From Catenulispora sp. EB89 (lineage in GTDB: Bacteria > Actinomycetota > Actinomycetes > Streptomycetales > Catenulisporaceae): a stretch of 64,000 bases of DNA. Both the position numbers and the translations under genes were made by a program. The notes below the pieces were generated by a model, which saw only the letters and a program-made list of their open reading frames with translations, did not search any database and was not told the DNA's origin. Positions 1-64,000 of the stretch are shown piece after piece (positions within the stretch are counted from its first letter, which is position 1; each line of letters begins with the position of its first letter). The stretch lies in NCBI RefSeq assembly GCF_041261445.1, contig NZ_JBGCCU010000005.1:310001-374000 (forward strand), in the 5' to 3' direction.

Positions 1-1
1 G

Positions 2-2779
2 GCGGTGACGGCCGCGGCGGACCAGTACGCGGTGGGGGTGATCGCGTACGAGTGCCTGACCGGCACACCGCCCTTCGACGGCGGAACCCCGCTCGGGATC
101 ATGATGAAGCACCTCCAGGAGCCGGTACCGCCGCTCCCGGAGACGGTGTCGGAACCGGTACGCGAGCTGGTGATGCGGGCCCTGGCGAAGGACCCCGAGG
201 CGCGGTTCGCGAGCGCGCGGGAGATGGCCGAGACGGCCCGCCGGCTCGCGGCGCGGGGCGTGCGCGCGGCGGGGGCGGCGCGGATCGGGAGTCCGGGGGA
301 CAGCTTTCAGGTGGGGGTTGATGTCGCGGGGGTGGCGGCTGCGGCGGGTGCGGCAGCGGGTGCGGGTGCGGGGGCGCGGGTGGATGGCGACTTTTTGTCG
401 TTCACGGTGGTGCCTCGGGGGTTTGGGGATGAGGGCGATGGTGATGGCGGCGTTGACGGGGATGGCGCGGAGCTGAGCTCGGCTGCCGGTGCCGGTGCTG
501 GCGGCGGTGTGGTGGCGGGGTCTGCGGGGGAGATCGCGCCGGCTTGGGCTTCTTATGTGGTGCGGCCGGAGGCGGAGGGGACTGACTGGGCCTCGTTCAC
601 GGTGGGTGGGGCCGGGGAGGAGACGGTGCCGCTGCCGGATGGTGAGGCGGAGGTCGGCGGCGGCGCGGTGGTTGAGGCCGGTGGACCGGCGGCCACGGTG
701 CGTGGCGCGGCGGGCGGCGAAGCGGCTGGCGTGGTGGCTGGGGCGCGTGGCGGGGTGCGAGGTGGAGCGGGGCGGGTGGTGCCTCAGGACTCGTTTATCG
801 CCGGCGTTGAGGTGGATGCCGGGGAGGGTGCCGGTCAGGCCACCGGAACCGCCGCAGCAGCCGCTGCAGGAATCGGAACCGGCGCCGCAGCAAGAGCTGC
901 AACCGGAGCCGCAGCCCGAACCGGCGCCGCAGCTGGAGCTGCAACCGGAGCTGTGGCAGGAGCCGCAACCGGAACCGGCGCCGCAGCTGGAGCTGCAACC
1001 GGCGCCGCAATCGGAACCGGCACCGCAGCAAGAGCTGCAACCGGAGCGGTGGCGGGAGCCGCAACCGGAACTGGCGGTGTGGCTGGAGCTGGCGAGGCGG
1101 CGGAAGTCGGCGGGGCTGCGCGAGCGGGTGTTGCTCGGTGGCGGAGTCGGACCGTGCCGGAGGACTCGTTTACTTCGGGTGTTGAGCTGGATGCGGCTGT
1201 CGAGAGTGAGGCCAGTCGGCCTGCGCGTGGCGGATTGGCCGGTCGCTGGCGCAAGCGTGGCCAGCAGCCAGCCGGAACGCCGGCAGGCGACCCGACAGAG
1301 GCGAGCGAGCAACCAACCGGCAGCCCGGCTGCGCTGAGCAGTCGGCAGACAGGTGCGGGTGGCGGGGCGGTGCGGGCGGTTCCGCAGGATTCGTTTACCG
1401 CTGGCATACCCGAAGGCTCGATCGCTGAGCCACAGCCAGCCAGCCCGGCAGAAGAGAGCGGCCCGCAAGAAGGCGATCTCCCGAGCCCGGCAGACGCTGG
1501 CGGCGAGCCCGAAAATGGTGCCGTCCTGGCTGCCGAGCAGGCAAACAGCGCGCTGGCTGCGGAGTCTGGCGGCGAGCAGGCAAATGGTGCACTGGCTGCG
1601 GAGCTGGTCGGCGGGCTGGCAGGCGGCGTACCCGGCGCGGCGGCCGGTGAGTTAGTCGCGGGTGAGCCCGAACCAGGGCCCGAACCAGAGCCTGAGCTCA
1701 AACCTGAGCCCGAACCCGAGCCGAAGATCGAGGCGATCCCGATCCCGCACATCGCGCCTGGCCACGCGATGCCGCTGGACTCCTTCAACGCGGGCGTCGA
1801 GCTGGATCCGGTCGAGCCTGATGCGGGCAGTGGCCGGGTCGTGCCGCAGGATTCGTTCACCGTCCTCGGCGCCGATGATTCTGAGGGTCCCGATGGGCCT
1901 GATGGCCCCGACCTCGACTTCCCGCATCAGCCGATGCAGCCCGGGCGGCGGCGGGCGATCGTGCTGGCGGCTGTGGGTGCGGTTGTTGTCGTGGGGATTG
2001 CGGTCGCCTATCCGCTTTCGCACAGCGATAAGGCGTCGACGGCGGCTGTGGTCGGGGCGACGCAGGCCACGTCGAGTGCGTCGGGTGCCGTGTCGACTTC
2101 CGATGTGAGTGTCACGTCCGTTGTCTCCGAGACGTCGACCATCGTCGTGAGTTCGTCGGTGACGAGTGCGGCTGCGAAGCCTTCGGCGACGGCTTCGGCG
2201 CCGGGGCGGTCGAGCAGTGCGCCCGGGAGGCCCGCGCCGACGAGTTCGGCGGGGTCGTCGATGGCGTCGCGGCCGTCGGCGACGGTGGGGGGTACGTCCG
2301 CGTCGAACGTGCCGCCTCCGCCGGTATCGGCGTCGACTTCTGCCGCCGTGCCGCACAAGTCGGGGTACGTCACCAACGTCGGGGACAGCGATGCGATCGA
2401 TGTCTTCGGGACCTCGGCCGGGGCGCCGATCTTCGGCGACGGTGCGCAGCTGACCGTGGAGCCGCCCGCGGGGCGGGCCGGGCAGAGCTTTCAGGCGACC
2501 GCGTTGACGTCAGGTGGGCAGACGGTCTACGAGTTCGGCGACGGGCTGGACACCAACCAGTTGATCGACGGCGCCGGGGGCAAGGTCTCGTTGCTGCACG
2601 GTGGCGGCGCCACGACGCAGATGTGGTGGCTGTCGCAGGACTCGAGTACGCCGAGTGGTGCGTTCTACATCAACAACCAGGGTGCCGGGCAGTGCTTGAC
2701 GGACAACGGGCCGTCGAACGCGTTGTCGCTGAAGCCCTGCGTGGTCGGGAACAAGGCGCAGCAGTGGTACCTGCCGTGA
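2..2779 (+). CDS. Transmembrane Ser/Thr protein kinase, 3' part, with ricin-like C-terminus
   Basis: The gene enters from the left edge. The first readable residues match the end of a Hanks-type kinase domain (DQYAVGVIAYECLTGTPPF, subdomain IX), so the ATP-binding and catalytic loops lie outside the window and the GTG at 5 is not the true start. The kinase fold ends near residue 90. A low-complexity juxtamembrane region of about 550 residues follows. It holds at least six copies of a short motif of the form P-x-D-S-F-x-x-G-V-E-L-D and an Ala/Gly/Thr-rich repeat. One membrane segment lies near residues 648-670. The extracellular part is Ser/Thr-rich and ends in a domain resembling a ricin-type beta-trefoil (GQCLTDNG, then QQWYLP at the terminus). 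By family knowledge this is a PknB-like receptor kinase. The carbohydrate-binding role of the ectodomain is inferred. Confidence 0.88.
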   Translation, partial: AVTAAADQYAVGVIAYECLTGTPPFDGGTPLGIMMKHLQEPVPPLPETVSEPVRELVMRALAKDPEARFASAREMAETARRLAARGVRAAGAARIGSPGDSFQVGVDVAGVAAAAGAAAGAGAGARVDGDFLSFTVVPRGFGDEGDGDGGVDGDGAELSSAAGAGAGGGVVAGSAGEIAPAWASYVVRPEAEGTDWASFTVGGAGEETVPLPDGEAEVGGGAVVEAGGPAATVRGAAGGEAAGVVAGARGGVRGGAGRVVPQDSFIAGVEVDAGEGAGQATGTAAAAAAGIGTGAAARAATGAAARTGAAAGAATGAVAGAATGTGAAAGAATGAAIGTGTAARAATGAVAGAATGTGGVAGAGEAAEVGGAARAGVARWRSRTVPEDSFTSGVELDAAVESEASRPARGGLAGRWRKRGQQPAGTPAGDPTEASEQPTGSPAALSSRQTGAGGGAVRAVPQDSFTAGIPEGSIAEPQPASPAEESGPQEGDLPSPADAGGEPENGAVLAAEQANSALAAESGGEQANGALAAELVGGLAGGVPGAAAGELVAGEPEPGPEPEPELKPEPEPEPKIEAIPIPHIAPGHAMPLDSFNAGVELDPVEPDAGSGRVVPQDSFTVLGADDSEGPDGPDGPDLDFPHQPMQPGRRRAIVLAAVGAVVVVGIAVAYPLSHSDKASTAAVVGATQATSSASGAVSTSDVSVTSVVSETSTIVVSSSVTSAAAKPSATASAPGRSSSAPGRPAPTSSAGSSMASRPSATVGGTSASNVPPPPVSASTSAAVPHKSGYVTNVGDSDAIDVFGTSAGAPIFGDGAQLTVEPPAGRAGQSFQATALTSGGQTVYEFGDGLDTNQLIDGAGGKVSLLHGGGATTQMWWLSQDSSTPSGAFYINNQGAGQCLTDNGPSNALSLKPCVVGNKAQQWYLP

Positions 2780-2822
2780 GGCGAAGCGTGGCTGGCTTGG
2801 CCGGGACGGCCGACGCGGCTGT

Positions 2823-3395
2823 TCAGAGGTCGTAGGGGATGCCGCGGACCGCGTGCTCGGCGTGCCCGACGACCTCCTCGACCAGCCGCCTGATGTGCCC
2901 GCCGCGCAGCCGGTAGAGCCGGGCGCGGCCGTCGGCGCGCTGTTCGACCAGGCCGCCGAGGCGGAGTTTGGCGAGGTGCTGGCTGGCCGCGGTGGGGGTG
3001 CAGCCGGCGGTCTCGGCCAGGGCGCTGACGCCGAGTTCGCCGTCGCGCAGGGCCCAGAGCAGGCGCAGGCGGCTGGGTTCGGCCAGCAGGTCCAGGAAAC
3101 CGACGGCGGTGTCCACGACCGGGTCGGGCAGCGTGCGCTCGGCGGAGTCGGCGTGGTCCGGATGGTGGTGGTCGGAGCCGGAGCCGGAGCCGGAGCCAGA
3201 GCCAGAAGCGGAGCCAGAGCCAGAGCCGGAGGCGGCCGAGGCGGCGCGCGAGTCGGCGGGAGCCCCGGCGAGCGAGTCTCGGGAATCATGCGGGTCGCTG
3301 CTGTCGGCGGCCGAAGCGCCGTGGGAGCTGGCGTCACCGGTGGAGTCGTCGGCGCGGGATTCGGGCTGCTCGCCTGGTTGGGGCATGGAGGCCAT
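2823..3395 (-). CDS. ArsR/SmtB-family metal-sensing-type repressor
   Basis: The winged-helix ArsR domain fills the last 100 of 190 residues (LLAEPSRLRLLWALRDG, then TPTAASQHLAKLRLGG as recognition helix). The last helix carries His residues spaced H-x10-H-x2-H (GGH...GHAEH). This is the alpha-5 zinc-site spacing of CzrA/SmtB proteins, but the Asp normally two residues before the first His is Gly here. The N-terminal 90 residues are unusual: an acidic Ser-rich stretch, a Ser-Gly/Ala-Ser-Gly repeat and a His-rich patch (DHHHPDHAD) that could add metal ligands. A shorter protein starting inside the repeat cannot be excluded. No transporter gene is adjacent, so the regulated target is not visible. 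It converges on the kinase gene, 43 bp away. Confidence 0.85.
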   Translation of the reverse strand: MASMPQPGEQPESRADDSTGDASSHGASAADSSDPHDSRDSLAGAPADSRAASAASGSGSGSASGSGSGSGSGSDHHHPDHADSAERTLPDPVVDTAVGFLDLLAEPSRLRLLWALRDGELGVSALAETAGCTPTAASQHLAKLRLGGLVEQRADGRARLYRLRGGHIRRLVEEVVGHAEHAVRGIPYDL

Positions 3396-3515
3396 CCTCT
3401 CACCTGCGCGGACGTCCGGCGTCCGGAGCTCCCAGCCACTGTGCCACCGAAAAGCTCACCCCCGCTGCAGGACGGGCCCCGCGCCGAAGCGACGGAACGG
3501 GACCCTGGCCGCGGC

Positions 3516-3776
3516 TCAGCCGGTCGGCTCGAACTCCTCGGCCTTCACCCCCGCGACGAAGGCCGCCCACTCCGTGCGCGAGTACACGATCACCTCGGCG
3601 TCGGGTCGCCGGGAGTGGCGTACGCCGACCGAGCCGTCGGCCAGCATCGCCACCTCCACGCAGTTGGTGGCGCCGTTGCTGTGGCTGCTCTTGCGCCACG
3701 CGGCGCCGGTCAGGAGGGTCTCGTGCGGGGCGGCTCCGTTCTCAGGGGTCGAATTCGGTGTTGCGCTGGTGCTCAA
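3516..3776 (-). CDS. DUF397 domain protein
   Basis: An 86-residue protein with the DUF397 signature WRKSSHSNG...NCVEVA and a conserved distal part (SRTEWAAFVAGVK). DUF397 proteins are small, of unknown mechanism, and in actinomycetes almost always sit beside an XRE/DUF5753 regulator. The TTG start follows the stop codon of that regulator directly (TAGTTG), so the two are expected to be translationally coupled. In S. coelicolor, relatives in whiJ-type clusters act with the HTH partner in development and antibiotic control; a comparable role here is inferred from context. Confidence 0.88.
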   Translation of the reverse strand: MSTSATPNSTPENGAAPHETLLTGAAWRKSSHSNGATNCVEVAMLADGSVGVRHSRRPDAEVIVYSRTEWAAFVAGVKAEEFEPTG

Positions 3777-4796
3777 CTAGCTCTCCATCTTCGTCAGCAG
3801 GTCGGCGAGCCAGAGCGCCGACCGTTCGGGGGAAAGCGCCGCGGCACGGAGCTGGTCGAACACCGACGCGTAATTGCGCACCTCGTCGACGGTCTCCAGG
3901 AAATGCGTTCGCGTCAGGTTGTCCAGGCATACCACGTCGTGTTCCAGAGGATTACCGAAGCCTACAATCGCGAAGGGTTCGTCAAGTCCTGAATATGCGC
4001 CTGCTGAATGGGTGATGATCTGGATGATGATATTAGGGCGGCGGGATTCTTCGATGACGCGTTCGATCTGACCTCGCATCACCTCGCGTCCTCCCACTCG
4101 CTGGCGCAGCGCGCCCTCGTGCATCACCACGCGCAGCCGCAGTGGATCCGTGCCGCCGAGCATGCGCTGTCGGGTGCGGCGTACGGCCACCAGGGCGTCG
4201 ACGTCGAGTGGTTCGGCCCGTATCCGCCAGGCCTCGGCCAGGGCGCGGGTGTAGTCCTCGGTCTGCAGCAGGCCGTGGACGAGTTGCACGGTGTGCGCGT
4301 CGATCGACGTCGCCGCCGCCTCGACACTGATGTAGTCCGCGTAGGGCTCAGGGATGGCCCGCCGGTAGTACTGCCACCAGCCCTTGTCCCTGATCTGGCC
4401 GGTCAGGTTGAGTAAAGTCGTCCGCAGCTCTTCGTCGACGACCCCGTAGACGTCCAGCGCGGCCGAGACGTCGATGCGCCGCAGCCGGCCCTGGCCGTTC
4501 TCGAGCCGGGACAGCGTCGAGTCCGAGATCTCCAGCCGCTCGGCCGCGCCCTGCAGCGTCAGGCCCGCGGCCAGCCGGAGCCGGCGCAGGGCCGCGCCGA
4601 GCCGGCGGCGGCGGATCGGCGGCGCCGACGGGCCCGCCGGGACCCGGGCCGCGCGCTCCACCGGGTTGCCGGGTTCGGCCGGGGCGCCGGGCTTTCGCGC
4701 GCCGCCGTGTTCCTCCGGGCCGCCGGGGACGGGTTCGTGCGGGTCGCCGTCCGGCGCGGTTCCGGTGGCGGGTCCGGGAACGTCTGCGGATGTCAT
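3777..4796 (-). CDS. XRE-family regulator with DUF5753 (WhiJ-like)
   Basis: A 339-residue protein. After a Pro/Gly-rich lead the HTH spans roughly residues 65-125 (RRLRLAAGLTLQGAAERLEISDSTLSRLENGQG). The remainder is a DUF5753 domain (GWWQYYRRAIPEPYADYISVEAAA, then VHGLLQTEDYTRAL). The start at 4796 was chosen over an upstream start at 4973 because an AGGGGG ribosome site lies about 8 bases before it and the upstream extension would overlap the divergent gene's start. It is followed without a gap by the DUF397 gene and faces an ATP-binding anti-sigma-like gene, the classical actinomycete three-gene whiJ-type set. Confidence 0.9.
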   Translation of the reverse strand: MTSADVPGPATGTAPDGDPHEPVPGGPEEHGGARKPGAPAEPGNPVERAARVPAGPSAPPIRRRRLGAALRRLRLAAGLTLQGAAERLEISDSTLSRLENGQGRLRRIDVSAALDVYGVVDEELRTTLLNLTGQIRDKGWWQYYRRAIPEPYADYISVEAAATSIDAHTVQLVHGLLQTEDYTRALAEAWRIRAEPLDVDALVAVRRTRQRMLGGTDPLRLRVVMHEGALRQRVGGREVMRGQIERVIEESRRPNIIIQIITHSAGAYSGLDEPFAIVGFGNPLEHDVVCLDNLTRTHFLETVDEVRNYASVFDQLRAAALSPERSALWLADLLTKMES

Positions 4797-4964
4797 CGCC
4801 AACCCCCTGCGGTTCGCTTTTGCGATGCAGGCCATTGTGCCCGAACCGGCCGCGGCGATTTCACGGATTCCCCTGCGGGGCCCGCGCCCTGGGTGGGATA
4901 TTTCATTGTGGGGTGCGCGCTGGGGGAGATGGAATCGCGCAGACATCGATGATGTGAGGCCGTC

Positions 4965-5672
4965 ATGCAGCAATTACGCCACCCCGCCCCGGCGGCGTGC
5001 CGCGTCGCCGGAACGGGCGCCGGCGGCGGGGTGGCAGTCCGAGGCACGGCGGTCGGCTCCGAGCCGGCCCCGGATGCCCCGGCATCGCAGAACACTGCTC
5101 TGTACTGGACGTTCCCGGGCTCGGCCCTGGACGTGAGCCTGTCCCGGCGCTGGCTGGCCGCCGCGGTCGAACAGGCCTGGGGTGCCGGGGACGACGCCGA
5201 CCGCGTGGTGCTGGCCTACAGCGAGATCGCGACCAACGCCGTGGTGCACGGCACCGGGCCGGTCACGGTGTCCGCGCGGATCCGGCCCGGCGCGGTGACC
5301 TGCGAGGTCGGCGACTGCTCGGCCCTGGCCCCGCAGCACCGGCACGCGACCGGGGAGGACGTCCGCGGCCGCGGGCTGGACCTGATCGAGTGGATCGTGG
5401 ACCGGTTCGGGGTGGCCGTCGGCGAGGCCGGCAAGACCGTGTCGTTCGAGGTTGGACGTCATGCCGGGCATCACTCCGGAGAGGACGCCGGGTCCGGGAG
5501 AAGTCCGCTGCCCCGGTCCGGCCCGGGTCCGGTCGCGCCGACTGAATCAGTCCTCGAATCCGCCCGCACGCCACGACCCGGCCCCGGACCGAAGTCCGGA
5601 ACCGGGTCGCGAGAGAACTCCGTCGGCGGGTCTGCGGGTGGGTCCGCCGACGGAAAGCAGGAAACCGGCTAG
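4965..5672 (+). CDS. HATPase_c_2 anti-sigma-like ATP-binding protein
   Basis: A 235-residue protein with a GHKL/RsbW-type ATPase core at about 45-170. The N-box is EIATNAVVHG, the G1 region VGDCS and the G2 region GRGLDLIEWIVDRFG. Both flanks are disordered, the C-terminal one rich in Pro, Gly and Ser. Proteins of this kind act as anti-sigma factors or stand-alone regulatory kinases in actinomycetes. GAGG about 5 bases before the ATG at 4965 supports the start. It is transcribed away from the XRE/DUF5753 regulator, giving a divergent promoter region at 4797-4964. Its stop codon overlaps that of the convergent alpha-glucosidase gene by 4 bp. Confidence 0.85.
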   Translation: MQQLRHPAPAACRVAGTGAGGGVAVRGTAVGSEPAPDAPASQNTALYWTFPGSALDVSLSRRWLAAAVEQAWGAGDDADRVVLAYSEIATNAVVHGTGPVTVSARIRPGAVTCEVGDCSALAPQHRHATGEDVRGRGLDLIEWIVDRFGVAVGEAGKTVSFEVGRHAGHHSGEDAGSGRSPLPRSGPGPVAPTESVLESARTPRPGPGPKSGTGSRENSVGGSAGGSADGKQETG

Positions 5673-7303
5673 CGGGCGATCCAGACGGCGGTGTCGGCCG
5701 GAATCCGGCCCTCCGCCGTCAAAGGCCCGCTGGCCAGCAGCACTCGGCCCGCGACCGGCTGGTCCGACGGTCGCGGGCCGAAGTTCACCGCGCACACGAA
5801 TCCGGGTCCGCGCTCGAAGGCCAGAACCCCTTCGGGCGCCGGGAGCCAGGCGAACGGCCCGTCGCCGAGCCCTTCGGTCTCCCGCCGCAGCCGCAGGGCC
5901 TTGCCGTACAGCGTCAGCATCGACGTCGGATCGGCCAGCTGGCCCTCGGCCGTGTAGTCCTTCCACGCCTCCGGCTGCGGCAGCCACGGCTCGGCCGAGG
6001 CCTGCTCGGGGCTGAAGCCGAACGGCGGCTCGCTCCCGGACCACGGCAGCGGCACCCGGCAGCCGTCCCGGCCCGGGTCCGCCGGGTTGCGGCCCTTGCG
6101 CTCCCACATCGGGTCCTGGCGCAGGTGGTCGGGGATGTCCTCGACCTCCCACAGCCCCAGTTCCTCGCCCTGGTAGATGTACACCGAACCGGGCAGTGCC
6201 TGGGTCAGCAGGGCCGAGGCCCGCGCGCGCCGCGTGCCCAGATCCAGATCGACCGGCCGGCCGAGCTGCCGGGCGTAGATCGCGAACGACGTGTCCTCGC
6301 GGCCGTAGCGGGTCACCACGCGGTCCACGTCGTGGTTGGACAGCACCCAGGTCGGCGGGGCGCCGACCGGGGCGTGCAGGCTCAGCGTCTCGTCGATCAC
6401 CTCGCGGAGCTTGTCCGCCTCCCAGGCGCAGCCCAGGTAGGGGAAGTTGAAGACGGTGTGCATCTCGTCCGGGCCGAGGTAGCGGGCCAGGCGCGCGGCG
6501 TCCGGCAGCCAGATCTCGCCGATCAGGACCCGGTCTCCGTCGTAGGAATCCGCGACCGCGCGCCAGGAGCGGTAGATCGCGTGCACTTCCTCGCGGTCGA
6601 CGAACGCCGAGTCGTCCTCGCCGACTTGGTCCGGCAGCGCCGGGTCCTTGACCAGCAGCGCTGCCGAGTCTATGCGGAAGCCGTCGGCCCCGCGGTCGAA
6701 CCAGAACCGCAGCACGTCCTCGAACTCGGCCGGGACGTCCGGGTGCTGCCAGTTGAAGTCCGGCTGGGCCGAGTCGAACAGGTGCAGGTACCACTCGCCG
6801 GGCTCGCCGTCCGGTTCGGCGACCCGGGTCCAGGTCTGGCCGCCGAACATGCCCTGCCAGTTGGTCGGGGGCAGCTCACCGTCCTCGCCGCGGCCGGAGC
6901 GGAACCAGAAGCGCTCGCGCTCCGGCGAGCCGGGCCCGGCGGCCAGGGCCGCGGCGAACCAGGGGTTGGCCGCCGAGGTGTGGTTCGGCACGATGTCCAC
7001 GACCACGCGGATGCCCAGCGCGTGCGCCTCGGCGATCAGCGCCTCGGCGTCGGCCACGGTCCCGAACAGCGGGTCGATGACGCGGTAGTCGGTGACGTCG
7101 TAGCCGCCGTCCGCCTGCGGGGACAGGTACCAGGGGTTGAACCACACCGCGTCCACGCCGAGCTCGGCCAGGTACGGCAGCCGGGCGCGGACGCCGGCCA
7201 GGTCGCCCATGCCGTCGCCGGACCCGTCGGCGAAGCTGCGCGGGTAGATCTGGTAGATGGCGGCCGAGCGCCACCAAGGCGCTGGGGAAGTATGCGCGGA
7301 CAC
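5669..7303 (-). CDS. aglA: Alpha-glucosidase, glycoside hydrolase family 13
   Basis: A 544-residue cytoplasmic GH13 enzyme, normal family length, no signal peptide. The conserved regions are present: VVVDIVPNHTS (about 100-110), GFRIDSAA with the nucleophile Asp at about 212, IGEIWLPD with the acid/base Glu at about 263, and LSNHDVDR with the transition-state Asp at about 325. The likely reaction is hydrolysis of maltose, short maltodextrins or related alpha-glucosides entering through the adjacent importer. It is last in the malE-malF-malG-aglA order, matching the S. coelicolor mal locus as known to me. A GTG start is used. The 108 bp between malG and this gene hold no obvious terminator. 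Exact substrate (alpha-1,4 versus alpha-1,6) is not determined. Confidence 0.9.
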   Translation of the reverse strand: MSAHTSPAPWWRSAAIYQIYPRSFADGSGDGMGDLAGVRARLPYLAELGVDAVWFNPWYLSPQADGGYDVTDYRVIDPLFGTVADAEALIAEAHALGIRVVVDIVPNHTSAANPWFAAALAAGPGSPERERFWFRSGRGEDGELPPTNWQGMFGGQTWTRVAEPDGEPGEWYLHLFDSAQPDFNWQHPDVPAEFEDVLRFWFDRGADGFRIDSAALLVKDPALPDQVGEDDSAFVDREEVHAIYRSWRAVADSYDGDRVLIGEIWLPDAARLARYLGPDEMHTVFNFPYLGCAWEADKLREVIDETLSLHAPVGAPPTWVLSNHDVDRVVTRYGREDTSFAIYARQLGRPVDLDLGTRRARASALLTQALPGSVYIYQGEELGLWEVEDIPDHLRQDPMWERKGRNPADPGRDGCRVPLPWSGSEPPFGFSPEQASAEPWLPQPEAWKDYTAEGQLADPTSMLTLYGKALRLRRETEGLGDGPFAWLPAPEGVLAFERGPGFVCAVNFGPRPSDQPVAGRVLLASGPLTAEGRIPADTAVWIAR

Positions 7304-7411
7304 CGGGAACCTGCTCTCTAGTACGTGAAGCAGACACGACGGCGGGACAGCCGACGGTAAGGACAGGGGGACGTTTGACGGTCGTCTGTAGTCGGTGACT
7401 TCAGGGCCCTG

Positions 7412-8356
7412 TCAGCCCTTGACACCGCCGACCGTCAGGCCGGCCATGATGTTCCGCTGGAAGAACAGGAACAGCACGATCGTCGGGATCGAAGCCAGGA
7501 ACAACCCGCCGACCAGCGCGTTGTCCGGCATGGAGGTGGCGGCGGTGTTGACGCCGACGTTCAGCGTCTCGTGCGCCGGCACGGTGATCAGCGGCCACAG
7601 GAAGTCCTTCCAGACCGCGACTATCGCGAAGATCGAGATCACCCCGAGGATCGGCCGCGAGATCGGCAGCACGATGCGCCACAGCGTGCGCAGCGGGCCG
7701 GCGCCGTCCACGGCGGCCGCGTCCAGCAGGTCGTTGGGGATGGAGTCGAAGAACCGCTTGAGCAGGAACACGTTGAAGGCGTTGGCCACCGTCGGGAGCC
7801 AGATCACCCAGGGCGTGTTCTGCAGGTTCCAGTGCACCAGCGGCAGGTCCAGCACCGTCAGGTACTGCGGGATGACCAGCGCCGCGGCCGGGATCATCAT
7901 CGAGGCCAGCATCAGGGCCAGGATCCAGTTGCCGAAGATCGGCCGGAGCTTGGACAGCGAGTAGGCGGCGCCGACGCAGAAGGTGAGCTGGAACAGCAGC
8001 GCGCCGCCGGCGTAGACGACGGTGTTCCACAGCAGCTGCGCCATCCCCAGGCGGTTCCACGCCAGGCTGAAGGCGTGCGTCGAGGGGTGCGAGGGCAGCA
8101 GCACCGGGGGGTTGCGGACCAGTTCCTGCGAGGTCTTGAACCCGCCGGTGGCCATCCAGAACAGCGGGCCGATGAACACCAAGGTGGCCAGCACCAGGGC
8201 CACGGTCAGCGCGATCCAGTAGAACCGCTTGCCCCGCGTCGTGCTCAGCTGGGTGCGGGATATCAGCGTGCGGTGGTAGGTCGGCGCGGTCTTGGGCTTC
8301 CTGGCGCGGAAACGATTTCGGGTCAACAGGACCCGGCTCGCGGTCTGCTGGGTCAT
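7412..8356 (-). CDS. malG: Alpha-glucoside ABC transporter permease, MalG type
   Basis: A 314-residue carbohydrate permease of the CUT1 family. There are six predicted membrane segments; the first, ALTVALVLATLVFIGPLFWM, lies near residues 48-67. The EAA-type cytoplasmic loop that contacts the ATPase reads DAAAVDGAGPLRTLWRIVLP, with the conserved Gly. It starts 3 bp after the malF stop. No ATPase gene is present, as expected for Streptomyces-type CUT1 systems that borrow a shared MsiK-like ATPase encoded elsewhere. Confidence 0.9.
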   Translation of the reverse strand: MTQQTASRVLLTRNRFRARKPKTAPTYHRTLISRTQLSTTRGKRFYWIALTVALVLATLVFIGPLFWMATGGFKTSQELVRNPPVLLPSHPSTHAFSLAWNRLGMAQLLWNTVVYAGGALLFQLTFCVGAAYSLSKLRPIFGNWILALMLASMMIPAAALVIPQYLTVLDLPLVHWNLQNTPWVIWLPTVANAFNVFLLKRFFDSIPNDLLDAAAVDGAGPLRTLWRIVLPISRPILGVISIFAIVAVWKDFLWPLITVPAHETLNVGVNTAATSMPDNALVGGLFLASIPTIVLFLFFQRNIMAGLTVGGVKG

Positions 8357-8359
8357 CTC

Positions 8360-9304
8360 TCAGTCCTCGCTTCCGCGTCGTTCCAGCACGATGTAGATCG
8401 CGGAGAAGCAGGCCAGCACCAGCAGCATGATCACGCCGAGTGCGGCCGCAGTATTGAACTTGTTGTAATTGAACGCGTAGTTGTAGAGCAGGTAGACGAC
8501 CGTTGTCGTCGATCCTTCGGGCCCGCCGCCGGTCAGTACGAACGCCTCGGTGAACATCTGCATCGTCGCGACGATCTGCAGCATCGCCATCAGCGACAGG
8601 ATCAGCCGGGTTTGCGGGATGGTGACGTGCCGGATTCGTTGCAAGACGCTGCAACCGTCCAGTTCGGCCGCTTCGTACAGGTCGCCCGGAATCCCTTGCA
8701 GCGCGGCCAGGTACACCAGCGTCGCGGTGCCCATGTTGCCCCACGTCGAGACCACGACCAGGGAGGGCATCGCCGAGGACTTGGACGCCAGCCACTGTGA
8801 CTTGGGCAGGTGCAGGATGTGCAGCGCCTCGTTGAACAGGCCGAACCCGGGGTCCATGAAGTACTTGAACAGCAGGATGCCGGCCACCGGCGGCAGCATC
8901 ACCGGCAGGTAGACCAGGATCCGCAGATACCCCTGCGCGTGCCGGAACTCGTTGACGACGATGGCCACCGCGAACGGTGCGGCGAAGCCGAACACCAGGG
9001 CCAGGCCGCTGAACTCCAGCGTGTTGCGCCAGGCCTGCCAGAACTCGGGGTCGGCGGCGACCTGGCGGTAGTTGCCCAGGCCCACCCACGTGGTCTGGCC
9101 GCGGTGCACGCGCTGGAAGGACATGATGATCTCGCGGATCATCGGGTACCAGGTGAACAGTGCGAAGCAGACCAGCGCGCCGAACAGGAACGCGTGGGCC
9201 CGCAGGTTGCGGCCGGCGGCGCGACGCAGCGCCGTCCACGTCGACTGGCTGCCGCCGCGTCTCGTGGTGTCCTGCAGCCGCTCTGTGGCCAGGGCGTAGG
9301 CCAT
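8360..9304 (-). CDS. malF: Alpha-glucoside ABC transporter permease, MalF type
   Basis: A 314-residue CUT1 permease. The first membrane segment (HAFLFGALVCFALFTWYPM) is near residues 37-55. The EAA loop is YEAAELDGCSVLQRIRHVTIP, and the hydrophobic C-terminal segment is GVIMLLVLACFSAIYIVLE. It pairs with MalG to form the membrane channel. It lacks the large periplasmic loop of E. coli MalF, as usual for Gram-positive homologues. An AAGGA/GGAG-rich stretch precedes the ATG. A strong hairpin separates it from malE. Confidence 0.9.
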   Translation of the reverse strand: MAYALATERLQDTTRRGGSQSTWTALRRAAGRNLRAHAFLFGALVCFALFTWYPMIREIIMSFQRVHRGQTTWVGLGNYRQVAADPEFWQAWRNTLEFSGLALVFGFAAPFAVAIVVNEFRHAQGYLRILVYLPVMLPPVAGILLFKYFMDPGFGLFNEALHILHLPKSQWLASKSSAMPSLVVVSTWGNMGTATLVYLAALQGIPGDLYEAAELDGCSVLQRIRHVTIPQTRLILSLMAMLQIVATMQMFTEAFVLTGGGPEGSTTTVVYLLYNYAFNYNKFNTAAALGVIMLLVLACFSAIYIVLERRGSED

Positions 9305-9347
9305 CGTGTCGACTCCGTTTCCTTGTTTCCCTCAAGCGCTCCGTGGG

Positions 9348-9385
9348 GGCGGCCGGTCCCCGTCCCTCAACAGGGACCGGCCGCC
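9348..9385 (-). terminator. 13-bp stem-loop between malE and malF
   Basis: A perfect inverted repeat: GGCGGCCGGTCCC at 9348-9360 and its complement at 9373-9385, with a 12-base loop. It lies between the malE stop and the malF start and has no T-run. It is more likely a partial terminator or 3' mRNA stabiliser that favours the binding protein over the permeases than a full terminator. That role is inferred from the common arrangement in mal operons. Confidence 0.7.
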
Positions 9386-9402
9386 TGCCGCGGATCGCGG
9401 CG

Positions 9403-10845
9403 TTACTGGTTGGCCAGGATCGAGTTGACTTGCGACTCGGCGGTGCTCAGGAGCTTGGCCGGATCGGCGTTGGCGTTGGTCATCGCCGCCGACATCGCGG
9501 TGTCCAGGACCTTGTAGAGCTGCTGCGCCGCCGGGGGTTCCAGGACCGGCGCGATCGGGTTGTCGACGAAGTCCGTGTACTGGTCGATGGGCAGCGTCGC
9601 CGAGGTCTTCAGGTCCGACTGCACCTGCGTCATCTGCGCGGACGACGGGTTCCAGAAGAACTTCTGCGGCAGGCCGATCGCGACCGGCTTGTCCGGAGCC
9701 GCCAGGGCCTTGTCACGCGCGAAGTCGAACTGGCCCTTGCCCGGGGTCAGGTACTCGAACGTGATCCAGGCGATCTCCGCCTTGATCTGGTTCGGGGTCA
9801 GACCCTTCTTGAAGTAGTACAGGTCGCCGCCGGCCAGGGTGCCGGTGGCCGGCCCCGTGCTGCCCGGGATCGGGCCCATGCCGTACAGCTTCGGGTCCGC
9901 GCCGAGGACCTCGACCAGGTGCTGGATCACGTCCGGGGCGCCGAGGAACATCCCGACCTTGCTGGTGGCCAGGGGCGGGAAGGCGTCGGCCCACTGGGTG
10001 ACCGGTGTCGGGCCGATGCCGCCGTCCTTGAACCGCATGTCGTGCAGCCGCTGCAGGACCTGCTTGCCCTGGTCGGTGTTGAAGGCGGCCTTGGTGCCGT
10101 CGGAGTTGACCATCTGGCCGCCGAGGCTGTCGATCTCCCCGGCGAAGTGCCAGCCGCCGGTGTTGCCGCCGCTGTAGTCCTCGTAGCCGCTGACCCCGCC
10201 GCCGAGGGCGGAGATCTTGGCGGCGTCCGCCTCGACCTCGTCCCACGTCGTCGGCGGCTTGTTCGGGTCCAGGCCGGCCTTCTGGAACAGCGAGCGGTTG
10301 TAGATCAGGCCCTCGGTGTAGAAGTTGATCGGCAGCGAGTAGGTCTTGCCGCTGTCCTGCAGGTTCTGCTTCACCCCGGGGAGCAGCTGCGACCAGCCCG
10401 GGACGGTCTGGTCGTTGACGTAGGCGCTGATGTCGGTCGTGTCGCCGGAGTCCAGGACCTGGTTCTTGTCCGTGAAGTAGGCGTGGAAGGCGCCGGTCTC
10501 GTTGTGCGCCTTCAGGCTCGCGGTGAACTGCGGGGGGTCCTCGACCTGGCCCACGTAGGGCTTGGCGTTCACCGTGACGTTCGGGTACAGGATCTTGAAC
10601 GCCTGGAGGTCGTCGGCGTAGGCGGCCTTGTTCGCCGCCTGGTCCGCCCCGGGCGCGCCGTCGATGGTGATGGTCACCGTGGCGTTCGGGTCCAGCGGCT
10701 TGCCGTCGGCGACGCCGTCGGCGGAGTTGCCGGAGCCCTTGTTCGAGGAGCCCTTGCTGGAACTGGACGAGCAGGCTGCGCCCGCCATGGCTATACCGGC
10801 CGCCGTGACGAGCGCGACCATCGTGCGTGATGCGTTGCGTTTCAT
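9403..10845 (-). CDS. malE: Alpha-glucoside ABC transporter solute-binding lipoprotein
   Basis: A 480-residue extracellular sugar-binding protein (SBP_bac_1 type). The N-terminus has basic residues, a hydrophobic core (TMVALVTAAGIAMAGAAC) and a lipid-attachment Cys followed by a Ser/Gly linker, so it is anchored to the outer face of the membrane. The ATG at 10845 is preferred over the GTG at 10854 because AAGGGG lies 8 bases before the ATG but abuts the GTG. It is first in the operon and divergent from malR. The binding specificity (maltose, maltodextrin or trehalose) cannot be read from sequence, but synteny supports a maltose-type alpha-glucoside. Confidence 0.9.
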   Translation of the reverse strand: MKRNASRTMVALVTAAGIAMAGAACSSSSSKGSSNKGSGNSADGVADGKPLDPNATVTITIDGAPGADQAANKAAYADDLQAFKILYPNVTVNAKPYVGQVEDPPQFTASLKAHNETGAFHAYFTDKNQVLDSGDTTDISAYVNDQTVPGWSQLLPGVKQNLQDSGKTYSLPINFYTEGLIYNRSLFQKAGLDPNKPPTTWDEVEADAAKISALGGGVSGYEDYSGGNTGGWHFAGEIDSLGGQMVNSDGTKAAFNTDQGKQVLQRLHDMRFKDGGIGPTPVTQWADAFPPLATSKVGMFLGAPDVIQHLVEVLGADPKLYGMGPIPGSTGPATGTLAGGDLYYFKKGLTPNQIKAEIAWITFEYLTPGKGQFDFARDKALAAPDKPVAIGLPQKFFWNPSSAQMTQVQSDLKTSATLPIDQYTDFVDNPIAPVLEPPAAQQLYKVLDTAMSAAMTNANADPAKLLSTAESQVNSILANQ

Positions 10846-10930
10846 GCGTTTCACCCCTTCGTTCGTTGTCTGGGGAGGTGCCGTGCCGCAGTCATCGGCG
10901 TGCCGCGAAGGTACAGCCGTAAACAGGCGA

Positions 10931-11102
10931 CTGCAAGAGTCTGATGAAAAATCGAAAGAACACGACTAGGTTACGGATGATCCACTCAGCCCTCTGACGG
11001 CTGGTCGCGGCGTCACCGGAGGCTTGCGGACGGATCTTGGAATCTTGCGCGAGTTGGCGCGAACCCATCGCGTTCTTACCGATTTCCGTTCTACTCTTGC
11101 GG
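10931..11102. promoter_or_regulatory. malE-malR divergent control region with four CTTGC repeats
   Basis: The region holds CTTGCAG on the minus strand (10931-10937), CTTGCGG (11023-11029), CTTGCGC (11044-11050) and CTTGCGG (11096-11102) on the plus strand. In Streptomyces, direct CTTGCAG repeats are the known target of MalR/Reg1 at malE and amylase promoters. The last copy ends one base before the malR start codon, suggesting autoregulation. The region also carries the likely malE promoter, but no convincing -35/-10 pair could be fixed. Confidence 0.6.
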
Positions 11103-11103
11103 T

Positions 11104-12165
11104 ATGACGAGCAGACTCGCCGAGGTGGCGCAAAAGGTGGGGGTCAGCGAGGCCACGGTGAGCCGGGTACTCAACGGCCGACCAGGGGTTTCCGAGAGCA
11201 CCCGCACGGCGGTGCTGACCGCGTTGGACGTGCTGGGGTACGAGCGGCCGACGCAGCTGCGCGGCGAGCGGGCGCGGCTGATCGGGCTGGTCCTGCCGGA
11301 ACTGCAGAACCCGATCTTCCCGGCGGTCGCCGAGGTGGTCGGCGGCGCGCTGGCGCAGCGCGGCTTCACGCCGGTGCTGTGCACCCGCACCGCCGGTGGC
11401 CTGTCGGAGTCCGACTACGTGACGATGCTGCTGGACCAGCACGTCTCCGGCGTGGTCTTCGCCGGCGGCCACTTCGCCGAGGACGAGGCCCCGCACGAGC
11501 ACTACCACCTGCTGCGCGAGCGCGGCATCCCGGTGGTCCTGTTCAACGCCGCGGTGGAGCACCTGGAGCTGCCGCAGGTCTCGACGGACGACGCGGTCGC
11601 GGTGGAGCAGGCCTTCGCGCACCTGGCGTCCCTGGGGCACGAGCGCATCGGCCTGGTCCTGGGCCCGGAGGACCACGTCCCCTCGCGCCGCAAGCTGGCC
11701 GAGTACCGCACGCAGTGCGAGAAGTACGGCCGCACGGTCGACGAGACGCTGATCGAGCACGCGATGTTCGCCCTCGAGGGCGGCCAGGCGGCGGCCTCCC
11801 GGCTGCTGCGCGTCGGCGCCACCGGCATCATCTGCGCGAGCGACCCGCTGGCGCTGGGCGCGATCCGCGCGGTCCGGCGCGCCGGCCTGCGGGTGCCGCG
11901 GGACGTGTCGGTGATCGGCTACGACGACTCGGCGTTCATGAACTGCACCGATCCGCCGTTGACCACGGTGCGTCAGCCCATTGAGGCGCTGGGGCGGGCC
12001 GCGGTGACGCTGCTGGTGAACCAGATCGAGGGCGCCCGGGTGGCGGCGGAGGAGCTGTTGTTCGAGCCGGAGCTGGTGGTGCGGGGGTCGACGGGGTCTG
12101 TGGTGGGGCGCGGGGGCGGGATTGAGGTTGACGGGGAGGAGCTGGTGGAGGTGGGGGAGGGGTAG
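11104..12165 (+). CDS. malR: LacI-family maltose regulator MalR
   Basis: A 353-residue LacI/GalR repressor. The N-terminal HTH is canonical (RLAEVAQKVGVSEATVSRVLNGRPGVS), followed by the hinge helix and a periplasmic-binding-protein-like sensor domain. It ends in a Gly/Val/Glu-rich tail. It is divergent from malEFG-aglA and expected to repress it until a maltose-type inducer or its metabolite binds. No ribosome site is visible before the ATG, and a CTTGCGG repeat abuts it, so the message may be leaderless. The stop lies 2 bp from the convergent toxin gene. Confidence 0.9.
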   Translation: MTSRLAEVAQKVGVSEATVSRVLNGRPGVSESTRTAVLTALDVLGYERPTQLRGERARLIGLVLPELQNPIFPAVAEVVGGALAQRGFTPVLCTRTAGGLSESDYVTMLLDQHVSGVVFAGGHFAEDEAPHEHYHLLRERGIPVVLFNAAVEHLELPQVSTDDAVAVEQAFAHLASLGHERIGLVLGPEDHVPSRRKLAEYRTQCEKYGRTVDETLIEHAMFALEGGQAAASRLLRVGATGIICASDPLALGAIRAVRRAGLRVPRDVSVIGYDDSAFMNCTDPPLTTVRQPIEALGRAAVTLLVNQIEGARVAAEELLFEPELVVRGSTGSVVGRGGGIEVDGEELVEVGEG

Positions 12166-12167
12166 GG

Positions 12168-12407
12168 CTAGAGGGCGGTGCCGATCTTCCACACGGTGAT
12201 GGTTGTCGTGCCGTCGTCGTTCGGCTCGGCGGCGATCTCGTAGGTGATCCGGAGCCAGCCGACGTGGAGGCGGCCGACGCTTCCGTGCTGCGGTTGGGGA
12301 TTGCTTCGGAGATCGTTGAGCGAGGCGTACACCGCGCGGCGGTCGTCGGCGTCCAAAGAGGCCAGGGCGCGAGCGGTGACGTCGTCGAGGATGACGCGAT
12401 AGGTCAT
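12168..12407 (-). CDS. RelE/ParE-family toxin
   Basis: A 79-residue protein resembling RelE/ParE toxins: YRVILDDVTARALASLD at the N-terminus, GRLHVGWLRITYEI in the middle (the RLR..WR..Y-type strand) and a terminal VWKIGTAL strand. The family cleaves ribosome-bound mRNA (RelE) or inhibits gyrase (ParE); which applies here is not clear. The start overlaps the antitoxin stop by 4 bp (ATGA), the typical antitoxin-first, coupled organisation. Confidence 0.8.
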   Translation of the reverse strand: MTYRVILDDVTARALASLDADDRRAVYASLNDLRSNPQPQHGSVGRLHVGWLRITYEIAAEPNDDGTTTITVWKIGTAL

Positions 12408-12703
12408 GTGCCGCGCGCCGCCTTGGTGACGATGGTGTCGAACTCCTCGAACGGCATGTTCGTCATGTCGCCGATGACGACCGGCGGCTTGCCGGACGCG
12501 GCGGCGGCGGCCTTCGCCTCGGCGATCTCCCGGGCGATCTCGGCGGCCTCCAGGCGGGCGAACTCTTCGGCGTCCTCGGGCGAGATGAGGACGGCGGCGG
12601 GCCGGCCGTGGTCGGTGATCGCGATCCGCTCGTGGCCGTGCCGGGCGCGAGCGGCCAGTTCGCGCAGCTGTCCACGGGCCTCGGTCATCCCTATCGTCAT
12701 CAT
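12404..12703 (-). CDS. Phd/YefM-family antitoxin
   Basis: A 99-residue antitoxin. The Phd/YefM N-terminal DNA-binding fold is MTIGMTEARGQLRELAARARHGHERIAITDHGRPAAVLIS, conserved through the beta-hairpin; the acidic C-terminal half (PFEEFDTIV) would wrap the toxin. An upstream ORF start at 12769 is possible, but the family N-terminus begins at the double Met here (12703 or 12700). There is no clear ribosome site. A TACACT -10-like box 6 bases upstream suggests a leaderless message. Confidence 0.8.
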   Translation of the reverse strand: MMTIGMTEARGQLRELAARARHGHERIAITDHGRPAAVLISPEDAEEFARLEAAEIAREIAEAKAAAAASGKPPVVIGDMTNMPFEEFDTIVTKAARGT

Positions 12704-12709
12704 GCCCAC

Positions 12710-12737
12710 AGTGTACGCAGTGCTAAAAGTGCGCACA
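12710..12737 (-). promoter_or_regulatory. Promoter/operator of the RelE-type module
   Basis: TACACT on the minus strand (complement of 12710-12715) fits a -10 box placed for transcription from the antitoxin start. Two similar 10-mers, AGTGTACGCA (12710) and AGTGCGCACA (12728), recur 18 bp apart, and GTGCGCAC is a perfect palindrome. Autoregulation by the antitoxin is inferred from the family. Confidence 0.4.
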
Positions 12738-12784
12738 TTGCGCGCCCGTCGGATACCGAGCCGCCCCACCCCTGCGTGCTACCG

Positions 12785-12797
12785 TTTTGGATCCAGT
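12785..12797 (+). promoter_or_regulatory. Candidate GntR operator upstream of its own gene
   Basis: TTTTGGATCCAGT with the palindromic core TGGATCCA at 12788-12795, 27 bp before the GntR gene start. The identical 13-mer occurs inverted in the CoA-transferase/gcdH divergent promoter at 14684-14696. Both the palindrome and its distribution suit an FCD-type GntR dimer. Confidence 0.65.
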
Positions 12798-12824
12798 TCC
12801 GGGCAGTTCAGGGTGGGAGGCGTT

Positions 12825-13481
12825 GTGGCCGAGGTGGGGTCGCGGCCGCCGACCGCGCAGCAGTTCGTGTTGGCCGAGGTGCGGCGGGCTATCACCGCCG
12901 GGGAGTTGGTGCCGGGGTCCGCTATCCGGCAGGAGGCTTTGGCCGAGCGGTTGGAGGTCAGCCGGGTTCCGTTGCGGGAGGCCTTGAAAACGCTTGAGGG
13001 CGAGGGCCTTGTCACCTATCGAGCGCACCGGGGGTATCGGGTCGTCGAGTTGTCGATGGCTGACCTGCGCGAGGTGTATCGGCTGCGGGAGATTCTCGAG
13101 GCTGAGGCGGTGCGGGCCGCGGTGCCGTTGCTCGATGACGCGGTGTTCGGGCGGCTCGAAGCCGCGCAGGCTGAAGTGGAGCGCGCCGCCGAGGAGGGTG
13201 CCGTCACGGAGATGGCGGCGGCCAATCGGCGCTTCCACTTCGCGCTGTTCGAGGCGGCGGGGATGCCGCGGTTGGTGCGGATCATTGGCACGCTGTGGGA
13301 CAGCACTGATGCCTACCGCTCCCTCTACTACGCCGGCGATGAGAACCGGCGGCACGTCGTGGCCGAGCATCGGGCCGCGTTGGCGGCGCTGCGTGCCGGG
13401 GACGCGGAGGGCGCCGTGCGGTGGTTCGATCGGCATCGCGCCGCCGCAGTGGAGACACTCGCGGGACAGATAGAGAGTTAG
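12825..13481 (+). CDS. GntR/FCD-family regulator of acyl-CoA catabolism
   Basis: A 218-residue protein with an N-terminal winged helix (VLAEVRRAITAGELVPGSAIRQEALAERLEVSRVPLREAL) and a C-terminal all-helical FCD ligand domain with conserved Asp/His metal-site residues (FHFALFEAAG; HVVAEHRAALAALRAGD). GTG at 12825 was chosen because GGGAGG precedes it by 4 bases and the HTH starts right after. It sits next to a CoA-transferase and glutaryl-CoA dehydrogenase and shares with their promoter the motif TTTTGGATCCAGT, so it probably represses both them and itself. The effector is likely a dicarboxylate or its CoA ester (inferred). Its stop overlaps the convergent CoA-transferase stop by 4 bp. Confidence 0.87.
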   Translation: MAEVGSRPPTAQQFVLAEVRRAITAGELVPGSAIRQEALAERLEVSRVPLREALKTLEGEGLVTYRAHRGYRVVELSMADLREVYRLREILEAEAVRAAVPLLDDAVFGRLEAAQAEVERAAEEGAVTEMAAANRRFHFALFEAAGMPRLVRIIGTLWDSTDAYRSLYYAGDENRRHVVAEHRAALAALRAGDAEGAVRWFDRHRAAAVETLAGQIES

Positions 13482-14671
13482 TCCAGACGCTGAGCCAGCC
13501 ACTGCCGGATGGCGCCGCCGTCGGCGTCCAGCGCGGGTGGCGCGGCTCGGTAGGCGGCCGGCGTCGTACTGAAGCGCACCGGATGCGCGGTCTGCCGTAC
13601 GCCTCCGACCTCCACCGCCGCGTCCAGTCCCAGCCGGTCGGCGAGCGCGAAGGCGTCGGCGACGTCGTTGATCGGCCCGCACGGCACGCCGGCCTCCGTC
13701 AACGTTCTGAACCACTCCTCCGCAGGCCGGGCAGCCAGCCGCTGGTTCAGTTCGGGGATCAGCGCGTCGCGGTGCGCGACCCGCGACGTGTTCGTCGCGA
13801 AGCGCGGGTCGGCGGCGAGCGCCGGCGCGCCGAGCGCTGTGCACAGGCTGTGGAACTGCCGGTCGTTCCCGGCGGCGATCACCATCGGCCGGTCGGCCGC
13901 GTCGAAGACCTCGTACGGTGCGATGCTCGGGTGCCGGTTCCCCATCGCGCGCGGCACCACGTCGGCCGCGAGGTACGCCGAGGCGTGGTTCACCAGCCCC
14001 GACAGCAGCGACGTCAGCAACGACACCGACACCCGCTGCCCCTCCCCGGTGGCGTCCCGGTGCCGCAGCGCCGCCAGCACGCCGAAGGCCGCGTGCAGTC
14101 CGGTGATCACGTCCACCAGCGCCACGCCCGCCTTCGTCGGCTCGCCCGGCTCCCCGGTGACGCTCATCAGGCCGCCGACCGCCTGCGCCAGCAGGTCGTA
14201 GCCGGGCAGGTCGGCGCCCGCGCCGTCGCCGAAGCCGGTGATCGAGCAGTAGACGACTCCCGGGTTCTGCTCCCGCATCCGGTCGTAGCCCAGGCCCAGA
14301 CGTTCCATCGTGCCGGGCAGGAAGTTCTCCACCACCACGTCCGCGCGCCGTATCAGCTCCTGTGCCAGCGCCACGTCCTCCGGCGACCGCAGGTCCAGCG
14401 CGATCGAGCGCTTGTTGCGGTTCACCCCCAGGAAGTACGTCGCCGTTCCGTCGGCGGCGAACGGCGGACCCCAGGCCCGGGTGTCGTCCCCGCTGTCCGG
14501 CCGCTCCACCTTGACCACGTCCGCGCCGAGGTCGGCCAGCAGCATCGTCGCGTAGGGGCCGGCCAGGACCCGGCTGAAGTCCGCGACCAGGAGGCCGTGC
14601 AGGGCCGGGGTCGGGACCTGGGCCGGGGCTGCGTTTTCGGCCGGGGCCGCGGCTGGGTTCACGGCGTTCAT
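13478..14671 (-). CDS. Family III CoA-transferase (CaiB/BaiF), probably glutarate CoA-transferase
   Basis: A 397-residue class III CoA-transferase: LHGLLVADFSRVLAGPYATMLLADLGADVVKVE at the N-terminus, then the catalytic-Asp region (RNKRSIALDLRS...) and a GYDLLAQAVGGLMSVTG stretch. It moves CoA from a donor such as succinyl-CoA to a carboxylic acid. Its divergent partner is glutaryl-CoA dehydrogenase, so glutarate is the likely acceptor, as in human SUGCT; this is inferred from context. Starts at 14671 and 14683 are both possible; 14671 has GGTGG 5 bases upstream. The candidate operator lies immediately upstream of either start. Confidence 0.85.
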   Translation of the reverse strand: MNAVNPAAAPAENAAPAQVPTPALHGLLVADFSRVLAGPYATMLLADLGADVVKVERPDSGDDTRAWGPPFAADGTATYFLGVNRNKRSIALDLRSPEDVALAQELIRRADVVVENFLPGTMERLGLGYDRMREQNPGVVYCSITGFGDGAGADLPGYDLLAQAVGGLMSVTGEPGEPTKAGVALVDVITGLHAAFGVLAALRHRDATGEGQRVSVSLLTSLLSGLVNHASAYLAADVVPRAMGNRHPSIAPYEVFDAADRPMVIAAGNDRQFHSLCTALGAPALAADPRFATNTSRVAHRDALIPELNQRLAARPAEEWFRTLTEAGVPCGPINDVADAFALADRLGLDAAVEVGGVRQTAHPVRFSTTPAAYRAAPPALDADGGAIRQWLAQRLD

Positions 14672-14683
14672 GGCGGCCACCAT

Positions 14684-14696
14684 ACTGGATCCAAAA
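14684..14696. promoter_or_regulatory. Candidate GntR operator in the CoA-transferase/gcdH divergent promoter
   Basis: ACTGGATCCAAAA, the exact reverse complement of the 13-mer upstream of the GntR gene, with core TGGATCCA at 14686-14693. It lies in the 49-bp gap between two divergent start codons, where one bound dimer could silence both. Confidence 0.65.
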
Positions 14697-14720
14697 TCCA
14701 TTCTGTGGTGGAGTAGCCCC

Positions 14721-15896
14721 ATGCCCTCGAAGCCTGTGTCCCCCCTCGACCTCTTCGCGATCGACGGCCTCCTGGACGACGAGGAGCGCGCCATGCGCGA
14801 CCTGGTCCGCTCCTACGGCGCCCGCGAACTGCGCCCGCACATCGCCGACTGGTTCGAAGCCGGCGCGCTGCCCGCCCGCGACATCGCCCGCGGCCTGGGC
14901 TCCCTCGGCGTCCTCGGCATGCACCTGCACGGCTACGGCTGCGCCGGGACCAGCGCCCTGACGTACGGCCTGGCCTGCATGGAGCTGGAGGCCGTGGACT
15001 CCGGCCTGCGCTCGCTGGTCTCCGTGCAGGGCTCCCTGGCCATGTTCGCGATCTGGCGCTACGGCTCCGAGGAGCAGAAGCAGACCTGGCTGCCGCGCAT
15101 GGCCGCCGGCGAGGCGATCGGCTGCTTCGGGCTGACCGAGCCCGACTTCGGCTCCAACCCGGCCGGGATGCGCACCACCGCCAAGCGCGAGGGCGACGGC
15201 TGGATCCTCAACGGCACCAAGATGTGGATCACCAACGGGTCGGTCGCCGACGTCGCCGTGGTGTGGGCCGGGACCGAGGACGGGATCCGGGGCTTCGTCG
15301 TGCCCACCGACACCCCCGGGTTCAGCGCGCCGGAGATCAAGAAGAAGCTCTCGCTGCGTGCGAGCGTCACCAGCGAGCTGGTGCTGCAGGACGTCCGGCT
15401 GCCGGCCGACGCGATGCTGCCCGAGGCCGCCGGCCTGTCCGGCCCGCTCGGCTGCCTGGACGAGGCGCGCTTCGGCATCGTGTTCGGGGCGCTCGGGGCG
15501 GCCCGCGACTGCCTGGAGGCGGCGATCGCCTACACGCTGGACCGCGAGGTCTTCGACCGGCCGCTGGCCGGCTTCCAGCTCACCCAGCAGAAGCTCGCCG
15601 ACATGGCCCTGGAGCTCGGCAAGGGCATGCTGCTCGCGCTGCACCTGGGCCGGCTGAAGGACGCCGGCAAGCTGGACCCGCGGCAGGTGAGCCTGGGCAA
15701 GCTGAACAACGTGCGGGAGGCGCTGGCCATCGCGCGGGAGTGCCGGACCATCCTGGCCGCCAACGGGATCACGCTGGAGTACCCGGTGCTGCGGCACGCC
15801 AACAACCTCGAGTCCGTCCTCACCTACGAGGGCACGAGCGAGATCCACAGCCTGGTGATCGGCCGGGCGCTGACGGGGGTCTCGGCGTTCGTGTGA
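14721..15896 (+). CDS. gcdH: Glutaryl-CoA dehydrogenase
   Basis: A 391-residue acyl-CoA dehydrogenase. FAD/substrate motifs: AIGCFGLTEPDFGSNPAGM (about 128-146), WITNGSVADVAVVWA and SLRASVTSELVLQDV. The C-terminal YEGTSEIHSLVIGRALTG carries the catalytic base Glu at about 370, at the position typical of glutaryl-CoA dehydrogenase rather than short-chain enzymes. It oxidises and decarboxylates glutaryl-CoA to crotonyl-CoA in lysine/tryptophan/glutarate breakdown, passing electrons to ETF. ATG 14721 (GGTGGAG upstream) is preferred to an ORF start at 14670, which would run through the operator. Confidence 0.92.
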   Translation: MPSKPVSPLDLFAIDGLLDDEERAMRDLVRSYGARELRPHIADWFEAGALPARDIARGLGSLGVLGMHLHGYGCAGTSALTYGLACMELEAVDSGLRSLVSVQGSLAMFAIWRYGSEEQKQTWLPRMAAGEAIGCFGLTEPDFGSNPAGMRTTAKREGDGWILNGTKMWITNGSVADVAVVWAGTEDGIRGFVVPTDTPGFSAPEIKKKLSLRASVTSELVLQDVRLPADAMLPEAAGLSGPLGCLDEARFGIVFGALGAARDCLEAAIAYTLDREVFDRPLAGFQLTQQKLADMALELGKGMLLALHLGRLKDAGKLDPRQVSLGKLNNVREALAIARECRTILAANGITLEYPVLRHANNLESVLTYEGTSEIHSLVIGRALTGVSAFV

Positions 15897-15964
15897 GCGT
15901 CGTGTGAGCCTCGTGTGAGTGCGGCGCGGGAGCGTCCGGACTCGATCTTGTAGGGCGCTGATGC

Positions 15965-15993
15965 TTGGTCGCGCACTGTCCGTTGAATAGTGT
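15965..15993 (+). promoter_or_regulatory. Candidate sigma-70-type promoter for the carboxypeptidase gene
   Basis: TTGGTC at 15965-15970 and TAGTGT at 15988-15993, spacer 17 bp, about 120 bp before the start at 16115. The rest of 15897-16114 shows no other structure. Confidence 0.4.
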
Positions 15994-16114
15994 GTGGGGC
16001 GTGCTGAGCAGTGAGCCACCGAGGGCTGATGAGGGGGACGGCGTCGGCGGCGGGCGTCACGCGTCCGGCGGGACCGGGGTTTGGCGGGGCCGCTCGGCTG
16101 GAAACCCGGCAGGC

Positions 16115-17323
16115 ATGCGCGGGTCACTGCTTCGTCGGAATGTCACTGTCGCCGCGGCGTGCGCGGCGCTGATCGCCGGGGGTGCCGGCGGCGCGGTCGC
16201 CGCTCCCGCCCCGACGCCGACGCCGACCGCTCCCAGTTCCACGCCGCTCGGGCCGACGGTGACCAGTCCCGGCACGCCGCCGATCCCGCCGGACGTCCAG
16301 GCCGGGTCGTTCGTGCTGGCCGACGAGGCGACCGGCACGATCCTGGCCGAGCGGGCCCCGCACGAGCGGCTGCGCCCTGCCTCGACCCTCAAGATCCTGA
16401 CAGCCCTCGCGCTGATGCCCCGCCTGGATCCGGCGCAGGTCCACCTCTCCGTGCCGAGCGACATCGCGGCGCTGGCCACCACCGAGCCCGGCGCGAGCGC
16501 GGTCGGCATCAAGCCGGGGCTCTCCTACCGGGTCTCCGACCTGTGGAACGCGGTGTTCCTGCGCTCGGGCAATGACGCCATCGCCACGCTGGCCGCCATG
16601 GCCGGCGGCGAGGGGCAGACCGTGAACCTGATGCGCCAGACCGCGCAGCGGCTGCACGCGAACGACACGGTCGTGGTCAACGCCGACGGCTACGACGCCG
16701 ACGGCCAGGTCTCCAGCGCCTTCGACCTGGCGCTGATGGCGCGCGCGGGTTTGCAGGACCCGGGTTTCCGCGCCTACTGCTCGCTGGAGCGCGCCAAGTT
16801 CCCGTCGGTGAACGGCACCACGTTCGAGATCGACAACGAGAACCGGCTGCTCGGCAAGTACCCGGGCATGATTGGGGTGAAGAACGGCTACACGTCCTTG
16901 GCGCACCACACCTTCGTCGGCGCCGCGCAGCGCAACGGCCGCACGCTCGTGGTCTCGGTGTTCGACGCCGGCACCGACATCTACCAGCAGACGGCGAAGC
17001 TGCTCGACTGGGGCTTCGCGGTGCCGGCGGCAGCGGCCGGGGTGGACCAGTTGGCCGCGCCGGATCCGCTGCAGAAGTCGACCGTTCCGGACGAGACGTT
17101 GCCGCCGCCGGACGCGCTGCACGCGAAGAAGCGCGATGCGCTGGAGGGCAACGACGGGAGCATCCCGACGTCCGCTGCCGCCGCCTCGTCGCCGCACAAG
17201 GGCGGCGGCTCGACGGTGCTGGGCGACGCGTTCGAGACGTTGCTCTACGTGCTCGGGTTCTTGGTGTGCGCGGTCGTGGCGTTGCGCGCGCGGGTGTTGT
17301 GGAAGCAGCGCAAACAGCGGTGA
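16115..17323 (+). CDS. D-alanyl-D-alanine carboxypeptidase (PBP5/DacC type), membrane-anchored
   Basis: A 402-residue S11-family peptidase. It has a signal peptide (about 1-30, ending AVAAP) and a Pro/Thr linker. The penicillin-binding motifs are SxxK as STLK near 90, SGN at about 151 and KNG near 256 in place of the usual KTG. After the Ser/Gly linker there is one C-terminal membrane segment (LLYVLGFLVCAVVALRARV) with a basic tail, so it is tethered with the catalytic domain outside. It trims the terminal D-Ala of peptidoglycan pentapeptides. The start was placed where the signal peptide begins; the ORF extends 150 bp further upstream without signal character. Confidence 0.9.
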   Translation: MRGSLLRRNVTVAAACAALIAGGAGGAVAAPAPTPTPTAPSSTPLGPTVTSPGTPPIPPDVQAGSFVLADEATGTILAERAPHERLRPASTLKILTALALMPRLDPAQVHLSVPSDIAALATTEPGASAVGIKPGLSYRVSDLWNAVFLRSGNDAIATLAAMAGGEGQTVNLMRQTAQRLHANDTVVVNADGYDADGQVSSAFDLALMARAGLQDPGFRAYCSLERAKFPSVNGTTFEIDNENRLLGKYPGMIGVKNGYTSLAHHTFVGAAQRNGRTLVVSVFDAGTDIYQQTAKLLDWGFAVPAAAAGVDQLAAPDPLQKSTVPDETLPPPDALHAKKRDALEGNDGSIPTSAAAASSPHKGGGSTVLGDAFETLLYVLGFLVCAVVALRARVLWKQRKQR

Positions 17324-17326
17324 GGT

Positions 17327-17374
17327 TTTTGGCTTGTGGGGCTTTTGGCTTGTGATGCTCTTGGCTTGCGGGGC
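17327..17374. repeat. Three tandem 16-bp repeats filling an intergenic gap
   Basis: Units at 17327, 17343 and 17359: TTTTGGCTTGTGGGGC, TTTTGGCTTGTGATGC and TCTTGGCTTGCGGGGC. They occupy the whole space between the carboxypeptidase stop and the convergent msrB stop. Confidence 0.9.
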
Positions 17375-17836
17375 TCAGGACGCCGAGGCGGAGGACGCCG
17401 ACGCCGCCGCTGATGCGGACACCGACTCGCGCAGGAACAACCCGATCGAGTTGACGCAGTAGCGCCACCCGCCGAGCTCCTCGGGCGCGTCCTGGAACAG
17501 GTAGCCGAGGTGCGATCCGCAGGTGGCACAGCGGATCTCGGTGCGCAGCATGCCCTGCGAGCGGTCCTCGTGCGTCTCGACGAGGTCTTCGGTGATCGGG
17601 CCGGAGAAGGCGGCCCAGCCGCACTCGGCGTTGAACTTGGACTGCGAGCCGAACAGCGCGGTGTCGCAGCCGCGGCACAGGTAGATGCCCGGGTCGTCGT
17701 TCTCGACGTAGGCGCCGGACCACGGGTTCTCGGTTCCGAACTCGCGCAGGGTCTTGTAGGCGGCCGGTCCCAGGTGCTGCCGCCACTCTGCCTCGGTGCG
17801 CTCGACCTTGTACACCATGTAGTCGAGCCTACTCAT
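17375..17836 (-). CDS. msrB: Peptide-methionine (R)-S-oxide reductase
   Basis: A 153-residue MsrB. The two zinc CxxC pairs are CRGC (54-57) and CATC (103-106); the catalytic Cys is in RYCVNSIGL (about 127). It reduces the R-epimer of methionine sulfoxide in proteins with thioredoxin. The catalytic domain ends near 138. The last 15 residues (ASAAASASSASAS) are a low-complexity tail not found in the core family. An alternative start is the Met at residue 7 (17818). Confidence 0.93.
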   Translation of the reverse strand: MSRLDYMVYKVERTEAEWRQHLGPAAYKTLREFGTENPWSGAYVENDDPGIYLCRGCDTALFGSQSKFNAECGWAAFSGPITEDLVETHEDRSQGMLRTEIRCATCGSHLGYLFQDAPEELGGWRYCVNSIGLFLRESVSASAAASASSASAS

Positions 17837-18206
17837 GTGACGCGCGGGCGCCAGCGTTTTGGAGATGCGTTACGGACGGCGGCCTGCTCCTGGGAGTGGT
17901 TTTCGGAAACCCCCGGGTAGCGCCTCGAACTGGGCGAATGTATGTACGAACTCGTATTCGCCGCAGGCCTCGGGGAAAGGCACTGCGGCGAATCAGGCGC
18001 CGAATGCGCCGGCGGGGAGCGTCAGCCGAGATGCCCGCCGACGGTATCTCCACCGCGGCCAGCTGCTGCGTTCATCGCGGCGGGAAAGGTGTAGAACGGG
18101 TCCGTAGCGGATCCGGGGCCGGAGTGGTTCCCGCGCACCGGGGAATCCGATCATCGGCGTATGTGCTTCGACGCCCTACGGTCGATCAGGATCTTGATTC
18201 GTGGGT
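17837..18206. other. 370-bp intergenic region with a hairpin
   Basis: No credible coding sequence. It contains GGCGAAT (17933-17939) and its complement ATTCGCC (17956-17962), with a nested TACGA/TCGTA pair, which together form a stem-loop in otherwise unstructured DNA. It precedes msrB (divergently) and follows the CapD-like gene. Nothing else recognised. Confidence 0.5.
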
Positions 18207-19667
18207 TCAGCGCGGTCGATCGGGGCTCGGCTTGGCCAGTTTCGCCAGCATCTGCCGTACTTTCGGGTCCCGGTTCTTCTCGGCGGCCTTGTAGAGCTTG
18301 TCCAGGCGGTCCGGGAGGTCGGCGTAGTCGGCGGGCTGGGTTGGTTCGGCGGGCCGCGTGGGCTCGGCCGGCCAAGGGTTCTTCGCCTTCTGCGATGAGC
18401 TGACGCAGCGGATCGGCACCTCGGGCAGCTTGTACTGTCGTGTGAAGCGCTCGACCACGTCGGCGATCCGGGTCGGCGCGCCGAGGTCGGGGGTGGAGAC
18501 CTCGCCGCCGGTGGCTGTGCGAGCGGCTTCCAGTGCCAGGGCGACGGCTTCCTCGACGGTGGCGAAACGGCGCGTCGCGTCCGGGTGGGTGATGGTGACC
18601 GGGCCGCCGGCGCGGATCTGGTCGGCCAGGACGGTCAGGAGCGAGGCGTGGGCGTCGAGGGCGTCGCCGACGCGTACGGCGGTGTAGACGGTGTTCGTGT
18701 GCTTCTTCGCGCTCTTGGCCGCGGCGGCGCGGATGACGGCCTCAGCCGCTCGCTGAGAGGCGCCGAGCATCGTTGCCGGATCGGCGTCGGTGGAGATCCG
18801 TACGAAGCGCTCTGTGCCGTGCCTGGCGACCGCGCGGACGAGGTTGTCGGTGCTCAGGACGTTCGCCTTCACGCCGAGGCTCGGGCGGCGCTCCAGGACC
18901 GACGCCTGCCTTGGGCCGGCGGCGTGGAAGACCACCTCGGGGCGTAGGTCGCGGAAGGTGCGGTCGGTCTGGTCGCGGTCGGAGAGGTCCGTGGTCAGCA
19001 GGGTGGCGTACAGGTCGGGAGCGAGGTGGTGCATGGCGGATTCGTCGCCGTCGAGGAGGAACAGCTCGCCGGGGTTGAAGGCGTGCAGATGGCGGCTGAG
19101 TTCGGCGCCGAGGGCGCCGCCGGCGCCGGTGACCAGGACCCGTTTGCCGGTGACGATCTCCTTGACCTCGGGGGAGACCGCGTGCGGTGCCGGGCCGTCG
19201 ATCAGCGCTCTGATGTCCAGGGGGCGCAGGTCGGAGGCCGTCGCTTCGCGGGGCAGGTGGGCGGCGTGCCACGGCAGGTAGCGGACGACGGCTCCCGCGC
19301 CGGTCGCCGCGGCGGTCAGTTCGCGGGCCCGCGCGGTGGGCAGGCCGGGGATCGCGAGCAGTACGGCTTCGGCCGCGTGCTCGGCTACGAGGTGTGCCAG
19401 TTCCGCGAGCGTGCCGAGGAGAGGCATGGCGGGTTCGGGCTGGGCTTCGCTATTGGCGAAGGGGTCGCGGGCGTCGTCGACGAAGCCGATCGGGCGGAGT
19501 TCCTGGCCCTCGGTGCCGTGTGGGCCCGCTGCGTCGCGCAGCTCCCGAGCCAGCGCCCGGCCGGCCCGTCCTGCGCCGACGACCAGCGTGCGCAGCGTGG
19601 CGGGTGGCCGGATCCACGAGGCGGGTCCTGGGGACCCGTCCCATGGTGATTCGGCCTGTCCGGTCAT
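18207..19667 (-). CDS. CapD/FlaA1-like SDR protein lacking the catalytic lysines
   Basis: A 486-residue protein with two Rossmann parts. The first (about 28-170) begins LRTLVVGAGRAGRALARELR. The second begins near 172 with VLVTGAGGALGAELSRHL and resembles the cytoplasmic domain of CapD/FlaA1 UDP-GlcNAc dehydratase-epimerases. There are no membrane segments, unlike CapD/WbpM. In FlaA1-type enzymes the active site is STDKAVNP...MGATKR; here it reads STDADPATMLGASQR, so both lysines are replaced (Ala and Gln) and two residues are deleted. NAD binding looks intact, catalysis doubtful. It lies just downstream of a LuxR-type response regulator, so a regulatory or sensing role is possible. Confidence 0.75.
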   Translation of the reverse strand: MTGQAESPWDGSPGPASWIRPPATLRTLVVGAGRAGRALARELRDAAGPHGTEGQELRPIGFVDDARDPFANSEAQPEPAMPLLGTLAELAHLVAEHAAEAVLLAIPGLPTARARELTAAATGAGAVVRYLPWHAAHLPREATASDLRPLDIRALIDGPAPHAVSPEVKEIVTGKRVLVTGAGGALGAELSRHLHAFNPGELFLLDGDESAMHHLAPDLYATLLTTDLSDRDQTDRTFRDLRPEVVFHAAGPRQASVLERRPSLGVKANVLSTDNLVRAVARHGTERFVRISTDADPATMLGASQRAAEAVIRAAAAKSAKKHTNTVYTAVRVGDALDAHASLLTVLADQIRAGGPVTITHPDATRRFATVEEAVALALEAARTATGGEVSTPDLGAPTRIADVVERFTRQYKLPEVPIRCVSSSQKAKNPWPAEPTRPAEPTQPADYADLPDRLDKLYKAAEKNRDPKVRQMLAKLAKPSPDRPR

Positions 19668-19692
19668 CGTTCCTCGCGGTGCCTGGCGCCGG

Positions 19693-20415
19693 TCAGCGGG
19701 GGTCTTCCCCGATTCCGGCGCGTCGGGCCACCGCCACGGCGGCCAGCGTGGAGTGTACGCCGAGCTTGCCCAGGACGTTCTGCATATGCGTGCGGACCGT
19801 GTTGGGCGACAGGAACAGGTGCTGGGCGATCGAGGCGCGGGTCATGCCCGAGACCATGCACTGCAGGACCTCGCGCTCGCGCGGGGTGAGCGCGCCGACC
19901 AGGGTCTCGTGCTCGTTGCGCTCCTGCTCGGCGGCCATCAGGTCGCTCAGGACGTAGGTCAGCAGGCGGGGCGGGATGTGCGTCTCGTCGCGCAGGACGC
20001 CGCGGACCACCTGGAGCAGGTGCTCCACGGAGCCGTCCTTGGCGACCCAGGCGTTCACGCCGCCGCGGACCGCCTCGGCGACCCGCTTCTCCTCCTCGCC
20101 GGCGGTGACCATGACGATGCGCACGTCGGCATGGCTGGCCCGGATCTCGGCGGCGAAGCGGATGCCGTCGCGGCCGTCGAGGTCCACGTCGAGCAGGACG
20201 ACGTCCGGCCGGCGCTCGTCGATCAGGCGGCGGGCGCCGTCGATGGTGGTGGTGGCGGCCACCCCGAAGCCGGGCTCGGCGCGCAGGCGCGAGGCCAGGG
20301 CTTCGGCGAAGGTGCGGTGGTCGTCGACGACAAGGATTCGGACCTCCCCGAGGCCCGTGACGTCGAGGCGCTCCTCGAGGCGGTCCTCGAGTCCGATCGT
20401 GGAGGCGTCAAGCAT
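19693..20415 (-). CDS. NarL/LuxR-type response regulator
   Basis: A 240-residue regulator. The receiver domain is complete: VDDH near 30, phospho-acceptor Asp in VVLLDVDLDGRDGI, Thr in VMVTAG, Lys in AWVAKDG. The C-terminal LuxR HTH is LTPREREVLQCMVSGMTRASIAQHLFLSPNTVRTHMQNVLGKLGVHS. It is transcribed in the same direction as a second LuxR regulator and a histidine kinase. A 116-bp gap separates it from the neighbouring regulator, so it may have its own promoter. Confidence 0.9.
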   Translation of the reverse strand: MLDASTIGLEDRLEERLDVTGLGEVRILVVDDHRTFAEALASRLRAEPGFGVAATTTIDGARRLIDERRPDVVLLDVDLDGRDGIRFAAEIRASHADVRIVMVTAGEEEKRVAEAVRGGVNAWVAKDGSVEHLLQVVRGVLRDETHIPPRLLTYVLSDLMAAEQERNEHETLVGALTPREREVLQCMVSGMTRASIAQHLFLSPNTVRTHMQNVLGKLGVHSTLAAVAVARRAGIGEDPR

Positions 20416-20531
20416 GCTCCCCATCCTTGCAAGCCGGTGGCGCGGCGCCCACCACCATGGTGTGGAGCCGCCGGTACTCCAAATGACGTAGACGCTGGTC
20501 TAGACAGGCCCGGCCGGACCAGACCCGGCGG

Positions 20532-21278
20532 TCACTGCGTCGCGCCGAGCCGGTCCACCGCGCCCACCCGGGCGACGATCGCCGAGGCCTCGACGCGGGA
20601 GTGTGCACCCAGCTTGACCAGCACGTTCTGCACGTGCGTGCGGGCCGTGGACTGCGCGATGTCCATGGCGCGAGCGATCTGCTTGGTCGACTCGCCCTCG
20701 ACAATGCGGCGTAGTACCTCGCGCTCGCGCGGCGTCAGGTAACGGAGAGTGCGCTCGGCCTGGTCGACGTCCGGGGCCTTGAGATGCCGGACCGCCGCGC
20801 GCAACAGCTCGGGATCCACCGCCACCTCGCCGCCGGCGACCCGCTCCAGGATCTGCACGATGCCGTCGATCCGCTGGTCCTTGCGGGTGAAACCGGACAC
20901 GCCGAGGTCCAGCGCGGCACTGACGATCGCCGGATCGTCGGTCGCCGAGACCATCAACACCTTGGTGCGAGGATGCCGCTCCAGCACCGCCCGCGCCAGC
21001 TCCAGGCCCGCGGTGACCATCCGGCTGTTCGGCCGCGACACCGGGAACGCCTGCTCGCCGGCGGTCGCCAGCGGCGAGGCGGCGGCGCGCGCCGAGACGG
21101 TCATCGGGAAGTGCACGTCCAGCATCAGGATGTCCGGGTCCAGGGACGCCACGGCGGCCAGCCCCTGCGCCGGGCTCGAGGTCACGGCCTCGACCTGGTA
21201 GCCCTTGGCGGCCAGCGAGGCGGCGAGGGACTCGGTGAGCAGGGTGTGGTCGTCGCAGAGCACGATCCTGGTGGGCAT
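20532..21278 (-). CDS. LuxR-type response regulator with an insertion in its receiver
   Basis: A 248-residue protein: receiver, then LuxR HTH (LTPREREVLRRIVEGESTKQIARAMDIAQSTARTHVQNVLVKLGAHS). Acidic residues CDDH and the acceptor Asp in DILMLDVHFP are present, but about 30 extra residues (Ala/Ser/Pro-rich, VSARAAASP...RPNSRMVT) sit between the acceptor loop and the usual GLEL helix. The start overlaps the stop of the upstream histidine kinase by one base (TGATG), so the two are co-translated and probably cognate. Confidence 0.88.
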   Translation of the reverse strand: MPTRIVLCDDHTLLTESLAASLAAKGYQVEAVTSSPAQGLAAVASLDPDILMLDVHFPMTVSARAAASPLATAGEQAFPVSRPNSRMVTAGLELARAVLERHPRTKVLMVSATDDPAIVSAALDLGVSGFTRKDQRIDGIVQILERVAGGEVAVDPELLRAAVRHLKAPDVDQAERTLRYLTPREREVLRRIVEGESTKQIARAMDIAQSTARTHVQNVLVKLGAHSRVEASAIVARVGAVDRLGATQ

Positions 21279-23401
21279 CAGAAAGCGCCTCCTGGGAGCA
21301 GGGAGAGCTGGACCGAGGCGACCGGCTGCAGCGCCGAGGCGGGGATGCGCGGGGGGTGGGTCAGGTTCGCCTGGGACGGGAGCTGGATCGAGGCGAGGGC
21401 GGTGTCGTCCTGACCGGTGGGGATGATGTGGAGGGGTTGGGTGTCGGAGGGGTCGAAGGTGGGGGTGGGGGGCGGGGGAGTCTGGGTCGGTGCCGGGAGC
21501 TGCGGGGCGGCGAACGCCGGTGCGGCGGCTTCGGCCTGGGCCTGCGGTGTGCCGGAGTGCGCCGGGCCGGTGGCGGCGAAGACATCTGCGGCGGTCGGTG
21601 CGGCGGCGGGGAGCTGCGGGGCCAGAGGCTGCGGTGCGGCGGGTGAGGCAGGCGCGGTGGGGACGGCCGTGCGCGCCGGCTGCGAGGCGGCGGCCTCGGC
21701 GGGCGCCTGCGGGCGGGCGTTCCGGCGCTCCGCGAGCAGGCCGGTCGGGACCGGATGCGCGGCGATGTCCGAAGGCGCGTCGTAGACGCGGCGCTGAGGC
21801 TGAGGCGCGGGGTCGTTCTTCAGCGGCAGACCGAAGTAGCCGCTCTCCGCGGGGTCCGAAGACTGGTTCTTCTGCGCGGAGACGCCGAAGAAGCCGCGGT
21901 CGGTCGCCGGCCGGTTTTGCTGTGCCGGCAGTCCGAAGTAGCTCCGGTTCGCAGGAGCCTCCGACGCCACGGCAGGCGTCGCGGCGATCGCGTCCTGCTC
22001 CACCGCCCGGGCGCCGAACAGGTTTCCCCGGTCTGCGGGCCCGCCGATCGCCAGCTGCTCCGGCGTGCCGGAGATGGCCATCGGCTCCGGCCAGGCGCTG
22101 GTCCGCGTCACGAATGCGTGGCCGCCGGTCAGCGTGTGGCCTGCCGCTGCGACGGTGTGACCCGAGGTCGGGAGTGCGTGCCCGGCGGCGATGTCGTCCA
22201 CGTCCTCGAAGTCGTCCTCGGCGAGGTCTTCGAAGTCATCAATGTCGTCAATGTCGTCGAGGTCGTCGAAGTCCGCCAGCGCCCGGTGCACGTTGCCCGC
22301 CGCGAGCTCCGCGGCCAGCTGGCTCAGCGAGATCTCGCCGTGGAAGGTCTTGGTCAGTTCGTCGTCGGCGCTCAGCGGGCGGATCGGGGTGACCGGGAGG
22401 ACCAGGCGGACCAGGGCGCCGCCGAGCGGTCCCTCGGCGAACTCCACCGAGCCGCCGGCGGCCTCTATCGTGCGGCGGACGACCGCCAGGCCCAGGCCGT
22501 GGCCGGCCGGTATGTTGCCGAAGCCGGGGCCGCTGTCGTCGACCTCGATCACCGCGCGTTCGCCCTCGGCGGTCTCGAAGCGGCGGACGGTCACCTGGAC
22601 GCGGCCGGAGTCGCCGGCGGCGCGGGTGCCGTTGGACAGGACGTTGCCGAGTGCCCGTTTGAACAGCACCGGGTCCACCGTCACGTGCAGCGGGTCCTCG
22701 GCCGCCGCCAGGGCCAGGTCGCCGTCGAAGGTGGCCCGCCAGCGCTCCACGGACTCCGCGGCCAGGCCGGCCACGTTGCACGGCACCGGCTCGCCGAGGC
22801 CGTCCACGCCCTGCTTGGCGTCGTCCAGGAACTGGCGGACCGTCGCGGATATCTCCTCGGTCTGGGACATGATCTCCTGCAGCACGTCCCGGACCCGCTC
22901 GGGGACGTCCGGCCGCAGTTCGGCGGCGGAGGCCAGCATCAGGATCGCGGCGACCGGCTGGCGCAGGTCGTGGCAGACCTCGCGGACCCGGTCCAGGGGG
23001 ATCGCGGTGCCGCCGTCGGCGTACAGGACCGCGTCGCGGCGGTGCGAGCCGTGGTAGCGCTCGAGCTCCGCCCCAGTGGCTCCGGTGGTTCCGGTCGTCC
23101 CGGCCTCGATCGCTCCGATCGCTCCGGCGGCTCCGGGAGCGCCAAGCACTCCGAGCGCTCCGAGCGCCGTGGGCGATCCGGCCGCGGAGGGATCAGCAGA
23201 GGGATCAACGGAGAGACCGGCAGCAGCAGCCCGCGCGGCCCGCGCCGCCTTGTCCGCCGCCTCCTGGGCCCGCAGCTCGCGCAGGTCGAGCAGCACGGTC
23301 TCGTCCGTGCCGCGGATGTACGGGTCCTTCGACCCGCCGGCGCCGCCCGCCGGTCCGCTCATGTCGGCGCCGGGCGTGGTGGTGTCCGTGGTCGTGCTCA
23401 T
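21278..23401 (-). CDS. Soluble sensor histidine kinase with long repetitive C-terminal tail
   Basis: A 707-residue protein without membrane segments. Residues about 130-350 form the kinase core: H-box REVCHDLRQPVAAIL, N-box NVLSNGTRAA, G1 VDDSGPGFG, G2 GHGLGLAVVRR. The remaining 350 residues are disordered: an Asp-rich run of DDI/DDF units, four GH[TA] units (AGHALPTSGHTVAAAGHT) and four aromatic FG repeats (NLFGARAVEQD, SYFGLPAQQN, GFFGVSAQKN, GYFGLPLKND), then Pro/Ala-rich sequence. ATG 23401 was chosen for its GGGGGA ribosome site. It is translationally coupled to the following regulator. Confidence 0.85.
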   Translation of the reverse strand: MSTTTDTTTPGADMSGPAGGAGGSKDPYIRGTDETVLLDLRELRAQEAADKAARAARAAAAGLSVDPSADPSAAGSPTALGALGVLGAPGAAGAIGAIEAGTTGTTGATGAELERYHGSHRRDAVLYADGGTAIPLDRVREVCHDLRQPVAAILMLASAAELRPDVPERVRDVLQEIMSQTEEISATVRQFLDDAKQGVDGLGEPVPCNVAGLAAESVERWRATFDGDLALAAAEDPLHVTVDPVLFKRALGNVLSNGTRAAGDSGRVQVTVRRFETAEGERAVIEVDDSGPGFGNIPAGHGLGLAVVRRTIEAAGGSVEFAEGPLGGALVRLVLPVTPIRPLSADDELTKTFHGEISLSQLAAELAAGNVHRALADFDDLDDIDDIDDFEDLAEDDFEDVDDIAAGHALPTSGHTVAAAGHTLTGGHAFVTRTSAWPEPMAISGTPEQLAIGGPADRGNLFGARAVEQDAIAATPAVASEAPANRSYFGLPAQQNRPATDRGFFGVSAQKNQSSDPAESGYFGLPLKNDPAPQPQRRVYDAPSDIAAHPVPTGLLAERRNARPQAPAEAAASQPARTAVPTAPASPAAPQPLAPQLPAAAPTAADVFAATGPAHSGTPQAQAEAAAPAFAAPQLPAPTQTPPPPTPTFDPSDTQPLHIIPTGQDDTALASIQLPSQANLTHPPRIPASALQPVASVQLSLLPGGAF

Positions 23402-23722
23402 GATCGTCCCCCACCCCAGCGGTTCCGGGCACGGTCCGACGCGCGGCGGATCGGACATGCGGCCCCGGCGGGCCGTGCGTCCGCGTAGCCTGCCACGCGC
23501 CTCCCCCTTGCTCCGGCCGCCGGGCGAACCCCGCGGCCATCATCGACGTTACGCCGGCGGACCACGGGCGAGCAGGCGGGACGCGACGGATCACGCGATG
23601 GGAGCAACCGGCCGGCCGGCGGGCGTACGCCGTCCGCGGTCCTGCCCTCCCACCCCGAACCCGGCGGGCCCCCACGACCCACCCGACCGGTTCCCCCGGT
23701 CCGGCTCGAGGTCGATCCCCGT
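23402..23722. other. Intergenic region without recognised features
   Basis: 321 bp between the kinase start and the ABC-F stop. It is extremely GC-rich. It must hold the kinase promoter, but no convincing -35/-10 pair, tRNA, hairpin terminator or coding sequence was found. Confidence 0.4.
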
Positions 23723-25540
<1,818 letters not shown>

Positions 25541-25602
25541 TCCGACAACGCTACCGGGTGGTGGCGGGGGCGATGGTCACACGTCCGTGAGATCGATCTC
25601 GG

Positions 25603-25908
25603 CTACAGACCGAGGACCGCGCGCAGGGCCTCCTCGACCTTGCCCATGTCGGCTTCGTCGACGGAGCCGAGCCGTCGGGCGCCGGCGGCCGGGTCGAACC
25701 GGGAGGCGCGCATCTGGGCCAGGTTGAGGGCGAACGCGCTGGCCGGGACCGGCTGCTTGAGCTCGACCGACAGCACGGTGTCGGGGTACTGCCCGGCCGG
25801 GTGCAGGACGACGGCGACCGCGGCGCCCAAGGCGGCGGTCTCGTTGATGGACACCACCAGGACGCGGGGCCCGTCGCCGGCGGTATCCCAGACCTCGGCC
25901 CGCCTCAC
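25603..25908 (-). CDS. MazF/PemK-like toxin
   Basis: A 101-residue protein beginning MRRAEVWDTAGDGPRVLVVS, like the first strands of MazF/PemK RNases (R-G-E-V-W...). The middle is LHPAGQYPDTVLSVELKQ; the end is VDEADMGKVEEALRAVLGL, matching the terminal helix of the family. Its GTG start overlaps the antitoxin stop (GTGA). Expected to cleave mRNA at short sequence motifs. It is more diverged than the canonical family, hence moderate confidence in activity. Confidence 0.75.
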   Translation of the reverse strand: MRRAEVWDTAGDGPRVLVVSINETAALGAAVAVVLHPAGQYPDTVLSVELKQPVPASAFALNLAQMRASRFDPAAGARRLGSVDEADMGKVEEALRAVLGL

Positions 25909-26114
25909 CCGGCGTCCCCGAGGCCGTCGGGCATCAGGACGTCGTACTCGGACAGCGTCGCGATCGCCTCGGCGATCTCGTCGCGGCGCACCTGGGCCTC
26001 GGCGGCTCGGTTGATGTAGGCCGTGACGTTGCCGCCGGCGTTGCGCTCTATCCGCGAGGCGAGATCGATGGGGAACGTGACCGTGATCCGCTTGTACATC
26101 TCTTTCGCCGCCAT
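25905..26114 (-). CDS. Ribbon-helix-helix antitoxin
   Basis: A 69-residue protein: MYKRITVTFPIDLASRIERNAGGNVTAYINRAAEAQVRRDEIAEAI, a typical RHH (MetJ/Arc-type) N-terminus with a beta-strand followed by two helices, then an acidic C-terminus (LSEYDVLMPDGLGDAG). It precedes and is coupled to the MazF-like toxin. No ribosome site is seen before 26114, and a TATGCT box 8 bases upstream suggests a leaderless message. Confidence 0.78.
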   Translation of the reverse strand: MAAKEMYKRITVTFPIDLASRIERNAGGNVTAYINRAAEAQVRRDEIAEAIATLSEYDVLMPDGLGDAG

Positions 26115-26132
26115 GTTCAACAGCATAGAGCA

Positions 26133-26146
26133 CATCAGATTTGATG
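26133..26146 (-). promoter_or_regulatory. Candidate operator of the RHH/MazF module
   Basis: CATCAGATTTGATG, arms CATCA/TGATG with a 4-base spacer, 19 bp upstream of the antitoxin start and next to the TATGCT box. It suits RHH autoregulation (inferred). Confidence 0.55.
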
Positions 26147-26185
26147 CGTAGCCGCGCAGCAGAATCCGCGCATGACACAGCGCGT

Positions 26186-28600
26186 CTAGTTGCTTGAGGC
26201 GGCCTGCTCCAAGACCAGGTTCAGGAGCCGCCCCGCCCCCGCCTTGTCCAAGGGGTTGTTCCCGTTCCCGCACTTCGGCGACTGCACGCACGAAGGACAC
26301 CCCTCCGCGCACTCGCACGCCGCGATCACGTCCCGCGTCGCCGTCAGCCACGCCACCGCCGCCCCGTAGGCGCGCTCGGCGAAGCCCGCGCCGCCGGGGT
26401 GGCCGTCGTAGACGAACACCGTCAGGCGCTCGGTGTCGGGGTGCATCGGCATCGAGACGCCGCCGATGTCCCAGCGGTCGCAGGGGGTGAACAGGGGGAG
26501 CAGGCCGATGGAGGCGTGTTCGGCGGCGTGGGCGGCGCCGGCGCTCATGGCGGTGTCGAGCTCGGCGTCGCGGAGGGCCGCCGGGTGGACGGTCCACCAG
26601 ACCGCGCGGGTGCGCAGGATGCGTTCCGGGAGGTCCAGGGGCTTGGTCTCGATGATCTGGCCGGTGCCGGCCTTGCGTTTCAGGTAGGAGACCACCTGGG
26701 TGCTCACCTCGACCGAGCCGAAGTGCAGGGAGGCGTCGCCCCAGTCCTGGGTCTGCTCGGTCTCCAGGATGGCTACCTGGACCACGTCCCGGGCCATCGT
26801 GGTGTAGTCCGGGTTGGCGCGGTGGACCAGCGCTATGTTCTGCTCCAGGTCCAGCTTGTCCACCAGGTACGTGTGGCCCTGGTGCAGGTACACGGCGCCG
26901 TCGTGCACCGTCGAGTGGGACGCGCTCTCGTCCACGGTGCCGAGCAGGCGGCCGGTCTGGTCCTCGACGATGCGGACCGTCGGGCCGCCGGTGCCGCGCA
27001 GGTCGGTCAGGGCCGAGGGGCGCTCGCGCCGGGTCCAGTACCAGCCGGTGGGCCGGCGGCGCAGGTACTCGCGGCGAGTCAGGTCGGTCAGCAGGGCTTC
27101 GGTGGCGGGGCCGAAGAGCTCCAGGTCCGATTCCGTCAAGGGGAGTTCCGCGGCGGCCGCGCAGAGGTGCGGCGCCAGGACGTACGGATTGTCCGGGTCC
27201 AGGACGGCGGCCTCGACCGGGCGGTCGAAGATCGACTCGGAGTGGTGCACCAGGTAGGTGTCCAGCGGGTCGTCGCGCGCGATGAGGACCGCCAGCGCCC
27301 CCTGCCCGGCGCGTCCGGCGCGCCCTGCCTGTTGCCACAGAGAGGCGCGCGTACCGGGGAACCCTGCCATGAGCACGGCGTCGAGCCCTGCGACGTCCAC
27401 GCCGAGCTCCAGGGCCGTGGTGGCGGCCAGGCCGACGAGCGCGCCGTCCAGGGTCGGGTCCATATGCAGAGCGGCCTCTAGAGCGCGGCGTTCAGTCTTG
27501 AGATATCCGCCGCGATACGCCGCGATGCGCTTTCCATAGCCCCTGCGGCGCTCCTCCAGATAGTCGCGCGTCTGCATCGACACCTGTTCGGCACCGCGTC
27601 GGGACCGTGTGAAGACCACTGTGCGGACGTCGTCCAGGACCAAGTCCGTCAGCAGATCCGCGGCCTCCGCTGTAGCGGAGCGGCGCACGGGCGCTCCACG
27701 CTCCCCGATAAGGGTCGTCAGAGGGGGTTCCCAGAGGGCGAACACCAGCTGGCCGCGCGGAGAGGAATCGTCAGTGACCGCCGAGACTTCGACGCCGGTG
27801 AGCCGCGAGGCCGATACGGCGGGATCGGCGGTGGTGGCCGAAGCCAGTATGAAAGTCGGACTTGATCCGTAGCGCGCGCAGATACGGCGCAGTCGCCTTA
27901 GGACCGCCGCTACGTGTGAGCCGAAGACACCTTTATAGGTGTGGCATTCGTCGATGACCACATAGCGGAGCTTCCGCAGGAATGACGCCCAGCGTGCGTG
28001 TCCCGGCAGAAGTGAGTAATGCAGCATGTCCGGATTGCTCAGAACGTAGTTCGCATGCTGACGCACCCAGTCGCGCGCCTCAGCGTCCGTATCGCCGTCC
28101 AACAGCCCGGCGCGGACCCCCGGTACGTCCAAACGAGTGAGACGCCTGAGTTGGTCCGCGGCCAACGCCTTCGTCGGCGCCAGGTACAGGGTGGTGCCGG
28201 CGTTCTCGCGGATCGCGGTCAGCGCCGGCAGCTGGAAGCCCATGGACTTGCCGGAGGCGGTACCGGTGGCGAGCGTCACATGCCGTCCGTCCCGGGCCGC
28301 CTCGGCCGCCGCGACCTGGTGCCGCCAGGGCCGGGGCACGCCTCCGGCCTCGCGGAACCCGTGCACCACGGCTTCGTCGACCCACTCCGGCCACTCGGCG
28401 TGCTCCGCGTCCCGGGCCGGTACCACGCGCACATGCGTCACACGTTCAGCGCGCGACGCGGGAACCGAGATCAGTCTCTCCAGCGTTGGTTGGACAGAAC
28501 CGGACGCGGAACCTTCCGGGATACCGGCATCCGACCCGGGTGCCGGTGTGGACACACCACCCGTGTCGGGGTTTTGCTGGTAAGGAGGAGTCGGCGACAT
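26186..28600 (-). CDS. DEAD/DEAH-box helicase with DUF1998 (MrfA/Hrq1-like)
   Basis: An 804-residue superfamily 2 helicase. Walker A is ATGTASGKSMGFQLPAL (about 115), the DEAH-like box DECHTYKGVFGSHVAA (about 218) and motif VI region QQAGRAGRAGQG. The C-terminal part is DUF1998 with a four-Cys cluster (CECAEGCPSCVQSPKCGNG) that binds metal in this family. Homologues include B. subtilis MrfA and the Hrq1/SftH group, 3'-5' DNA helicases in repair of cross-links or bulky adducts. The first 50 residues are disordered. It appears monocistronic. Confidence 0.9.
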   Translation of the reverse strand: MSPTPPYQQNPDTGGVSTPAPGSDAGIPEGSASGSVQPTLERLISVPASRAERVTHVRVVPARDAEHAEWPEWVDEAVVHGFREAGGVPRPWRHQVAAAEAARDGRHVTLATGTASGKSMGFQLPALTAIRENAGTTLYLAPTKALAADQLRRLTRLDVPGVRAGLLDGDTDAEARDWVRQHANYVLSNPDMLHYSLLPGHARWASFLRKLRYVVIDECHTYKGVFGSHVAAVLRRLRRICARYGSSPTFILASATTADPAVSASRLTGVEVSAVTDDSSPRGQLVFALWEPPLTTLIGERGAPVRRSATAEAADLLTDLVLDDVRTVVFTRSRRGAEQVSMQTRDYLEERRRGYGKRIAAYRGGYLKTERRALEAALHMDPTLDGALVGLAATTALELGVDVAGLDAVLMAGFPGTRASLWQQAGRAGRAGQGALAVLIARDDPLDTYLVHHSESIFDRPVEAAVLDPDNPYVLAPHLCAAAAELPLTESDLELFGPATEALLTDLTRREYLRRRPTGWYWTRRERPSALTDLRGTGGPTVRIVEDQTGRLLGTVDESASHSTVHDGAVYLHQGHTYLVDKLDLEQNIALVHRANPDYTTMARDVVQVAILETEQTQDWGDASLHFGSVEVSTQVVSYLKRKAGTGQIIETKPLDLPERILRTRAVWWTVHPAALRDAELDTAMSAGAAHAAEHASIGLLPLFTPCDRWDIGGVSMPMHPDTERLTVFVYDGHPGGAGFAERAYGAAVAWLTATRDVIAACECAEGCPSCVQSPKCGNGNNPLDKAGAGRLLNLVLEQAASSN

Positions 28601-28896
28601 CGCAGTCCAGTATCCGACAGTACGGCCGACTCCATGCCCGAATCCCGACGCGAAATCCGAGCGACCATCCGAAACGACATGAACTTCCGACGGCGCGGAG
28701 CACTCGCCTCCCCGCTAACGGGGCCAGTACGGCGCACCATTAGAGGGCACTTGACGCGAATCGTGGCCGAGTGTCACCCCGAGGTGATTGACTGTGCTCA
28801 AGCCCTGACCCGGGTGAAGCTGTACTTTGTGTTGCCGAGGACACACCTTTTCTCACCCCCGCCACGGCGGGAAGGCACCGATTTTGGAGGCCGGCA
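28601..28896. other. Divergent promoter region between the helicase gene and bldG
   Basis: 296 bp. It holds CCCGCC-AC-GGCGGG at about 28859-28872, shortly before the bldG ribosome site. No coding sequence recognised. In S. coelicolor bldG has multiple promoters; none could be fixed here. Confidence 0.4.
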
Positions 28897-29238
28897 GTGG
28901 ACCTGAAGCTGGAGACGCGAGACGAGAACGGCCGGACGATCGTCAAGGTCGGCGGGGAGATCGACGTGTACACCGCCCCGAAGCTGCGCGAACAGCTGGT
29001 CGAGCTCGTCGGTGCCGGGAAGTACCACCTGATCGTGGACATGGAGGACGTCGACTTCCTCGACTCCACCGGGCTGGGCGTCCTGGTCGGCGGGCTGAAG
29101 CGGGTGCGGGCGCACGACGGCTCGCTGCGCCTGGTCTGCACCCAGGAGCGGATCCTGAAGATCTTCCGGATCACCGGTCTGACCAAGGTGTTCCCGATCA
29201 GCGACAGCGTGGAGCAGGCCGTCACCGCCGTCGACTAG
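28897..29238 (+). CDS. bldG: Anti-sigma factor antagonist BldG
   Basis: A 113-residue STAS-domain protein, the same length as BldG of Streptomyces. The phospho-acceptor Ser is in [18 protein letters not shown] (Ser57). The GTG start follows GGAGG by 7 bases. BldG is needed for aerial growth and antibiotic production and acts by binding anti-sigma factors when unphosphorylated. The next gene encodes its usual ATPase partner. Confidence 0.93.
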
Positions 29239-29337
29239 CGGACACCGGCGGGCCGCGGCGCGGGAGACAACCACGCCGGCCAGGCCCGCCAACCCCGGCC
29301 ATCACATCCCGCACTTGTTCCTAAGGGGTCTGCCAAC

Positions 29338-29889
29338 ATGGATGCGCAATCGTCGGCCGTCGGCACGGTGGCCAAGACGGAGAGCGCCACGGCCGTTCTG
29401 CTGCGGTTCACCCCGCAGCCCGAGCATGTCCGGACCGCGCGCCTGGTCGCGGTCGCCCACGCCCGCCGGGTCGGCGTGGAGGCCGGCCTGCTCGACGAGG
29501 TCCGCCTCGCCGTCGGCGAGGCCTGTTCCCGGGCCGTGGGCCTGCACCAGCGGCACTGCCCGGGCGAACCGGTCGTGGTGGTGCTGGACGCGGTGGACGA
29601 GTCCGACTCCGGCCTGGTCGCCGACCGGTTCGTGGTGACGGTGGCCGACAAGGTCTCCGGCGCGGTGCCGGGCCAGCGCGACGGGGCCGCGGCCGCCGCC
29701 GACGAGGAGGCCGCCGCCGAGGCGGCCGGAACCGAGGCGACCGCCGCCGCGCAGGACGACGACGAGGAAGACCTCGACGACGCCGAGATGGGCCTGGCCG
29801 TCCTGACCGGGCTGGTCGACGACCTCGACATCACTTCCGGGCCCGACGGGGGCTCGGTCCGCATGGGATGGCCCGTCAAGGACTTCTGA
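29338..29889 (+). CDS. ATP-binding anti-sigma-like partner of BldG
   Basis: A 183-residue RsbW-like protein, the counterpart of the gene cotranscribed with bldG in Streptomyces (SCO3548 type). The ATPase N-box reads LLDEVRLAVGEACSRAVGLH, with Ala/Cys/Ser where RsbW has Asn. An acidic low-complexity insert (AAAADEEAAAEAAG, DDDEEDLDDAE) splits the fold, and the C-terminus (MGLAVLTGLVDDLDI) holds the G2-like region. It lies 99 bp after bldG with no terminator between them. Confidence 0.87.
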   Translation: MDAQSSAVGTVAKTESATAVLLRFTPQPEHVRTARLVAVAHARRVGVEAGLLDEVRLAVGEACSRAVGLHQRHCPGEPVVVVLDAVDESDSGLVADRFVVTVADKVSGAVPGQRDGAAAAADEEAAAEAAGTEATAAAQDDDEEDLDDAEMGLAVLTGLVDDLDITSGPDGGSVRMGWPVKDF

Positions 29890-29953
29890 GCACTTATATG
29901 AACACCGGTTCGAGCCGCCGGCACAGGCTCAAGTAGGCTCGCAGTAGTCATCG

Positions 29954-29987
29954 CGGCGGAGCGCCACCATCCCTGGGCGCTCCGCCG
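29954..29987 (+). terminator. Terminator of the bldG operon
   Basis: A perfect 12-bp inverted repeat, CGGCGGAGCGCC at 29954-29965 and its complement at 29976-29987, with a 10-base loop and ATTT after the stem, 64 bp past the ATPase stop. Confidence 0.8.
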
Positions 29988-30071
29988 ATTTCGTGGGCAT
30001 CGCCCCACTTCATGCGACGCTTGCATTCACCAAACCGAGTGAAAAGTGTCCTTCATCACATAGCGATCCGT

Positions 30072-30122
30072 GAGGTCGGCGAAACGATCTGTTGACCGAC
30101 CTCGGGTTTTCGCGCGTAGACT
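30072..30122 (+). promoter_or_regulatory. hppA promoter with overlapping inverted repeat
   Basis: TTGACC at 30092-30097 and TAGACT at 30117-30122 (19-bp spacer) form a possible promoter about 65 bp before hppA. GAGGTCGG (30072-30079) and CCGACCTC (30096-30103) are a perfect 8-bp inverted repeat whose right arm overlaps the -35 box, as an operator would. Confidence 0.45.
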
Positions 30123-30186
30123 CCCCTGCCATTGGCTGTGATCTGAGTTACAGCGACGGAATACGGATCGTCACAGTGGAGGACGC

Positions 30187-32625
<2,439 letters not shown>

Positions 32626-32657
32626 GCGGTCCTCCTTGGGAGTTCTCTCCTATTAAT

Positions 32658-32692
32658 GGGGCGCCCTCGGCCTTCGGGTCGGGGGCGCCCCA
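32658..32692 (+). terminator. Terminator of hppA (copy 1 of a 33-bp repeat)
   Basis: The stem GGGGCGCCC (32658-32666) pairs with GGGCGCCCC (32683-32691), with an inner stem closed by a C-TTCG-G tetraloop, ending in CATTT. Bases 32660-32692 recur exactly at 33592-33624. Confidence 0.85.
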
Positions 32693-32693
32693 T

Positions 32694-32742
32694 TTGAGTG
32701 ATTTCCGTAGCTTGGTGCTAGACCTTTGAAGTATCTTTGAAG
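32694..32742 (+). promoter_or_regulatory. Promoter and direct-repeat operator of the toxin-antitoxin pair
   Basis: TTGAGT (32694) and TAGACC (32719) are a possible -35/-10. CTTTGAAG occurs twice, at 32724-32731 and 32735-32742, exactly 11 bp apart (one helical turn) and ending 2 bp before the start codon. This suggests a cooperative operator. Confidence 0.5.
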
Positions 32743-32744
32743 CC

Positions 32745-33239
32745 ATGGGAACTGTGAGTGACTCCGTGCCGTTCTCCGAGCTGATTCAGCATCCCCGCGA
32801 GACGACCTTGCGGCTGGATCAAGCTGAGACGCTGCGCTTGGTGCGCCGGAACCAGCCGGATCTGATGTTGGCGACCGTTGAACGTGCCGAGCGGGACGCC
32901 GAGGTCTACGACGTCACGACGCGCCTGTTGGTGGGGATAATCGCGCAGGAGCCCTCGCGCGAGGTGCTTCGCAGCTCGCTGAGAGGCGTGTTCGCGTGGA
33001 CGCGGTTCCTCCCGGACGACGGGGTCGACGAGTTTCTGACCGAGTTGGTCGATGTGGCCAGAGCCTCTGCCGAGCTCCGCAACCTGCGACCGGTCTCTCA
33101 GGTGATCATTGAATGGCAGCACACGGCGGAGATCTACGCGGACCCGGAGCTGTACGGGAGGCTGACCATGGAGCATTCGGCGGAGGATGACTTCGGGCCG
33201 GTGGAAGTGCCTGTGGTGCCGGAAGAGGACGATGAATGA
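32745..33239 (+). CDS. Probable antitoxin of a type II pair
   Basis: A 164-residue acidic protein. The N-terminal 45 residues (VPFSELIQHPRETTLRLDQAETLRLVRRNQPDLMLATVERA) resemble Phd-like antitoxin DNA-binding domains in actinobacteria. The middle is helical, and the C-terminus is strongly acidic (EHSAEDDFGPVEVPVVPEEDDE), fitting a toxin-neutralising tail. It overlaps the next gene by ATGA. Assignment rests on this layout and similarity recognised by eye, not on a search. Confidence 0.65.
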   Translation: MGTVSDSVPFSELIQHPRETTLRLDQAETLRLVRRNQPDLMLATVERAERDAEVYDVTTRLLVGIIAQEPSREVLRSSLRGVFAWTRFLPDDGVDEFLTELVDVARASAELRNLRPVSQVIIEWQHTAEIYADPELYGRLTMEHSAEDDFGPVEVPVVPEEDDE

Positions 33240-33589
33240 GTCCGAAGCGTGGCGACGACGTCGCGCCTCCGCCAGTCGATGACGAGTGGCGGATCCGCTA
33301 CGCGGAAACGGACACCATCAAAGGCTGGCGCGAACTGTGCAGCAAGGCTCCGCAGAATACGCGGAAAGCGTATGAGGCCTTCCGCTCGAATCCCAGGCCT
33401 ACAGAGCCGACAAAGCGGCACCACCAGCTGAGACTCGAGCTGGCGTTCGTGATCAGCGACGGTGCGCGCATGGAGCACTGGCAGTACGAGGTCACCGGTG
33501 GCGGTCGGATCTGGTACTACATCGATGTCGCGAACCGGACGGTCTGGCTGGACTACGCCGGCCTCGGCCACCCGAAAGCGACCGACTGA
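33236..33589 (+). CDS. Probable RelE-fold toxin of a type II pair
   Basis: A 117-residue basic protein coupled to the gene before it. The centre (GWRELCSKAPQNTRKAYEAFRSNP) and the beta-rich end (HWQYEVTGGGRIWYYIDVANRTVWLDYAG) match the helix-then-sheet plan of RelE-like translational repressors, with G-R-I-W-Y-Y as the core strand. Its stop is only 2 bp before the second copy of the 33-bp terminator. Toxicity is inferred. Confidence 0.62.
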   Translation: MSPKRGDDVAPPPVDDEWRIRYAETDTIKGWRELCSKAPQNTRKAYEAFRSNPRPTEPTKRHHQLRLELAFVISDGARMEHWQYEVTGGGRIWYYIDVANRTVWLDYAGLGHPKATD

Positions 33590-33591
33590 TC

Positions 33592-33624
33592 GGCGCCCTC
33601 GGCCTTCGGGTCGGGGGCGCCCCA
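33592..33624 (+). terminator. Terminator of the toxin gene (copy 2 of the 33-bp repeat)
   Basis: All 33 bases are identical to 32660-32692, including the TTCG loop. The copies bracket the toxin-antitoxin pair and are 932 bp apart in the same orientation. Confidence 0.85.
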
Positions 33625-33646
33625 CGTTTCCCGCGACAATGGACCC

Positions 33647-35137
33647 ATGGAGAACCTGCGCGAAGCCCTGATCAAGGCCGACTACACCGTCGACGGCGTT
33701 CTGGAGGTCCTCGGTCCGCTGGCGTACGCGGCGCTGGCCAGGAGCGAGAGTGTGCCGGCGTTGCGGGCGACGGCCGGGGGTTCGCCGGTTGAGACGCTGG
33801 TCCGGCTCTTCCTCTTGCAGCAGCCGGTGGATCGGAAGGCTGTCGGGGCCGCGTTGCCGGTTGAGGAGGCGGTGGCGGCCGGGCTGGTCGCGGTCGACGG
33901 GGAGCGGGTGCGGGCCGCCATCGACATCCGGCCCTATGGCGATGACGACGGCCATGACTGGTACCTGGTCTCCGACCTGTCCGGCGGGCTGCACGCGCAG
34001 GGGCAGGGGCATCCGGTGCGTGAGGACCACGTGCTCGGCGTCGGGGGTGCCTCCACGACGCTCGCTCAGCTCACCATCCGGGACCGGTTCGGGTCGGCGC
34101 TGGACGTCGGGACCGGCGGGGGTGTGCAGGCGCTGCACCTGTCGACGCACGTCGAGCGGGTCGTCGGTAGCGACCGGAATCCGCGGGCGCTCAAGTTGGC
34201 GCGGATGACGCAGGAGCTCTCCGGGGTGGTGCCGTTCGAGCTTCGTGAGGGTTCCCTGTTTGAGCCAGTTGAGGGAGAGCGGTTCGATCTGATCGTCTCC
34301 AACCCGCCGTTCGTCATCTCGCCGGACAACGCCGCGCAGGGCGGCCGCTTCGTCTACCGCGACTCCGGGCTGCCGGCCGACGAGGTGTGCCGGCAGCTGG
34401 TCGCCAACGCGCACCGGCACCTGGCCGAGGACGGGTGGTGCCAGGTGCTGGCCAACTGGCTGCACGTGGACGGCGTGGACTGGCGCGAGCGGGTGGCCGG
34501 GTGGGTGCGGGACACCGGCTGTGACGCGTGGGTGGTGCAGCGTGAGGCGCAGGACCCGGCCGAGTACGTCGAGCTCTGGCTGCGCGACTCCGGTGAGTAC
34601 GGCACTCCGGAGTACCCGCAGCGCTACGACGCCTGGCTGGACTACTTCGAGCAGAACAAGGTCAACGCCATCGGCTTCGGGTGGATCACCCTGCACAACG
34701 CCGGCGCCGACAGCCCCCTGATGCGGCTGGAGGAGATCTCGCACCCGGTGGAGCAGCCGCTCGGGCCGCACATCCCCAGCTGGTTCGCGCGGCACGACTT
34801 CCTGCGCGGCACCGACGACGAGGCTCTGATGCACCGCAAGTTGGCGGTTGCGCCGGACGTGCGCTGGGAGCAGGTGGCGCGGCCGACGTACGAGGGCGGC
34901 AGCGGTTGGGGCGGCGACTCCTCGCGGCTCAGCCAGCAGGAGGGCTTCATGCGCTCGGCCGACATCGACCCGGTCGGGGCCGCTGTGGTGGGTGCGTCGG
35001 ATGGTGAGACGCCGCTCGGGGAAATCCTGGACGCTGTCGGCGAACGCTACGGGATCGACGGCCGGAGCCTGCGGACCGGGGCGGTCGAGGCCATCCGGGG
35101 GCTGGTCGAAGACGGTTATCTGTTCCCCGTGGCCTAG
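33647..35137 (+). CDS. Class I SAM-dependent methyltransferase (NPPF type)
   Basis: A 496-residue protein. The N-terminal 130 residues form a helical domain seen in actinobacterial homologues (DUF7059-like). The central Rossmann methyltransferase has motif I ALDVGTGGGVQALHL (near 150) and motif IV FDLIVSNPPFVISPDN (near 215). The NPPF motif indicates methylation of a nucleic-acid base amine or protein glutamine amide, as in RlmG or PrmC/HemK; the substrate is not known. The C-terminal 180 residues are an extension ending with VRGLVEDGYLFPV-type sequence. The start is 23 bp past the terminator. Confidence 0.85.
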   Translation: MENLREALIKADYTVDGVLEVLGPLAYAALARSESVPALRATAGGSPVETLVRLFLLQQPVDRKAVGAALPVEEAVAAGLVAVDGERVRAAIDIRPYGDDDGHDWYLVSDLSGGLHAQGQGHPVREDHVLGVGGASTTLAQLTIRDRFGSALDVGTGGGVQALHLSTHVERVVGSDRNPRALKLARMTQELSGVVPFELREGSLFEPVEGERFDLIVSNPPFVISPDNAAQGGRFVYRDSGLPADEVCRQLVANAHRHLAEDGWCQVLANWLHVDGVDWRERVAGWVRDTGCDAWVVQREAQDPAEYVELWLRDSGEYGTPEYPQRYDAWLDYFEQNKVNAIGFGWITLHNAGADSPLMRLEEISHPVEQPLGPHIPSWFARHDFLRGTDDEALMHRKLAVAPDVRWEQVARPTYEGGSGWGGDSSRLSQQEGFMRSADIDPVGAAVVGASDGETPLGEILDAVGERYGIDGRSLRTGAVEAIRGLVEDGYLFPVA

Positions 35138-35437
35138 GCGACACTCAGGGCTGTCATCAGCGTCGATCCCCTCAACACCGGTTGTCGTGCGTCACATCCG
35201 TCCCACCTCTGGCGTTTTCGGGTTCCGTCCTATACGCCAGTTCGGGTTAACGTTCGGTTGTACGCCGACCATTCAAGACAACGAGTAGGACACAGTAGAC
35301 AGCGCGGAGACGTACGGCTGAGGTACGGTCACTCTCCGTTGGTGTCGCGGTATCCCGACGACGTGTCACACCGCGGTGTGCGGGGTACGCCCAAGCGCGT
35401 ATCCCTTGGGGCTAGAAGCTGGGAAGCAGAGGTAACG
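35138..35437. other. topA leader region with a 14-bp palindrome
   Basis: 300 bp without a credible gene. CACACCGCGGTGTG at 35367-35380 is a perfect palindrome, 57 bp before the topA start. No terminator is evident for the methyltransferase gene. Confidence 0.6.
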
Positions 35438-38248
35438 GTGGCAGGCAAGGGTTCAGCGGACTCGGGCGGCGCGACTCGCCGGCTGGTCATCGTCGAGTCG
35501 CCGGCCAAGGCGAAGACGATCAAGGGCTACCTCGGAGCGGGCTACACCGTCGAGGCCTCGGTCGGCCATATCCGCGACCTCCCAGCCGGGGCGGACGAGG
35601 TACCCGAGAAGTACAAGGGCACCTCCATGGGCCGGCTCGGGGTGGACGTGGACGGCGACTTCGAGCCGCTGTACCTGGTCAACGCCGACAAGCGCAAGCA
35701 GGTCGCCAAGCTCAAGGACCTGCTCAAGGAGGCCGACGAACTCCTGCTCGCCACCGACGAGGACCGCGAGGGCGAGGCCATCGCGTGGCACCTGCAGGAG
35801 GTGCTCAAGCCCAAGGTCCCGTCCAAGCGCATGGTGTTCCACGAGATCACCCGCGAGGCGATCCAGGAGGCCGCGCGCAACACCCGCGAGATCAACATGC
35901 CGCTGGTCGACGCGCAGGAGACCCGGCGCATCCTGGACCGGCTGTACGGCTACGAGGTCTCCCCGGTGCTGTGGAAGAAGGTCCGCACCGGGCTGTCGGC
36001 CGGCCGCGTGCAGTCGGTGGCCACCCGCATGGTCGTGGACCGGGAGCGGGAGCGCATCGCGTTCACCGCCGCCGAGTACTGGGACCTGACCGGCACGTTC
36101 GAGACCCTGAAGGCCGGCGGCCCGGACGACCCGCGGGCGATGACCGCGCGGCTGTCCAGCGTCGACGGCAAGCGCGTGGCCGCCGGGCGCGACTTCGGCC
36201 CCGACGGCCAGCTCAAGGCCGGCAGCCAGAACGTCGCGCACCTCACCGAGGTCACCGCCAAGGCGCTGGCCGCCGCGCTGCGGGACGCCGACTTCAGCGT
36301 GCGCGGCGTGGAGCGCAAGCCGTACCGGCGCTCGCCGTACGCGCCGTTCCGCACCACCACGATGCAGCAGGAGGCCAGCCGCAAGCTCGGCATGGACTCC
36401 AAGCGCGCCATGCGGGTCGCGCAGAGCCTGTACGAGAACGGCTACATCACTTATATGCGTACCGACAGCATCACGCTGTCGGACACCGCGCTGAACGCCG
36501 CGCGGACCCAGGTGCGCGACCTTTACGGCGCCGACTATCTGCCGGACGTTCCGCGGCGGTACGACTCCAAGGTGAAGAACGCGCAGGAGGCGCACGAGGC
36601 GATCCGCCCCTCCGGCGACACGTTCCGCACCCCGGCGCAGACCGGCCTGTCCGGCGACGAGTTCCGGCTCTACGAGCTGATCTGGATGCGGACCGTCGCC
36701 TCGCAGATGAAGGACGCCACCGGGCACACGGTGACCGTGAAGGTCGGCGGCGCCGCCTCCGACGGCCGGGACGTGGAGTTCAGCGCCAGCGGCCGCATCA
36801 TCTCCTTCCACGGCTTCCTGAAGGCGTACGTGGAGGGCACCGACGACCCGGACGCCGCGCTGGACGACTCCGAGCAGCGGCTGCCGGCGGTGGCCGAGGG
36901 CGACGCGCTGACCACGACCAAGGTCACCGCGGACGGGCACTCGACCAAGCCGCCCGCGCGCTTCACCGAGGCCTCGCTGATCAAGGAGATGGAAGAGCGC
37001 GAGATCGGCCGGCCCTCGACGTACTCCACGATCCTGGGCACGATCCTGGACCGCGGCTACGCGTTCAAGAAGGGCACGGCGCTGGTCCCGTCCTACATCG
37101 CGTTCGCGGTCGTCGGGCTGCTGGAGAACCACTTCGGCGACCTGGTGAACTACGAGTTCACCGCGCGCATGGAGGACGACCTGGACCGCATCGCGCGCGG
37201 CGAGGCGCAGCGGGTGCCGTGGCTGCGGCGGTTCTACTTCGGCCCGACCGAGAACGAGCGGGTCACCTCCGGCGACAACGGGGTGGTGTTCGACCATCTC
37301 GGCGGCCTGAAGGACCTGGTCACCGACCTGGGCAACATCGACGCCCGGGAGGTGAACTCCTTCCCGGTCGGCGACGACGGCATCATCCTGCGCGTGGGCC
37401 GCTTCGGACCGTACATCGAGCGCAACCTCGAAGACGGCACCCAGCAGCGCGCGAGCGTCCCGGACGACCTGCCGCCGGACGAGCTGACCCCGGCCTTCGC
37501 CGAGGAGCTGTTCCTGCAGCCCAGCGGCGACCGCGAGCTGGGCCGGGACCCCTCGACCGGCTTCGAGGTGGTGGCCAAGGCCGGGCGCTTCGGGCCGTAC
37601 GTCACGGAGATCCTGCCGGAGGGCACCCCGACCCGCGGCAAGAACGCGGTGAAGGCCCGCACCGGCTCCCTGTTCAAGAACATGGGCCTGGACACGGTGA
37701 CGCTGGAGGAGGCGCTGCAGCTGCTGTCGCTGCCGCGCGTGGTCGGCGCCGACCCGGAGTCCGGCGACGAGATCACGGTCCAGAACGGCCGCTACGGCCC
37801 GTACCTGAAGAAGGGTGCGGACTCCCGCTCGATCACCTCCGAGGAGCAGATCTTCACGATCACCCTCGAGGAGGCGCTGGAGATCTACAAGCAGCCGAAG
37901 GCGCGCGGTCGCGGCGCGGCCAAGCCGCCGCTGCGCGAGCTCGGGCCGGACCCGGTGTCGGGCAAGCCGATCGTGATCAAGTCGGGCTTCTACGGCGAGT
38001 ACCTGACCGACGGCGAGACCAACGTGACCATCCCCAAGAGCGAGACGGTCGAGGGGATCACGCCGGCGAAGGCGTACGAGCTGATGGCGGAGAAGCGGGC
38101 GAAGGGGCCGGCGAAGAAGACAGCCAAGAAGGCCGCCGCGAAGAAGACCCCGGCGAAGAAGACGGCGGCTTCGGGGACGAAGACGGCGAAGGCCACGGCG
38201 GCGAAGAAGACCGCTGCGAAGAAGACGGCGAGTTCGGCGACGAAGTAG
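35438..38248 (+). CDS. topA: DNA topoisomerase I
   Basis: A 936-residue type IA topoisomerase. Toprim domain: RLVIVESPAKAKTIKGYLG and LLATDEDREGEAIAWHL. The catalytic Tyr is in GYITYMRTDSITLS (about 339). The core is followed by Topo_C_Rpt repeats (KAGRFGPYVTEILPEG, NGRYGPYLKKGADSRS, KSGFYGEYLTDGE) in place of zinc fingers, and a Lys/Ala-rich tail (PAKKTAKKAAAKKTPAKK...) typical of actinobacterial TopA, which aids processivity. It relaxes negative supercoils. GTG 35438 was chosen for AGAGG 5 bases upstream and because the family N-terminus starts there. Confidence 0.95.
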   Translation: MAGKGSADSGGATRRLVIVESPAKAKTIKGYLGAGYTVEASVGHIRDLPAGADEVPEKYKGTSMGRLGVDVDGDFEPLYLVNADKRKQVAKLKDLLKEADELLLATDEDREGEAIAWHLQEVLKPKVPSKRMVFHEITREAIQEAARNTREINMPLVDAQETRRILDRLYGYEVSPVLWKKVRTGLSAGRVQSVATRMVVDRERERIAFTAAEYWDLTGTFETLKAGGPDDPRAMTARLSSVDGKRVAAGRDFGPDGQLKAGSQNVAHLTEVTAKALAAALRDADFSVRGVERKPYRRSPYAPFRTTTMQQEASRKLGMDSKRAMRVAQSLYENGYITYMRTDSITLSDTALNAARTQVRDLYGADYLPDVPRRYDSKVKNAQEAHEAIRPSGDTFRTPAQTGLSGDEFRLYELIWMRTVASQMKDATGHTVTVKVGGAASDGRDVEFSASGRIISFHGFLKAYVEGTDDPDAALDDSEQRLPAVAEGDALTTTKVTADGHSTKPPARFTEASLIKEMEEREIGRPSTYSTILGTILDRGYAFKKGTALVPSYIAFAVVGLLENHFGDLVNYEFTARMEDDLDRIARGEAQRVPWLRRFYFGPTENERVTSGDNGVVFDHLGGLKDLVTDLGNIDAREVNSFPVGDDGIILRVGRFGPYIERNLEDGTQQRASVPDDLPPDELTPAFAEELFLQPSGDRELGRDPSTGFEVVAKAGRFGPYVTEILPEGTPTRGKNAVKARTGSLFKNMGLDTVTLEEALQLLSLPRVVGADPESGDEITVQNGRYGPYLKKGADSRSITSEEQIFTITLEEALEIYKQPKARGRGAAKPPLRELGPDPVSGKPIVIKSGFYGEYLTDGETNVTIPKSETVEGITPAKAYELMAEKRAKGPAKKTAKKAAAKKTPAKKTAASGTKTAKATAAKKTAAKKTASSATK

Positions 38249-38464
38249 GCGGTGCGGACGACGTGGCGCGGGGCGTTTGGTGCCCCGGCCGCTCGGTCCG
38301 GGCGGCGGGTGCGGCCGGCGGAACTGCCTGGGCAGGGCGGTGATGGTGCGCCGTCACGCTCAAGAGTGAATATGGTCGGGTTTTCTTCGCTCGTCCGAGT
38401 GAAGAAAAACCTTGATGTCACTTACGCTGGGTACCGAGATGGAGACCGTTCGTAAGATCGGAGC

Positions 38465-38767
38465 ATGAGCGTGGCGACCCTACCTCCGGCGTTGGAGCAG
38501 TCCTCGGGCGGTTTCACCTCCGCCGATATCGTCTCGCCGGAGTCCGTCGAGCGTGATCACGAGGTCAAGCCACCGAAGTACGCGCGGGTCGGGATCAAGA
38601 ACCTGTGGCTCGTCGAGCGAGACGGCGGGGGGATGATCGCCTACGTTTACATGCTTGATCCGCTTACCGGGGACTACAGCCTGATCGGTACCTTCGGCGA
38701 GCGGTTGAAGGTCTCGGTGCCGTTCGACATCGACATCGACCTCACCACCCTCGACGACTACGAGTGA
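38465..38767 (+). CDS. Uma2-family nuclease fragment (C-terminal part only)
   Basis: A 100-residue protein matching only the second half of the Uma2 (DUF820) PD-(D/E)xK family: SADIVSPESVERDHEVKPPKYARVGIKNLWLVERDGG. Full-length members have about 190 residues; the N-terminal strands are missing, and no frame upstream (38249-38464) supplies them. The usual catalytic Glu before the SPES motif is Asp. It is either a decayed remnant or a short stand-alone derivative. Its stop overlaps a GTG of the next ORF. Confidence 0.7.
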   Translation: MSVATLPPALEQSSGGFTSADIVSPESVERDHEVKPPKYARVGIKNLWLVERDGGGMIAYVYMLDPLTGDYSLIGTFGERLKVSVPFDIDIDLTTLDDYE

Positions 38768-38826
38768 CCGCCGCCCCGGCGAGTTCGGCCGACCGGGGAC
38801 GGGGCGGACCGGCCATAATGGCGCGC

Positions 38827-39372
38827 ATGAGTTCGAGCACGAGTCGGGCCCACGGCGTCGAGATCCGTGAGGCGGTGGCGGGGGACGCCGACGACATCGG
38901 GCGGGTGCGGCACGCGTCGTGGCAGGTCGCCTATTCGGGGCTGATGCCGGCCGACTATCTCGCGGGGCTGTCGGTGGACGGGTTCGTGCTCAGTGCGCGG
39001 CGGATGCTGGCCGACCTGGAGGCGCGGCGGGCCGAGGTGCTGGTCGCCGAGGTGGGCGGGGTGGTCTCCGGCTTCGCGTCGGTGGGGCCGAGCCGGGACG
39101 CCGACGAGGACCGGGACCGGGTCGGGGAGCTCTACGCCATATATCTCGACCCGGCGATCTGGCGGCTCGGGATCGGTGCGCGGCTCCAGGCGGTCGCGCT
39201 CCAGCGGCTGCGGGACGAGGGGTACGTCGAGGCCACGCTGTGGGTGCTGGCGACCAACAGCGCGTCGCGGGCGTTCTACGAGCACACCGGGTGGCGGCAC
39301 GACGGCGGGGTCTCCGGGTTCGAGGCCGGGGCCGAGGTGCTGGACGAGACGCGGTACCGCAGGACTTTGTGA
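38827..39372 (+). CDS. GNAT-family N-acetyltransferase
   Basis: A 181-residue GNAT protein. The acetyl-CoA-binding motif A is LYAIYLDPAIWRLGIGARLQAVALQ (Q/RxxGxG/A as RLGIGA) and motif B is ATLWVLATNSASRAFYEHTGWRHDGG. The substrate is unknown. A longer version from GTG 38764 would overlap the preceding gene. The ATG at 38827 is preferred because a CATAAT box at 38814-38819 places transcription about at that codon (leaderless). Confidence 0.85.
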   Translation: MSSSTSRAHGVEIREAVAGDADDIGRVRHASWQVAYSGLMPADYLAGLSVDGFVLSARRMLADLEARRAEVLVAEVGGVVSGFASVGPSRDADEDRDRVGELYAIYLDPAIWRLGIGARLQAVALQRLRDEGYVEATLWVLATNSASRAFYEHTGWRHDGGVSGFEAGAEVLDETRYRRTL

Positions 39373-39381
39373 TCTTGGCCG

Positions 39382-39460
39382 GGTGACGGCCGCGTGCCGG
39401 CTGGCCGGGCGGTGGTCGGGCGGCGCCCCGGTGGCGGCCGCGTGCCGGCCGACCGGGCGG
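39382..39460. repeat. Two 31-bp near-identical direct repeats
   Basis: Units at 39382-39412 and 39430-39460 agree at 28 of 31 positions (core CGGCCGCGTGCCGGC). They lie in the 276-bp gap before the NlpC/P60 gene. No ydaO-type riboswitch was recognised in the gap. Confidence 0.8.
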
Positions 39461-39648
39461 GCCGATGGCTGCCCGAGGTCCACCCGGCATCCGCCTGTGT
39501 CCCTCTTTCGGTGGAAACCTTCAGCCCTCTGACCACGCCTCGCGCGATGCGCCCTTTTTGTGATGAAAGGTCGTAGGTGGTGGTGGGTAGCTCATCCCAC
39601 AGTCCATGAGGACACGGACACACTCGGGCGGCGCGGAAGGAGTTCGGC

Positions 39649-40932
39649 ATGCGGGGACGCGGACACGGCCGGCGGGCCACGCTCGTCACGGCCACGGTCC
39701 TGACGGCGGCCCTCCTCGGCGGCGCCGCACACGCCGACCCGGGTACCCCCGTGATCCCCGGCCAGGGCACCATCGACCGGGCCAAGGCCGACGTCCGCGA
39801 CCGCCAGACCGCCGCCGACCGCATCCAGGCGGCCCTGGACGCCGCGAACGGCCACCTGCACGCCCTGGAGGCGAGCGCCGGGCTCGCGGCCGAGGCGTAT
39901 GACACGGCCGTGGCACAGGCCGCGACGGCGGCGCAGGCGGCCGACGAGGCGCGGACCCGTGCGGCGGCCGCCCTGGACGCGCAGCACCAGGCCGAGGCGC
40001 GGCTCGGGGCGTTCGCGGCCGAGATGTACCGGCAGGGTCCGGACATGGCGATGGCCGTGGCCTTCCTGCACGTCGGCTCCCTGCACGACTACGCCGTCCG
40101 CCGCCAGGTCCAGGCGAACCACGACGCGGCCGAGGCGCTGGCCGTCTCCGGTGCGCGGCAGGCGACGAAGGACGCGGCGGCGGCACGTCAGAAGGCTGAC
40201 CGGAGCGCGGCGGACCAGCGCCGGGCCGAGGCGCGCGCGCAGAGCGCGCTGGGCGCGGCGCGGGCGGCGGCGGCCGACGCGCAGAGCCAGGTCGCCGGGA
40301 TCCAGGCGCAGCAGAACACGCTGGTGCAGCAGTTGGCGGCGGCGCAGGGCATCGAGGTCGGACTGGAGCGGCAGCGGGAGGCCGGGCTGGCGGAGCTCGC
40401 GGCGCAGCAGGCGGCGGCCCGGCAGGCGGCCGCGGCCGCCGCCGCGGCGTCGGCGGCCCGGGCCGCGGGAGCGGGGCCCGGCGGCGGCTCGGCGCACGCG
40501 TCCTCGGGCGGCGGCGCGACGTGGACACCGCCGTCCGTCTCGGCCGGACCCGTTCCGTACGCGGAAGGCGCCGTCCGCCTGATGCTGAACTACATCTACG
40601 CGCAGCTCGGCAAGCCCTACGTCTGGGGCGGCGCGGGCCCGGATGTCTTCGACTGCTCCGGTCTGGCGATGCGCGGCCTGGAAGCCGGCGGATGGTCCTT
40701 CCCGCACCCCGCGCAGTGGCAGTACCTGGCGATGCGCTCGCTCACGTACGACCAGCTCCGCCCCGGCGACCTGGTCTTCTGGGCGGAGGACGGCGCCAAC
40801 CCGCACACCATCTACCACGAGGCGGTCTACATCGGGAACGACCGCATCATCCAGGCGCCGCACCCCGGGGGTGTGGTCGAGCAGCAGTCGCTGTGGATCA
40901 ACGGGACGCCGAGCTTCTACGGCCGGCCGTAG
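39649..40932 (+). CDS. Secreted NlpC/P60 peptidoglycan hydrolase (RipA-like)
   Basis: A 427-residue protein. Signal peptide about 1-29 (ATLVTATVLTAALLGGAAHA). Residues 40-280 are an Ala/Gln-rich coiled coil, then a Gly/Ser linker. The C-terminal NlpC/P60 domain is LGKPYVWGGAGPDVFDCSGLAM with catalytic Cys near 340, HEAVYIGNDRIIQAPHPG with the His and the third polar residue. It cleaves D-Glu-diaminopimelate cross-bridges for cell separation. A good AAGGAG site precedes the ATG. The Tn7-like transposon begins 15 bp after its stop codon. Confidence 0.92.
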   Translation: MRGRGHGRRATLVTATVLTAALLGGAAHADPGTPVIPGQGTIDRAKADVRDRQTAADRIQAALDAANGHLHALEASAGLAAEAYDTAVAQAATAAQAADEARTRAAAALDAQHQAEARLGAFAAEMYRQGPDMAMAVAFLHVGSLHDYAVRRQVQANHDAAEALAVSGARQATKDAAAARQKADRSAADQRRAEARAQSALGAARAAAADAQSQVAGIQAQQNTLVQQLAAAQGIEVGLERQREAGLAELAAQQAAARQAAAAAAAASAARAAGAGPGGGSAHASSGGGATWTPPSVSAGPVPYAEGAVRLMLNYIYAQLGKPYVWGGAGPDVFDCSGLAMRGLEAGGWSFPHPAQWQYLAMRSLTYDQLRPGDLVFWAEDGANPHTIYHEAVYIGNDRIIQAPHPGGVVEQQSLWINGTPSFYGRP

Positions 40933-40942
40933 TCGGCGCACG

Positions 40943-40947
40943 CTTAC
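40943..40947. repeat. Target-site duplication CTTAC, left copy
   Basis: CTTAC directly before the transposon's TGT terminus. The same five bases follow the right terminus at 59067-59071. Five-base duplications are characteristic of Tn7-type insertion. Confidence 0.9.
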
Positions 40948-41010
40948 TGTAGGTTCTCAGTCTTGACGTCCTATTCTCGTTGCCGATGTCCCATCCGTGT
41001 CCCATGGGCC
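40948..41010. repeat. Left (tnsA-proximal) transposon end with TnsB-like repeats
   Basis: Terminal TGTAGGTTC at 40948-40956, GATGTCCCATCC at 40985-40996 and GTGTCCCATGG at 40997-41007. The shared TGTCCCAT core in tandem looks like adjacent TnsB-binding sites. Confidence 0.75.
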
Positions 41011-41063
41011 AGGGATTCGAGAATCGCCGTTGCGGCGCCGGCGATGACGGCACACTTGTACGC

Positions 41064-41708
41064 GTGCACCTGACGCATAACGAACTTGCCGTACTGGCCG
41101 GAGTGGGGCCGCTCGTCGGCGTGGCAATCGGCGCCTTCTGGAACAGCAAGACCCAGAAGACGGTCTCCAAGGCGACCGCCGAAAACCAGGCTGCCGCAGC
41201 CAAGGCGGCGATCGAGAGCCAGCAATCGATCGCTGAGCGCGGCTGGCAGGCTCAGCAGCGCCAAGCTGCCGATCACCGGGTGTGGACGGAGCGCAAGTCG
41301 GTATATGTGAAGGCTCTCGAACACATCGCTCGTGGCGCGTTGTTCCGGGACACAGTCACAGCCGGGGGACAGGACCCGGATGCGAACTACGATCCCACGA
41401 CCGATGAGTGGGTCTTGCGGCAGGTTGAACTGGACGCGTGGGCCTCGCAAGAGGTCTTCGTCCTTGCTGATGCCAGCAACCGAGCTCACTTTGCCTGGGC
41501 AGGGGAGTTCCTGAACTGGAAGACGTGGCGGGCAGAGCGCGCTGCTGAGTCCCGAGGCGAGGTGCCCCCGAGCGGCGAGGACTTCGGAACGGTTAACCGC
41601 GAGCTGGCAGACCGGGTCGAAAAGGCCAAGGAGGCGGCTGACCTGTTCGATCAGAGGCTGCGAGAAGCGATCCGTGCGGAGCTTCAGGGAGGCTCTGCCC
41701 AGCAATAA
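41064..41708 (+). CDS. Membrane-anchored coiled-coil protein of unknown function
   Basis: Not recognised. About 214 residues from a GTG start: a short N-terminus, one membrane segment (LAVLAGVGPLVGVAIGAFW), then an Ala/Gln/Glu-rich helix (KATAENQAAAAKAAIESQQSIAERGWQAQQRQAADHRVW) likely to form a coiled coil, and a soluble helical end. Earlier starts (TTG 40980, ATG 40986, ATG 41004) fall inside the transposon end repeats and were not preferred. It is the first cargo gene and faces the convergent CBASS operon. A defence role is possible but only by location. Confidence 0.6.
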   Translation: MHLTHNELAVLAGVGPLVGVAIGAFWNSKTQKTVSKATAENQAAAAKAAIESQQSIAERGWQAQQRQAADHRVWTERKSVYVKALEHIARGALFRDTVTAGGQDPDANYDPTTDEWVLRQVELDAWASQEVFVLADASNRAHFAWAGEFLNWKTWRAERAAESRGEVPPSGEDFGTVNRELADRVEKAKEAADLFDQRLREAIRAELQGGSAQQ

Positions 41709-41918
41709 AGTTCCGGAGCTGCCATCCGAGGCTTTCGCGACCAAATTTTCCGATCTACAGCGGTCGTCGGCCGGTTGGGCTGTTGTCGCGTCTCGCTGGG
41801 GTAGACCAAGGCGGGAAGGTCAAACTGGCAATGGGCGGCCAGCCCGCATGGATCATGCTGGCCGCAGAGCCGTCTTCGGTCAGGTCCGCAGGCTGGCTGG
41901 TCATCATCCCTGGCATTC

Positions 41919-43202
41919 TTACAGAATCAGTGGCCCCCCGCCACGACCGGAGGCGGTGGAGGCAACTGGGATGTAGCGTGCGACGGGTGCGGCATCGTCC
42001 CATTCGTACAAGGTGATCTCCAGGGTGTTCAGCGCACGGCCGAGCAGCACTGCGATGGGGAACGGCGTGCGCAGGAAGAGGTGGACGTGTCGTGTAGCGG
42101 CCGCTGCGGCATGTGCACGGATCTTCGCCGCCAAGTTCGCGACCAAGATGCTGCCAGCCTCAGCAGGGATCTGATGACGGCGCCGCGGATACAGCCGTAC
42201 CGCCGTGTGGAACGCACCGGGATGGGTGGCCAGGTGAGCGGCGAAGGTGTCGCCGAGCGGCTCGACGGGGACCAGGTCGACGTACACGGCGATCGGCGCG
42301 CCCGTCGGCGCGGCCAGGTCGGGTTCGCTGCGGTCAAGCAGTGTCGTCGGGGGTGCCGGGACGGGGCCGGGCTCGCCCCAGATGCCGCCGGTGTGGTCTT
42401 CGACGGTGACCTGCCAAGGAGAGGTATCCGGCACGGCGGCGCCGAGCGCGAAGGCGACGCTGAGGTGTGCGCCCCCGCGGATGTGCAGTCGCTGCGCGCC
42501 GGCGAGGGCGATGAGCCGCGGCAGGTCGGTGAGGAACGTGGCGATCTGCGGCCAGATCGAGGGGTCGGGAATCCGCTGGCCGGGCTGCGGCGGGCGGGTG
42601 CGTACGGCCAGCGGCAACTCGGAGGGGGTGCCGCGCGGGTCCAGGCGGGTCTGCAGATCCAGGTCGAGCGTGGTTCGGCCGGAAGGTCGCAACGCCTGCA
42701 TCCGCTGGGAGGCGACTTCTCGGGCAAGCAGCGCGATTTCGCCAGCGGTGGTCAGGGGGTATTGCTTGAATCGCTGTAGCGTGTCTTTGGGTTGAGACAG
42801 CAGCCTGTCGGGCGCGGTGTAGTCCAGCCCTGGCGAAGCGGCCGAGGCCGTGGTGCTGGCGACAATGCTGCCGATGGCGAACGTGAACGCCGGGTCGGGT
42901 TCAAGGTTCAGTAGTGCGGGCAGCTCGGTCTCGCGCACCACCGTGGAGTGCTGGATGTCGGGGGTGACGAGCAGGACCGCGCCGGACAGACCGGAGGCCA
43001 GGGCCTCGCGCAGGCGGCGGGTGGTGTCCCCTGGTGGCAGGTCGGTGATGTCGTGCCAGACCGGGACTCCGGTCGCGCGCAGCGCCCAGGCCAGTGCTGC
43101 GGCGAGCTCGCTGCCGTCGGATGTGCGGTAACTGATGAACACTGGCGCGAGCGCTCGGACCCCCGCAGGCAAGGGGCCGGGGATGGTGGGCGGGGTCTTC
43201 AT
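41919..43202 (-). CDS. CBASS effector, TIR-SAVED fusion
   Basis: A 427-residue protein. The TIR domain is at about 19-150 (APVFISYRTSDGSELAAALAWALRA... then GAVLLVTPDIQHSTVVRETELPALL, with the likely catalytic Glu at 91 or 93). The SAVED domain is at about 200-420 (LIALAGAQRLHIRGGAHLSVAFALG; WQVTVEDHTGG; HVHLFLRTPFPIAVLLGRALNTL). In characterised TIR-SAVED proteins a cyclic trinucleotide binds SAVED, the protein assembles into filaments and the TIR part destroys NAD+, stopping growth of infected cells. It is last of the five-gene operon and overlaps the JAMM gene by 4 bp. Confidence 0.9.
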   Translation of the reverse strand: MKTPPTIPGPLPAGVRALAPVFISYRTSDGSELAAALAWALRATGVPVWHDITDLPPGDTTRRLREALASGLSGAVLLVTPDIQHSTVVRETELPALLNLEPDPAFTFAIGSIVASTTASAASPGLDYTAPDRLLSQPKDTLQRFKQYPLTTAGEIALLAREVASQRMQALRPSGRTTLDLDLQTRLDPRGTPSELPLAVRTRPPQPGQRIPDPSIWPQIATFLTDLPRLIALAGAQRLHIRGGAHLSVAFALGAAVPDTSPWQVTVEDHTGGIWGEPGPVPAPPTTLLDRSEPDLAAPTGAPIAVYVDLVPVEPLGDTFAAHLATHPGAFHTAVRLYPRRRHQIPAEAGSILVANLAAKIRAHAAAAATRHVHLFLRTPFPIAVLLGRALNTLEITLYEWDDAAPVARYIPVASTASGRGGGPLIL

Positions 43203-43747
43203 CCGGTGGCGTCCTCCTTGGGAAGGCGGGCGTGCAGTGCGGCCAGGCGCACGCTGCGGGTGGTGATCAGCCACGCGGTCAGGCGGGGATGGTTCCATCC
43301 CGTCGCCGCGTCGGGGGTGACGATGACCGTCAGGAACACCTCGAAGCCCAGTTCCGCATCGGTCAGCAGAGCCCGGTAGCTGGTCAGGTCTGTGGCGCTG
43401 GGCCGGGAGGGTCCTCCGGGATGGGAGTGCCAGTCGCCGATCCAGATGCTGGCGTCGGTGCGATAGGCCAAGTCGGCCATGGCCTGCGCGTACCGGACGT
43501 CGCGACGGAAGAAATCGGCTCGGCGCACGGCCTGCGGGCCGGGGCCCGGGGCGTGCACAACATCCAGGACCGGCTGCGGGTGGGCGCGGTGGTGGCCGAG
43601 CAGGATCCCGCCGGTCTCTCGGCCGTCCGCCGAGGACGCCGCGCACCGGGTGATCGCCGTAAAGGCGGTGTCGGTGACCGTGACGGCAGGCGTCGTCCGG
43701 CGGCCCGCCGTGGTCGGCGACCCCGGGAAAAGCTTGCGGCGGATCAT
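43199..43747 (-). CDS. cap3: CBASS Cap3-like JAMM/MPN isopeptidase
   Basis: A 182-residue protein with the full JAMM motif: Glu44 in RETGGILLG, then H107-S-H109 with S117 and D120 (DWHSHPGGPSRPSATD). Cap3 proteins remove the conjugated CD-NTase, opposing Cap2. ATG 43747 was chosen over an ORF start at 43918 because the fold starts there and it lies 7 bp after the E1 gene's stop. Confidence 0.9.
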   Translation of the reverse strand: MIRRKLFPGSPTTAGRRTTPAVTVTDTAFTAITRCAASSADGRETGGILLGHHRAHPQPVLDVVHAPGPGPQAVRRADFFRRDVRYAQAMADLAYRTDASIWIGDWHSHPGGPSRPSATDLTSYRALLTDAELGFEVFLTVIVTPDAATGWNHPRLTAWLITTRSVRLAALHARLPKEDATG

Positions 43748-43754
43748 GTGTTGC

Positions 43755-45041
43755 TCACCGTGGTCCCGTGTCGGGGTCGCAGGTCGGGCAGCCTGGGACC
43801 GGCGGGCCGACCTGTAACCAGCGCTGGTCGCCGGTGCGCCGCAGGTCTGCGGGCGGCGGCAAGTCGGTGCGGGGACGCAGGGCCAGCAGCAGGTGGTCGC
43901 CGGGCAGGATCTGGTCATGGTGCCCGGCCCGCTCCAGGAGGGTGGCGACGGCGCTCTTGGCCGCGAGGGTCCCGACCAGGTGCAGGTCGCCGGCCACAGC
44001 GGTCATCGGCCGGTCGTCGCTGCCGAGGCCGTATGGGGCGTCCAGGGCCGGCTCCGGATCGAAGCCTCCGCTGCCGGCCAGGTGCTCGCGTTGGCAGGTC
44101 AGGCAGCCCCGGCTCGGCCAGGGCTGCAGCCGGAGCACTTCGCCGATCTCTCCGTCCTCCAGGACGCACGCGAGGACCGCGGGGATCCTGGCATGGCGGG
44201 CCAGGTGGCTGACGACTCGACGCGGGGTGACCCCGTCGGCGGCGCACACCACCAGCGCGCATTCCTTGAGCATCGGGCGGATACGGTCGGCGTCGACGAC
44301 GGCGTCGAGCGCGAGCGGTTCGACCGCCGTCTCCGGCCACGTGCGGCGCAGGTGGTCTGCGAGCCCTGCGACCTTGGTCCGGCCAAGGTCGCGGGCGGTG
44401 AGGGGATGGCGGATCAGGTTGTGCGACAGCAACCGGTCAGGGTCGACCAGGGCCAGCGTGCCGATGCCGTAGCCAGCCAGCACTTCGGCAGCGGCGGCGC
44501 CGATGCTCCCGACCCCGATCACGGCCACCCTCATCGCGCGCAGTACGTTCACAGGCCAACCGGGCTCCAACTGTGCCCAGCCGAGGTCAGGTCGCCCCGA
44601 CACCTCCAGGTCTGCGGGCTGTGCCTCCTGCTGGCCGACCCACCACGCGCTGTAGCCCGGAGTCTCACCAGGGGTGTAGATCAGCGTGAATCGGGCCCGG
44701 TTTGCAGGCGGGTTGATCCAGCCGTCGGTGACCAGACGACGGAAGCCGTCGGTGCTCAGGACGGCGGAGCGCATGCGGCAGTCGAGCCACGCGGTCTGGA
44801 GCGCGGGGTCGCCCCGATGCCAGATGCCGGACCTTGGCTCTATGTCGGCGACGTTGAGCGGATGCCCGGCGGGCAGATTCAAGGCGGTGGGAAACATCAG
44901 GGTGTCGCGCTCGCCTACTCCGACGATGCCCGCCAGCCGGTCGGCTGAGGACACGGCCATGTTCAGGTGGCCCCAGCCAGCGGAGATCCCGACAATGCGG
45001 TCAGCTGCGGACTGTGACAGCAGAACGAGCCATTCGGTCAC
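43755..45041 (-). CDS. CBASS E1-like (ThiF) activating enzyme, without fused E2
   Basis: A 428-residue protein. The ThiF/E1 adenylation domain starts near 168: RVAVIGVGSIGAAAAEVL (GxGxxG 176-181), LVDPDRLLSHNLIRH (Asp200, Asp202, Asn208, Arg211), VVCAADG. Two CxxC pairs (GCLTCQREH near 313 and CPTC near the end) form the expected zinc site. The N-terminal 165 residues are not an E2 and match nothing I recognise. In usual type II CBASS the E2 and E1 are one Cap2 protein; here the E2 is the preceding gene. GTG start overlaps the E2 stop (GTGA). Confidence 0.87.
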   Translation of the reverse strand: MTEWLVLLSQSAADRIVGISAGWGHLNMAVSSADRLAGIVGVGERDTLMFPTALNLPAGHPLNVADIEPRSGIWHRGDPALQTAWLDCRMRSAVLSTDGFRRLVTDGWINPPANRARFTLIYTPGETPGYSAWWVGQQEAQPADLEVSGRPDLGWAQLEPGWPVNVLRAMRVAVIGVGSIGAAAAEVLAGYGIGTLALVDPDRLLSHNLIRHPLTARDLGRTKVAGLADHLRRTWPETAVEPLALDAVVDADRIRPMLKECALVVCAADGVTPRRVVSHLARHARIPAVLACVLEDGEIGEVLRLQPWPSRGCLTCQREHLAGSGGFDPEPALDAPYGLGSDDRPMTAVAGDLHLVGTLAAKSAVATLLERAGHHDQILPGDHLLLALRPRTDLPPPADLRRTGDQRWLQVGPPVPGCPTCDPDTGPR

Positions 45042-45619
45042 GTCGCCGCCCACCGGTCCCCGTCGGGCTCCGCATCACGGATCAGCGTGTCGAGCGAGGG
45101 GTCGGCGCCGATCCCGGTGTTCGTCATGGCCTCGATCAGACCGCGGGACAGCAGGAGGTATTCGATGAACCAGCCGACGGCCTTGGCCACCAGTTCGGCG
45201 GCTGGCTCCCGGCCGCTCCAGACGGCGGGGCTGGCCAGTAGGCACAGGCTGCCGTCGCCGTTCACGTGCCAGGCGTGGTTCAGGCGGTGTGCGAGCTGCG
45301 GCTCCGGGTCCAGCGCCCAGATGCTGGGCGCTGCCACCGGGAACCCGTGCCCGTAGGCGACCTGGACCTTCAGCGTGCGTCCGCTGCTCAACGCGTCCAG
45401 GCCCGCCGGGGCGGGTCGGTCGAACGGCCACCAGGGCGCAGACCCCTGCCATAACCCCGCCCCCTGCGGCTGCCAGTGCAGGTCCGGGGCCAGCGTGGCC
45501 ATTGCGACCGTCTCGCGGAGCAACAGCGCGGGCTCTTCCTGCCACCAAGTCCTGGCCCGTTCGCCGAGCATCGCCGCAGTGATCGCGCCGGGCACGGCCT
45601 CAGCCCTGCGGGATGTCAC
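45038..45619 (-). CDS. CBASS free-standing E2-like conjugating enzyme
   Basis: A 193-residue protein with the bacterial E2 signature: an HxNxDGxLCLL-type loop, here WHVNGDGSLCLLASPAVWSG, the active Cys at about 126, preceded by a beta-strand region (TLKVQVAYGHGFPVAAPSIW) and followed by a long helix. It should take the CD-NTase C-terminus from the E1 and attach it to a target. The GTG start overlaps the CD-NTase gene by 20 bp; a GTG at 45595 is an alternative. Confidence 0.82.
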   Translation of the reverse strand: MTSRRAEAVPGAITAAMLGERARTWWQEEPALLLRETVAMATLAPDLHWQPQGAGLWQGSAPWWPFDRPAPAGLDALSSGRTLKVQVAYGHGFPVAAPSIWALDPEPQLAHRLNHAWHVNGDGSLCLLASPAVWSGREPAAELVAKAVGWFIEYLLLSRGLIEAMTNTGIGADPSLDTLIRDAEPDGDRWAAT

Positions 45620-46580
45620 GGATGCGCCGGCGCGGCGCGATCAGGGTGGCCGCGACAGCGGACGCGGGCTTCGCGGCGGACTGCTGGCCGGACGGCTGCG
45701 GGAACTCTGCGCCGAACAGCTGTGTCCACAGCGCGACCGCCTTGTCGGCGTCCTGCGCGGTTTCGGCGTCCAGCGCCTCGTTTGCCAACTCCGCCGCCTC
45801 CAGCAGCTTGCTGCGGGTCGCGTCGCGGTCCAGATCGGGCTGGATCTCCCCACAATGCCCTGCAGGGTCGAACACCCCGTACATCACTTCGGTCGCCGCC
45901 GCGGTGAAGAACTGGGCGAGCGCTGCCGCGCGGGTGTTCTGCACCGGCAGACAGCGCAGCGCAAGCACCTCCATAGCGAGGCTTTTCATGTCCAGCCCGG
46001 CGGAGTTCGTCCGCCACCACTTCAGGACACGTACCAACGGAACGAAGTCCGACCACGTCTGCTGACGCCCGGCCACTTGCGAGATCAGGTACTCGGGATC
46101 GGCGGTGATCCAGCGCGAGTTATAGCGCTCCGGCAGCAGCAGGCTGCCGTCGGACTGACGCAGTGCTACGGCAACCTCGACCGCGAAAGGGTCTTCCGCC
46201 TCGGGGTCGTCCAGAAAGCACTTGACGACATGGTTGCGCTTGGAGGTCAGGCGCACCTCGTTCGCCACCGTCCCACTGGTCGCCCCGAGAGTGCGCATCA
46301 CCTGTCCGGCAAGGTAGGTCAGGGCGTCGTCCGCCGAGCCGCCAGGACTGCCCCACTCGGGGTGCTCGGCGGGTACGAACTCGACGAGCAGGTCCACGTC
46401 ATGGATCGGGTCCAACTGCGTGGCCCGGGCCAGGGACCCGGACGGGATCACGCTCACCACGTCACGCAGCGGCTGGAGCGCGTCGCGGAACAGGTTGCGG
46501 CGCCGACGCGCCTCCGCCACCGATGACGGGTCGGCGTTCACGATCGTCTGGAACTGCCCAAAGGCTGTACTGACCTGCAT
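45600..46580 (-). CDS. CBASS CD-NTase (cGAS/DncV-like nucleotidyltransferase)
   Basis: A 326-residue protein. The nucleotidyltransferase core is PSGSLARATQLDPIHDVDLLVEF: GS at 48-49, catalytic Asp61 and Asp63. The position of the third carboxylate reads FAVEVAVAL, i.e. Glu135 where most family members have Asp. PERYNSRWITADPEYLISQV matches the following conserved segment. The C-terminus ends in Gly (RDIPQG), as needed for conjugation by the E1/E2 pair. It makes a cyclic oligonucleotide on phage infection. ATG 46580 has GGGGA 7 bases upstream; it is the first gene of the operon. Confidence 0.9.
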   Translation of the reverse strand: MQVSTAFGQFQTIVNADPSSVAEARRRRNLFRDALQPLRDVVSVIPSGSLARATQLDPIHDVDLLVEFVPAEHPEWGSPGGSADDALTYLAGQVMRTLGATSGTVANEVRLTSKRNHVVKCFLDDPEAEDPFAVEVAVALRQSDGSLLLPERYNSRWITADPEYLISQVAGRQQTWSDFVPLVRVLKWWRTNSAGLDMKSLAMEVLALRCLPVQNTRAAALAQFFTAAATEVMYGVFDPAGHCGEIQPDLDRDATRSKLLEAAELANEALDAETAQDADKAVALWTQLFGAEFPQPSGQQSAAKPASAVAATLIAPRRRIRDIPQG

Positions 46581-46640
46581 TTCTGTTCCCCGTCTCCGGA
46601 GTGTCCGTAGGGCCCTCCGGGGCAGGAGTGAACCCCACTG

Positions 46641-46726
46641 TTGCACCTGTGCAAGTGCGCGTCTAGTGTGAAATCCAACGCTAGCCGGTTGCTTCGACAC
46701 TCGCAACCGAACGTCACAAGTGCAAG
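46641..46726. promoter_or_regulatory. Divergent CBASS/capHP promoter region with two inverted repeats
   Basis: TTGCACCTGTGCAA at 46641-46654 has perfect 6-bp arms. CGGTTGC (46686-46692) and GCAACCG (46703-46709) are a second pair with a 10-base spacer. A GTGCAAG half-site recurs at 46720-46726 over the capH ribosome site. These are good candidates for the HTH regulator's sites. Confidence 0.6.
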
Positions 46727-46733
46727 GAGTTTC

Positions 46734-47102
46734 ATGGTAGACCGCGCACCGGGCGAGCGGGGATCGTTCGACGCGCCCTCCTTCTTCGCCGCCCTCGACG
46801 CCGAGCGCGAGGCACGGGGGAGGAACTGGAAACAGGTCGCCGAGCAGGCTGGCGTCAGCCAGTCGACCCTGACGCGCCTGGCCCAGGGCAAACGCCCGGA
46901 CGTCGACAGCCTTGCCGCGCTCGTCGACTGGGCGGGGCTCAAAGCCGACGACTACGTCATACGGGTTCACCAGAATGAGCCGGCCAACCCGCTGGCGATG
47001 ATCTCCACGTACCTCAAGAGCGACCGCAACCTCACCCCAGAGGCTGCGGCCGCCTTGGAGAAGGTCGTCAAGGCCACCTACGAGGCGCTGCGGCAGAACT
47101 AG
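46734..47102 (+). CDS. CapH-like HTH regulator of CBASS
   Basis: A 122-residue XRE-type protein. The HTH is at about 30-70 (NWKQVAEQAGVSQSTLTRLAQGKRPDVDSLAALVDWAG). ATG 46734 follows CAAGGAG. It is divergent from CBASS and 2 bp before a metallopeptidase gene. In known CBASS loci a CapH repressor is cleaved by a neighbouring CapP peptidase on DNA damage, releasing transcription; this pair has that layout, so the function is inferred by family and position. Confidence 0.78.
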   Translation: MVDRAPGERGSFDAPSFFAALDAEREARGRNWKQVAEQAGVSQSTLTRLAQGKRPDVDSLAALVDWAGLKADDYVIRVHQNEPANPLAMISTYLKSDRNLTPEAAAALEKVVKATYEALRQN

Positions 47103-47104
47103 GA

Positions 47105-47683
47105 ATGGCCCTCCAACGTGGCTTTAAGGCGCAGGCTGAGCGAAGCGCGGCAGACGTACGAGCCGAACTCGGACTCACGCTCGACGACCGACTCCACCCC
47201 CTGGACCTCGCCCAGCACCTGGGTATCCCAGTCCTGAGCCTGTCCATGCTGCCCGACGTCACGCCGGGAATCGACGGCATCGCCGACGCCGTGGCCTACC
47301 TCCATCGCGCCGAACAGGGCGCGCTGTCCGCCGTGACCGTCTTCTGCGGCACGGCTCGCGCGATCGTCAACAATGACGCGCACTCGCCCGCCCGACAGGC
47401 GAGCAACCTCTCGCACGAGCTGGCCCACGGACTATTACTCCACCCGCCCACCCCTGCCCTCGACCTCCGCGGCTGTCGCCTGTGGAACCAGGACATCGAG
47501 GACGAAGCTGACTGGCTGGGCGCCACCTTGCTCATCCCCGGACCCGCAGCACGCGCCGCAGCACGCCGACGGCTGAGCCACGAGCAAATCGCCGACAAGT
47601 TCGGCTGCAGCATCGAGATGGCCCGCTGGCGCATGAACATGACCGGCGCTCTGCGCATGCTTACTCCGCGAACCCGCGCGTAG
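47105..47683 (+). CDS. CapP-like ImmA/IrrE metallopeptidase
   Basis: A 192-residue protein with the zinc site S-H104-E105-L-A-H108 (SNLSHELAHGLLLH) and a downstream acidic ligand helix (IEDEADWLGATLLIPG). The N-terminus (RSAADVRAELGLTLDDRLHPLDLAQHLGIPV) and C-terminal HTH-like end (SHEQIADKFGCSIEMARWRMNMTGA) match the ImmA/IrrE family. Expected to cleave the HTH protein encoded just before it. No tail domain that would sense DNA is obvious. Confidence 0.82.
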   Translation: MALQRGFKAQAERSAADVRAELGLTLDDRLHPLDLAQHLGIPVLSLSMLPDVTPGIDGIADAVAYLHRAEQGALSAVTVFCGTARAIVNNDAHSPARQASNLSHELAHGLLLHPPTPALDLRGCRLWNQDIEDEADWLGATLLIPGPAARAAARRRLSHEQIADKFGCSIEMARWRMNMTGALRMLTPRTRA

Positions 47684-47960
47684 CTCACGCCGACCGCTGG
47701 CGAGTTCCACATAGATTGCGGGGCAACGCCGAGGACGCTGAGGACCAGGACAACACCATTCAGCAGCGGCTTGCGCCCATCAAGACCATCCCATTGCTGG
47801 TTTTTGATTGAGCGCTTGGGTTAGGCGAGGTCGCTGACCTCTGGTTCGTGCGGCCATGTCACTCGATGGAGTGGCCCGGAACTGTGGTGTCTTGCCATCC
47901 GGCCTGTTTCTCGCGACGTTCATGTCATACCGGCATGTGGAGTCAGGGACGGGAGCTCCG
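47684..47960. other. tnsA upstream region with inverted repeat
   Basis: 277 bp. GAGGTC-GCT-GACCTC at 47827-47841 is a perfect 6-bp inverted repeat, possibly an operator for the tns operon. No other gene seen. Confidence 0.5.
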
Positions 47961-48691
47961 ATGGCTGACAAGGGCACCCCCTCGTCGGCCCAAGTGAGTC
48001 TCCGGAAGGCCGACGGGAAGACTGTTGCGGATCGTCCATGGAACGAGGTGCCGGCCGAGTCGTTCCGCGGCGCCGAGCCATGGCGGACGTTCCGCTGGCA
48101 CAAGGACCAGAAGCACTACTCCGGGACGTTCTGGTCGTCCACTGTCCAGGGCCACGTCATCTACGAGTCGCGGCTGGAGCTGACGCGGCTGCTCTATGCC
48201 GACTTCGATCCCTCGGTGTCACACATCCTGGCGCAACCGATGCTGATGACCGCCGAGGTCGATGGAATCAGGCGCCGGCACATCCCCGACTTCCTTCTGC
48301 TTGCCGATGATGGTCCGTTGGTGGTCGACGTCAAGCCCGCACACCGTCTCGTCCGGCCGAAGGTGGCTTTCACGCTGACTGGGCGCGAGCGACCGTCGAG
48401 GAGCGCGGCTGGCGCTTCCAGGTGTGGTCCGAGCCACCAGCGGCGGAACTGGAGAACATCAGGTTCCTGGCCGGCTACCGCCGTGACTGGCTGTTCGCTC
48501 CCGACATCGTTGGCGAGCTGAAGGCCCGGGATCTGCACGGCGCTACATTGGCCGCGGCGTTCGCCAGCCTTTCCACTCGCTCGGCGCCGCTTGTCCGGGC
48601 CGCCGTGCTGCACCTGCTGTGGTCTGGACACTTGGCGACCGATCTGCGCGTTCCCCTGTCCGGCTCTCATGTCCTGCGGCAGGCGGCATGA
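47961..48691 (+). pseudogene. tnsA: tnsA, frameshifted
   Basis: TnsA makes the 5' strand cuts in Tn7-type transposition. The N-terminal nuclease domain is intact: Glu in GHVIYESRLELTRLL (69 or 73), Asp110 in RRHIPDFLLL, and VVDVKPAHR with Lys125. At about 48375-48382 the frame breaks: reading continues as TLTGRERPSRS and stops at 48521, while the expected C-terminal domain (WARATVEERGWRFQVW...) is in the -1 frame and runs to 48691. One base is missing, or -1 slippage occurs; no obvious slippery heptamer is seen. The C-terminal frame overlaps the tnsB start by ATGA. The start was set by GGGAG before ATG 47961. Confidence 0.85.
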
Positions 48692-50781
48692 GTCCGGCGG
48701 CGACACGGCTGGGCGTCGGTTCTCGCTTCGTCGTGGACGGGGACGCGGTCGAGGTCGTCGAGATGGCGGCGACCGCAGCGGGTAACGAGGTCGTTGTCAA
48801 GGACGGGTTCGGTCGGCTCGCCCGCTTCACGGCCAAGGAGTTGTTGTTCGGGGATCGGGCGAGGATTGTTGCGGACAGTCCGGGGCCGTCCTCGGACGAG
48901 GACCAGGACCTGGCCGGGGTAGTGCTGGCGCAACTGACCTCTGCGGAGCGGGCACAGGTGCTGGAGCGGGCCGAACACGTTCGTGAGGTCCTTACTGGCT
49001 ATCGAGCTGGGGATCCTGAGCTGGCTGGCCCCGGTGAACCGCGCATGGCCTTCGACCCTGCCGCCTCACTCATGACCCGTTACGCCGCGAAAGCTGAGGA
49101 ACTCGGGGTCAGCGCCCGCACCATCAAGCGATGGGTCGCTGGATTCCGCAGGGATGGCGAGGCCGGGCTGGCCAGTCCGCGCCGCAGCGAGCCGCTGGGG
49201 CGCATCGCCCCTGAGTGGGCTGAGATGGCGCTGGAGGTGATGGTTGAGCACACCGGTCTGTCGCGTCCCACCCGCAAGATGGTGATCGAGCGGACCGCAG
49301 CGCGGCTGGCGGCTCGGTTCGGTGAGGGTGCGGTTGCGAATCCGAGTCGATCAGCGGCCTACCGGGTGTTGGAGCAGTTGGAGCGTCGGCATCCGACCTT
49401 CCGGCTGAGTACACGGCGAAACCTGGACGTCGCTGATCGGCCTCAGCAGGCCTACGGCAAACTGCGACCGACCAGGCCGGGGGAGTACGTGCTGATGGAC
49501 ACCACGCGCCTGGACGTGTTCGCACTGGATCCGGTTACGCTGCGGTGGGTGCAGGTCGAGCTGACGGTCGCGATGGACTGGTACACGCGCTGCATCACCG
49601 GCATCCGGCTGACCCCGGTGTCGACGAAGGCCGTGGATGCTGCGGCGGTGCTCTACCAGGCTTACCGGCCGCGCCCGGTGCTTCCGGACTGGCCGGCGCG
49701 GGCAGTCTGGCCCGAGCACGGCGTCCCTAGGGCGGTGTTGGTGGATCCTGAGGCTGTCGACGGGCACCTCACCGGGAGGTCGAGCCCGGAACTTGTTCCA
49801 GAGACGATCGTCGTTGACCACGGACGGGTCTATCTGTCGGAACACCTGACCAGCGTGTGCGCCCGGATGGGCATTTCGATCCAGCCGGTCAGGCTTCGCA
49901 CTGGCCGCGACAAAGGGCCGGTGGAGAGGTTCTTCAAGACTCTGCGGGAAGACCTGTTGCAGGGGCTGCCGGGTTACAAGGGGCCTGATCTGTTCTCGCG
50001 GGGTGTGGATCCCGAAGGTGAGGCGTTCTACTTCCTGGACGAGTTGGACGCCCGGGTCCGAGAATGGGTCGCGGCGGTCTACCACCTGCGGCCTCATGCG
50101 GGTCTGATCGATCCCGGAGTCCCCGGTCTGGCGCTGTCTCCAGCGCAGATGTTCGCACATGGTGTCGCCCGCGCTGGTTACATCGAGGTCCCACGCGATC
50201 CTGACCTCGGTCTGGAGTTTCTGGAGACCCGGTGGCGCACCATCCAACCCTATGGTGTGGAGATCGATAGACGCCGGTATAGAGGCGAAGGCCTGCCGCG
50301 TGACGGCGCCAAGAGCCCCTATCGCGGCGGCCGATGGCCGATCCAAGTCGACCCCGACGACATCACCCGCGTCTACTTCCGCGACCTAGAGCGGCAATGG
50401 CACGTGCTGGTCTGGGAACACGCGCCGAGTCTGATCATGCCGCTGAGCGAGGAAGCACTGGCCTTCGCTCGGAAACTGGCAGCGGCAAAGTACGCGTTCC
50501 CCGACGACCGGCTGGCAGCCGCCGACCTATTCGAGCGCTGGCGCCTGGGGCTGGGCGAAACCACGGCCGAACGCCGCATGGCGCTGCGCTTGTCACGTGA
50601 GCAGACGGCATTCGATCTGCCGGACCCCAGTGCCCCGAGAACACCTCCCTCGGTGCGTATGGCTCTGGAGGCGTCCCAGCAGCCGGGCAGCCCGCATGAC
50701 GAGGAGGTCAAGGAGGGCGACGACGACTCGACGGACTTTGAGGATGACGACTTCTACGCCGAAGCCTTGGAGGACGTGTGA
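48688..50781 (+). CDS. tnsB: Transposase TnsB
   Basis: A 697-residue DDE transposase (rve family). HTH regions near 130-210 (AKAEELGVSARTIKRWVAGFRRDGEAGL) would bind the ends. Catalytic residues: Asp271 (VLMDTTRLDVF), Asp377 (TIVVDHGRVYLSEHL) and Glu413 (DKGPVERFFKTL), with exactly 35 residues between the last two. A Mu-type C-terminal domain follows. The end is acidic (EEVKEGDDDSTDFEDDDF), where TnsB contacts TnsC. It overlaps both neighbours by ATGA/GTGA. Confidence 0.94.
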   Translation: MSPAATRLGVGSRFVVDGDAVEVVEMAATAAGNEVVVKDGFGRLARFTAKELLFGDRARIVADSPGPSSDEDQDLAGVVLAQLTSAERAQVLERAEHVREVLTGYRAGDPELAGPGEPRMAFDPAASLMTRYAAKAEELGVSARTIKRWVAGFRRDGEAGLASPRRSEPLGRIAPEWAEMALEVMVEHTGLSRPTRKMVIERTAARLAARFGEGAVANPSRSAAYRVLEQLERRHPTFRLSTRRNLDVADRPQQAYGKLRPTRPGEYVLMDTTRLDVFALDPVTLRWVQVELTVAMDWYTRCITGIRLTPVSTKAVDAAAVLYQAYRPRPVLPDWPARAVWPEHGVPRAVLVDPEAVDGHLTGRSSPELVPETIVVDHGRVYLSEHLTSVCARMGISIQPVRLRTGRDKGPVERFFKTLREDLLQGLPGYKGPDLFSRGVDPEGEAFYFLDELDARVREWVAAVYHLRPHAGLIDPGVPGLALSPAQMFAHGVARAGYIEVPRDPDLGLEFLETRWRTIQPYGVEIDRRRYRGEGLPRDGAKSPYRGGRWPIQVDPDDITRVYFRDLERQWHVLVWEHAPSLIMPLSEEALAFARKLAAAKYAFPDDRLAAADLFERWRLGLGETTAERRMALRLSREQTAFDLPDPSAPRTPPSVRMALEASQQPGSPHDEEVKEGDDDSTDFEDDDFYAEALEDV

Positions 50782-51911
50782 GAGCCGTTGTAGACGGTGC
50801 CGGGACATCCCGACTCGATCGCCTCACCATCGCCCGCAAAGAGGGTTGGAAGGCGCTGGTCGAGGCGCCGCCGAAGGTGCAGCCGGAACAGCTGTCGCGC
50901 AGCGAGTTGGCTGGCCTAGCTCCCGAAGCGAAAGCAATCAGGGATCGAGACCTTCGCTTCTGGCATGCCAACCTCGGCCCGATCAAGACACCCCAGCTTG
51001 AGGAACTGCATCACGAAATGGCGGACATCTTCGAGTCCGAGGACCCCAAGGCGGGCGACTTGGTGAAGGGCGCCATGGCGGTCGAAGGGTTCCCCGGCCT
51101 GGGCAAGACCACGGCTGTGCTGGCGTTCGCGAAGGAAATGCATCGTCGCACGATCGCGGAGGAGGGGACGCTTACTGAGGAGGGCCACGAGCGGTGGCCG
51201 GTGGCCCGGGTTGGTCTGACCGGCAACACCGGTATGAAGGACTTCAACAAGGCGCTGCTGGACTTCTACGGGCACCCCGGAACGAACGGCACCACCTCCG
51301 AGATGGGGAAACGGGCGCTGGACTGCGTCTTAATGTGTGACACGCGGCTGCTCATCATCGATGACCTGCACTTCCTGCAATGGCGCAAGACCGGCGGCAT
51401 GGAGGTGTCCAACCACTTCAAGTACATCGCCAACGAGTTCCCGATCGTCCTGCTGTTCATCGGCGTGGGACTGAGAGCCAGAGGGCTATTCAGTGAGGGC
51501 GAGTCCGAGGCAGACACCGTGATCGCCCAGACAGGGCGTCGGTCGACACCGTTGGTGCTCAAACCGTTCACCATCGCAGACGAGGCCGGACGTCGGGCCT
51601 GGCGCAACATGCTGCTGGCGCTGGAGCAACGGCTTGTCCTGGTCGACAAGCATCCCGGAATGCTGGCCGATGACTTGTCGGACTACTTGTTTGCCCGCTC
51701 CACCGGCCATATCGGCTCCCTCATGACCCTGATCAACCGAGGATGTCAGCGGGCGCTGCGTACTGGACTTGAACGCCTTGATGCCGACCTGCTCGACAAG
51801 GTGAAGATTGACGCCGCTGCCGAGGCTGGCCGCGCTGAGTTGGAGCTCGCCCTGCAATCCGGACGGCTGCGCAGCAAGCCCCGGCAAGGCCGCGCGATCG
51901 CGGTTGGCTGA
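50778..51911 (+). CDS. tnsC: Transposition ATPase TnsC
   Basis: A 377-residue AAA+ ATPase. Walker A is EGFPGLGKTTAVLAFAKEM (about 103-121) and Walker B LLIIDDLHFLQW (near 192-203). The flanking parts match TnsC/TniB of Tn7-like elements. It bridges target selection by TniQ and the TnsAB transposase. GTG start overlaps the tnsB stop. Confidence 0.93.
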   Translation: MRAVVDGAGTSRLDRLTIARKEGWKALVEAPPKVQPEQLSRSELAGLAPEAKAIRDRDLRFWHANLGPIKTPQLEELHHEMADIFESEDPKAGDLVKGAMAVEGFPGLGKTTAVLAFAKEMHRRTIAEEGTLTEEGHERWPVARVGLTGNTGMKDFNKALLDFYGHPGTNGTTSEMGKRALDCVLMCDTRLLIIDDLHFLQWRKTGGMEVSNHFKYIANEFPIVLLFIGVGLRARGLFSEGESEADTVIAQTGRRSTPLVLKPFTIADEAGRRAWRNMLLALEQRLVLVDKHPGMLADDLSDYLFARSTGHIGSLMTLINRGCQRALRTGLERLDADLLDKVKIDAAAEAGRAELELALQSGRLRSKPRQGRAIAVG

Positions 51912-54564
51912 GCAGGTGCGGACGCTGCCGCTCCGGCTCGAACCTGTTGCCGGTGAGTCGTTCGGAAGCTGGCTCCAGGCATACGGACGGTTGCTGAACG
52001 TTCGGGTCAGCACCGTGGTGAAGGCCCTTGGGCTACGAGAAGTGATCAGAGGCGAGTTCCCGGACTTCAGCATCGCCTTGAGCCCGACGGAGACCGAACG
52101 GCTGGAGGAGACGTGCGGAGTCAGCGCCGATCAGGCGCACTCGATGACCCTGCGGCTCTACGACGGACAACTGCTGGTGATGAACCATGCCGCCCGCGGA
52201 GTCCGGCCTCGCAGACTGTGGGGACGATGCCGAGGATCACGCTATTGCCCGCAGTGCCTGGACGAAGCCGACGGACGCTGGCCGTTGCGCTGGCGGCTGA
52301 CGTGGTCGTTCGCCTGCACCACGCATGGGGTCCTGCTGGAGGACCGATGCCCGGGCTGCTTACGAACCCCCTACGTTCGCACCGGCGCCAAGCATCGAGC
52401 AGGTACGTCCTGCTCGCTCTGCCGCCTTGATCTGCGCGACGCCGCGGCTCCCGAGGCCGCCAGCGTGACGTTGCTGATGGCACAAAGGCGCATCAATTCC
52501 CTTCTGGACAGCGTCGAGTGCGGAGACGGGCACAGCGTCGGACAACTGGCGGGCTTCACGTTCGTCGACCTGGCGTCGGTGGCGAAATGGCTGGTGAGAA
52601 CATCGGTTCCCGCCGACTTCGAGTCGTTCGGGCTGCACGTAGTCAACGCCTTCCAGGCCGAGCGGGACCGACCGCATGAAGTCGGTGCCGAACGGCTTGG
52701 AAGTATGCCGCCTGACAACGGGCCGCTGGTCGGTGCCATCACCACGCGTGTCCTCGACCTGATCTCGCCCGACGGCGGCGAATCGGCTGAAGAACAGATC
52801 CGTGTCCTGCTGCGCCGTCGCGACGGCAGTCGTCAGCGCATGCCCCCAGCTGGGCTCAGCGGCCATTGGGCCGAGCTCTCCCCACCGGTCCAGCGCAGGT
52901 TCCTGCGCGCCCTCGACCCCGACCTCGCCCACATCGATCGCATCCGCTTCCGCAGCACGCTGCCGACGGCCGCGCTCCCGCAACCGGGGCTCGCCGAAGC
53001 CCGGACCCGATGGCTTCCGCAACTGCTCTGGCCAGACTGGTCGATACGCCTGATGCCTGCCGCCGGCTGCGACTCCGAACGGTTCCGCGCCGCGGCCATC
53101 GTGTTCCTACTGACAAGCGGCAACCCTGAGCGGAACATCCTCAACGTCGCTGAAGTTCTGCACCCCCACTTGCAATGGCAACTCACCCGCTACCTGAGTA
53201 CGGAGGTCACCAGCGGCGGCGACACGATACTCCGCGCCATCGGGAATATCTCCGAATATCTCGACCAGCACGACGGCCGAATTGACTATCACCGCCGACG
53301 CGCCGTCGTCGGCACTGACCTGCTCAGTGAGGACCAGTGGCGCAGTTTGTGCTTCGACACCGGTATCCACCCCGGTGACACCGCCAAGACTCGAGAGCAG
53401 GGGAGCGGACGCCACTTGCAGGCTCGCCGCTACCTGCATCAGCTGCTGACCGGCGCCGATCTGAACGACCCCGGCAATGCCCTGAGCTGGCGGGGATCGC
53501 CCGACCGAGCCCAGTACTTGGCCTTTGTTGATTGGCTGGCGCCGCCGCTGCGCCGCACCTTGGCAGACCACGCCATCAGGATTCTGCGCGAGCTGGGAAT
53601 CGACGAGCCGTTGACGTGGTCGCCGCCGACGGATTGCTGTCCGGCGCTGCGTAGGCCCGGCCGCGAACCTGATGACATCGACCGCCAACAGGTATTGAAG
53701 CTCGTCGTGACTGACAAGACGCCTGTCGGCGCGGTCGCCGAGCGCATGGCCACTACTGCCGACCACATCCGGCTGGTCTTGGAGCTGGATACCGACGGCC
53801 CCTGGACCCCAGCTCCACGTGGGCCTCATGTCGCCTGGCGTCGTCGGCAACAGGCCCGCGAGCTGTTGACCACCGACTTTTTCGAACGAGAACACGTCGG
53901 GCTCCGAAAGCGGCTCCGCCAGCTTGAGCAGGAGACGGGTTTCCCCCGCGGCCTGATCTCTGAGATCGCTGCCGAGATCGGCGTTGAACTTCTGCCGCCG
54001 TGGAAGACCGCCTTCACGATCGATCCACACTGGCTGCGCGACCAGTACGTCGACCAACGACGCAGCCACGAGGACATTGCGGCCGAACTGGGCACGTCCG
54101 CAGAGACGGTCCGTCGTAGCTTGATTCGTCACAAGATCCCACGACGTCCGCCCGGCATCGCAAGCCATACCCAGATGATCGCGGTCGTGCCCGGCAGCGT
54201 ACCTGACGACATCCGCCGTGCTGTCGAGGGCGGTCTCGCTGGCTGGCAGCGTCTCCAGCGCTTTCAAGCCGTTATGCGTTACGCGACGATCGACGCTGCG
54301 GCCGAGGACCTCGGCCTATTCCAGAGCGCTCTCGTGACACAGCTCCGGCGCCTGGAAAGAGACGCCGGAGCTCAGCTGTTTCACCGAGCCGCGCGCGGCA
54401 AGGCGATGCGGCCCACCGCGCGCGGACGAGCCCTGCTCTCGGCTCTTGACCTACCAGAGGTTCAAGCACTCACCCCTCCGCTCGACCGGCCAGCACTTGA
54501 AGCGATCCGACTGCATCGCGCAGCGGTGATGGGCGCGCAACCGTCGGCGGGTTCGTCGGGATGA
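51904..54564 (+). CDS. tniQ: Target selector TniQ/TnsD with extra C-terminal HTH domains
   Basis: An 886-residue protein, longer than E. coli TnsD (about 500) and far longer than short TniQ. The N-terminal TniQ zinc part is RYCPQCLDEADGRWPLRW...CTTHGVLLEDRCPGC (about 112-152), plus CSLC near 170. The middle is helical. Two HTH units follow: IDPHWLRDQYVDQRRSHEDIAAELGTSAETVRRSLIRHKI (near 705-746) and a LysR-type winged helix, LQRFQAVMRYATIDAAAEDLGLFQSALVTQLRRLERDAG (near 783-821), with its wing. They could read the attachment site. The TTG start overlaps tnsC by 8 bp; GTG 51916 is an alternative. Confidence 0.9.
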   Translation: MAEQVRTLPLRLEPVAGESFGSWLQAYGRLLNVRVSTVVKALGLREVIRGEFPDFSIALSPTETERLEETCGVSADQAHSMTLRLYDGQLLVMNHAARGVRPRRLWGRCRGSRYCPQCLDEADGRWPLRWRLTWSFACTTHGVLLEDRCPGCLRTPYVRTGAKHRAGTSCSLCRLDLRDAAAPEAASVTLLMAQRRINSLLDSVECGDGHSVGQLAGFTFVDLASVAKWLVRTSVPADFESFGLHVVNAFQAERDRPHEVGAERLGSMPPDNGPLVGAITTRVLDLISPDGGESAEEQIRVLLRRRDGSRQRMPPAGLSGHWAELSPPVQRRFLRALDPDLAHIDRIRFRSTLPTAALPQPGLAEARTRWLPQLLWPDWSIRLMPAAGCDSERFRAAAIVFLLTSGNPERNILNVAEVLHPHLQWQLTRYLSTEVTSGGDTILRAIGNISEYLDQHDGRIDYHRRRAVVGTDLLSEDQWRSLCFDTGIHPGDTAKTREQGSGRHLQARRYLHQLLTGADLNDPGNALSWRGSPDRAQYLAFVDWLAPPLRRTLADHAIRILRELGIDEPLTWSPPTDCCPALRRPGREPDDIDRQQVLKLVVTDKTPVGAVAERMATTADHIRLVLELDTDGPWTPAPRGPHVAWRRRQQARELLTTDFFEREHVGLRKRLRQLEQETGFPRGLISEIAAEIGVELLPPWKTAFTIDPHWLRDQYVDQRRSHEDIAAELGTSAETVRRSLIRHKIPRRPPGIASHTQMIAVVPGSVPDDIRRAVEGGLAGWQRLQRFQAVMRYATIDAAAEDLGLFQSALVTQLRRLERDAGAQLFHRAARGKAMRPTARGRALLSALDLPEVQALTPPLDRPALEAIRLHRAAVMGAQPSAGSSG

Positions 54565-54732
54565 CCAGTGTCTGAAACGGGCCGCATCCGCATAAGCCTG
54601 CGGATCAGGTCTGGTTCAGCCGAACCTACTCAGGCCAGCGAAGATCAAGGACTGGGCCGCCTCACTGTCGATGAGTAGCCGCTGGCCGGGAAACGGAACG
54701 TGCACAGAGGCCCCGCGTCGGCGAGCCATTGA

Positions 54733-57700
54733 TCAACTCCATTTGCGATGATCGTCTGGCTGATCCGTTTCGGCGACGGCCCAGGCGATGGCCCGGCCGG
54801 CGGATTCGGCTAGTGCGGTGTAGAACTGCTCCTCAACGCTGCCACGCAGACACGAAGCGGCTAGGGCCTGGGCGCGTGTCTGCTGCTCGACGTCCTCGGC
54901 GAATGGTTCGCCCACCGCTGCGTTGCGCCCACCACGGGCCGCTGCTCCGGCTAGGGCGCCCTGCACAGCGTTCAGGCTGTCCTGTCCGCAGCGGTCCGCA
55001 GTCCGCAGCACGTGCCGCACGATGTTGATGTCCCAGATCAGCCCGCGTGGGGCTTCGGAAAGCATGGTCGCCACCACGCGCATCTTCACCGGGTCGGGGT
55101 TGTTCGTGTACTCGGCGATGATGTCCAGCACCTGGTCGTCGTACGGCCCGGCGACTAGTCGGAACAGGTCAGCACCCAGAAACTGGCGCCAGGGTGATGT
55201 TGGTGCGGCGGCGAGCCATTCGCGAATCCGGCGTAGTAGGTCGGGGAACCGGTCGGACTGGCGGAACGGCATGGTCGCCCACGGCGTGTGCGGCAGCGGG
55301 ATGAACCGATCGGGCCGGCCCTGCTCGGCGGTCTGCACCCGGTTCTGCAGCACCTCGATGACCGCTTCGGGGTCTTCGCCGGCGATGTACGCCAGCAGCT
55401 GCGCGATCGTGTAGTGCTCCAGCTCGGGGATCTCGGTCAGCTGCTGTAGTACTGCGTTTTTGCGATGTTCCGGTAGCTGTGCCCATGACAGCGTGCCGTT
55501 GAGCTCGGGTTTGAACAGCCAGACCGCTTCACTCAGGCCGCCGCTGGGCAGAGCGGCGAACACCAGGTCGACGGCGAGGTCGGGGTGGGAGGTCCGCAGG
55601 TAGCGCGTGGCACCGACGGCCGCAGCGGACACGTGGGGGTCGGCGTGGCCTGCCATCTCCCGCAGCAGTTTGTCCTCGCCATCCGCCAGGTCCAGGCGGG
55701 CGCGCTGCAGCCCGAAGGCGAGCGCGACCTCGCGGGCGAACGCGATCCGTCCGTCGGTCAGCAGTTGGCGCCCGCAGGCGACCGCCCGGGGGCCGTCGGC
55801 CTGCGCCATGGCGCTGAGCGTGACTGACAGCTGGGGACCTAGGACGCTTTCGGGGGCGGAGATCGCATGCTTGCACATCGCCGCGCCCAACGACGGCCGC
55901 CGCGTGATTGCCTCCCACAGGAACGGCCGCGCCCGGCCCGCGTCTGCGGCTGACGTCTGCTGGGCGGCGAGCAGGGTGTTGAGCCGGTCGGCGGCCTGCT
56001 CGTCGGGCCAGTCCGACATCTGCGCGATCGCTTCGGTGAACAGGTTCTTCAGCCCCTGTTTGATGGCGTCCATGTCCGGGTCGTCGCAGGGATCGGCGGG
56101 GCCGCCGTGCAGGGCGCGGGCCAAGGTGTTGTCCGCGGTGGCCGGAATGGCGGCGGTGATCACCTGCGCAGAGTGACGCAACTGCCCGGGGCCGAACTGG
56201 GCGGTCCAGTTCAGCCGCGAGCGGATGTCGACCAGCAGCGCCGGGCTGAGGCTGGTCTGGGCCAGGTGGTCGCGCAGCCGGTTCAGGATGTCCTGGAAGT
56301 GTTCGAACCAGGCCTGCTGCAGCTCGGCGGGGATCTGCAGCCCGAACGGCGCGGGCATGATGGAGATCGCCGCTCCGATCAGGCCGGCCGCCGCCGAGGC
56401 CGTGGCCGGATCGGTGCTCGCTAGCTGGGCGAACGCGATGTCCATCACGCTGTGCCGCAGCGCCAGGACCTCGGGGGTGGGTGCCACCGGATACGGGAAG
56501 AAGGACAGCGCCTTGGAGGTCCACCTCTCGTCGTGGCTGCTGGTGGCCAGCATCGGTTCCAGCACGGTCAGCGGGCTGCGGTCGCCGGTGGTGCGCGGGC
56601 GGCCGAGCCAGCGGTCGACCAGTCCGATGAGGATCTGCTGCTGCTCGGTCACGCCGAAATGGGTAAAAGACGCCAGCGTGTGCAGAGCCCGCAACGGGTG
56701 GTCGGGATGCTGGGGGGACTCACGGGGGTCCTGCCGGGCCAGGTCCCACAACAGAGTGGCTGCCGCGGGAAGCAACTTGGGGTACCAGGCGATCGGGTGC
56801 AGGACCGGCGTCATGGCGTGGCGCACCTCGGTGTCGTCCACAGTGCGCGTCCTGCTGAACATAACGGGCTTGGACGTCGGCTGCGCCGGGTGCTCGATCG
56901 CCCACTCAACCATCTTCAAGGCCCTGGTGGGCTGGAAGAAAGCGACCTCGGAGAGCAGCTTCAGGATACTGACACGCTCGACTGCATCGCTGCCGTGGAA
57001 CTCCGCTTCCAGCATGTTCCACAACGACTCGATCATGGAAGTGCCGTTCGGGCCCGACTTCCCGGCCTGCCAGTCCACCCGACCGGCGTTGATAATCAGG
57101 TTGCGGGCTGCGGCGTCTGCGGCCGACTGCCACGCCTTGTTCAGGTACCCGGTGGGCACGTTTGGACCGCGCAGGCGGGCGGCCCGGTTCAGCAGGGCAT
57201 CACCCAGCAGGTCGGGCACGACACGCACCGTCTGGCCGCGGGTCAGCACCAGCCCGGCCGCCTCCAGGCCCGAGATGTGCGGCGCCAGGTCGTGGAACTC
57301 CAGCCCGGTTAGCTCCTGCAACGACGCCCGCGCGTCGTCGTCGGCCAGGTTCACCGGCTGGTACGCGGCCAGCGCGGTCAGCACGTCTCGCCGCGGGTCG
57401 GTGAAGCTGGCCGGTCCGGCCAGGGCGTCGGGAAGCCGCCGGGTCAGCACATCGTGCAGCCGCTCATCGTCTTCAAGACCCGAGGGGTGCAGCTGGCCGC
57501 GGTTGATCAGCGTCGCCCCAGTAACGATTAGTAGGGGGCAGTCCCGCAGTGTTGCGGCCAACCGCGGCGCTAGGTGCCGCACCGGTTCGTCCAACGCCTC
57601 GCGGGCCAGTTCCGTCGCCGCATCCTGATCCAGCTCGGTGATCTTCTTCTGAAGCGTGTCGCCGATGCTGAGCCCGACCCCGCTCAGCGCCTCGTCGACA

Positions 57701-58806
57701 CGGTGTAGCCCGTAGGGGCGCGATGACACCAGGATGTTCGCGCCCGAGTTCGCCTCCAGCACGCCGGCGATGACCTTCCCCAGCGGAAGGGATCCTTCAT
57801 GGGCGTCATCGACGATGATCAAGAGGGCGCCGGTGTGTGGAAGATGTTCGAATGCCGCCCGCTCGACGTCGCCGTCGTGATCCAGGACCCGCACGGGGAC
57901 CCCATGGCCGGCCAGGCACCTGCACGCCTCGATCAGAACTTTCGTTTTCCCGGACCCGCCGGGCCCGGACAGCACTGCGATCCGGCCCCTCTCGGTGACG
58001 GCGAAGTCGGTGAGGGCCTCTACGGTGTCGGTCCGTCCCACCAGGTGCCAGCGGTGGTTGTAGGTCTTGTCGGTGTGCCACCGGTCGATGTACGCGTCGG
58101 CGTCCAGCCACGGCCCAAGGGTTACACCGAGGAAGTCGGCCAGCATCTGCGGGAAGTACCGCTTCATGATGGCCTCGGCGCGGTCCTGCTCCAGCCTGCG
58201 CACCATTTGCGAAAGATCGTTGCGGTCCCACAGCTCCCAGCCGGGGAACTTGCGTATCTCCTCGCATGCGGCGGGACTGGCGATGCGGGACAAGGCGATG
58301 ACCGAGGACGGCGCCGGTCCGGTTGCTCCGGCTCCGGCCGCGGCCACCGCAGCGCGCACGTCCTCCGGTCCGAAACGGGCCCTGCGCTTGCACTGGACGC
58401 CGATGGTCACCGTTGTGCCGTGCGTGACATGCACGTCGTAGCCGAACTGGGTGTGGCCGCTCTTGCCGACCAGGCTGACGAACGCCCCGAGGTTGCGGGC
58501 CTGTAGCAGGTCCCGTGTGAAGTGCTCGAAGTCTGCCGTGCTCAGCCACTCGAAGGGAAGTTCGGCTACCAGCGCACGGCCGGGAAATGCTTGCTGGCTC
58601 TGCGCCGCCTGCGGTGCCGCAGGGTTGCCCAGCCCCAGAACCTCCAGCACCCGGTCTCTGACAGCCTGTTCCGGTTGGGCTGTTCCCTGCTCCCACGTGC
58701 TTACCGCACGCTGGCTCTTCCCGACCTGCTGGGCCAGCTCGGCCTGGTTCCAGCCCCGGGCCTTGCGCGCCCGACGGACCATCTCACCGAATGTCTCACC
58801 CTTCAC
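54733..58806 (-). CDS. HTH-Mrr nuclease-STAND NTPase, candidate anti-phage protein
   Basis: A 1357-residue protein. An XRE HTH is at 1-60 (MVRRARKARGWNQAELAQQVGKSQRAVSTWEQG). A Mrr-like PD-(D/E)xK nuclease is at about 85-200, with Asp124 in FGYDVHVTHG and Q138-C-K140 in GVQCKRR. A P-loop NTPase follows: AVLSGPGGSGKTKVLIEA (Lys287), Walker B LLIIVDDAHEGS (328-339) and a SSRPYG sensor (361-366). About 900 residues of helical repeats follow. The plan matches Avs-type antiviral STAND proteins with Mrr effectors, but an N-terminal HTH is not a usual part. It is transposon cargo, convergent with tniQ; the 168-bp gap (54565-54732) holds only short 5-bp hairpins. Phage sensing is inferred. Confidence 0.82.
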   Translation of the reverse strand: MKGETFGEMVRRARKARGWNQAELAQQVGKSQRAVSTWEQGTAQPEQAVRDRVLEVLGLGNPAAPQAAQSQQAFPGRALVAELPFEWLSTADFEHFTRDLLQARNLGAFVSLVGKSGHTQFGYDVHVTHGTTVTIGVQCKRRARFGPEDVRAAVAAAGAGATGPAPSSVIALSRIASPAACEEIRKFPGWELWDRNDLSQMVRRLEQDRAEAIMKRYFPQMLADFLGVTLGPWLDADAYIDRWHTDKTYNHRWHLVGRTDTVEALTDFAVTERGRIAVLSGPGGSGKTKVLIEACRCLAGHGVPVRVLDHDGDVERAAFEHLPHTGALLIIVDDAHEGSLPLGKVIAGVLEANSGANILVSSRPYGLHRVDEALSGVGLSIGDTLQKKITELDQDAATELAREALDEPVRHLAPRLAATLRDCPLLIVTGATLINRGQLHPSGLEDDERLHDVLTRRLPDALAGPASFTDPRRDVLTALAAYQPVNLADDDARASLQELTGLEFHDLAPHISGLEAAGLVLTRGQTVRVVPDLLGDALLNRAARLRGPNVPTGYLNKAWQSAADAAARNLIINAGRVDWQAGKSGPNGTSMIESLWNMLEAEFHGSDAVERVSILKLLSEVAFFQPTRALKMVEWAIEHPAQPTSKPVMFSRTRTVDDTEVRHAMTPVLHPIAWYPKLLPAAATLLWDLARQDPRESPQHPDHPLRALHTLASFTHFGVTEQQQILIGLVDRWLGRPRTTGDRSPLTVLEPMLATSSHDERWTSKALSFFPYPVAPTPEVLALRHSVMDIAFAQLASTDPATASAAAGLIGAAISIMPAPFGLQIPAELQQAWFEHFQDILNRLRDHLAQTSLSPALLVDIRSRLNWTAQFGPGQLRHSAQVITAAIPATADNTLARALHGGPADPCDDPDMDAIKQGLKNLFTEAIAQMSDWPDEQAADRLNTLLAAQQTSAADAGRARPFLWEAITRRPSLGAAMCKHAISAPESVLGPQLSVTLSAMAQADGPRAVACGRQLLTDGRIAFAREVALAFGLQRARLDLADGEDKLLREMAGHADPHVSAAAVGATRYLRTSHPDLAVDLVFAALPSGGLSEAVWLFKPELNGTLSWAQLPEHRKNAVLQQLTEIPELEHYTIAQLLAYIAGEDPEAVIEVLQNRVQTAEQGRPDRFIPLPHTPWATMPFRQSDRFPDLLRRIREWLAAAPTSPWRQFLGADLFRLVAGPYDDQVLDIIAEYTNNPDPVKMRVVATMLSEAPRGLIWDINIVRHVLRTADRCGQDSLNAVQGALAGAAARGGRNAAVGEPFAEDVEQQTRAQALAASCLRGSVEEQFYTALAESAGRAIAWAVAETDQPDDHRKWS

Positions 58807-58896
58807 ACCGGCACCGTACCAATAGGCATGCTATGAAGCAATCTATCGGCTGCAATGCCGAGAGGGTGCTTAAAGAGTTCGACCTGGACAGGTAGA

Positions 58897-59066
58897 CACC
58901 AGCCCCCAAGTGCTGGTGCAGCCTCTGGGGCTGGTGGCACGACTGTTGGCGACGCCCCAGGATGGGACATCCTGGTGAGAAACACGGAGGGGACACGTGC
59001 ATGAGACTCGCCAGTGCAGACGAGGTCAACCGCCTACCGAGGAGACAGCGAAATCGGGAACCTACA
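58897..59066. repeat. Right transposon end with inverted repeats
   Basis: Terminal GAACCTACA at 59058-59066. GGATGGGACATC at 58960-58971 is the exact complement of the left-end 12-mer and is itself inside an 8-bp inverted repeat CCAGGATG/CATCCTGG (58957-58975). CACCAGCCCC (58897-58906) and GGGGCTGGTG (58927-58936) form a further 10-bp stem. A GTGTCCCCTCC motif on the minus strand near 58986-58996 resembles a third TnsB-like site. Confidence 0.72.
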
Positions 59067-59071
59067 CTTAC
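59067..59071. repeat. Target-site duplication CTTAC, right copy
   Basis: CTTAC directly after the transposon terminus, identical to 40943-40947. The remaining 44 bp to the Nudix start codon are host DNA. Confidence 0.9.
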
Positions 59072-59115
59072 TCGCCCGACCACGCGAGGACACGTGGTGC
59101 CGATAGCGTGACGGC

Positions 59116-59586
59116 ATGCCGATTCCCGAATTCATCGTCGAGATCCGCAAGAAGATAGGTCACGACCTGCTGTGGCTTCCGGGCGTCACCGGCCTGGTCG
59201 TCGACGACGAGCAGCGCGTGCTGCTGGTGCGGCGGGCCGACAACCTGCAGTGGACGCTCGTCTCGGGATGCCTGGACCCGGGGGAGCCGCCGGCGGTCGG
59301 GATCGTGCGCGAGATCCTGGAGGAGACCGGGGTGACGGCACGTGCCGAGCGGGTGCTGGCGGTGGACGTGACCGGCCAGTTCTCGCATCCCAACGGGGAC
59401 GAGACCGTGTTCATGGACGTCGCGTTCCTCTGCCGGGCGACGGGAGGGACCGCGCGGGTCAACGACGACGAGTCGGTGGACGTCGGGTGGGTCCCGATCG
59501 GGGAGCTGCCGGAGCTTCCGGAGCGGCATCAGGCTTATGTGAAGCAGTATCTGTCGGGGGTGGAAGCGGCTTGGTTCGCTGAATGA
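59116..59586 (+). CDS. Nudix hydrolase
   Basis: A 156-residue protein with a complete Nudix box: GCLDPGEPPAVGIVREILEETGV (G-x5-E-x7-REUxEExGU). The N-terminal part is LLWLPGVTGLVVDDEQRVLLVRRAD. It hydrolyses a nucleoside diphosphate linked to another moiety; the substrate is unknown. Before the transposon inserted, this gene lay about 170 bp downstream of the NlpC/P60 gene in the same direction. Confidence 0.92.
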   Translation: MPIPEFIVEIRKKIGHDLLWLPGVTGLVVDDEQRVLLVRRADNLQWTLVSGCLDPGEPPAVGIVREILEETGVTARAERVLAVDVTGQFSHPNGDETVFMDVAFLCRATGGTARVNDDESVDVGWVPIGELPELPERHQAYVKQYLSGVEAAWFAE

Positions 59587-59684
59587 CGTGACGCGGCCGG
59601 AGGGCCGGCGCGGTCGGTGCGGACGCGCGCGGCCTGAGGCTTTATTCGCTCGCGACTGTCAGTCCCGGCCCGGATGATGGAGCC

Positions 59685-60161
59685 ATGGCCGCCATCCAGT
59701 TCATCGCCGGTGACGCGACGGTCCCGCAGGCGAAGGGGCCGAAGATCATCGCGCACGTCTGCAACGACCGGGGCGGCTGGGGCAAGGGCTTCGTGCTGGC
59801 GCTGTCGGCCCGCTGGAAGGAGCCTGAGAAGGCCTTCCGCAAGTGGTACCGCGAGCGCTCGCGCAACGACTTCGGCCTCGGCGCGGTGCAGGTCGTCGCG
59901 GTGGGCCGGGGGCTGTGGGTGGCCAACATGGTCGGGCAGCACGGGACCAAGACCGGTTCGGCCGGTCCGCCGATCCGGTACGAGGCCGTCGACGAGTGCC
60001 TGGCCCGGCTCGCGGAGCACGCGGTCGAGCTCAAGGCGTCGGTTCACATGCCGCGGATCGGCTGCGGGCTGGCTGGCGGCAAGTGGGGACGGATCGAGCC
60101 GCTGGTGGCCACGCGGCTCGGCGAGCGCGGCGTCGCGGTCACGGTCTACGACCACGACTGA
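59685..60161 (+). CDS. Macro-domain protein
   Basis: A 158-residue protein made of one macro domain: FIAGDATVPQAKGPKIIAHVCNDRGGWGKGFVLALS carries the ADP-ribose-binding loop, and MPRIGCGLAGGKWGRIEPLV the second. Residues resemble the Poa1p/ADP-ribose-1''-phosphate processing type or ADP-ribosyl-ester hydrolases. It lies 98 bp after the Nudix gene, so the two may work together on ADP-ribose derivatives (inferred). Confidence 0.9.
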   Translation: MAAIQFIAGDATVPQAKGPKIIAHVCNDRGGWGKGFVLALSARWKEPEKAFRKWYRERSRNDFGLGAVQVVAVGRGLWVANMVGQHGTKTGSAGPPIRYEAVDECLARLAEHAVELKASVHMPRIGCGLAGGKWGRIEPLVATRLGERGVAVTVYDHD

Positions 60162-60265
60162 GTGCGTCTCGGCGCGGTGGCTCGCCGGCAGCCCGATGGT
60201 CGATGTTCGGTACCGGATGTCTGAGGCGTGATGCCTGATGGTCGATCCGAGCTGTCAGCAGTGGC

Positions 60266-61039
60266 TCAGCAGTGGCACAACAGCCGCACGACCACGCAGT
60301 CCTCGTCCAGCCCTTCGAGATACGCGGTGGACCGCCGGGCGAACGTGTCGCTCTCCTCGTCCGGTTCGGGGCTGTAGGGCTTGATGCCGGTCCACTCCCC
60401 GTCGAGCGTCAGCAGCGCGGCGCGCGCGACGGCCCAGGTCTCGGCCAGTTCGAAACCGGGCTGCGGGTCGCGGGTGTAGATGGTGATCGGGTCCGTGTCG
60501 GGGCCGAGGACCCAGGCGCCCAGGTTCGGGTAGCGCTCGAAGACCGACTGGTGGTTCAGGGCTTTGATGAGTGGTTGCGCGTGGTGGTCGTCGACCGCCT
60601 GCCCGCGCGGGTAGCCCTCGGGGTCGGCGGCGTGCCGGGCCAGGAACGCGGTCAGCGGCTCGGCCGGCGGGTGGTCGGCGACCAGGCGCTCGAAGTCGCG
60701 CATCTGCGCCTCCCAGTACGTCAGCGCCTCGGCGCGGGCGGCGCGGCGGCAGGCGTCGAAGTCCAGCAGGCCGCGCGGGCCGCCGTCGCAGCGCAGCGGT
60801 TCGTGCGGGGTGCCGACGACCACCGGGTCGGCGTGGATCAGCCGCGGGTCGCCGTCGTGCCGCGGGTTCACCGCGAAGCGCTGCCGTCCGGCGTCCACGC
60901 GGTACCAGTCCCAGGTGGCGTCCGGGTCGAAGTCGTCGCCGCGGTTCATGTCGAACGGCGCCATCGCGTCGGCCAGCGCGCGCTCGACGTCGGTGAGCGC
61001 GGACGGCGGCAGGCAGACGTTGACCCGGTACTTGCTCAT
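60266..61039 (-). CDS. Hypothetical protein
   Basis: Not recognised. A 257-residue soluble protein beginning MSKYRVNVCLPPSALTDVERALADAMAPFDMN. It is rich in Asp, Pro and Trp, with a DDFDPDATWDWYRVD segment and a Cys/His end (VVVRLLCHC). The start at 61039 follows GAGAGGG; an upstream ORF start at 61105 has no ribosome site. It may be first or second in a unit with the MFS gene 73 bp upstream on the same strand. Confidence 0.75.
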   Translation of the reverse strand: MSKYRVNVCLPPSALTDVERALADAMAPFDMNRGDDFDPDATWDWYRVDAGRQRFAVNPRHDGDPRLIHADPVVVGTPHEPLRCDGGPRGLLDFDACRRAARAEALTYWEAQMRDFERLVADHPPAEPLTAFLARHAADPEGYPRGQAVDDHHAQPLIKALNHQSVFERYPNLGAWVLGPDTDPITIYTRDPQPGFELAETWAVARAALLTLDGEWTGIKPYSPEPDEESDTFARRSTAYLEGLDEDCVVVRLLCHC

Positions 61040-61112
61040 GGATGCGGACCCTCTCGCCGATCGCGAAGGGGCCGATGTTAGCCGTCCGCGGCGGCCGTCT
61101 GCCAACCGGCTG

Positions 61113-62516
61113 TCAGGATTCGATGTTCGTGGCGGGATCGGATGCGGGCTCGGATACGGACGCGGCCGCCCACCGCGCCACCGGCACCGTCGCGAACCCG
61201 GCCACGGCGAAGACCGCCCCGAGCGCGGCCCAGCCGGCCAGGCCGTGGCGGATCGCGGTCTGCGTGACCACGAGCGGCCCGGCCATCTGGCCCGCCGCCG
61301 TGCCCGCGTTGAACACCCCCTGGTACGCCCCGACGGCCCGCTCGTCGGCGAGGTCGTAGCTCAGGGTCCAGGAACCGGCCTGCGTCAGGACCTCGCCGGC
61401 GGTCAGCAGGACGCCGGCGACCAGCAGCACGGCGACCGCCGCGACCGGCGACAGCCCCTTGGCGCACGCGGTCGTCACGCAGGCGCCGGCCAGCACCAAC
61501 GACCCGAGGCAGGTCGCCCGGGCCGCCGCCGCGATGCCCCGCACCCCGCGTGCCACGCGCACCTGGAACAGGACGACCAGCGCCGTGTTCAGGATCAGCA
61601 TCCCGGAGACCATGAAGCGCGGCGCGCGGGTGTCCTGCAGCAGCCAGAGCGGGAGACCGATGTCGAAGAAGGCGAACTGGAGGGTCATGACCGCGTTGAG
61701 GGCCGAGATCGCCTGGTAGGGCCGGGCGACGCGGATCTTCGGCGGACGCGGGGCGCGGGTGTGGTTGCGGGAGCGCGAGTTCGAGCGGGAGTCGGAAGCG
61801 TCGGACGTGTCAGCGGTGGACGCTGCGGCGCGCGCCGGCTCGCGCAGCGGAATCCCCGGCAGCAGCGCCGCGACTCCGACGAAGCTGAGCGCGTTCGCCA
61901 GGATCGCGGCCTGGAACAGCCAGCGGCTGTCCGCTTGCAGCACCAGCGCGGCCGCCGCCGCTCCCGCTCCGATCGCCACGTTGGTCACCGCCCGGATCGC
62001 GGCGCGGTCCGCGACCCGCGTCTCCGGGTCGAAGGCCTGCGCGTAGAGCGCCTGCCGCACCGCCGACGCCGCGCGGTCGATCGCCGTGGAGACGCACGCC
62101 GCCGCCGCGAACGCCCAGAACGACGTGCAGAACGCCAGCGCCCCGACCGCCGCCGCCTCGGCGACGAGCAGCACCGTGTAGCTCGGCTTGATCCCGAACC
62201 GGTCCGCGGCGCGGCCGGCCGGCAGGCTCGCCAGCACTCCCGCGAGCCCGGCGACCGTCAGCACCACGCCGACCCGCGCGGCGCCGAAGCCGAGCGTGCG
62301 GGTGAAGAAGAGGGCTGAGACGGTCAGGTACAGGCCGGTGCCGAAGTTGCTGACGAACGTCGCGAGCTCCAGGCGGCGGCGGGAGCTCTGTCGCCCCGGT
62401 GGACTTGGCGGGCTTGGTGCGCTCGACGGGCTCGGTGGGCTTGGCAGCGCGATCGCGCCGGAGCCGGAGGCAGCTCGCGGGCCCGAAGCCGGCGGCCGAG
62501 GGGAAGCCGTAGTCAT
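61113..62516 (-). CDS. MFS transporter
   Basis: A 467-residue membrane protein with about 12 segments in two halves. The first half begins ELATFVSNFGTGLYLTVSALFFT and has the motif-A loop GRAADRFGIKPSY between segments 2 and 3. The central loop is Ser/Arg-rich (SDASDSRSNSRSRNHTR), and the N-terminus has about 45 Pro/Ser residues. It probably exports a small molecule; the substrate is unknown. It is divergent from an ArsR-type regulator 56 bp away, which probably controls it. Confidence 0.88.
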   Translation of the reverse strand: MTTASPRPPASGPRAASGSGAIALPSPPSPSSAPSPPSPPGRQSSRRRLELATFVSNFGTGLYLTVSALFFTRTLGFGAARVGVVLTVAGLAGVLASLPAGRAADRFGIKPSYTVLLVAEAAAVGALAFCTSFWAFAAAACVSTAIDRAASAVRQALYAQAFDPETRVADRAAIRAVTNVAIGAGAAAAALVLQADSRWLFQAAILANALSFVGVAALLPGIPLREPARAAASTADTSDASDSRSNSRSRNHTRAPRPPKIRVARPYQAISALNAVMTLQFAFFDIGLPLWLLQDTRAPRFMVSGMLILNTALVVLFQVRVARGVRGIAAAARATCLGSLVLAGACVTTACAKGLSPVAAVAVLLVAGVLLTAGEVLTQAGSWTLSYDLADERAVGAYQGVFNAGTAAGQMAGPLVVTQTAIRHGLAGWAALGAVFAVAGFATVPVARWAAASVSEPASDPATNIES

Positions 62517-62555
62517 GCGATCAGCACAACGCGGCTAGCATCGTCGCCGGAATGG

Positions 62556-62574
62556 ATTCAGCGGGGGACTGAAT
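62556..62574 (+). promoter_or_regulatory. Inverted repeat enclosing the ribosome site of the ArsR-type gene
   Basis: ATTCAG (62556-62561) and CTGAAT (62569-62574) are perfect arms. The 7-base loop contains GGGGGA, the ribosome site, and the right arm runs into the ATG. It may act as operator in DNA or as a hairpin in RNA. Confidence 0.5.
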
Positions 62575-63637
62575 GATTACTGTCGAACTGGGCCTGGACG
62601 AGCTGGCCGCGACTTCCTTCGTGTGCTCGGCACTCCTGGAGACCGGCATGAGTCTGCGCATGTGGACCCACGCCGGCTACTACGCCGAGCAGGTGCCGCT
62701 GTTCAACCGCATGCGGCCGGCGTTCGAGCGCCTGGACACCGAACTGCTCACCGCGCTGGTCGGGTCCTGGCGCTGGATCCCCGACTTCCTCACGCCGCGT
62801 CCCACGACGCCGTGGCCGGACTTCCACAAGGAGCTGGCGGCGCTGCGGGCCACGCCGCTGGAGCGGATCTGGCCGGACCTGGAGCGCACGTTCGTCGAGA
62901 TCGACGGCGCCGTCCCGCCCCGGCTGACGCGCGGCCGGCGGGACCCCGGCGGGCTGCTGGCCGAGATCGCGGACGCGTTCGAGGCGTACTGGGAGACGTG
63001 CCTGGCGCCGGAGTGGTGGCCGCGGGCGCGGTCGGTGCTGGAGGCCGACATCGTGTACCGGGCCCGGGTGCTCGTGGAGCGCGGGGCCGGCGCGCTGTTC
63101 ACCGGCCTCGGGGACCGGCTCAGCTGGGACGGCCGGCGGCTGGTGATCCGGTGGGGCACCGTGGCGAACCCCGCCGCGGCGCCGGTGTACGAGGTGCCGG
63201 TCGGCGGAGGCAGTCTCTTGCTGGCCCCGACGTGCTTCGCGCACGGCGCGCTGAGCCAGATCGAGCCGGCGGTGGCGCCGTGGATCCTTTATCCGGCGCG
63301 CGGGCTGGCGACGATGGCCGAGCGGGTGGTCCCGCCGCCGCCGGGACCGGCGCTGGAGCGGCTGCTGGGGGCGCCGCGGGCCCGGATGCTGCTGATGCTC
63401 GGCGAGCCGGTGTCGACCACGGAGCTGGCGCGGCAGCTGGGGGTGACGCCGGGGGCGGTGAGTCAGCATCTCAAGGTGCTGTCGGACGCCGGGTTGACGT
63501 CGCGGGCCCGGTACGGGCGCAGCGTGCTCTACGGGCGCAGTGCGCTCGGAGATTCTTTGGCGGGCATGTCGCAGGGGATGTCACAAACGGGCGCGCGCCG
63601 GAGTCATAGAGGTGATGACGACGACGCAGCTTGTTGA
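62573..63637 (+). CDS. ArsR-type HTH regulator with DUF5937-like N-terminus
   Basis: A 354-residue protein. The C-terminal 75 residues are a winged helix: RARMLLMLGEPVSTTELARQLGVTPGAVSQHLKVLSDAGLTSRARYGRSVLYGRS. The N-terminal 270 residues are the large domain common in actinobacterial regulators of this type (MITVELGLDELAATSFVCSALLETGMSLRM...), with an unknown ligand. It is divergent from the MFS gene, suggesting efflux control. The stop is 11 bp before the next gene. Confidence 0.87.
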   Translation: MITVELGLDELAATSFVCSALLETGMSLRMWTHAGYYAEQVPLFNRMRPAFERLDTELLTALVGSWRWIPDFLTPRPTTPWPDFHKELAALRATPLERIWPDLERTFVEIDGAVPPRLTRGRRDPGGLLAEIADAFEAYWETCLAPEWWPRARSVLEADIVYRARVLVERGAGALFTGLGDRLSWDGRRLVIRWGTVANPAAAPVYEVPVGGGSLLLAPTCFAHGALSQIEPAVAPWILYPARGLATMAERVVPPPPGPALERLLGAPRARMLLMLGEPVSTTELARQLGVTPGAVSQHLKVLSDAGLTSRARYGRSVLYGRSALGDSLAGMSQGMSQTGARRSHRGDDDDAAC

Positions 63638-63647
63638 GGAGCCCGAC

Positions 63648-63965
63648 ATGACTAGCACGACCACGACCACGACCACGACCGCGATCCGTACCCACCACTA
63701 CCGCGTCAGCCCCGAGAAGTTCGACGAGTTCAGCGTCCGGCGCGCGGCCGTCATCGACGCGGTGCGGGCGAAGCACCCGGCGCTGGCCGCGACCCGGCTG
63801 AGCCGGTTGGAGGACGGCAGCTACTCGGACGTGTGGGTCTGGGAGAGCGCTGAGCAGATGGGGCGCGCCCTGGCTGACCTGCCGCACACGCCGGAGGCGT
63901 TCGCGGCGATGTCGATGGTCGAGGGGAACGTGGCGGTGAACGGTCTGGTGCTGGACGAGCGCTGA
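63648..63965 (+). CDS. Antibiotic biosynthesis monooxygenase (ABM)-like protein
   Basis: A 105-residue ferredoxin-like-fold protein after a Thr run encoded by an ACC/ACG repeat (MTSTTTTTTTTAIRTHHYRV). The core is SPEKFDEFSVRRAAVIDAVRAKHPALAATRLSRLEDGSYSDVWVWESAEQMGRALADL, as in small ABM-domain proteins. ATG 63648 follows GAGGAG by 9 bases; an ATG at 63615 would overlap the regulator gene. Possibly cotranscribed with the regulator. Confidence 0.8.
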   Translation: MTSTTTTTTTTAIRTHHYRVSPEKFDEFSVRRAAVIDAVRAKHPALAATRLSRLEDGSYSDVWVWESAEQMGRALADLPHTPEAFAAMSMVEGNVAVNGLVLDER

Positions 63966-64000
63966 GGTCGGGCGCTGACGTCGCATGGTGAGGTCGCGCG

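Follow-up and report, generated by a model that had tools for sequence, protein, structure and literature searches.

The kinase gene and its operon

The stretch of Catenulispora DNA analysed here (64,000 nucleotides, the window) carries a set of three genes in order on the minus strand, the first of which encodes a histidine kinase of 707 aa with a long C-terminal tail (21278..23401; ATG at 23401, stop codon at 21280–21278). It is followed by RR1 (20532..21278), in which Pfam and alignment identify a receiver and a LuxR-type helix-turn-helix, and by RR2 (19693..20424), a response regulator with the same two domains according to Pfam. A second in-frame ATG lies upstream of 23401 at 23458 and would give a protein of 726 aa, so that either is a candidate start. 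A plus-strand gene was considered because of antisense open reading frames such as 21755–23488, and was rejected: a codon-position GC filter picks the minus-strand frame and drops 21755–23488, and the domains and the conservation also favour the minus strand.

The kinase stop codon and the RR1 start codon overlap as TGATG, and a Shine-Dalgarno-like site for RR1, AGGAGG (21288..21293, minus strand), lies within the last kinase codons. TGATG and GGAGG are kept in six congener ends, five with AGGAGG and one (L025) with TGGAGG. This overlap, together with a Shine-Dalgarno site inside the kinase gene, suggests that RR1 is translationally coupled to the kinase. RR1 is distinct within its own genome, where it has 85 matches at E 0.001, the best of them after itself at 3e-21. 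A Polysacc_synt_2-family gene (18207–19667) comes after RR2. Upstream of the kinase are genes for an ABC-F-like protein, an MrfA/HRQ1-like helicase, a STAS protein of 113 residues, which we take to be the size of BldG, a HATPase_c_2 protein and a proton pyrophosphatase, as well as topA.

The catalytic core of the kinase occupies residues 119–345 (22367..23047, minus strand; Pfam and alignment). HisKA at residues 140–196 scores 34.2 bits against a curated Pfam cut-off of 26.9, and HATPase_c at residues 243–338 scores 50.4 bits against 26.4. The H, N and G boxes (CHDLRQP in HisKA, then NVLSNGTRAAG, DDSGPGFG and GHGLGL) are invariant in all seven aligned Catenulispora sequences, that of the window included. 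Among solved sequences, EnvZ transmitter constructs come closest (E 1.2e-9). Ahead of the core lies a conserved N-terminal island, SKDPYIRGTDETVLLDLRELRAQEAAD (residues 24–50, 23252..23332, minus strand), and then a variable Ala/Gly linker; neither Pfam nor NCBIfam reports a sensor domain in the protein. An AlphaFold model of the full-length kinase is uninformative (mean pLDDT 40, with no residue above 70 even in the core). Plasmid homologues were also sought and set aside, as none of the 455 matching records spans 80% of the query and, among the matches listed, the similarity is to the core alone.

The initial annotation called this a soluble histidine kinase, and both domains, above their cut-offs, bear out the second part of that description. 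As to the first, hydropathy peaks at residues 80–98 with a 19-residue Kyte-Doolittle mean of 1.65, just over the value of 1.6 at which the line for a membrane segment is usually drawn. We take the kinase to be soluble because this stretch is part of an Ala/Gly-rich linker that is absent or replaced in congeners.

Repeats and islands of the tail

After residue 345 there are about 365 further residues, more than in the catalytic part, and we infer from their composition and their variation in length that they are disordered. Reading towards the C-terminus, and with all coordinates on the minus strand, the tail has an acidic run at about residues 380–405 (22187..22264), whose position is kept in congeners and whose sequence is not; GH units within residues 407–428 (22118..22183), with GH at residues 407, 414, 421 and 427 (22183, 22162, 22141 and 22123), the last as GGHAF; a conserved island, GGHAFVTRTSAWPEPMAISGTPEQLAIGG, at residues 426–455 (22037..22126), delimited by alignment, pN/pS and searches; four FG units, LFG, YFG, FFG and YFG, at residues 461–529 (21815..22021), with FG at residues 462, 489, 505 and 523 (22018, 21937, 21889 and 21835); a Pro/Ala-rich spacer of variable length at residues 557–645 (21467..21733); and a C-terminal island at residues 651–707 (21281..21451), ending VQLSLLPGGAF.

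The initial annotation had described this region as four aromatic FG units, four GH units and an Asp run. In 10,000 shuffles of the tail sequence, the four FG (shuffle mean 0.90, P 0.0075), the four GH (0.64, P 0.0016) and the eight overlapping DD (2.24, P 0.0005) all exceed expectation, whereas three D/E in a row do not do so significantly (2 against 0.57, P 0.12). The description therefore stands for the composition and needs correcting in one respect, as the first FG unit is LFG and the aromatic units number three (shuffle mean 0.04, P 0.0000). The resemblance to FG-nucleoporin repeats is compositional only, PF13634 scoring 22.1 bits against a Pfam cut-off of 32.2.

We followed the tail through ten Catenulispora genomes, the window's own included; the nearest named matches to the window genome are C. 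pinisilvae and C. pinistramenti. Eight of the ten genomes are readable through the middle of the tail, namely our own, G002 (locus L002), G003 (L028), G004 (L025), G006 (L029), G007 (L027), G008 (L001) and G009 (L026); the contigs of G001 and G005 stop shortly upstream of RR1. Separate contigs (L003, L004), inferred to belong to the same gene and left unjoined, supply the C-terminus for the two named species. Among the five complete genes the tail varies from 255 to 573 residues while the islands stay.

The two kinds of repeat behave differently in these genomes. [YF]FG occurs in six of the eight readable genomes, so that the finding which would have told against the initial annotation, motifs kept in no homologue, does not hold for FG: there are three copies in the window, five in L025, two each in L027, L001 and L002, and one in L026, with none in L028 or L029. 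It exceeds shuffles (5,000 for each tail) at P<0.01 in five of seven tails (window, L025, L027, L001 and L002); L026 gives P 0.068 and L028 has no copy. GH is not above shuffles in five of the six congener tails tested (P 0.15–0.44), the sixth, L028, giving P 0.03. The last GH, as GGHAF or SGHAL, is common to all eight readable genomes, and the third is also present in L027 as GGHSL. As a single GH of the four recurs in every readable congener, we do not regard the GH repeats as a functional unit, and the set of four is peculiar to the window species.

These counts bear on the possibility, raised in the initial annotation, that the tail is a condensate-forming or assembly segment of the sticker-and-spacer type, in which clustering would set the balance of kinase and phosphatase activities. 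As part of that reading, the aromatic-FG and FxxP units would be stickers, the Pro/Ala stretches spacers and the acidic run a tuner. The excess of [YF]FG in five of seven tails is consistent with this, as are additional NFFGAP and NFFAAP units that can be seen by eye within the repeats of L025, and there is precedent in Caulobacter, where condensate scaffolds act on the histidine kinases DivJ and PleC (PMC11326607). However, the genomes whose loci are L028 and L029 lack the FG units and yet keep other parts of the tail, L026 has a single copy, just one GH in four is generally conserved, and the strongest constraint on the tail lies elsewhere. We therefore regard a condensate role as unlikely.

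The islands are more uniform. The GGHAF..SAWPEPMAISGTPEQLAIGG island is recognisable in all eight readable genomes, and the 57-residue C-terminal island is found in all ten, although G001 provides only 32 residues of it and G006 has it in a shifted frame; all ten end in the same eleven residues, VQLSLLPGGAF. A query of residues 426–554 matched the kinase in eight of the ten genomes, both misses being at contig edges, and gave weak matches (E 0.008 and 0.08) in two of five further genomes of the order. Of 394 genomes of the class, only the window's own yielded the C-terminal island; congeners were not seen in that sample. As far as these searches reach, the tail is confined to Catenulispora. 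The idea that its islands also occur on other proteins was dropped, as outside the kinase there are weak matches alone (E 0.006, with internal stop codons, and the two just given). A folded domain at the C-terminus was likewise discarded: AlphaFold with nine aligned rows gives the island a pLDDT of 56 and no fold, and the weak strands at residues 658–662, 669–674 and 696–701 of the full-length model have a pLDDT of about 50, no better than the core. Neither of the two AlphaFold runs is itself a demonstration of disorder.

Constraint along the tail

To rank the segments we used pN/pS (Nei-Gojobori proportions), comparing the window with L025, L026, L027 and L028, in that order below. The core gives 0.00, 0.11, 0.08 and 0.29; residues 651–695 give 0.16, 0.23, 0.38 and 0.34, and residues 426–455 give 0.17, 0.57, 0.30 and 0.42. 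The acidic run (0.61, 0.43, 0.36 and 0.90) and the Pro/Ala spacer (0.67, 0.58, 0.73 and 0.62) have values of their own. Between L025 and L028 the ratios are 0.33 for residues 651–695, 0.37 for residues 426–455 and 0.91 for the spacer; between L026 and L027 they are 0.08, 0.11 and 0.41 respectively, the spacer here being no higher than some of the islands are elsewhere. Against L001 the 426–455 island gives 0.50, and the C-terminal segments of L001 were left out as an alignment artefact, that contig ending inside the tail. The FG units range from 0.26 to 1.59 in the four window comparisons and give 0.77 and 2.28 for L026 against L027, ratios that are unreliable wherever L026 or L028 is involved, as a lost or displaced copy is then being compared. 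Misaligned linkers can also inflate pN. We see in these values signs of purifying selection on the islands, although with short segments, small counts and few species pN/pS serves to rank the parts and is no proof of selection. The most constrained parts of the tail, SAWPEPMAISGTPEQLAIGG and the C-terminal 57 residues, did not feature in the initial annotation.

An alternative is that neutral drift of low-complexity sequence in a high-GC genome accounts for most of the tail and that its C-terminus is kept mainly for the ribosome-binding and coupling signal of RR1. The AGGAGG and TGATG in the last codons would fit such a history, and the RR1 ribosome-binding site may indeed explain the conservation of the last five or six codons. 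However, the conserved stretch reaches about 57 residues upstream, far past the Shine-Dalgarno site, and synonymous sites change across residues 651–695 while pN/pS stays at 0.16–0.38, so that the ribosome-binding site does not explain the C-terminal island. Nor would it bear on the 426–455 island, which lies some 750 bases from RR1 and is recognisable in eight of eight genomes. The Pro/Ala and acidic parts do vary freely, and four assemblies are broken within the tail, as is seen with simple repeats. A frameshift early in the tail of G006 (an assembly that is 77% complete, read here in the shifted frame) points the same way, but in every other genome the reading frame is open as far as it can be read. 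On balance we consider drift improbable as the main account of the tail.

A further possibility is a role in cis for the tail inside its own operon, where it would tether RR1 or RR2 or inhibit the kinase and would have co-evolved with a feature of RR1. The RR1 receiver has an insertion of 29 residues (34 in L028) directly after the phospho-Asp strand; it is absent from three aligned RR1s of other families (L064, L065 and L073), and in what was examined the insertion and the tail are confined to the same genus. Their co-occurrence in one lineage is nevertheless a single event and so shows no correlation, and we think a role of this kind very doubtful.

A proposed docking arm and its relation to known systems

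A constant core and constant islands, joined by a spacer whose length varies freely, point to docking motifs on a disordered linker, and the likeliest role of the tail, given that no sensor domain turned up, is to position or gate the kinase by way of a partner. We therefore favour, with moderate confidence, the view that the tail is a disordered docking arm bearing short linear motifs. In this model the soluble HisKA-type kinase would phosphorylate the adjoining LuxR/NarL-type RR1, and probably RR2. The Catenulispora lineage would have gained a C-terminal arm of about 255–573 residues, consisting of a disordered linker whose motifs are the C-terminal and SAWPEPMAISGTPEQLAIGG islands, joined in most of the genus by [YF]FGLP units. 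Through these motifs the kinase would dock on a partner or site in the cytoplasm, and docking, in lieu of a classical sensor domain, would set where or when the kinase works. The tail bears on how soluble kinases without sensor domains are controlled.

One partner can be named, if only as a highly improbable candidate: the kinase might dock on the DNA sliding clamp through QLSLL, which begins ten residues from the C-terminus and is identical in ten of ten Catenulispora genomes, with the system reading active replication forks and signalling to RR1 and RR2. To our knowledge no histidine kinase is known to bind the sliding clamp. The revised bacterial clamp-binding consensus is Q-phi-x-[L/M][F/L], which QLSLL fits, differing from the motif QL[S/D]LF in the last residue alone (PMC13254535), and the clamp-binding motif is described as C-terminal (PMC9690074). 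QL[SD]L[FL] occurs once in the 31 window proteins (13,268 aa) against 0.04 expected in shuffles, and with a probability of 0.002 in shuffled tails, although the motif was picked after being seen and these probabilities are post hoc; looser forms of the consensus are at or below chance in the same 31 proteins (2 against 2.35, and 0 against 2.38). If true, a histidine kinase would here take its input from the replisome, linking two-component signalling directly to replication in Catenulispora hyphae.

In the open-access literature searched, we found no paper on a disordered histidine kinase with phenylalanine-glycine units in bacteria or on soluble histidine kinases paired with two response regulators in Actinobacteria, and among the listed papers on Catenulispora histidine kinases none evidently concerns this gene. 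There, a search for C-terminal tails gave a sole match, on the phage shock protein system, and no description of the tail of the window kinase.

The kinase and its operon are of known kinds, and the tail is a genus-level variant. As a query the kinase matched 8 of 60 relatives at E 1e-25, all Catenulispora and including its own genome (thus seven of nine congeners), and 4 of 394 class genomes at E 1e-22, these being its own and three weak, tail-less matches. A five-row RR1 model (E 1e-48 or better) matched 49 of the 394 class genomes, comprising its own, 35 others of the order and 13 outside it. We examined loci from 12 of these 13 (L081–L092; G116 was left out). In seven (L081, L082, L083, L087, L088, L091 and L092) the gene immediately before RR1 encodes a kinase detected by the family model at E 1e-8, and RR2 follows RR1 in four of the seven, one locus ending at a contig edge; with the same model and threshold no kinase was detected before RR1 in L084, which holds a masked stretch, L085, L086, L089 or L090. 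This gene order supports a true cognate set. The seven kinases end 17, 2, 3, 15, 20, 19 and 12 residues past the matched domain compared with 365 in the window, in keeping, for this kinase family, with the earlier remark that such a tail is unusual. As tail-less kinases precede RR1 in other families, we regard kinase-RR1-RR2 as an actinomycete module to which the tail is an addition, judging from these loci. The same operon with and without a tail in related bacteria makes the contribution of a disordered arm to two-component signalling testable through its addition or removal.

Among the closest known systems are the tail-less kinase-RR1(-RR2) modules of six families, which share the gene order of the window, with the kinase directly upstream of RR1. 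They are 35–38% identical to it in the core (L064–L066) and 40–48% in RR1 (L064, L065 and L073), and differ in that the kinase stops 2–20 residues after its domain and, in the three aligned, RR1 lacks the insertion. An RR1 homologue with 44–49% identity over the C-terminal 150 or so residues is present in relatives within the order that we take to be Streptomyces, and a similar ABC-F gene lies within a few genes of it in two of three loci read (L059 and L060). In all three (L059–L061) the phospho-Asp position is Gly, and no kinase appears beside the homologue in the open reading frame lists of L059–L061 or as a match in L093–L095. From gene order, this homologue is presumably S. coelicolor SCO3134. 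SCO3134 is listed as an orphan NarL-type response regulator (PMC9739842).

With EnvZ-like kinases the window kinase shares HisKA, HATPase_c and intact H, N and G boxes, but it has no sensor domain that we could find or convincing membrane segment, carries a long C-terminal tail, and has partner regulators of the LuxR/NarL type instead of the OmpR type. The Caulobacter pairs SpmX-DivJ and PodJ-PleC resemble it in that a disordered segment could position a histidine kinase, although there the segment belongs to a separate scaffold (PMC11326607), whereas in the window it is fused to the kinase itself.

Kinase tail in other Catenulispora genomes

The tail of the histidine kinase (window 21278-23401, minus strand) reaches 573 residues in a second Catenulispora genome (L025:6376-9060), and by eye this growth appears to have come about through repeat units holding NFFGAPVAPQAATQ. 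In a third genome (L029, G006:C200), whose assembly is incomplete, the kinase gene carries a frameshift at about the acidic run, beyond which the tail is open in a different frame as far as RR1, the downstream response regulator gene. Contigs break within the tail in four Catenulispora assemblies (L001/L003, L002/L004, L062 and L063), and because of these breaks automatic annotation will probably miss the full kinase gene there.

The response regulator and its homologues

The receiver of RR1 in the window (20532-21278, minus strand) has 29 extra residues immediately past the phospho-Asp strand. The corresponding insertion is 34 residues in congeneric L028 and is present too in five further loci from this genus (L030, L031, L033, L037 and L038); the three RR1s compared from other families (L064, L065 and L073) are without it. 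Three loci (L059-L061) come from relatives within the order that are presumed to be Streptomyces. There Gly occupies the phospho-Asp position of the RR1 homologue, no kinase was seen near it, and it is possible that this homologue is an orphan whose kinase was lost. Genes that by eye look like galT, galE and galK lie close to it, and an ABC-F gene similar to that of the window is also nearby in L059 and L060.

Upstream neighbourhood

Between the helicase and ABC-F genes of the window lie short overlapping frames (25603-26178 and a frame overlapping it), which by eye are possibly a ribbon-helix-helix antitoxin-like protein and a small partner, a candidate toxin-antitoxin pair. The helicase is grouped with genes for a 113-residue STAS protein, an anti-sigma-like ATPase, an H+-pyrophosphatase and topA (26186-38248), a group that is similar to the bldG region of Streptomyces.

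Follow-up and report, generated by a model that had tools for sequence, protein, structure and literature searches.

Evidence for the 3' end of NlpC/P60 cell-wall hydrolase genes as a probable attachment site of Tn7-like transposons in actinobacteria

Does a Tn7-like transposon home to the 3' end of NlpC/P60 cell-wall hydrolase genes, and if so, which of its proteins selects the site? The question is raised by a 64,000-nucleotide stretch of DNA from Catenulispora sp. EB89 (hereafter, the window), where a transposon that encodes a TniQ/TnsD-type protein begins just behind such a gene. As argued below, the 3' part of the NlpC/P60 gene is very likely the attachment site of this transposon, chosen via the C-terminal region of TniQ/TnsD; binding by TniQ is inferred, as there is no binding or transposition assay.

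The window element and its target gene

The window contains a complete Tn7-like element (Table 1). Its left end, TGTAGGTTCTCAG, begins at 40948, its right end, ...GGGAACCTACA, stops at 59066, and a perfect 5-bp duplication, CTTAC, flanks it. The corresponding empty site is present in another member of the genus (genome G004, locus L020), which matches the joined flanks without gaps over 776 bp at 95% identity and contains one CTTAC; NlpC/P60 orthologues with unoccupied 3' ends occur in the genus. The two ends of the element show 10-mer inverted matches and have in common an inverted 12-mer and related repeats, for which no TnsB binding data exist. Two criteria for a Tn7-like element are met: TGT...ACA ends with a 5-bp target duplication, and a TnsA endonuclease, a DDE transposase TnsB, an AAA+ ATPase TnsC and TniQ encoded together, although tnsA is frameshifted. 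The criterion for Tn7 proper, insertion adjacent to glmS, is not met, the target being NlpC/P60.

Exactly 15 bp (40933-40947) lie between the stop codon of the NlpC/P60 gene and the left end of the element. An earlier note on this DNA, made from the sequence alone, had placed the tnsA-side end 15 bp past this stop codon; this held, and the interval it gave, 40900-41010, brackets the junction correctly. The one refinement is that tnsA is not adjacent to this end, as approximately 6.9 kb, mostly cargo, intervene.

Table 1. Features of the window element and its target (strand: +, forward; -, reverse;., none)
Feature	Position	Strand	Remarks
NlpC/P60 (C40) cell-wall hydrolase gene, host attachment gene	39649..40932	+	Pfam PF00877 NLPC_P60, E 1.3e-17
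Inferred recognition region, codons ANPHTIYHEAVYIGNDRIIQAPHPG	40795..40869	+	ends 78 bp before element
Target-site duplication, left copy CTTAC	40943..40947	.	single copy in G004 empty site
Whole Tn7-like element, 18,119 bp	40948..59066	.	TGT/ACA ends, 5-bp duplication, ungapped empty site in L020
Left-end internal repeat GATGTCCCATCC / GTGTCCCATGG	40985..41008	+	candidate TnsB sites (no binding data); inverted counterpart 58960-58971
Type II CBASS operon	41919..46970	-	Pfam, PADLOC
CBASS TIR-SAVED effector	41919..43646	-	
CBASS E1	43755..45053	-	
CBASS E2	45038..45619	-	
CBASS cyclase	45600..46970	-	
M78-type (CapP-like) protease	47105..47683	+	Pfam, PADLOC
tnsA	47856..48521	+	NCBIfam NF033179 TnsA_like_Actin; frameshifted near 48,370, C-terminal part out of frame
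tnsB, DDE transposase, Mu-transpos_C domain	48619..50781	+	D294, D400, E436
tnsC, AAA+ ATPase	50778..51911	+	TniB/AAA_22; Walker A 104-111
tniQ/tnsD-type target selector	51916..54564	+	TniQ Pfam E 4e-20; HTH_1 1.3e-13
HTH-Mrr nuclease-STAND NTPase protein, 1357 aa	54733..58806	-	Pfam
Target-site duplication, right copy CTTAC	59067..59071	.	

Residues 62-174 of the window TnsA match only positions 1-113 of the 212-position NF033179 model. The frame is lost after approximately codon 174 (within 48330-48521), and a frame comparison showed that relatives keep it open there. The frameshift could mean that the window copy is unable to cut and paste, or it could be an assembly error; either is possible, and the copy may be immobile. 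TniQ has approximately 882 residues from a probable GTG start in an open reading frame that opens at 51808; it contains a CCCH zinc finger (C147/C150/C170/H173, ORF numbering) and a C-terminal HTH at 813-874. The AlphaFold model of TniQ, built from 5 sequences with a mean pLDDT of 54, was too poor for fold searches.

Region 41919-47683 is transposon cargo, namely a complete type II CBASS operon with its TIR-SAVED effector plus a CapP-like M78 protease; CBASS is known among the cargoes of actinobacterial Tn7-like elements (PMC8649781). The HTH-Mrr-STAND NTPase protein is likely a single-gene defence system.

Repeated insertions behind NlpC/P60 genes at a fixed spacing

We collected TniQ relatives from actinobacterial genomes, retrieved the flanks and recorded the adjoining gene. 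Eight junctions lie directly 3' of NlpC/P60 genes: besides that of the window, there are seven insertions in five other genomes (G232, G185, G272, contigs C199 and C10 of G010, and contigs C48 and C58 of G389). They involve several paralogues, and all are found among elements with the closest TniQ C-terminal parts, most of which sit behind NlpC/P60 genes. The two G389 contigs stop in different NlpC 3' ends, each running into the left end that opens the tns contig C24; similarly, C10 of G010 shows a second NlpC gene running into the left end also seen on C199. Streptomyces elements use two neighbouring NlpC paralogues: in G232 and G185 the insertion is behind the first, in G272 behind the second. 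Because there are only 9-14 NlpC/P60 genes per genome, chance placement of eight junctions is negligible. The tnsA-side end points toward the NlpC/P60 gene at 8/8 junctions, which satisfies the same-orientation criterion for TnsD-type homing.

Could all these junctions descend from a single ancestral insertion behind an NlpC gene that was inherited or moved together with flanking DNA? In favor of this explanation, G232 and G185 have the same pcrA-NlpC locus with near-identical NlpC 3' ends. However, the other junctions are at different paralogues with different neighbours and stop distances, two each in G389 and G010, and in other members of the genus the window site carries no element. Because of the multiple paralogues and empty sites, a single insertion is refuted for the whole set and can be all but excluded.

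Measured from the final base of the APxPG-equivalent codons, the element lies 78 bp away in the window, G232, G185 and both G389 contigs, 77 bp in G272, 79 bp in G010 C199 and 80 bp in G010 C10. The corresponding distances from the stop codon are 15 bp in the window, 6 bp in G232, G185 and G389 C48, 14 bp in G272, 13 bp in G010 C199, 12 bp in G389 C58 and 11 bp in G010 C10. When G185, a near duplicate, is left out, the standard deviation is 0.95 bp for the codon distance and 3.65 bp for the stop distance (F test, p = 0.002; Levene test, p = 0.046; the two tests thus differ in strength). Since the codon distance is fixed (77-80 bp) and the stop distance varies (6-15 bp), the ruler begins at the coding sequence, as it does for TnsD at glmS, and the eight junctions satisfy the spacing criterion for TnsD-type homing, a constant distance to coding sequence conserved within a single gene family.

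The insertion point is preceded by the conserved NlpC codons HVGxYxG...I[H/D/N/Q]AP. In NlpC/P60 enzymes, the catalytic histidine (HVG) lies in this conserved stretch, as does the third active-site residue (I[H/N/Q/D]AP). Up to the codon end point, 33 of 75 positions are conserved in at least six of the seven distinct target genes, versus 6 of 75 in the next stretch. A GTRCGGCCGG-like motif near the stop codon (four sites, with a 10-bp step in spacing) was another candidate for the recognition sequence; its absence from G272, both G389 sites and G010 C10 led us to reject it.

In the mechanism that we propose, the long C-terminal region of TniQ/TnsD would bind the DNA coding for the HVGxYxG...I[H/D/N/Q]AP stretch, the TniQ core would then load TnsC and direct TnsAB, and TnsAB would insert the element approximately 78 bp further on, with its tnsA-side end toward the gene. 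The insertion point would fall 6-15 bp past the stop codon, and the NlpC/P60 gene would stay intact. The fixed spacing is an observation; that TniQ binds the DNA directly and that TnsC acts as the ruler is inferred from it and by analogy with Tn7.

The earlier note had likened the polarity and approximate distance to those of Tn7 at glmS, which held, with the same polarity at all eight junctions. Its suggestion that a TnsD-type protein reads conserved coding sequence and inserts just beyond it is supported, the spacing fixed to codons being stronger than the argument it offered. The check it proposed, listing the gene beside each homologous element, was carried out and returned the repeated NlpC/P60 neighbours at the eight junctions.

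Insertion site and the C-terminal part of TniQ

Elements whose TnsB is 58-67% identical to that of the window but whose TniQ C-terminal part differs lie behind dnaB or an OmpA-family gene, whereas in the other NlpC-sited elements TnsB is only approximately 44-45% identical to that of the window. The insertion site therefore follows the C-terminal part of TniQ. In the dnaB-sited elements (G354, G011, G054, G209, G163, G114 and G010b), HRNGP codons end 75-79 bp before the element; both OmpA-family-sited elements (G066, L070:13773-14645, and its equivalent in G128) are 61 bp past NRR codons.

Phylogenetic trees of different parts of the same element are in conflict. In the TnsB tree, the window groups with the dnaB/OmpA set (support 100/99), and its grouping with the NlpC set is rejected (AU p = 0.0125). 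In the tree of the TniQ C-terminal part, on the contrary, it groups with the NlpC set (100/99), and its grouping with the main dnaB/OmpA clade is rejected (AU p = 0.004). Bootstrap support in the TnsC tree agrees with TnsB, but the alternative is not excluded (AU p = 0.106). The TniQ core resembles the dnaB/OmpA set by identity, and its placement in the tree is not firm (AU p = 0.24). The OmpA users and most dnaB users fall into TniQ C-terminal clades separate from the NlpC users. One dnaB-sited element, G354, branches beside the NlpC set in this part; the link between clade and site, which the data show, is therefore strong but not perfectly tidy.

The conflicting trees make an exchange within or next to tniQ very likely, although the exact breakpoint is unresolved. 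The window element itself is likely a recombinant that combines TnsB (and, less firmly, TnsC) from one lineage with a TniQ C-terminal part from the NlpC lineage. A bolder reading is that this lineage reads active-site codons of a multi-copy family, which would offer approximately ten docking sites per genome, and that recombination inside tniQ or beside it handed the address to a transposase set from a different lineage; we favor this reading by a narrow margin only.

Not every related element is found behind an NlpC gene. The G152 element matches the NlpC-sited element of G272 at 99.8% identity over 11 kb, yet its insertion, flanked by a clean duplication, GCGGG, is at a non-NlpC site, while two NlpC genes of G152 are free. 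The L004 element (Dactylosporangium) has a clean duplication, CCTCC, and is not behind NlpC; it branches outside the NlpC users in the TniQ C-terminal tree, although not firmly (90/84). Thus, such elements can land elsewhere too, as Tn7 does. Homologous elements at unrelated sites were what the earlier note would have taken as refutation; only these two fit that description, so that homing is strong but not exclusive.

These exceptions, and the related elements behind dnaB and OmpA genes, could be taken to support a generic preference for safe places behind highly expressed or terminator-bearing genes, NlpC being one of many. This is very unlikely, given eight junctions in so small a gene family. 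The explanation is further strained by a distance fixed to conserved codons rather than to the stop codon, and the NlpC users are separated from the OmpA users and most dnaB users by clade in the TniQ C-terminal tree.

Another alternative is targeting by a guide RNA or by another cargo protein instead of TniQ, since some Tn7-like elements use crRNAs or TnsF (PMC11406308, PMC10293859). We consider this equally improbable, as the TniQ protein is long and has a C-terminal HTH, and site choice tracks its C-terminal clade. A guide search comparing element and target revealed no common word longer than 12 nt, no repeat or CRISPR array and no Rfam match. No Cas domains were detected among the window proteins scanned by Pfam, and the criterion for a CRISPR-associated transposon (Cas genes or a guide RNA) is not met. 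The annotated proteins included none recognisable as TnsF-like.

Known systems and additional loci

The inferred selection of the site via TniQ has a close parallel in Tn7, where TnsD reads GlmS active-site codons at attTn7 (TnsD site +23 to +58; PMC2918618). Both systems have TnsABC and a TniQ-core protein with a CCCH zinc finger, TGT/ACA ends, a 5-bp duplication, the tnsA-side end toward the gene, and insertion just behind the gene with a constant spacing to active-site codons. Unlike Tn7, the window element targets NlpC/P60, a multi-copy family; its conserved block lies farther away, at least 78 bp upstream of the insertion; its TniQ has approximately 880 residues; and cargo separates the end from tnsA. 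Conserved coding sequence is likewise recognised by Tn6022/TnsF at comM (Walker B codons) and Tn7017 at parE; however, Tn6022 inserts within comM via a separate TnsF, whereas the NlpC target stays intact.

Faure et al. (2023; PMC10293859) proposed that a common TniQ core is combined with C-terminal regions that confer the attachment site. What is added here is natural exchange, inferred from conflicting trees within one element, together with the NlpC, dnaB and OmpA sites. The window element has host phylum and cargo type in common with the Actinobacteria-dominated Tn7-like clade of Benler et al. (2021; PMC8649781), although its membership in that clade is untested. The NlpC site is not named in the text of that paper that we searched, and no member of the clade was reported there to be experimentally characterised.

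Few Tn7-type attachment genes have been described: a review (PMC11406308) names glmS, yhiN, comM, parE, tRNA and plasmid res sites. We found no paper joining "Tn7-like" with "NlpC" in the open-access literature searched, which excludes subscription papers and supplements; the earlier note likewise knew of no Tn7-like family described at NlpC/P60. Within this literature, the NlpC/P60 family is likely an undescribed Tn7-type docking address. In the same open-access scope, no paper joined "Tn7-like", "TniQ", "attachment site" and "dnaB", and dnaB is likely a second, apparently undescribed, attachment gene. NlpC/P60, and probably dnaB and an OmpA-family gene, can be added to the short list of attachment genes; in the phylum concerned, Tn7-like elements reportedly lack experimental characterisation. 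These elements amount to a natural test of which TniQ region determines the address and of how distance is measured, and they are candidate insertion tools for actinomycetes. They also indicate that whole anti-phage islands can move from one safe site to another in these bacteria.

Three relatives, L005, G703 and G450, were left without a site assignment. The closest TniQ found (48%) is that of G703, whose contig stops at the right end of the element, so that its insertion site cannot be placed; of the NlpC 3' ends readable in that genome, none runs into an element end. In L005 (Kibdelosporangium), an NlpC gene lies 19.4 kb upstream, on the same strand; this relative was left out of the NlpC count, as it has lost tnsA and half of tnsB and has a recombinase-like gene there.

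Several additional observations concern individual loci. The G152/G272 pair (L046-L048, L082-L083, L087), both from Streptomyces, suggests that a second targeting route may exist. At locus L097 (G439, Kibdelosporangium), a degraded tns set is preceded, 19.4 kb upstream, by an NlpC gene whose 3' end is apparently altered beside a recombinase-like gene; this locus is possibly a decayed insertion. The seven dnaB-sited elements (L084:14388-15866 and equivalents) are 8-12 bp past the dnaB stop codon. Tandem pairs of dnaB-lineage tns sets are found behind dnaB in G054 (L060-L062) and on contig C387 of G010 (L065-L066), and they may reflect repeated use of the dnaB site.
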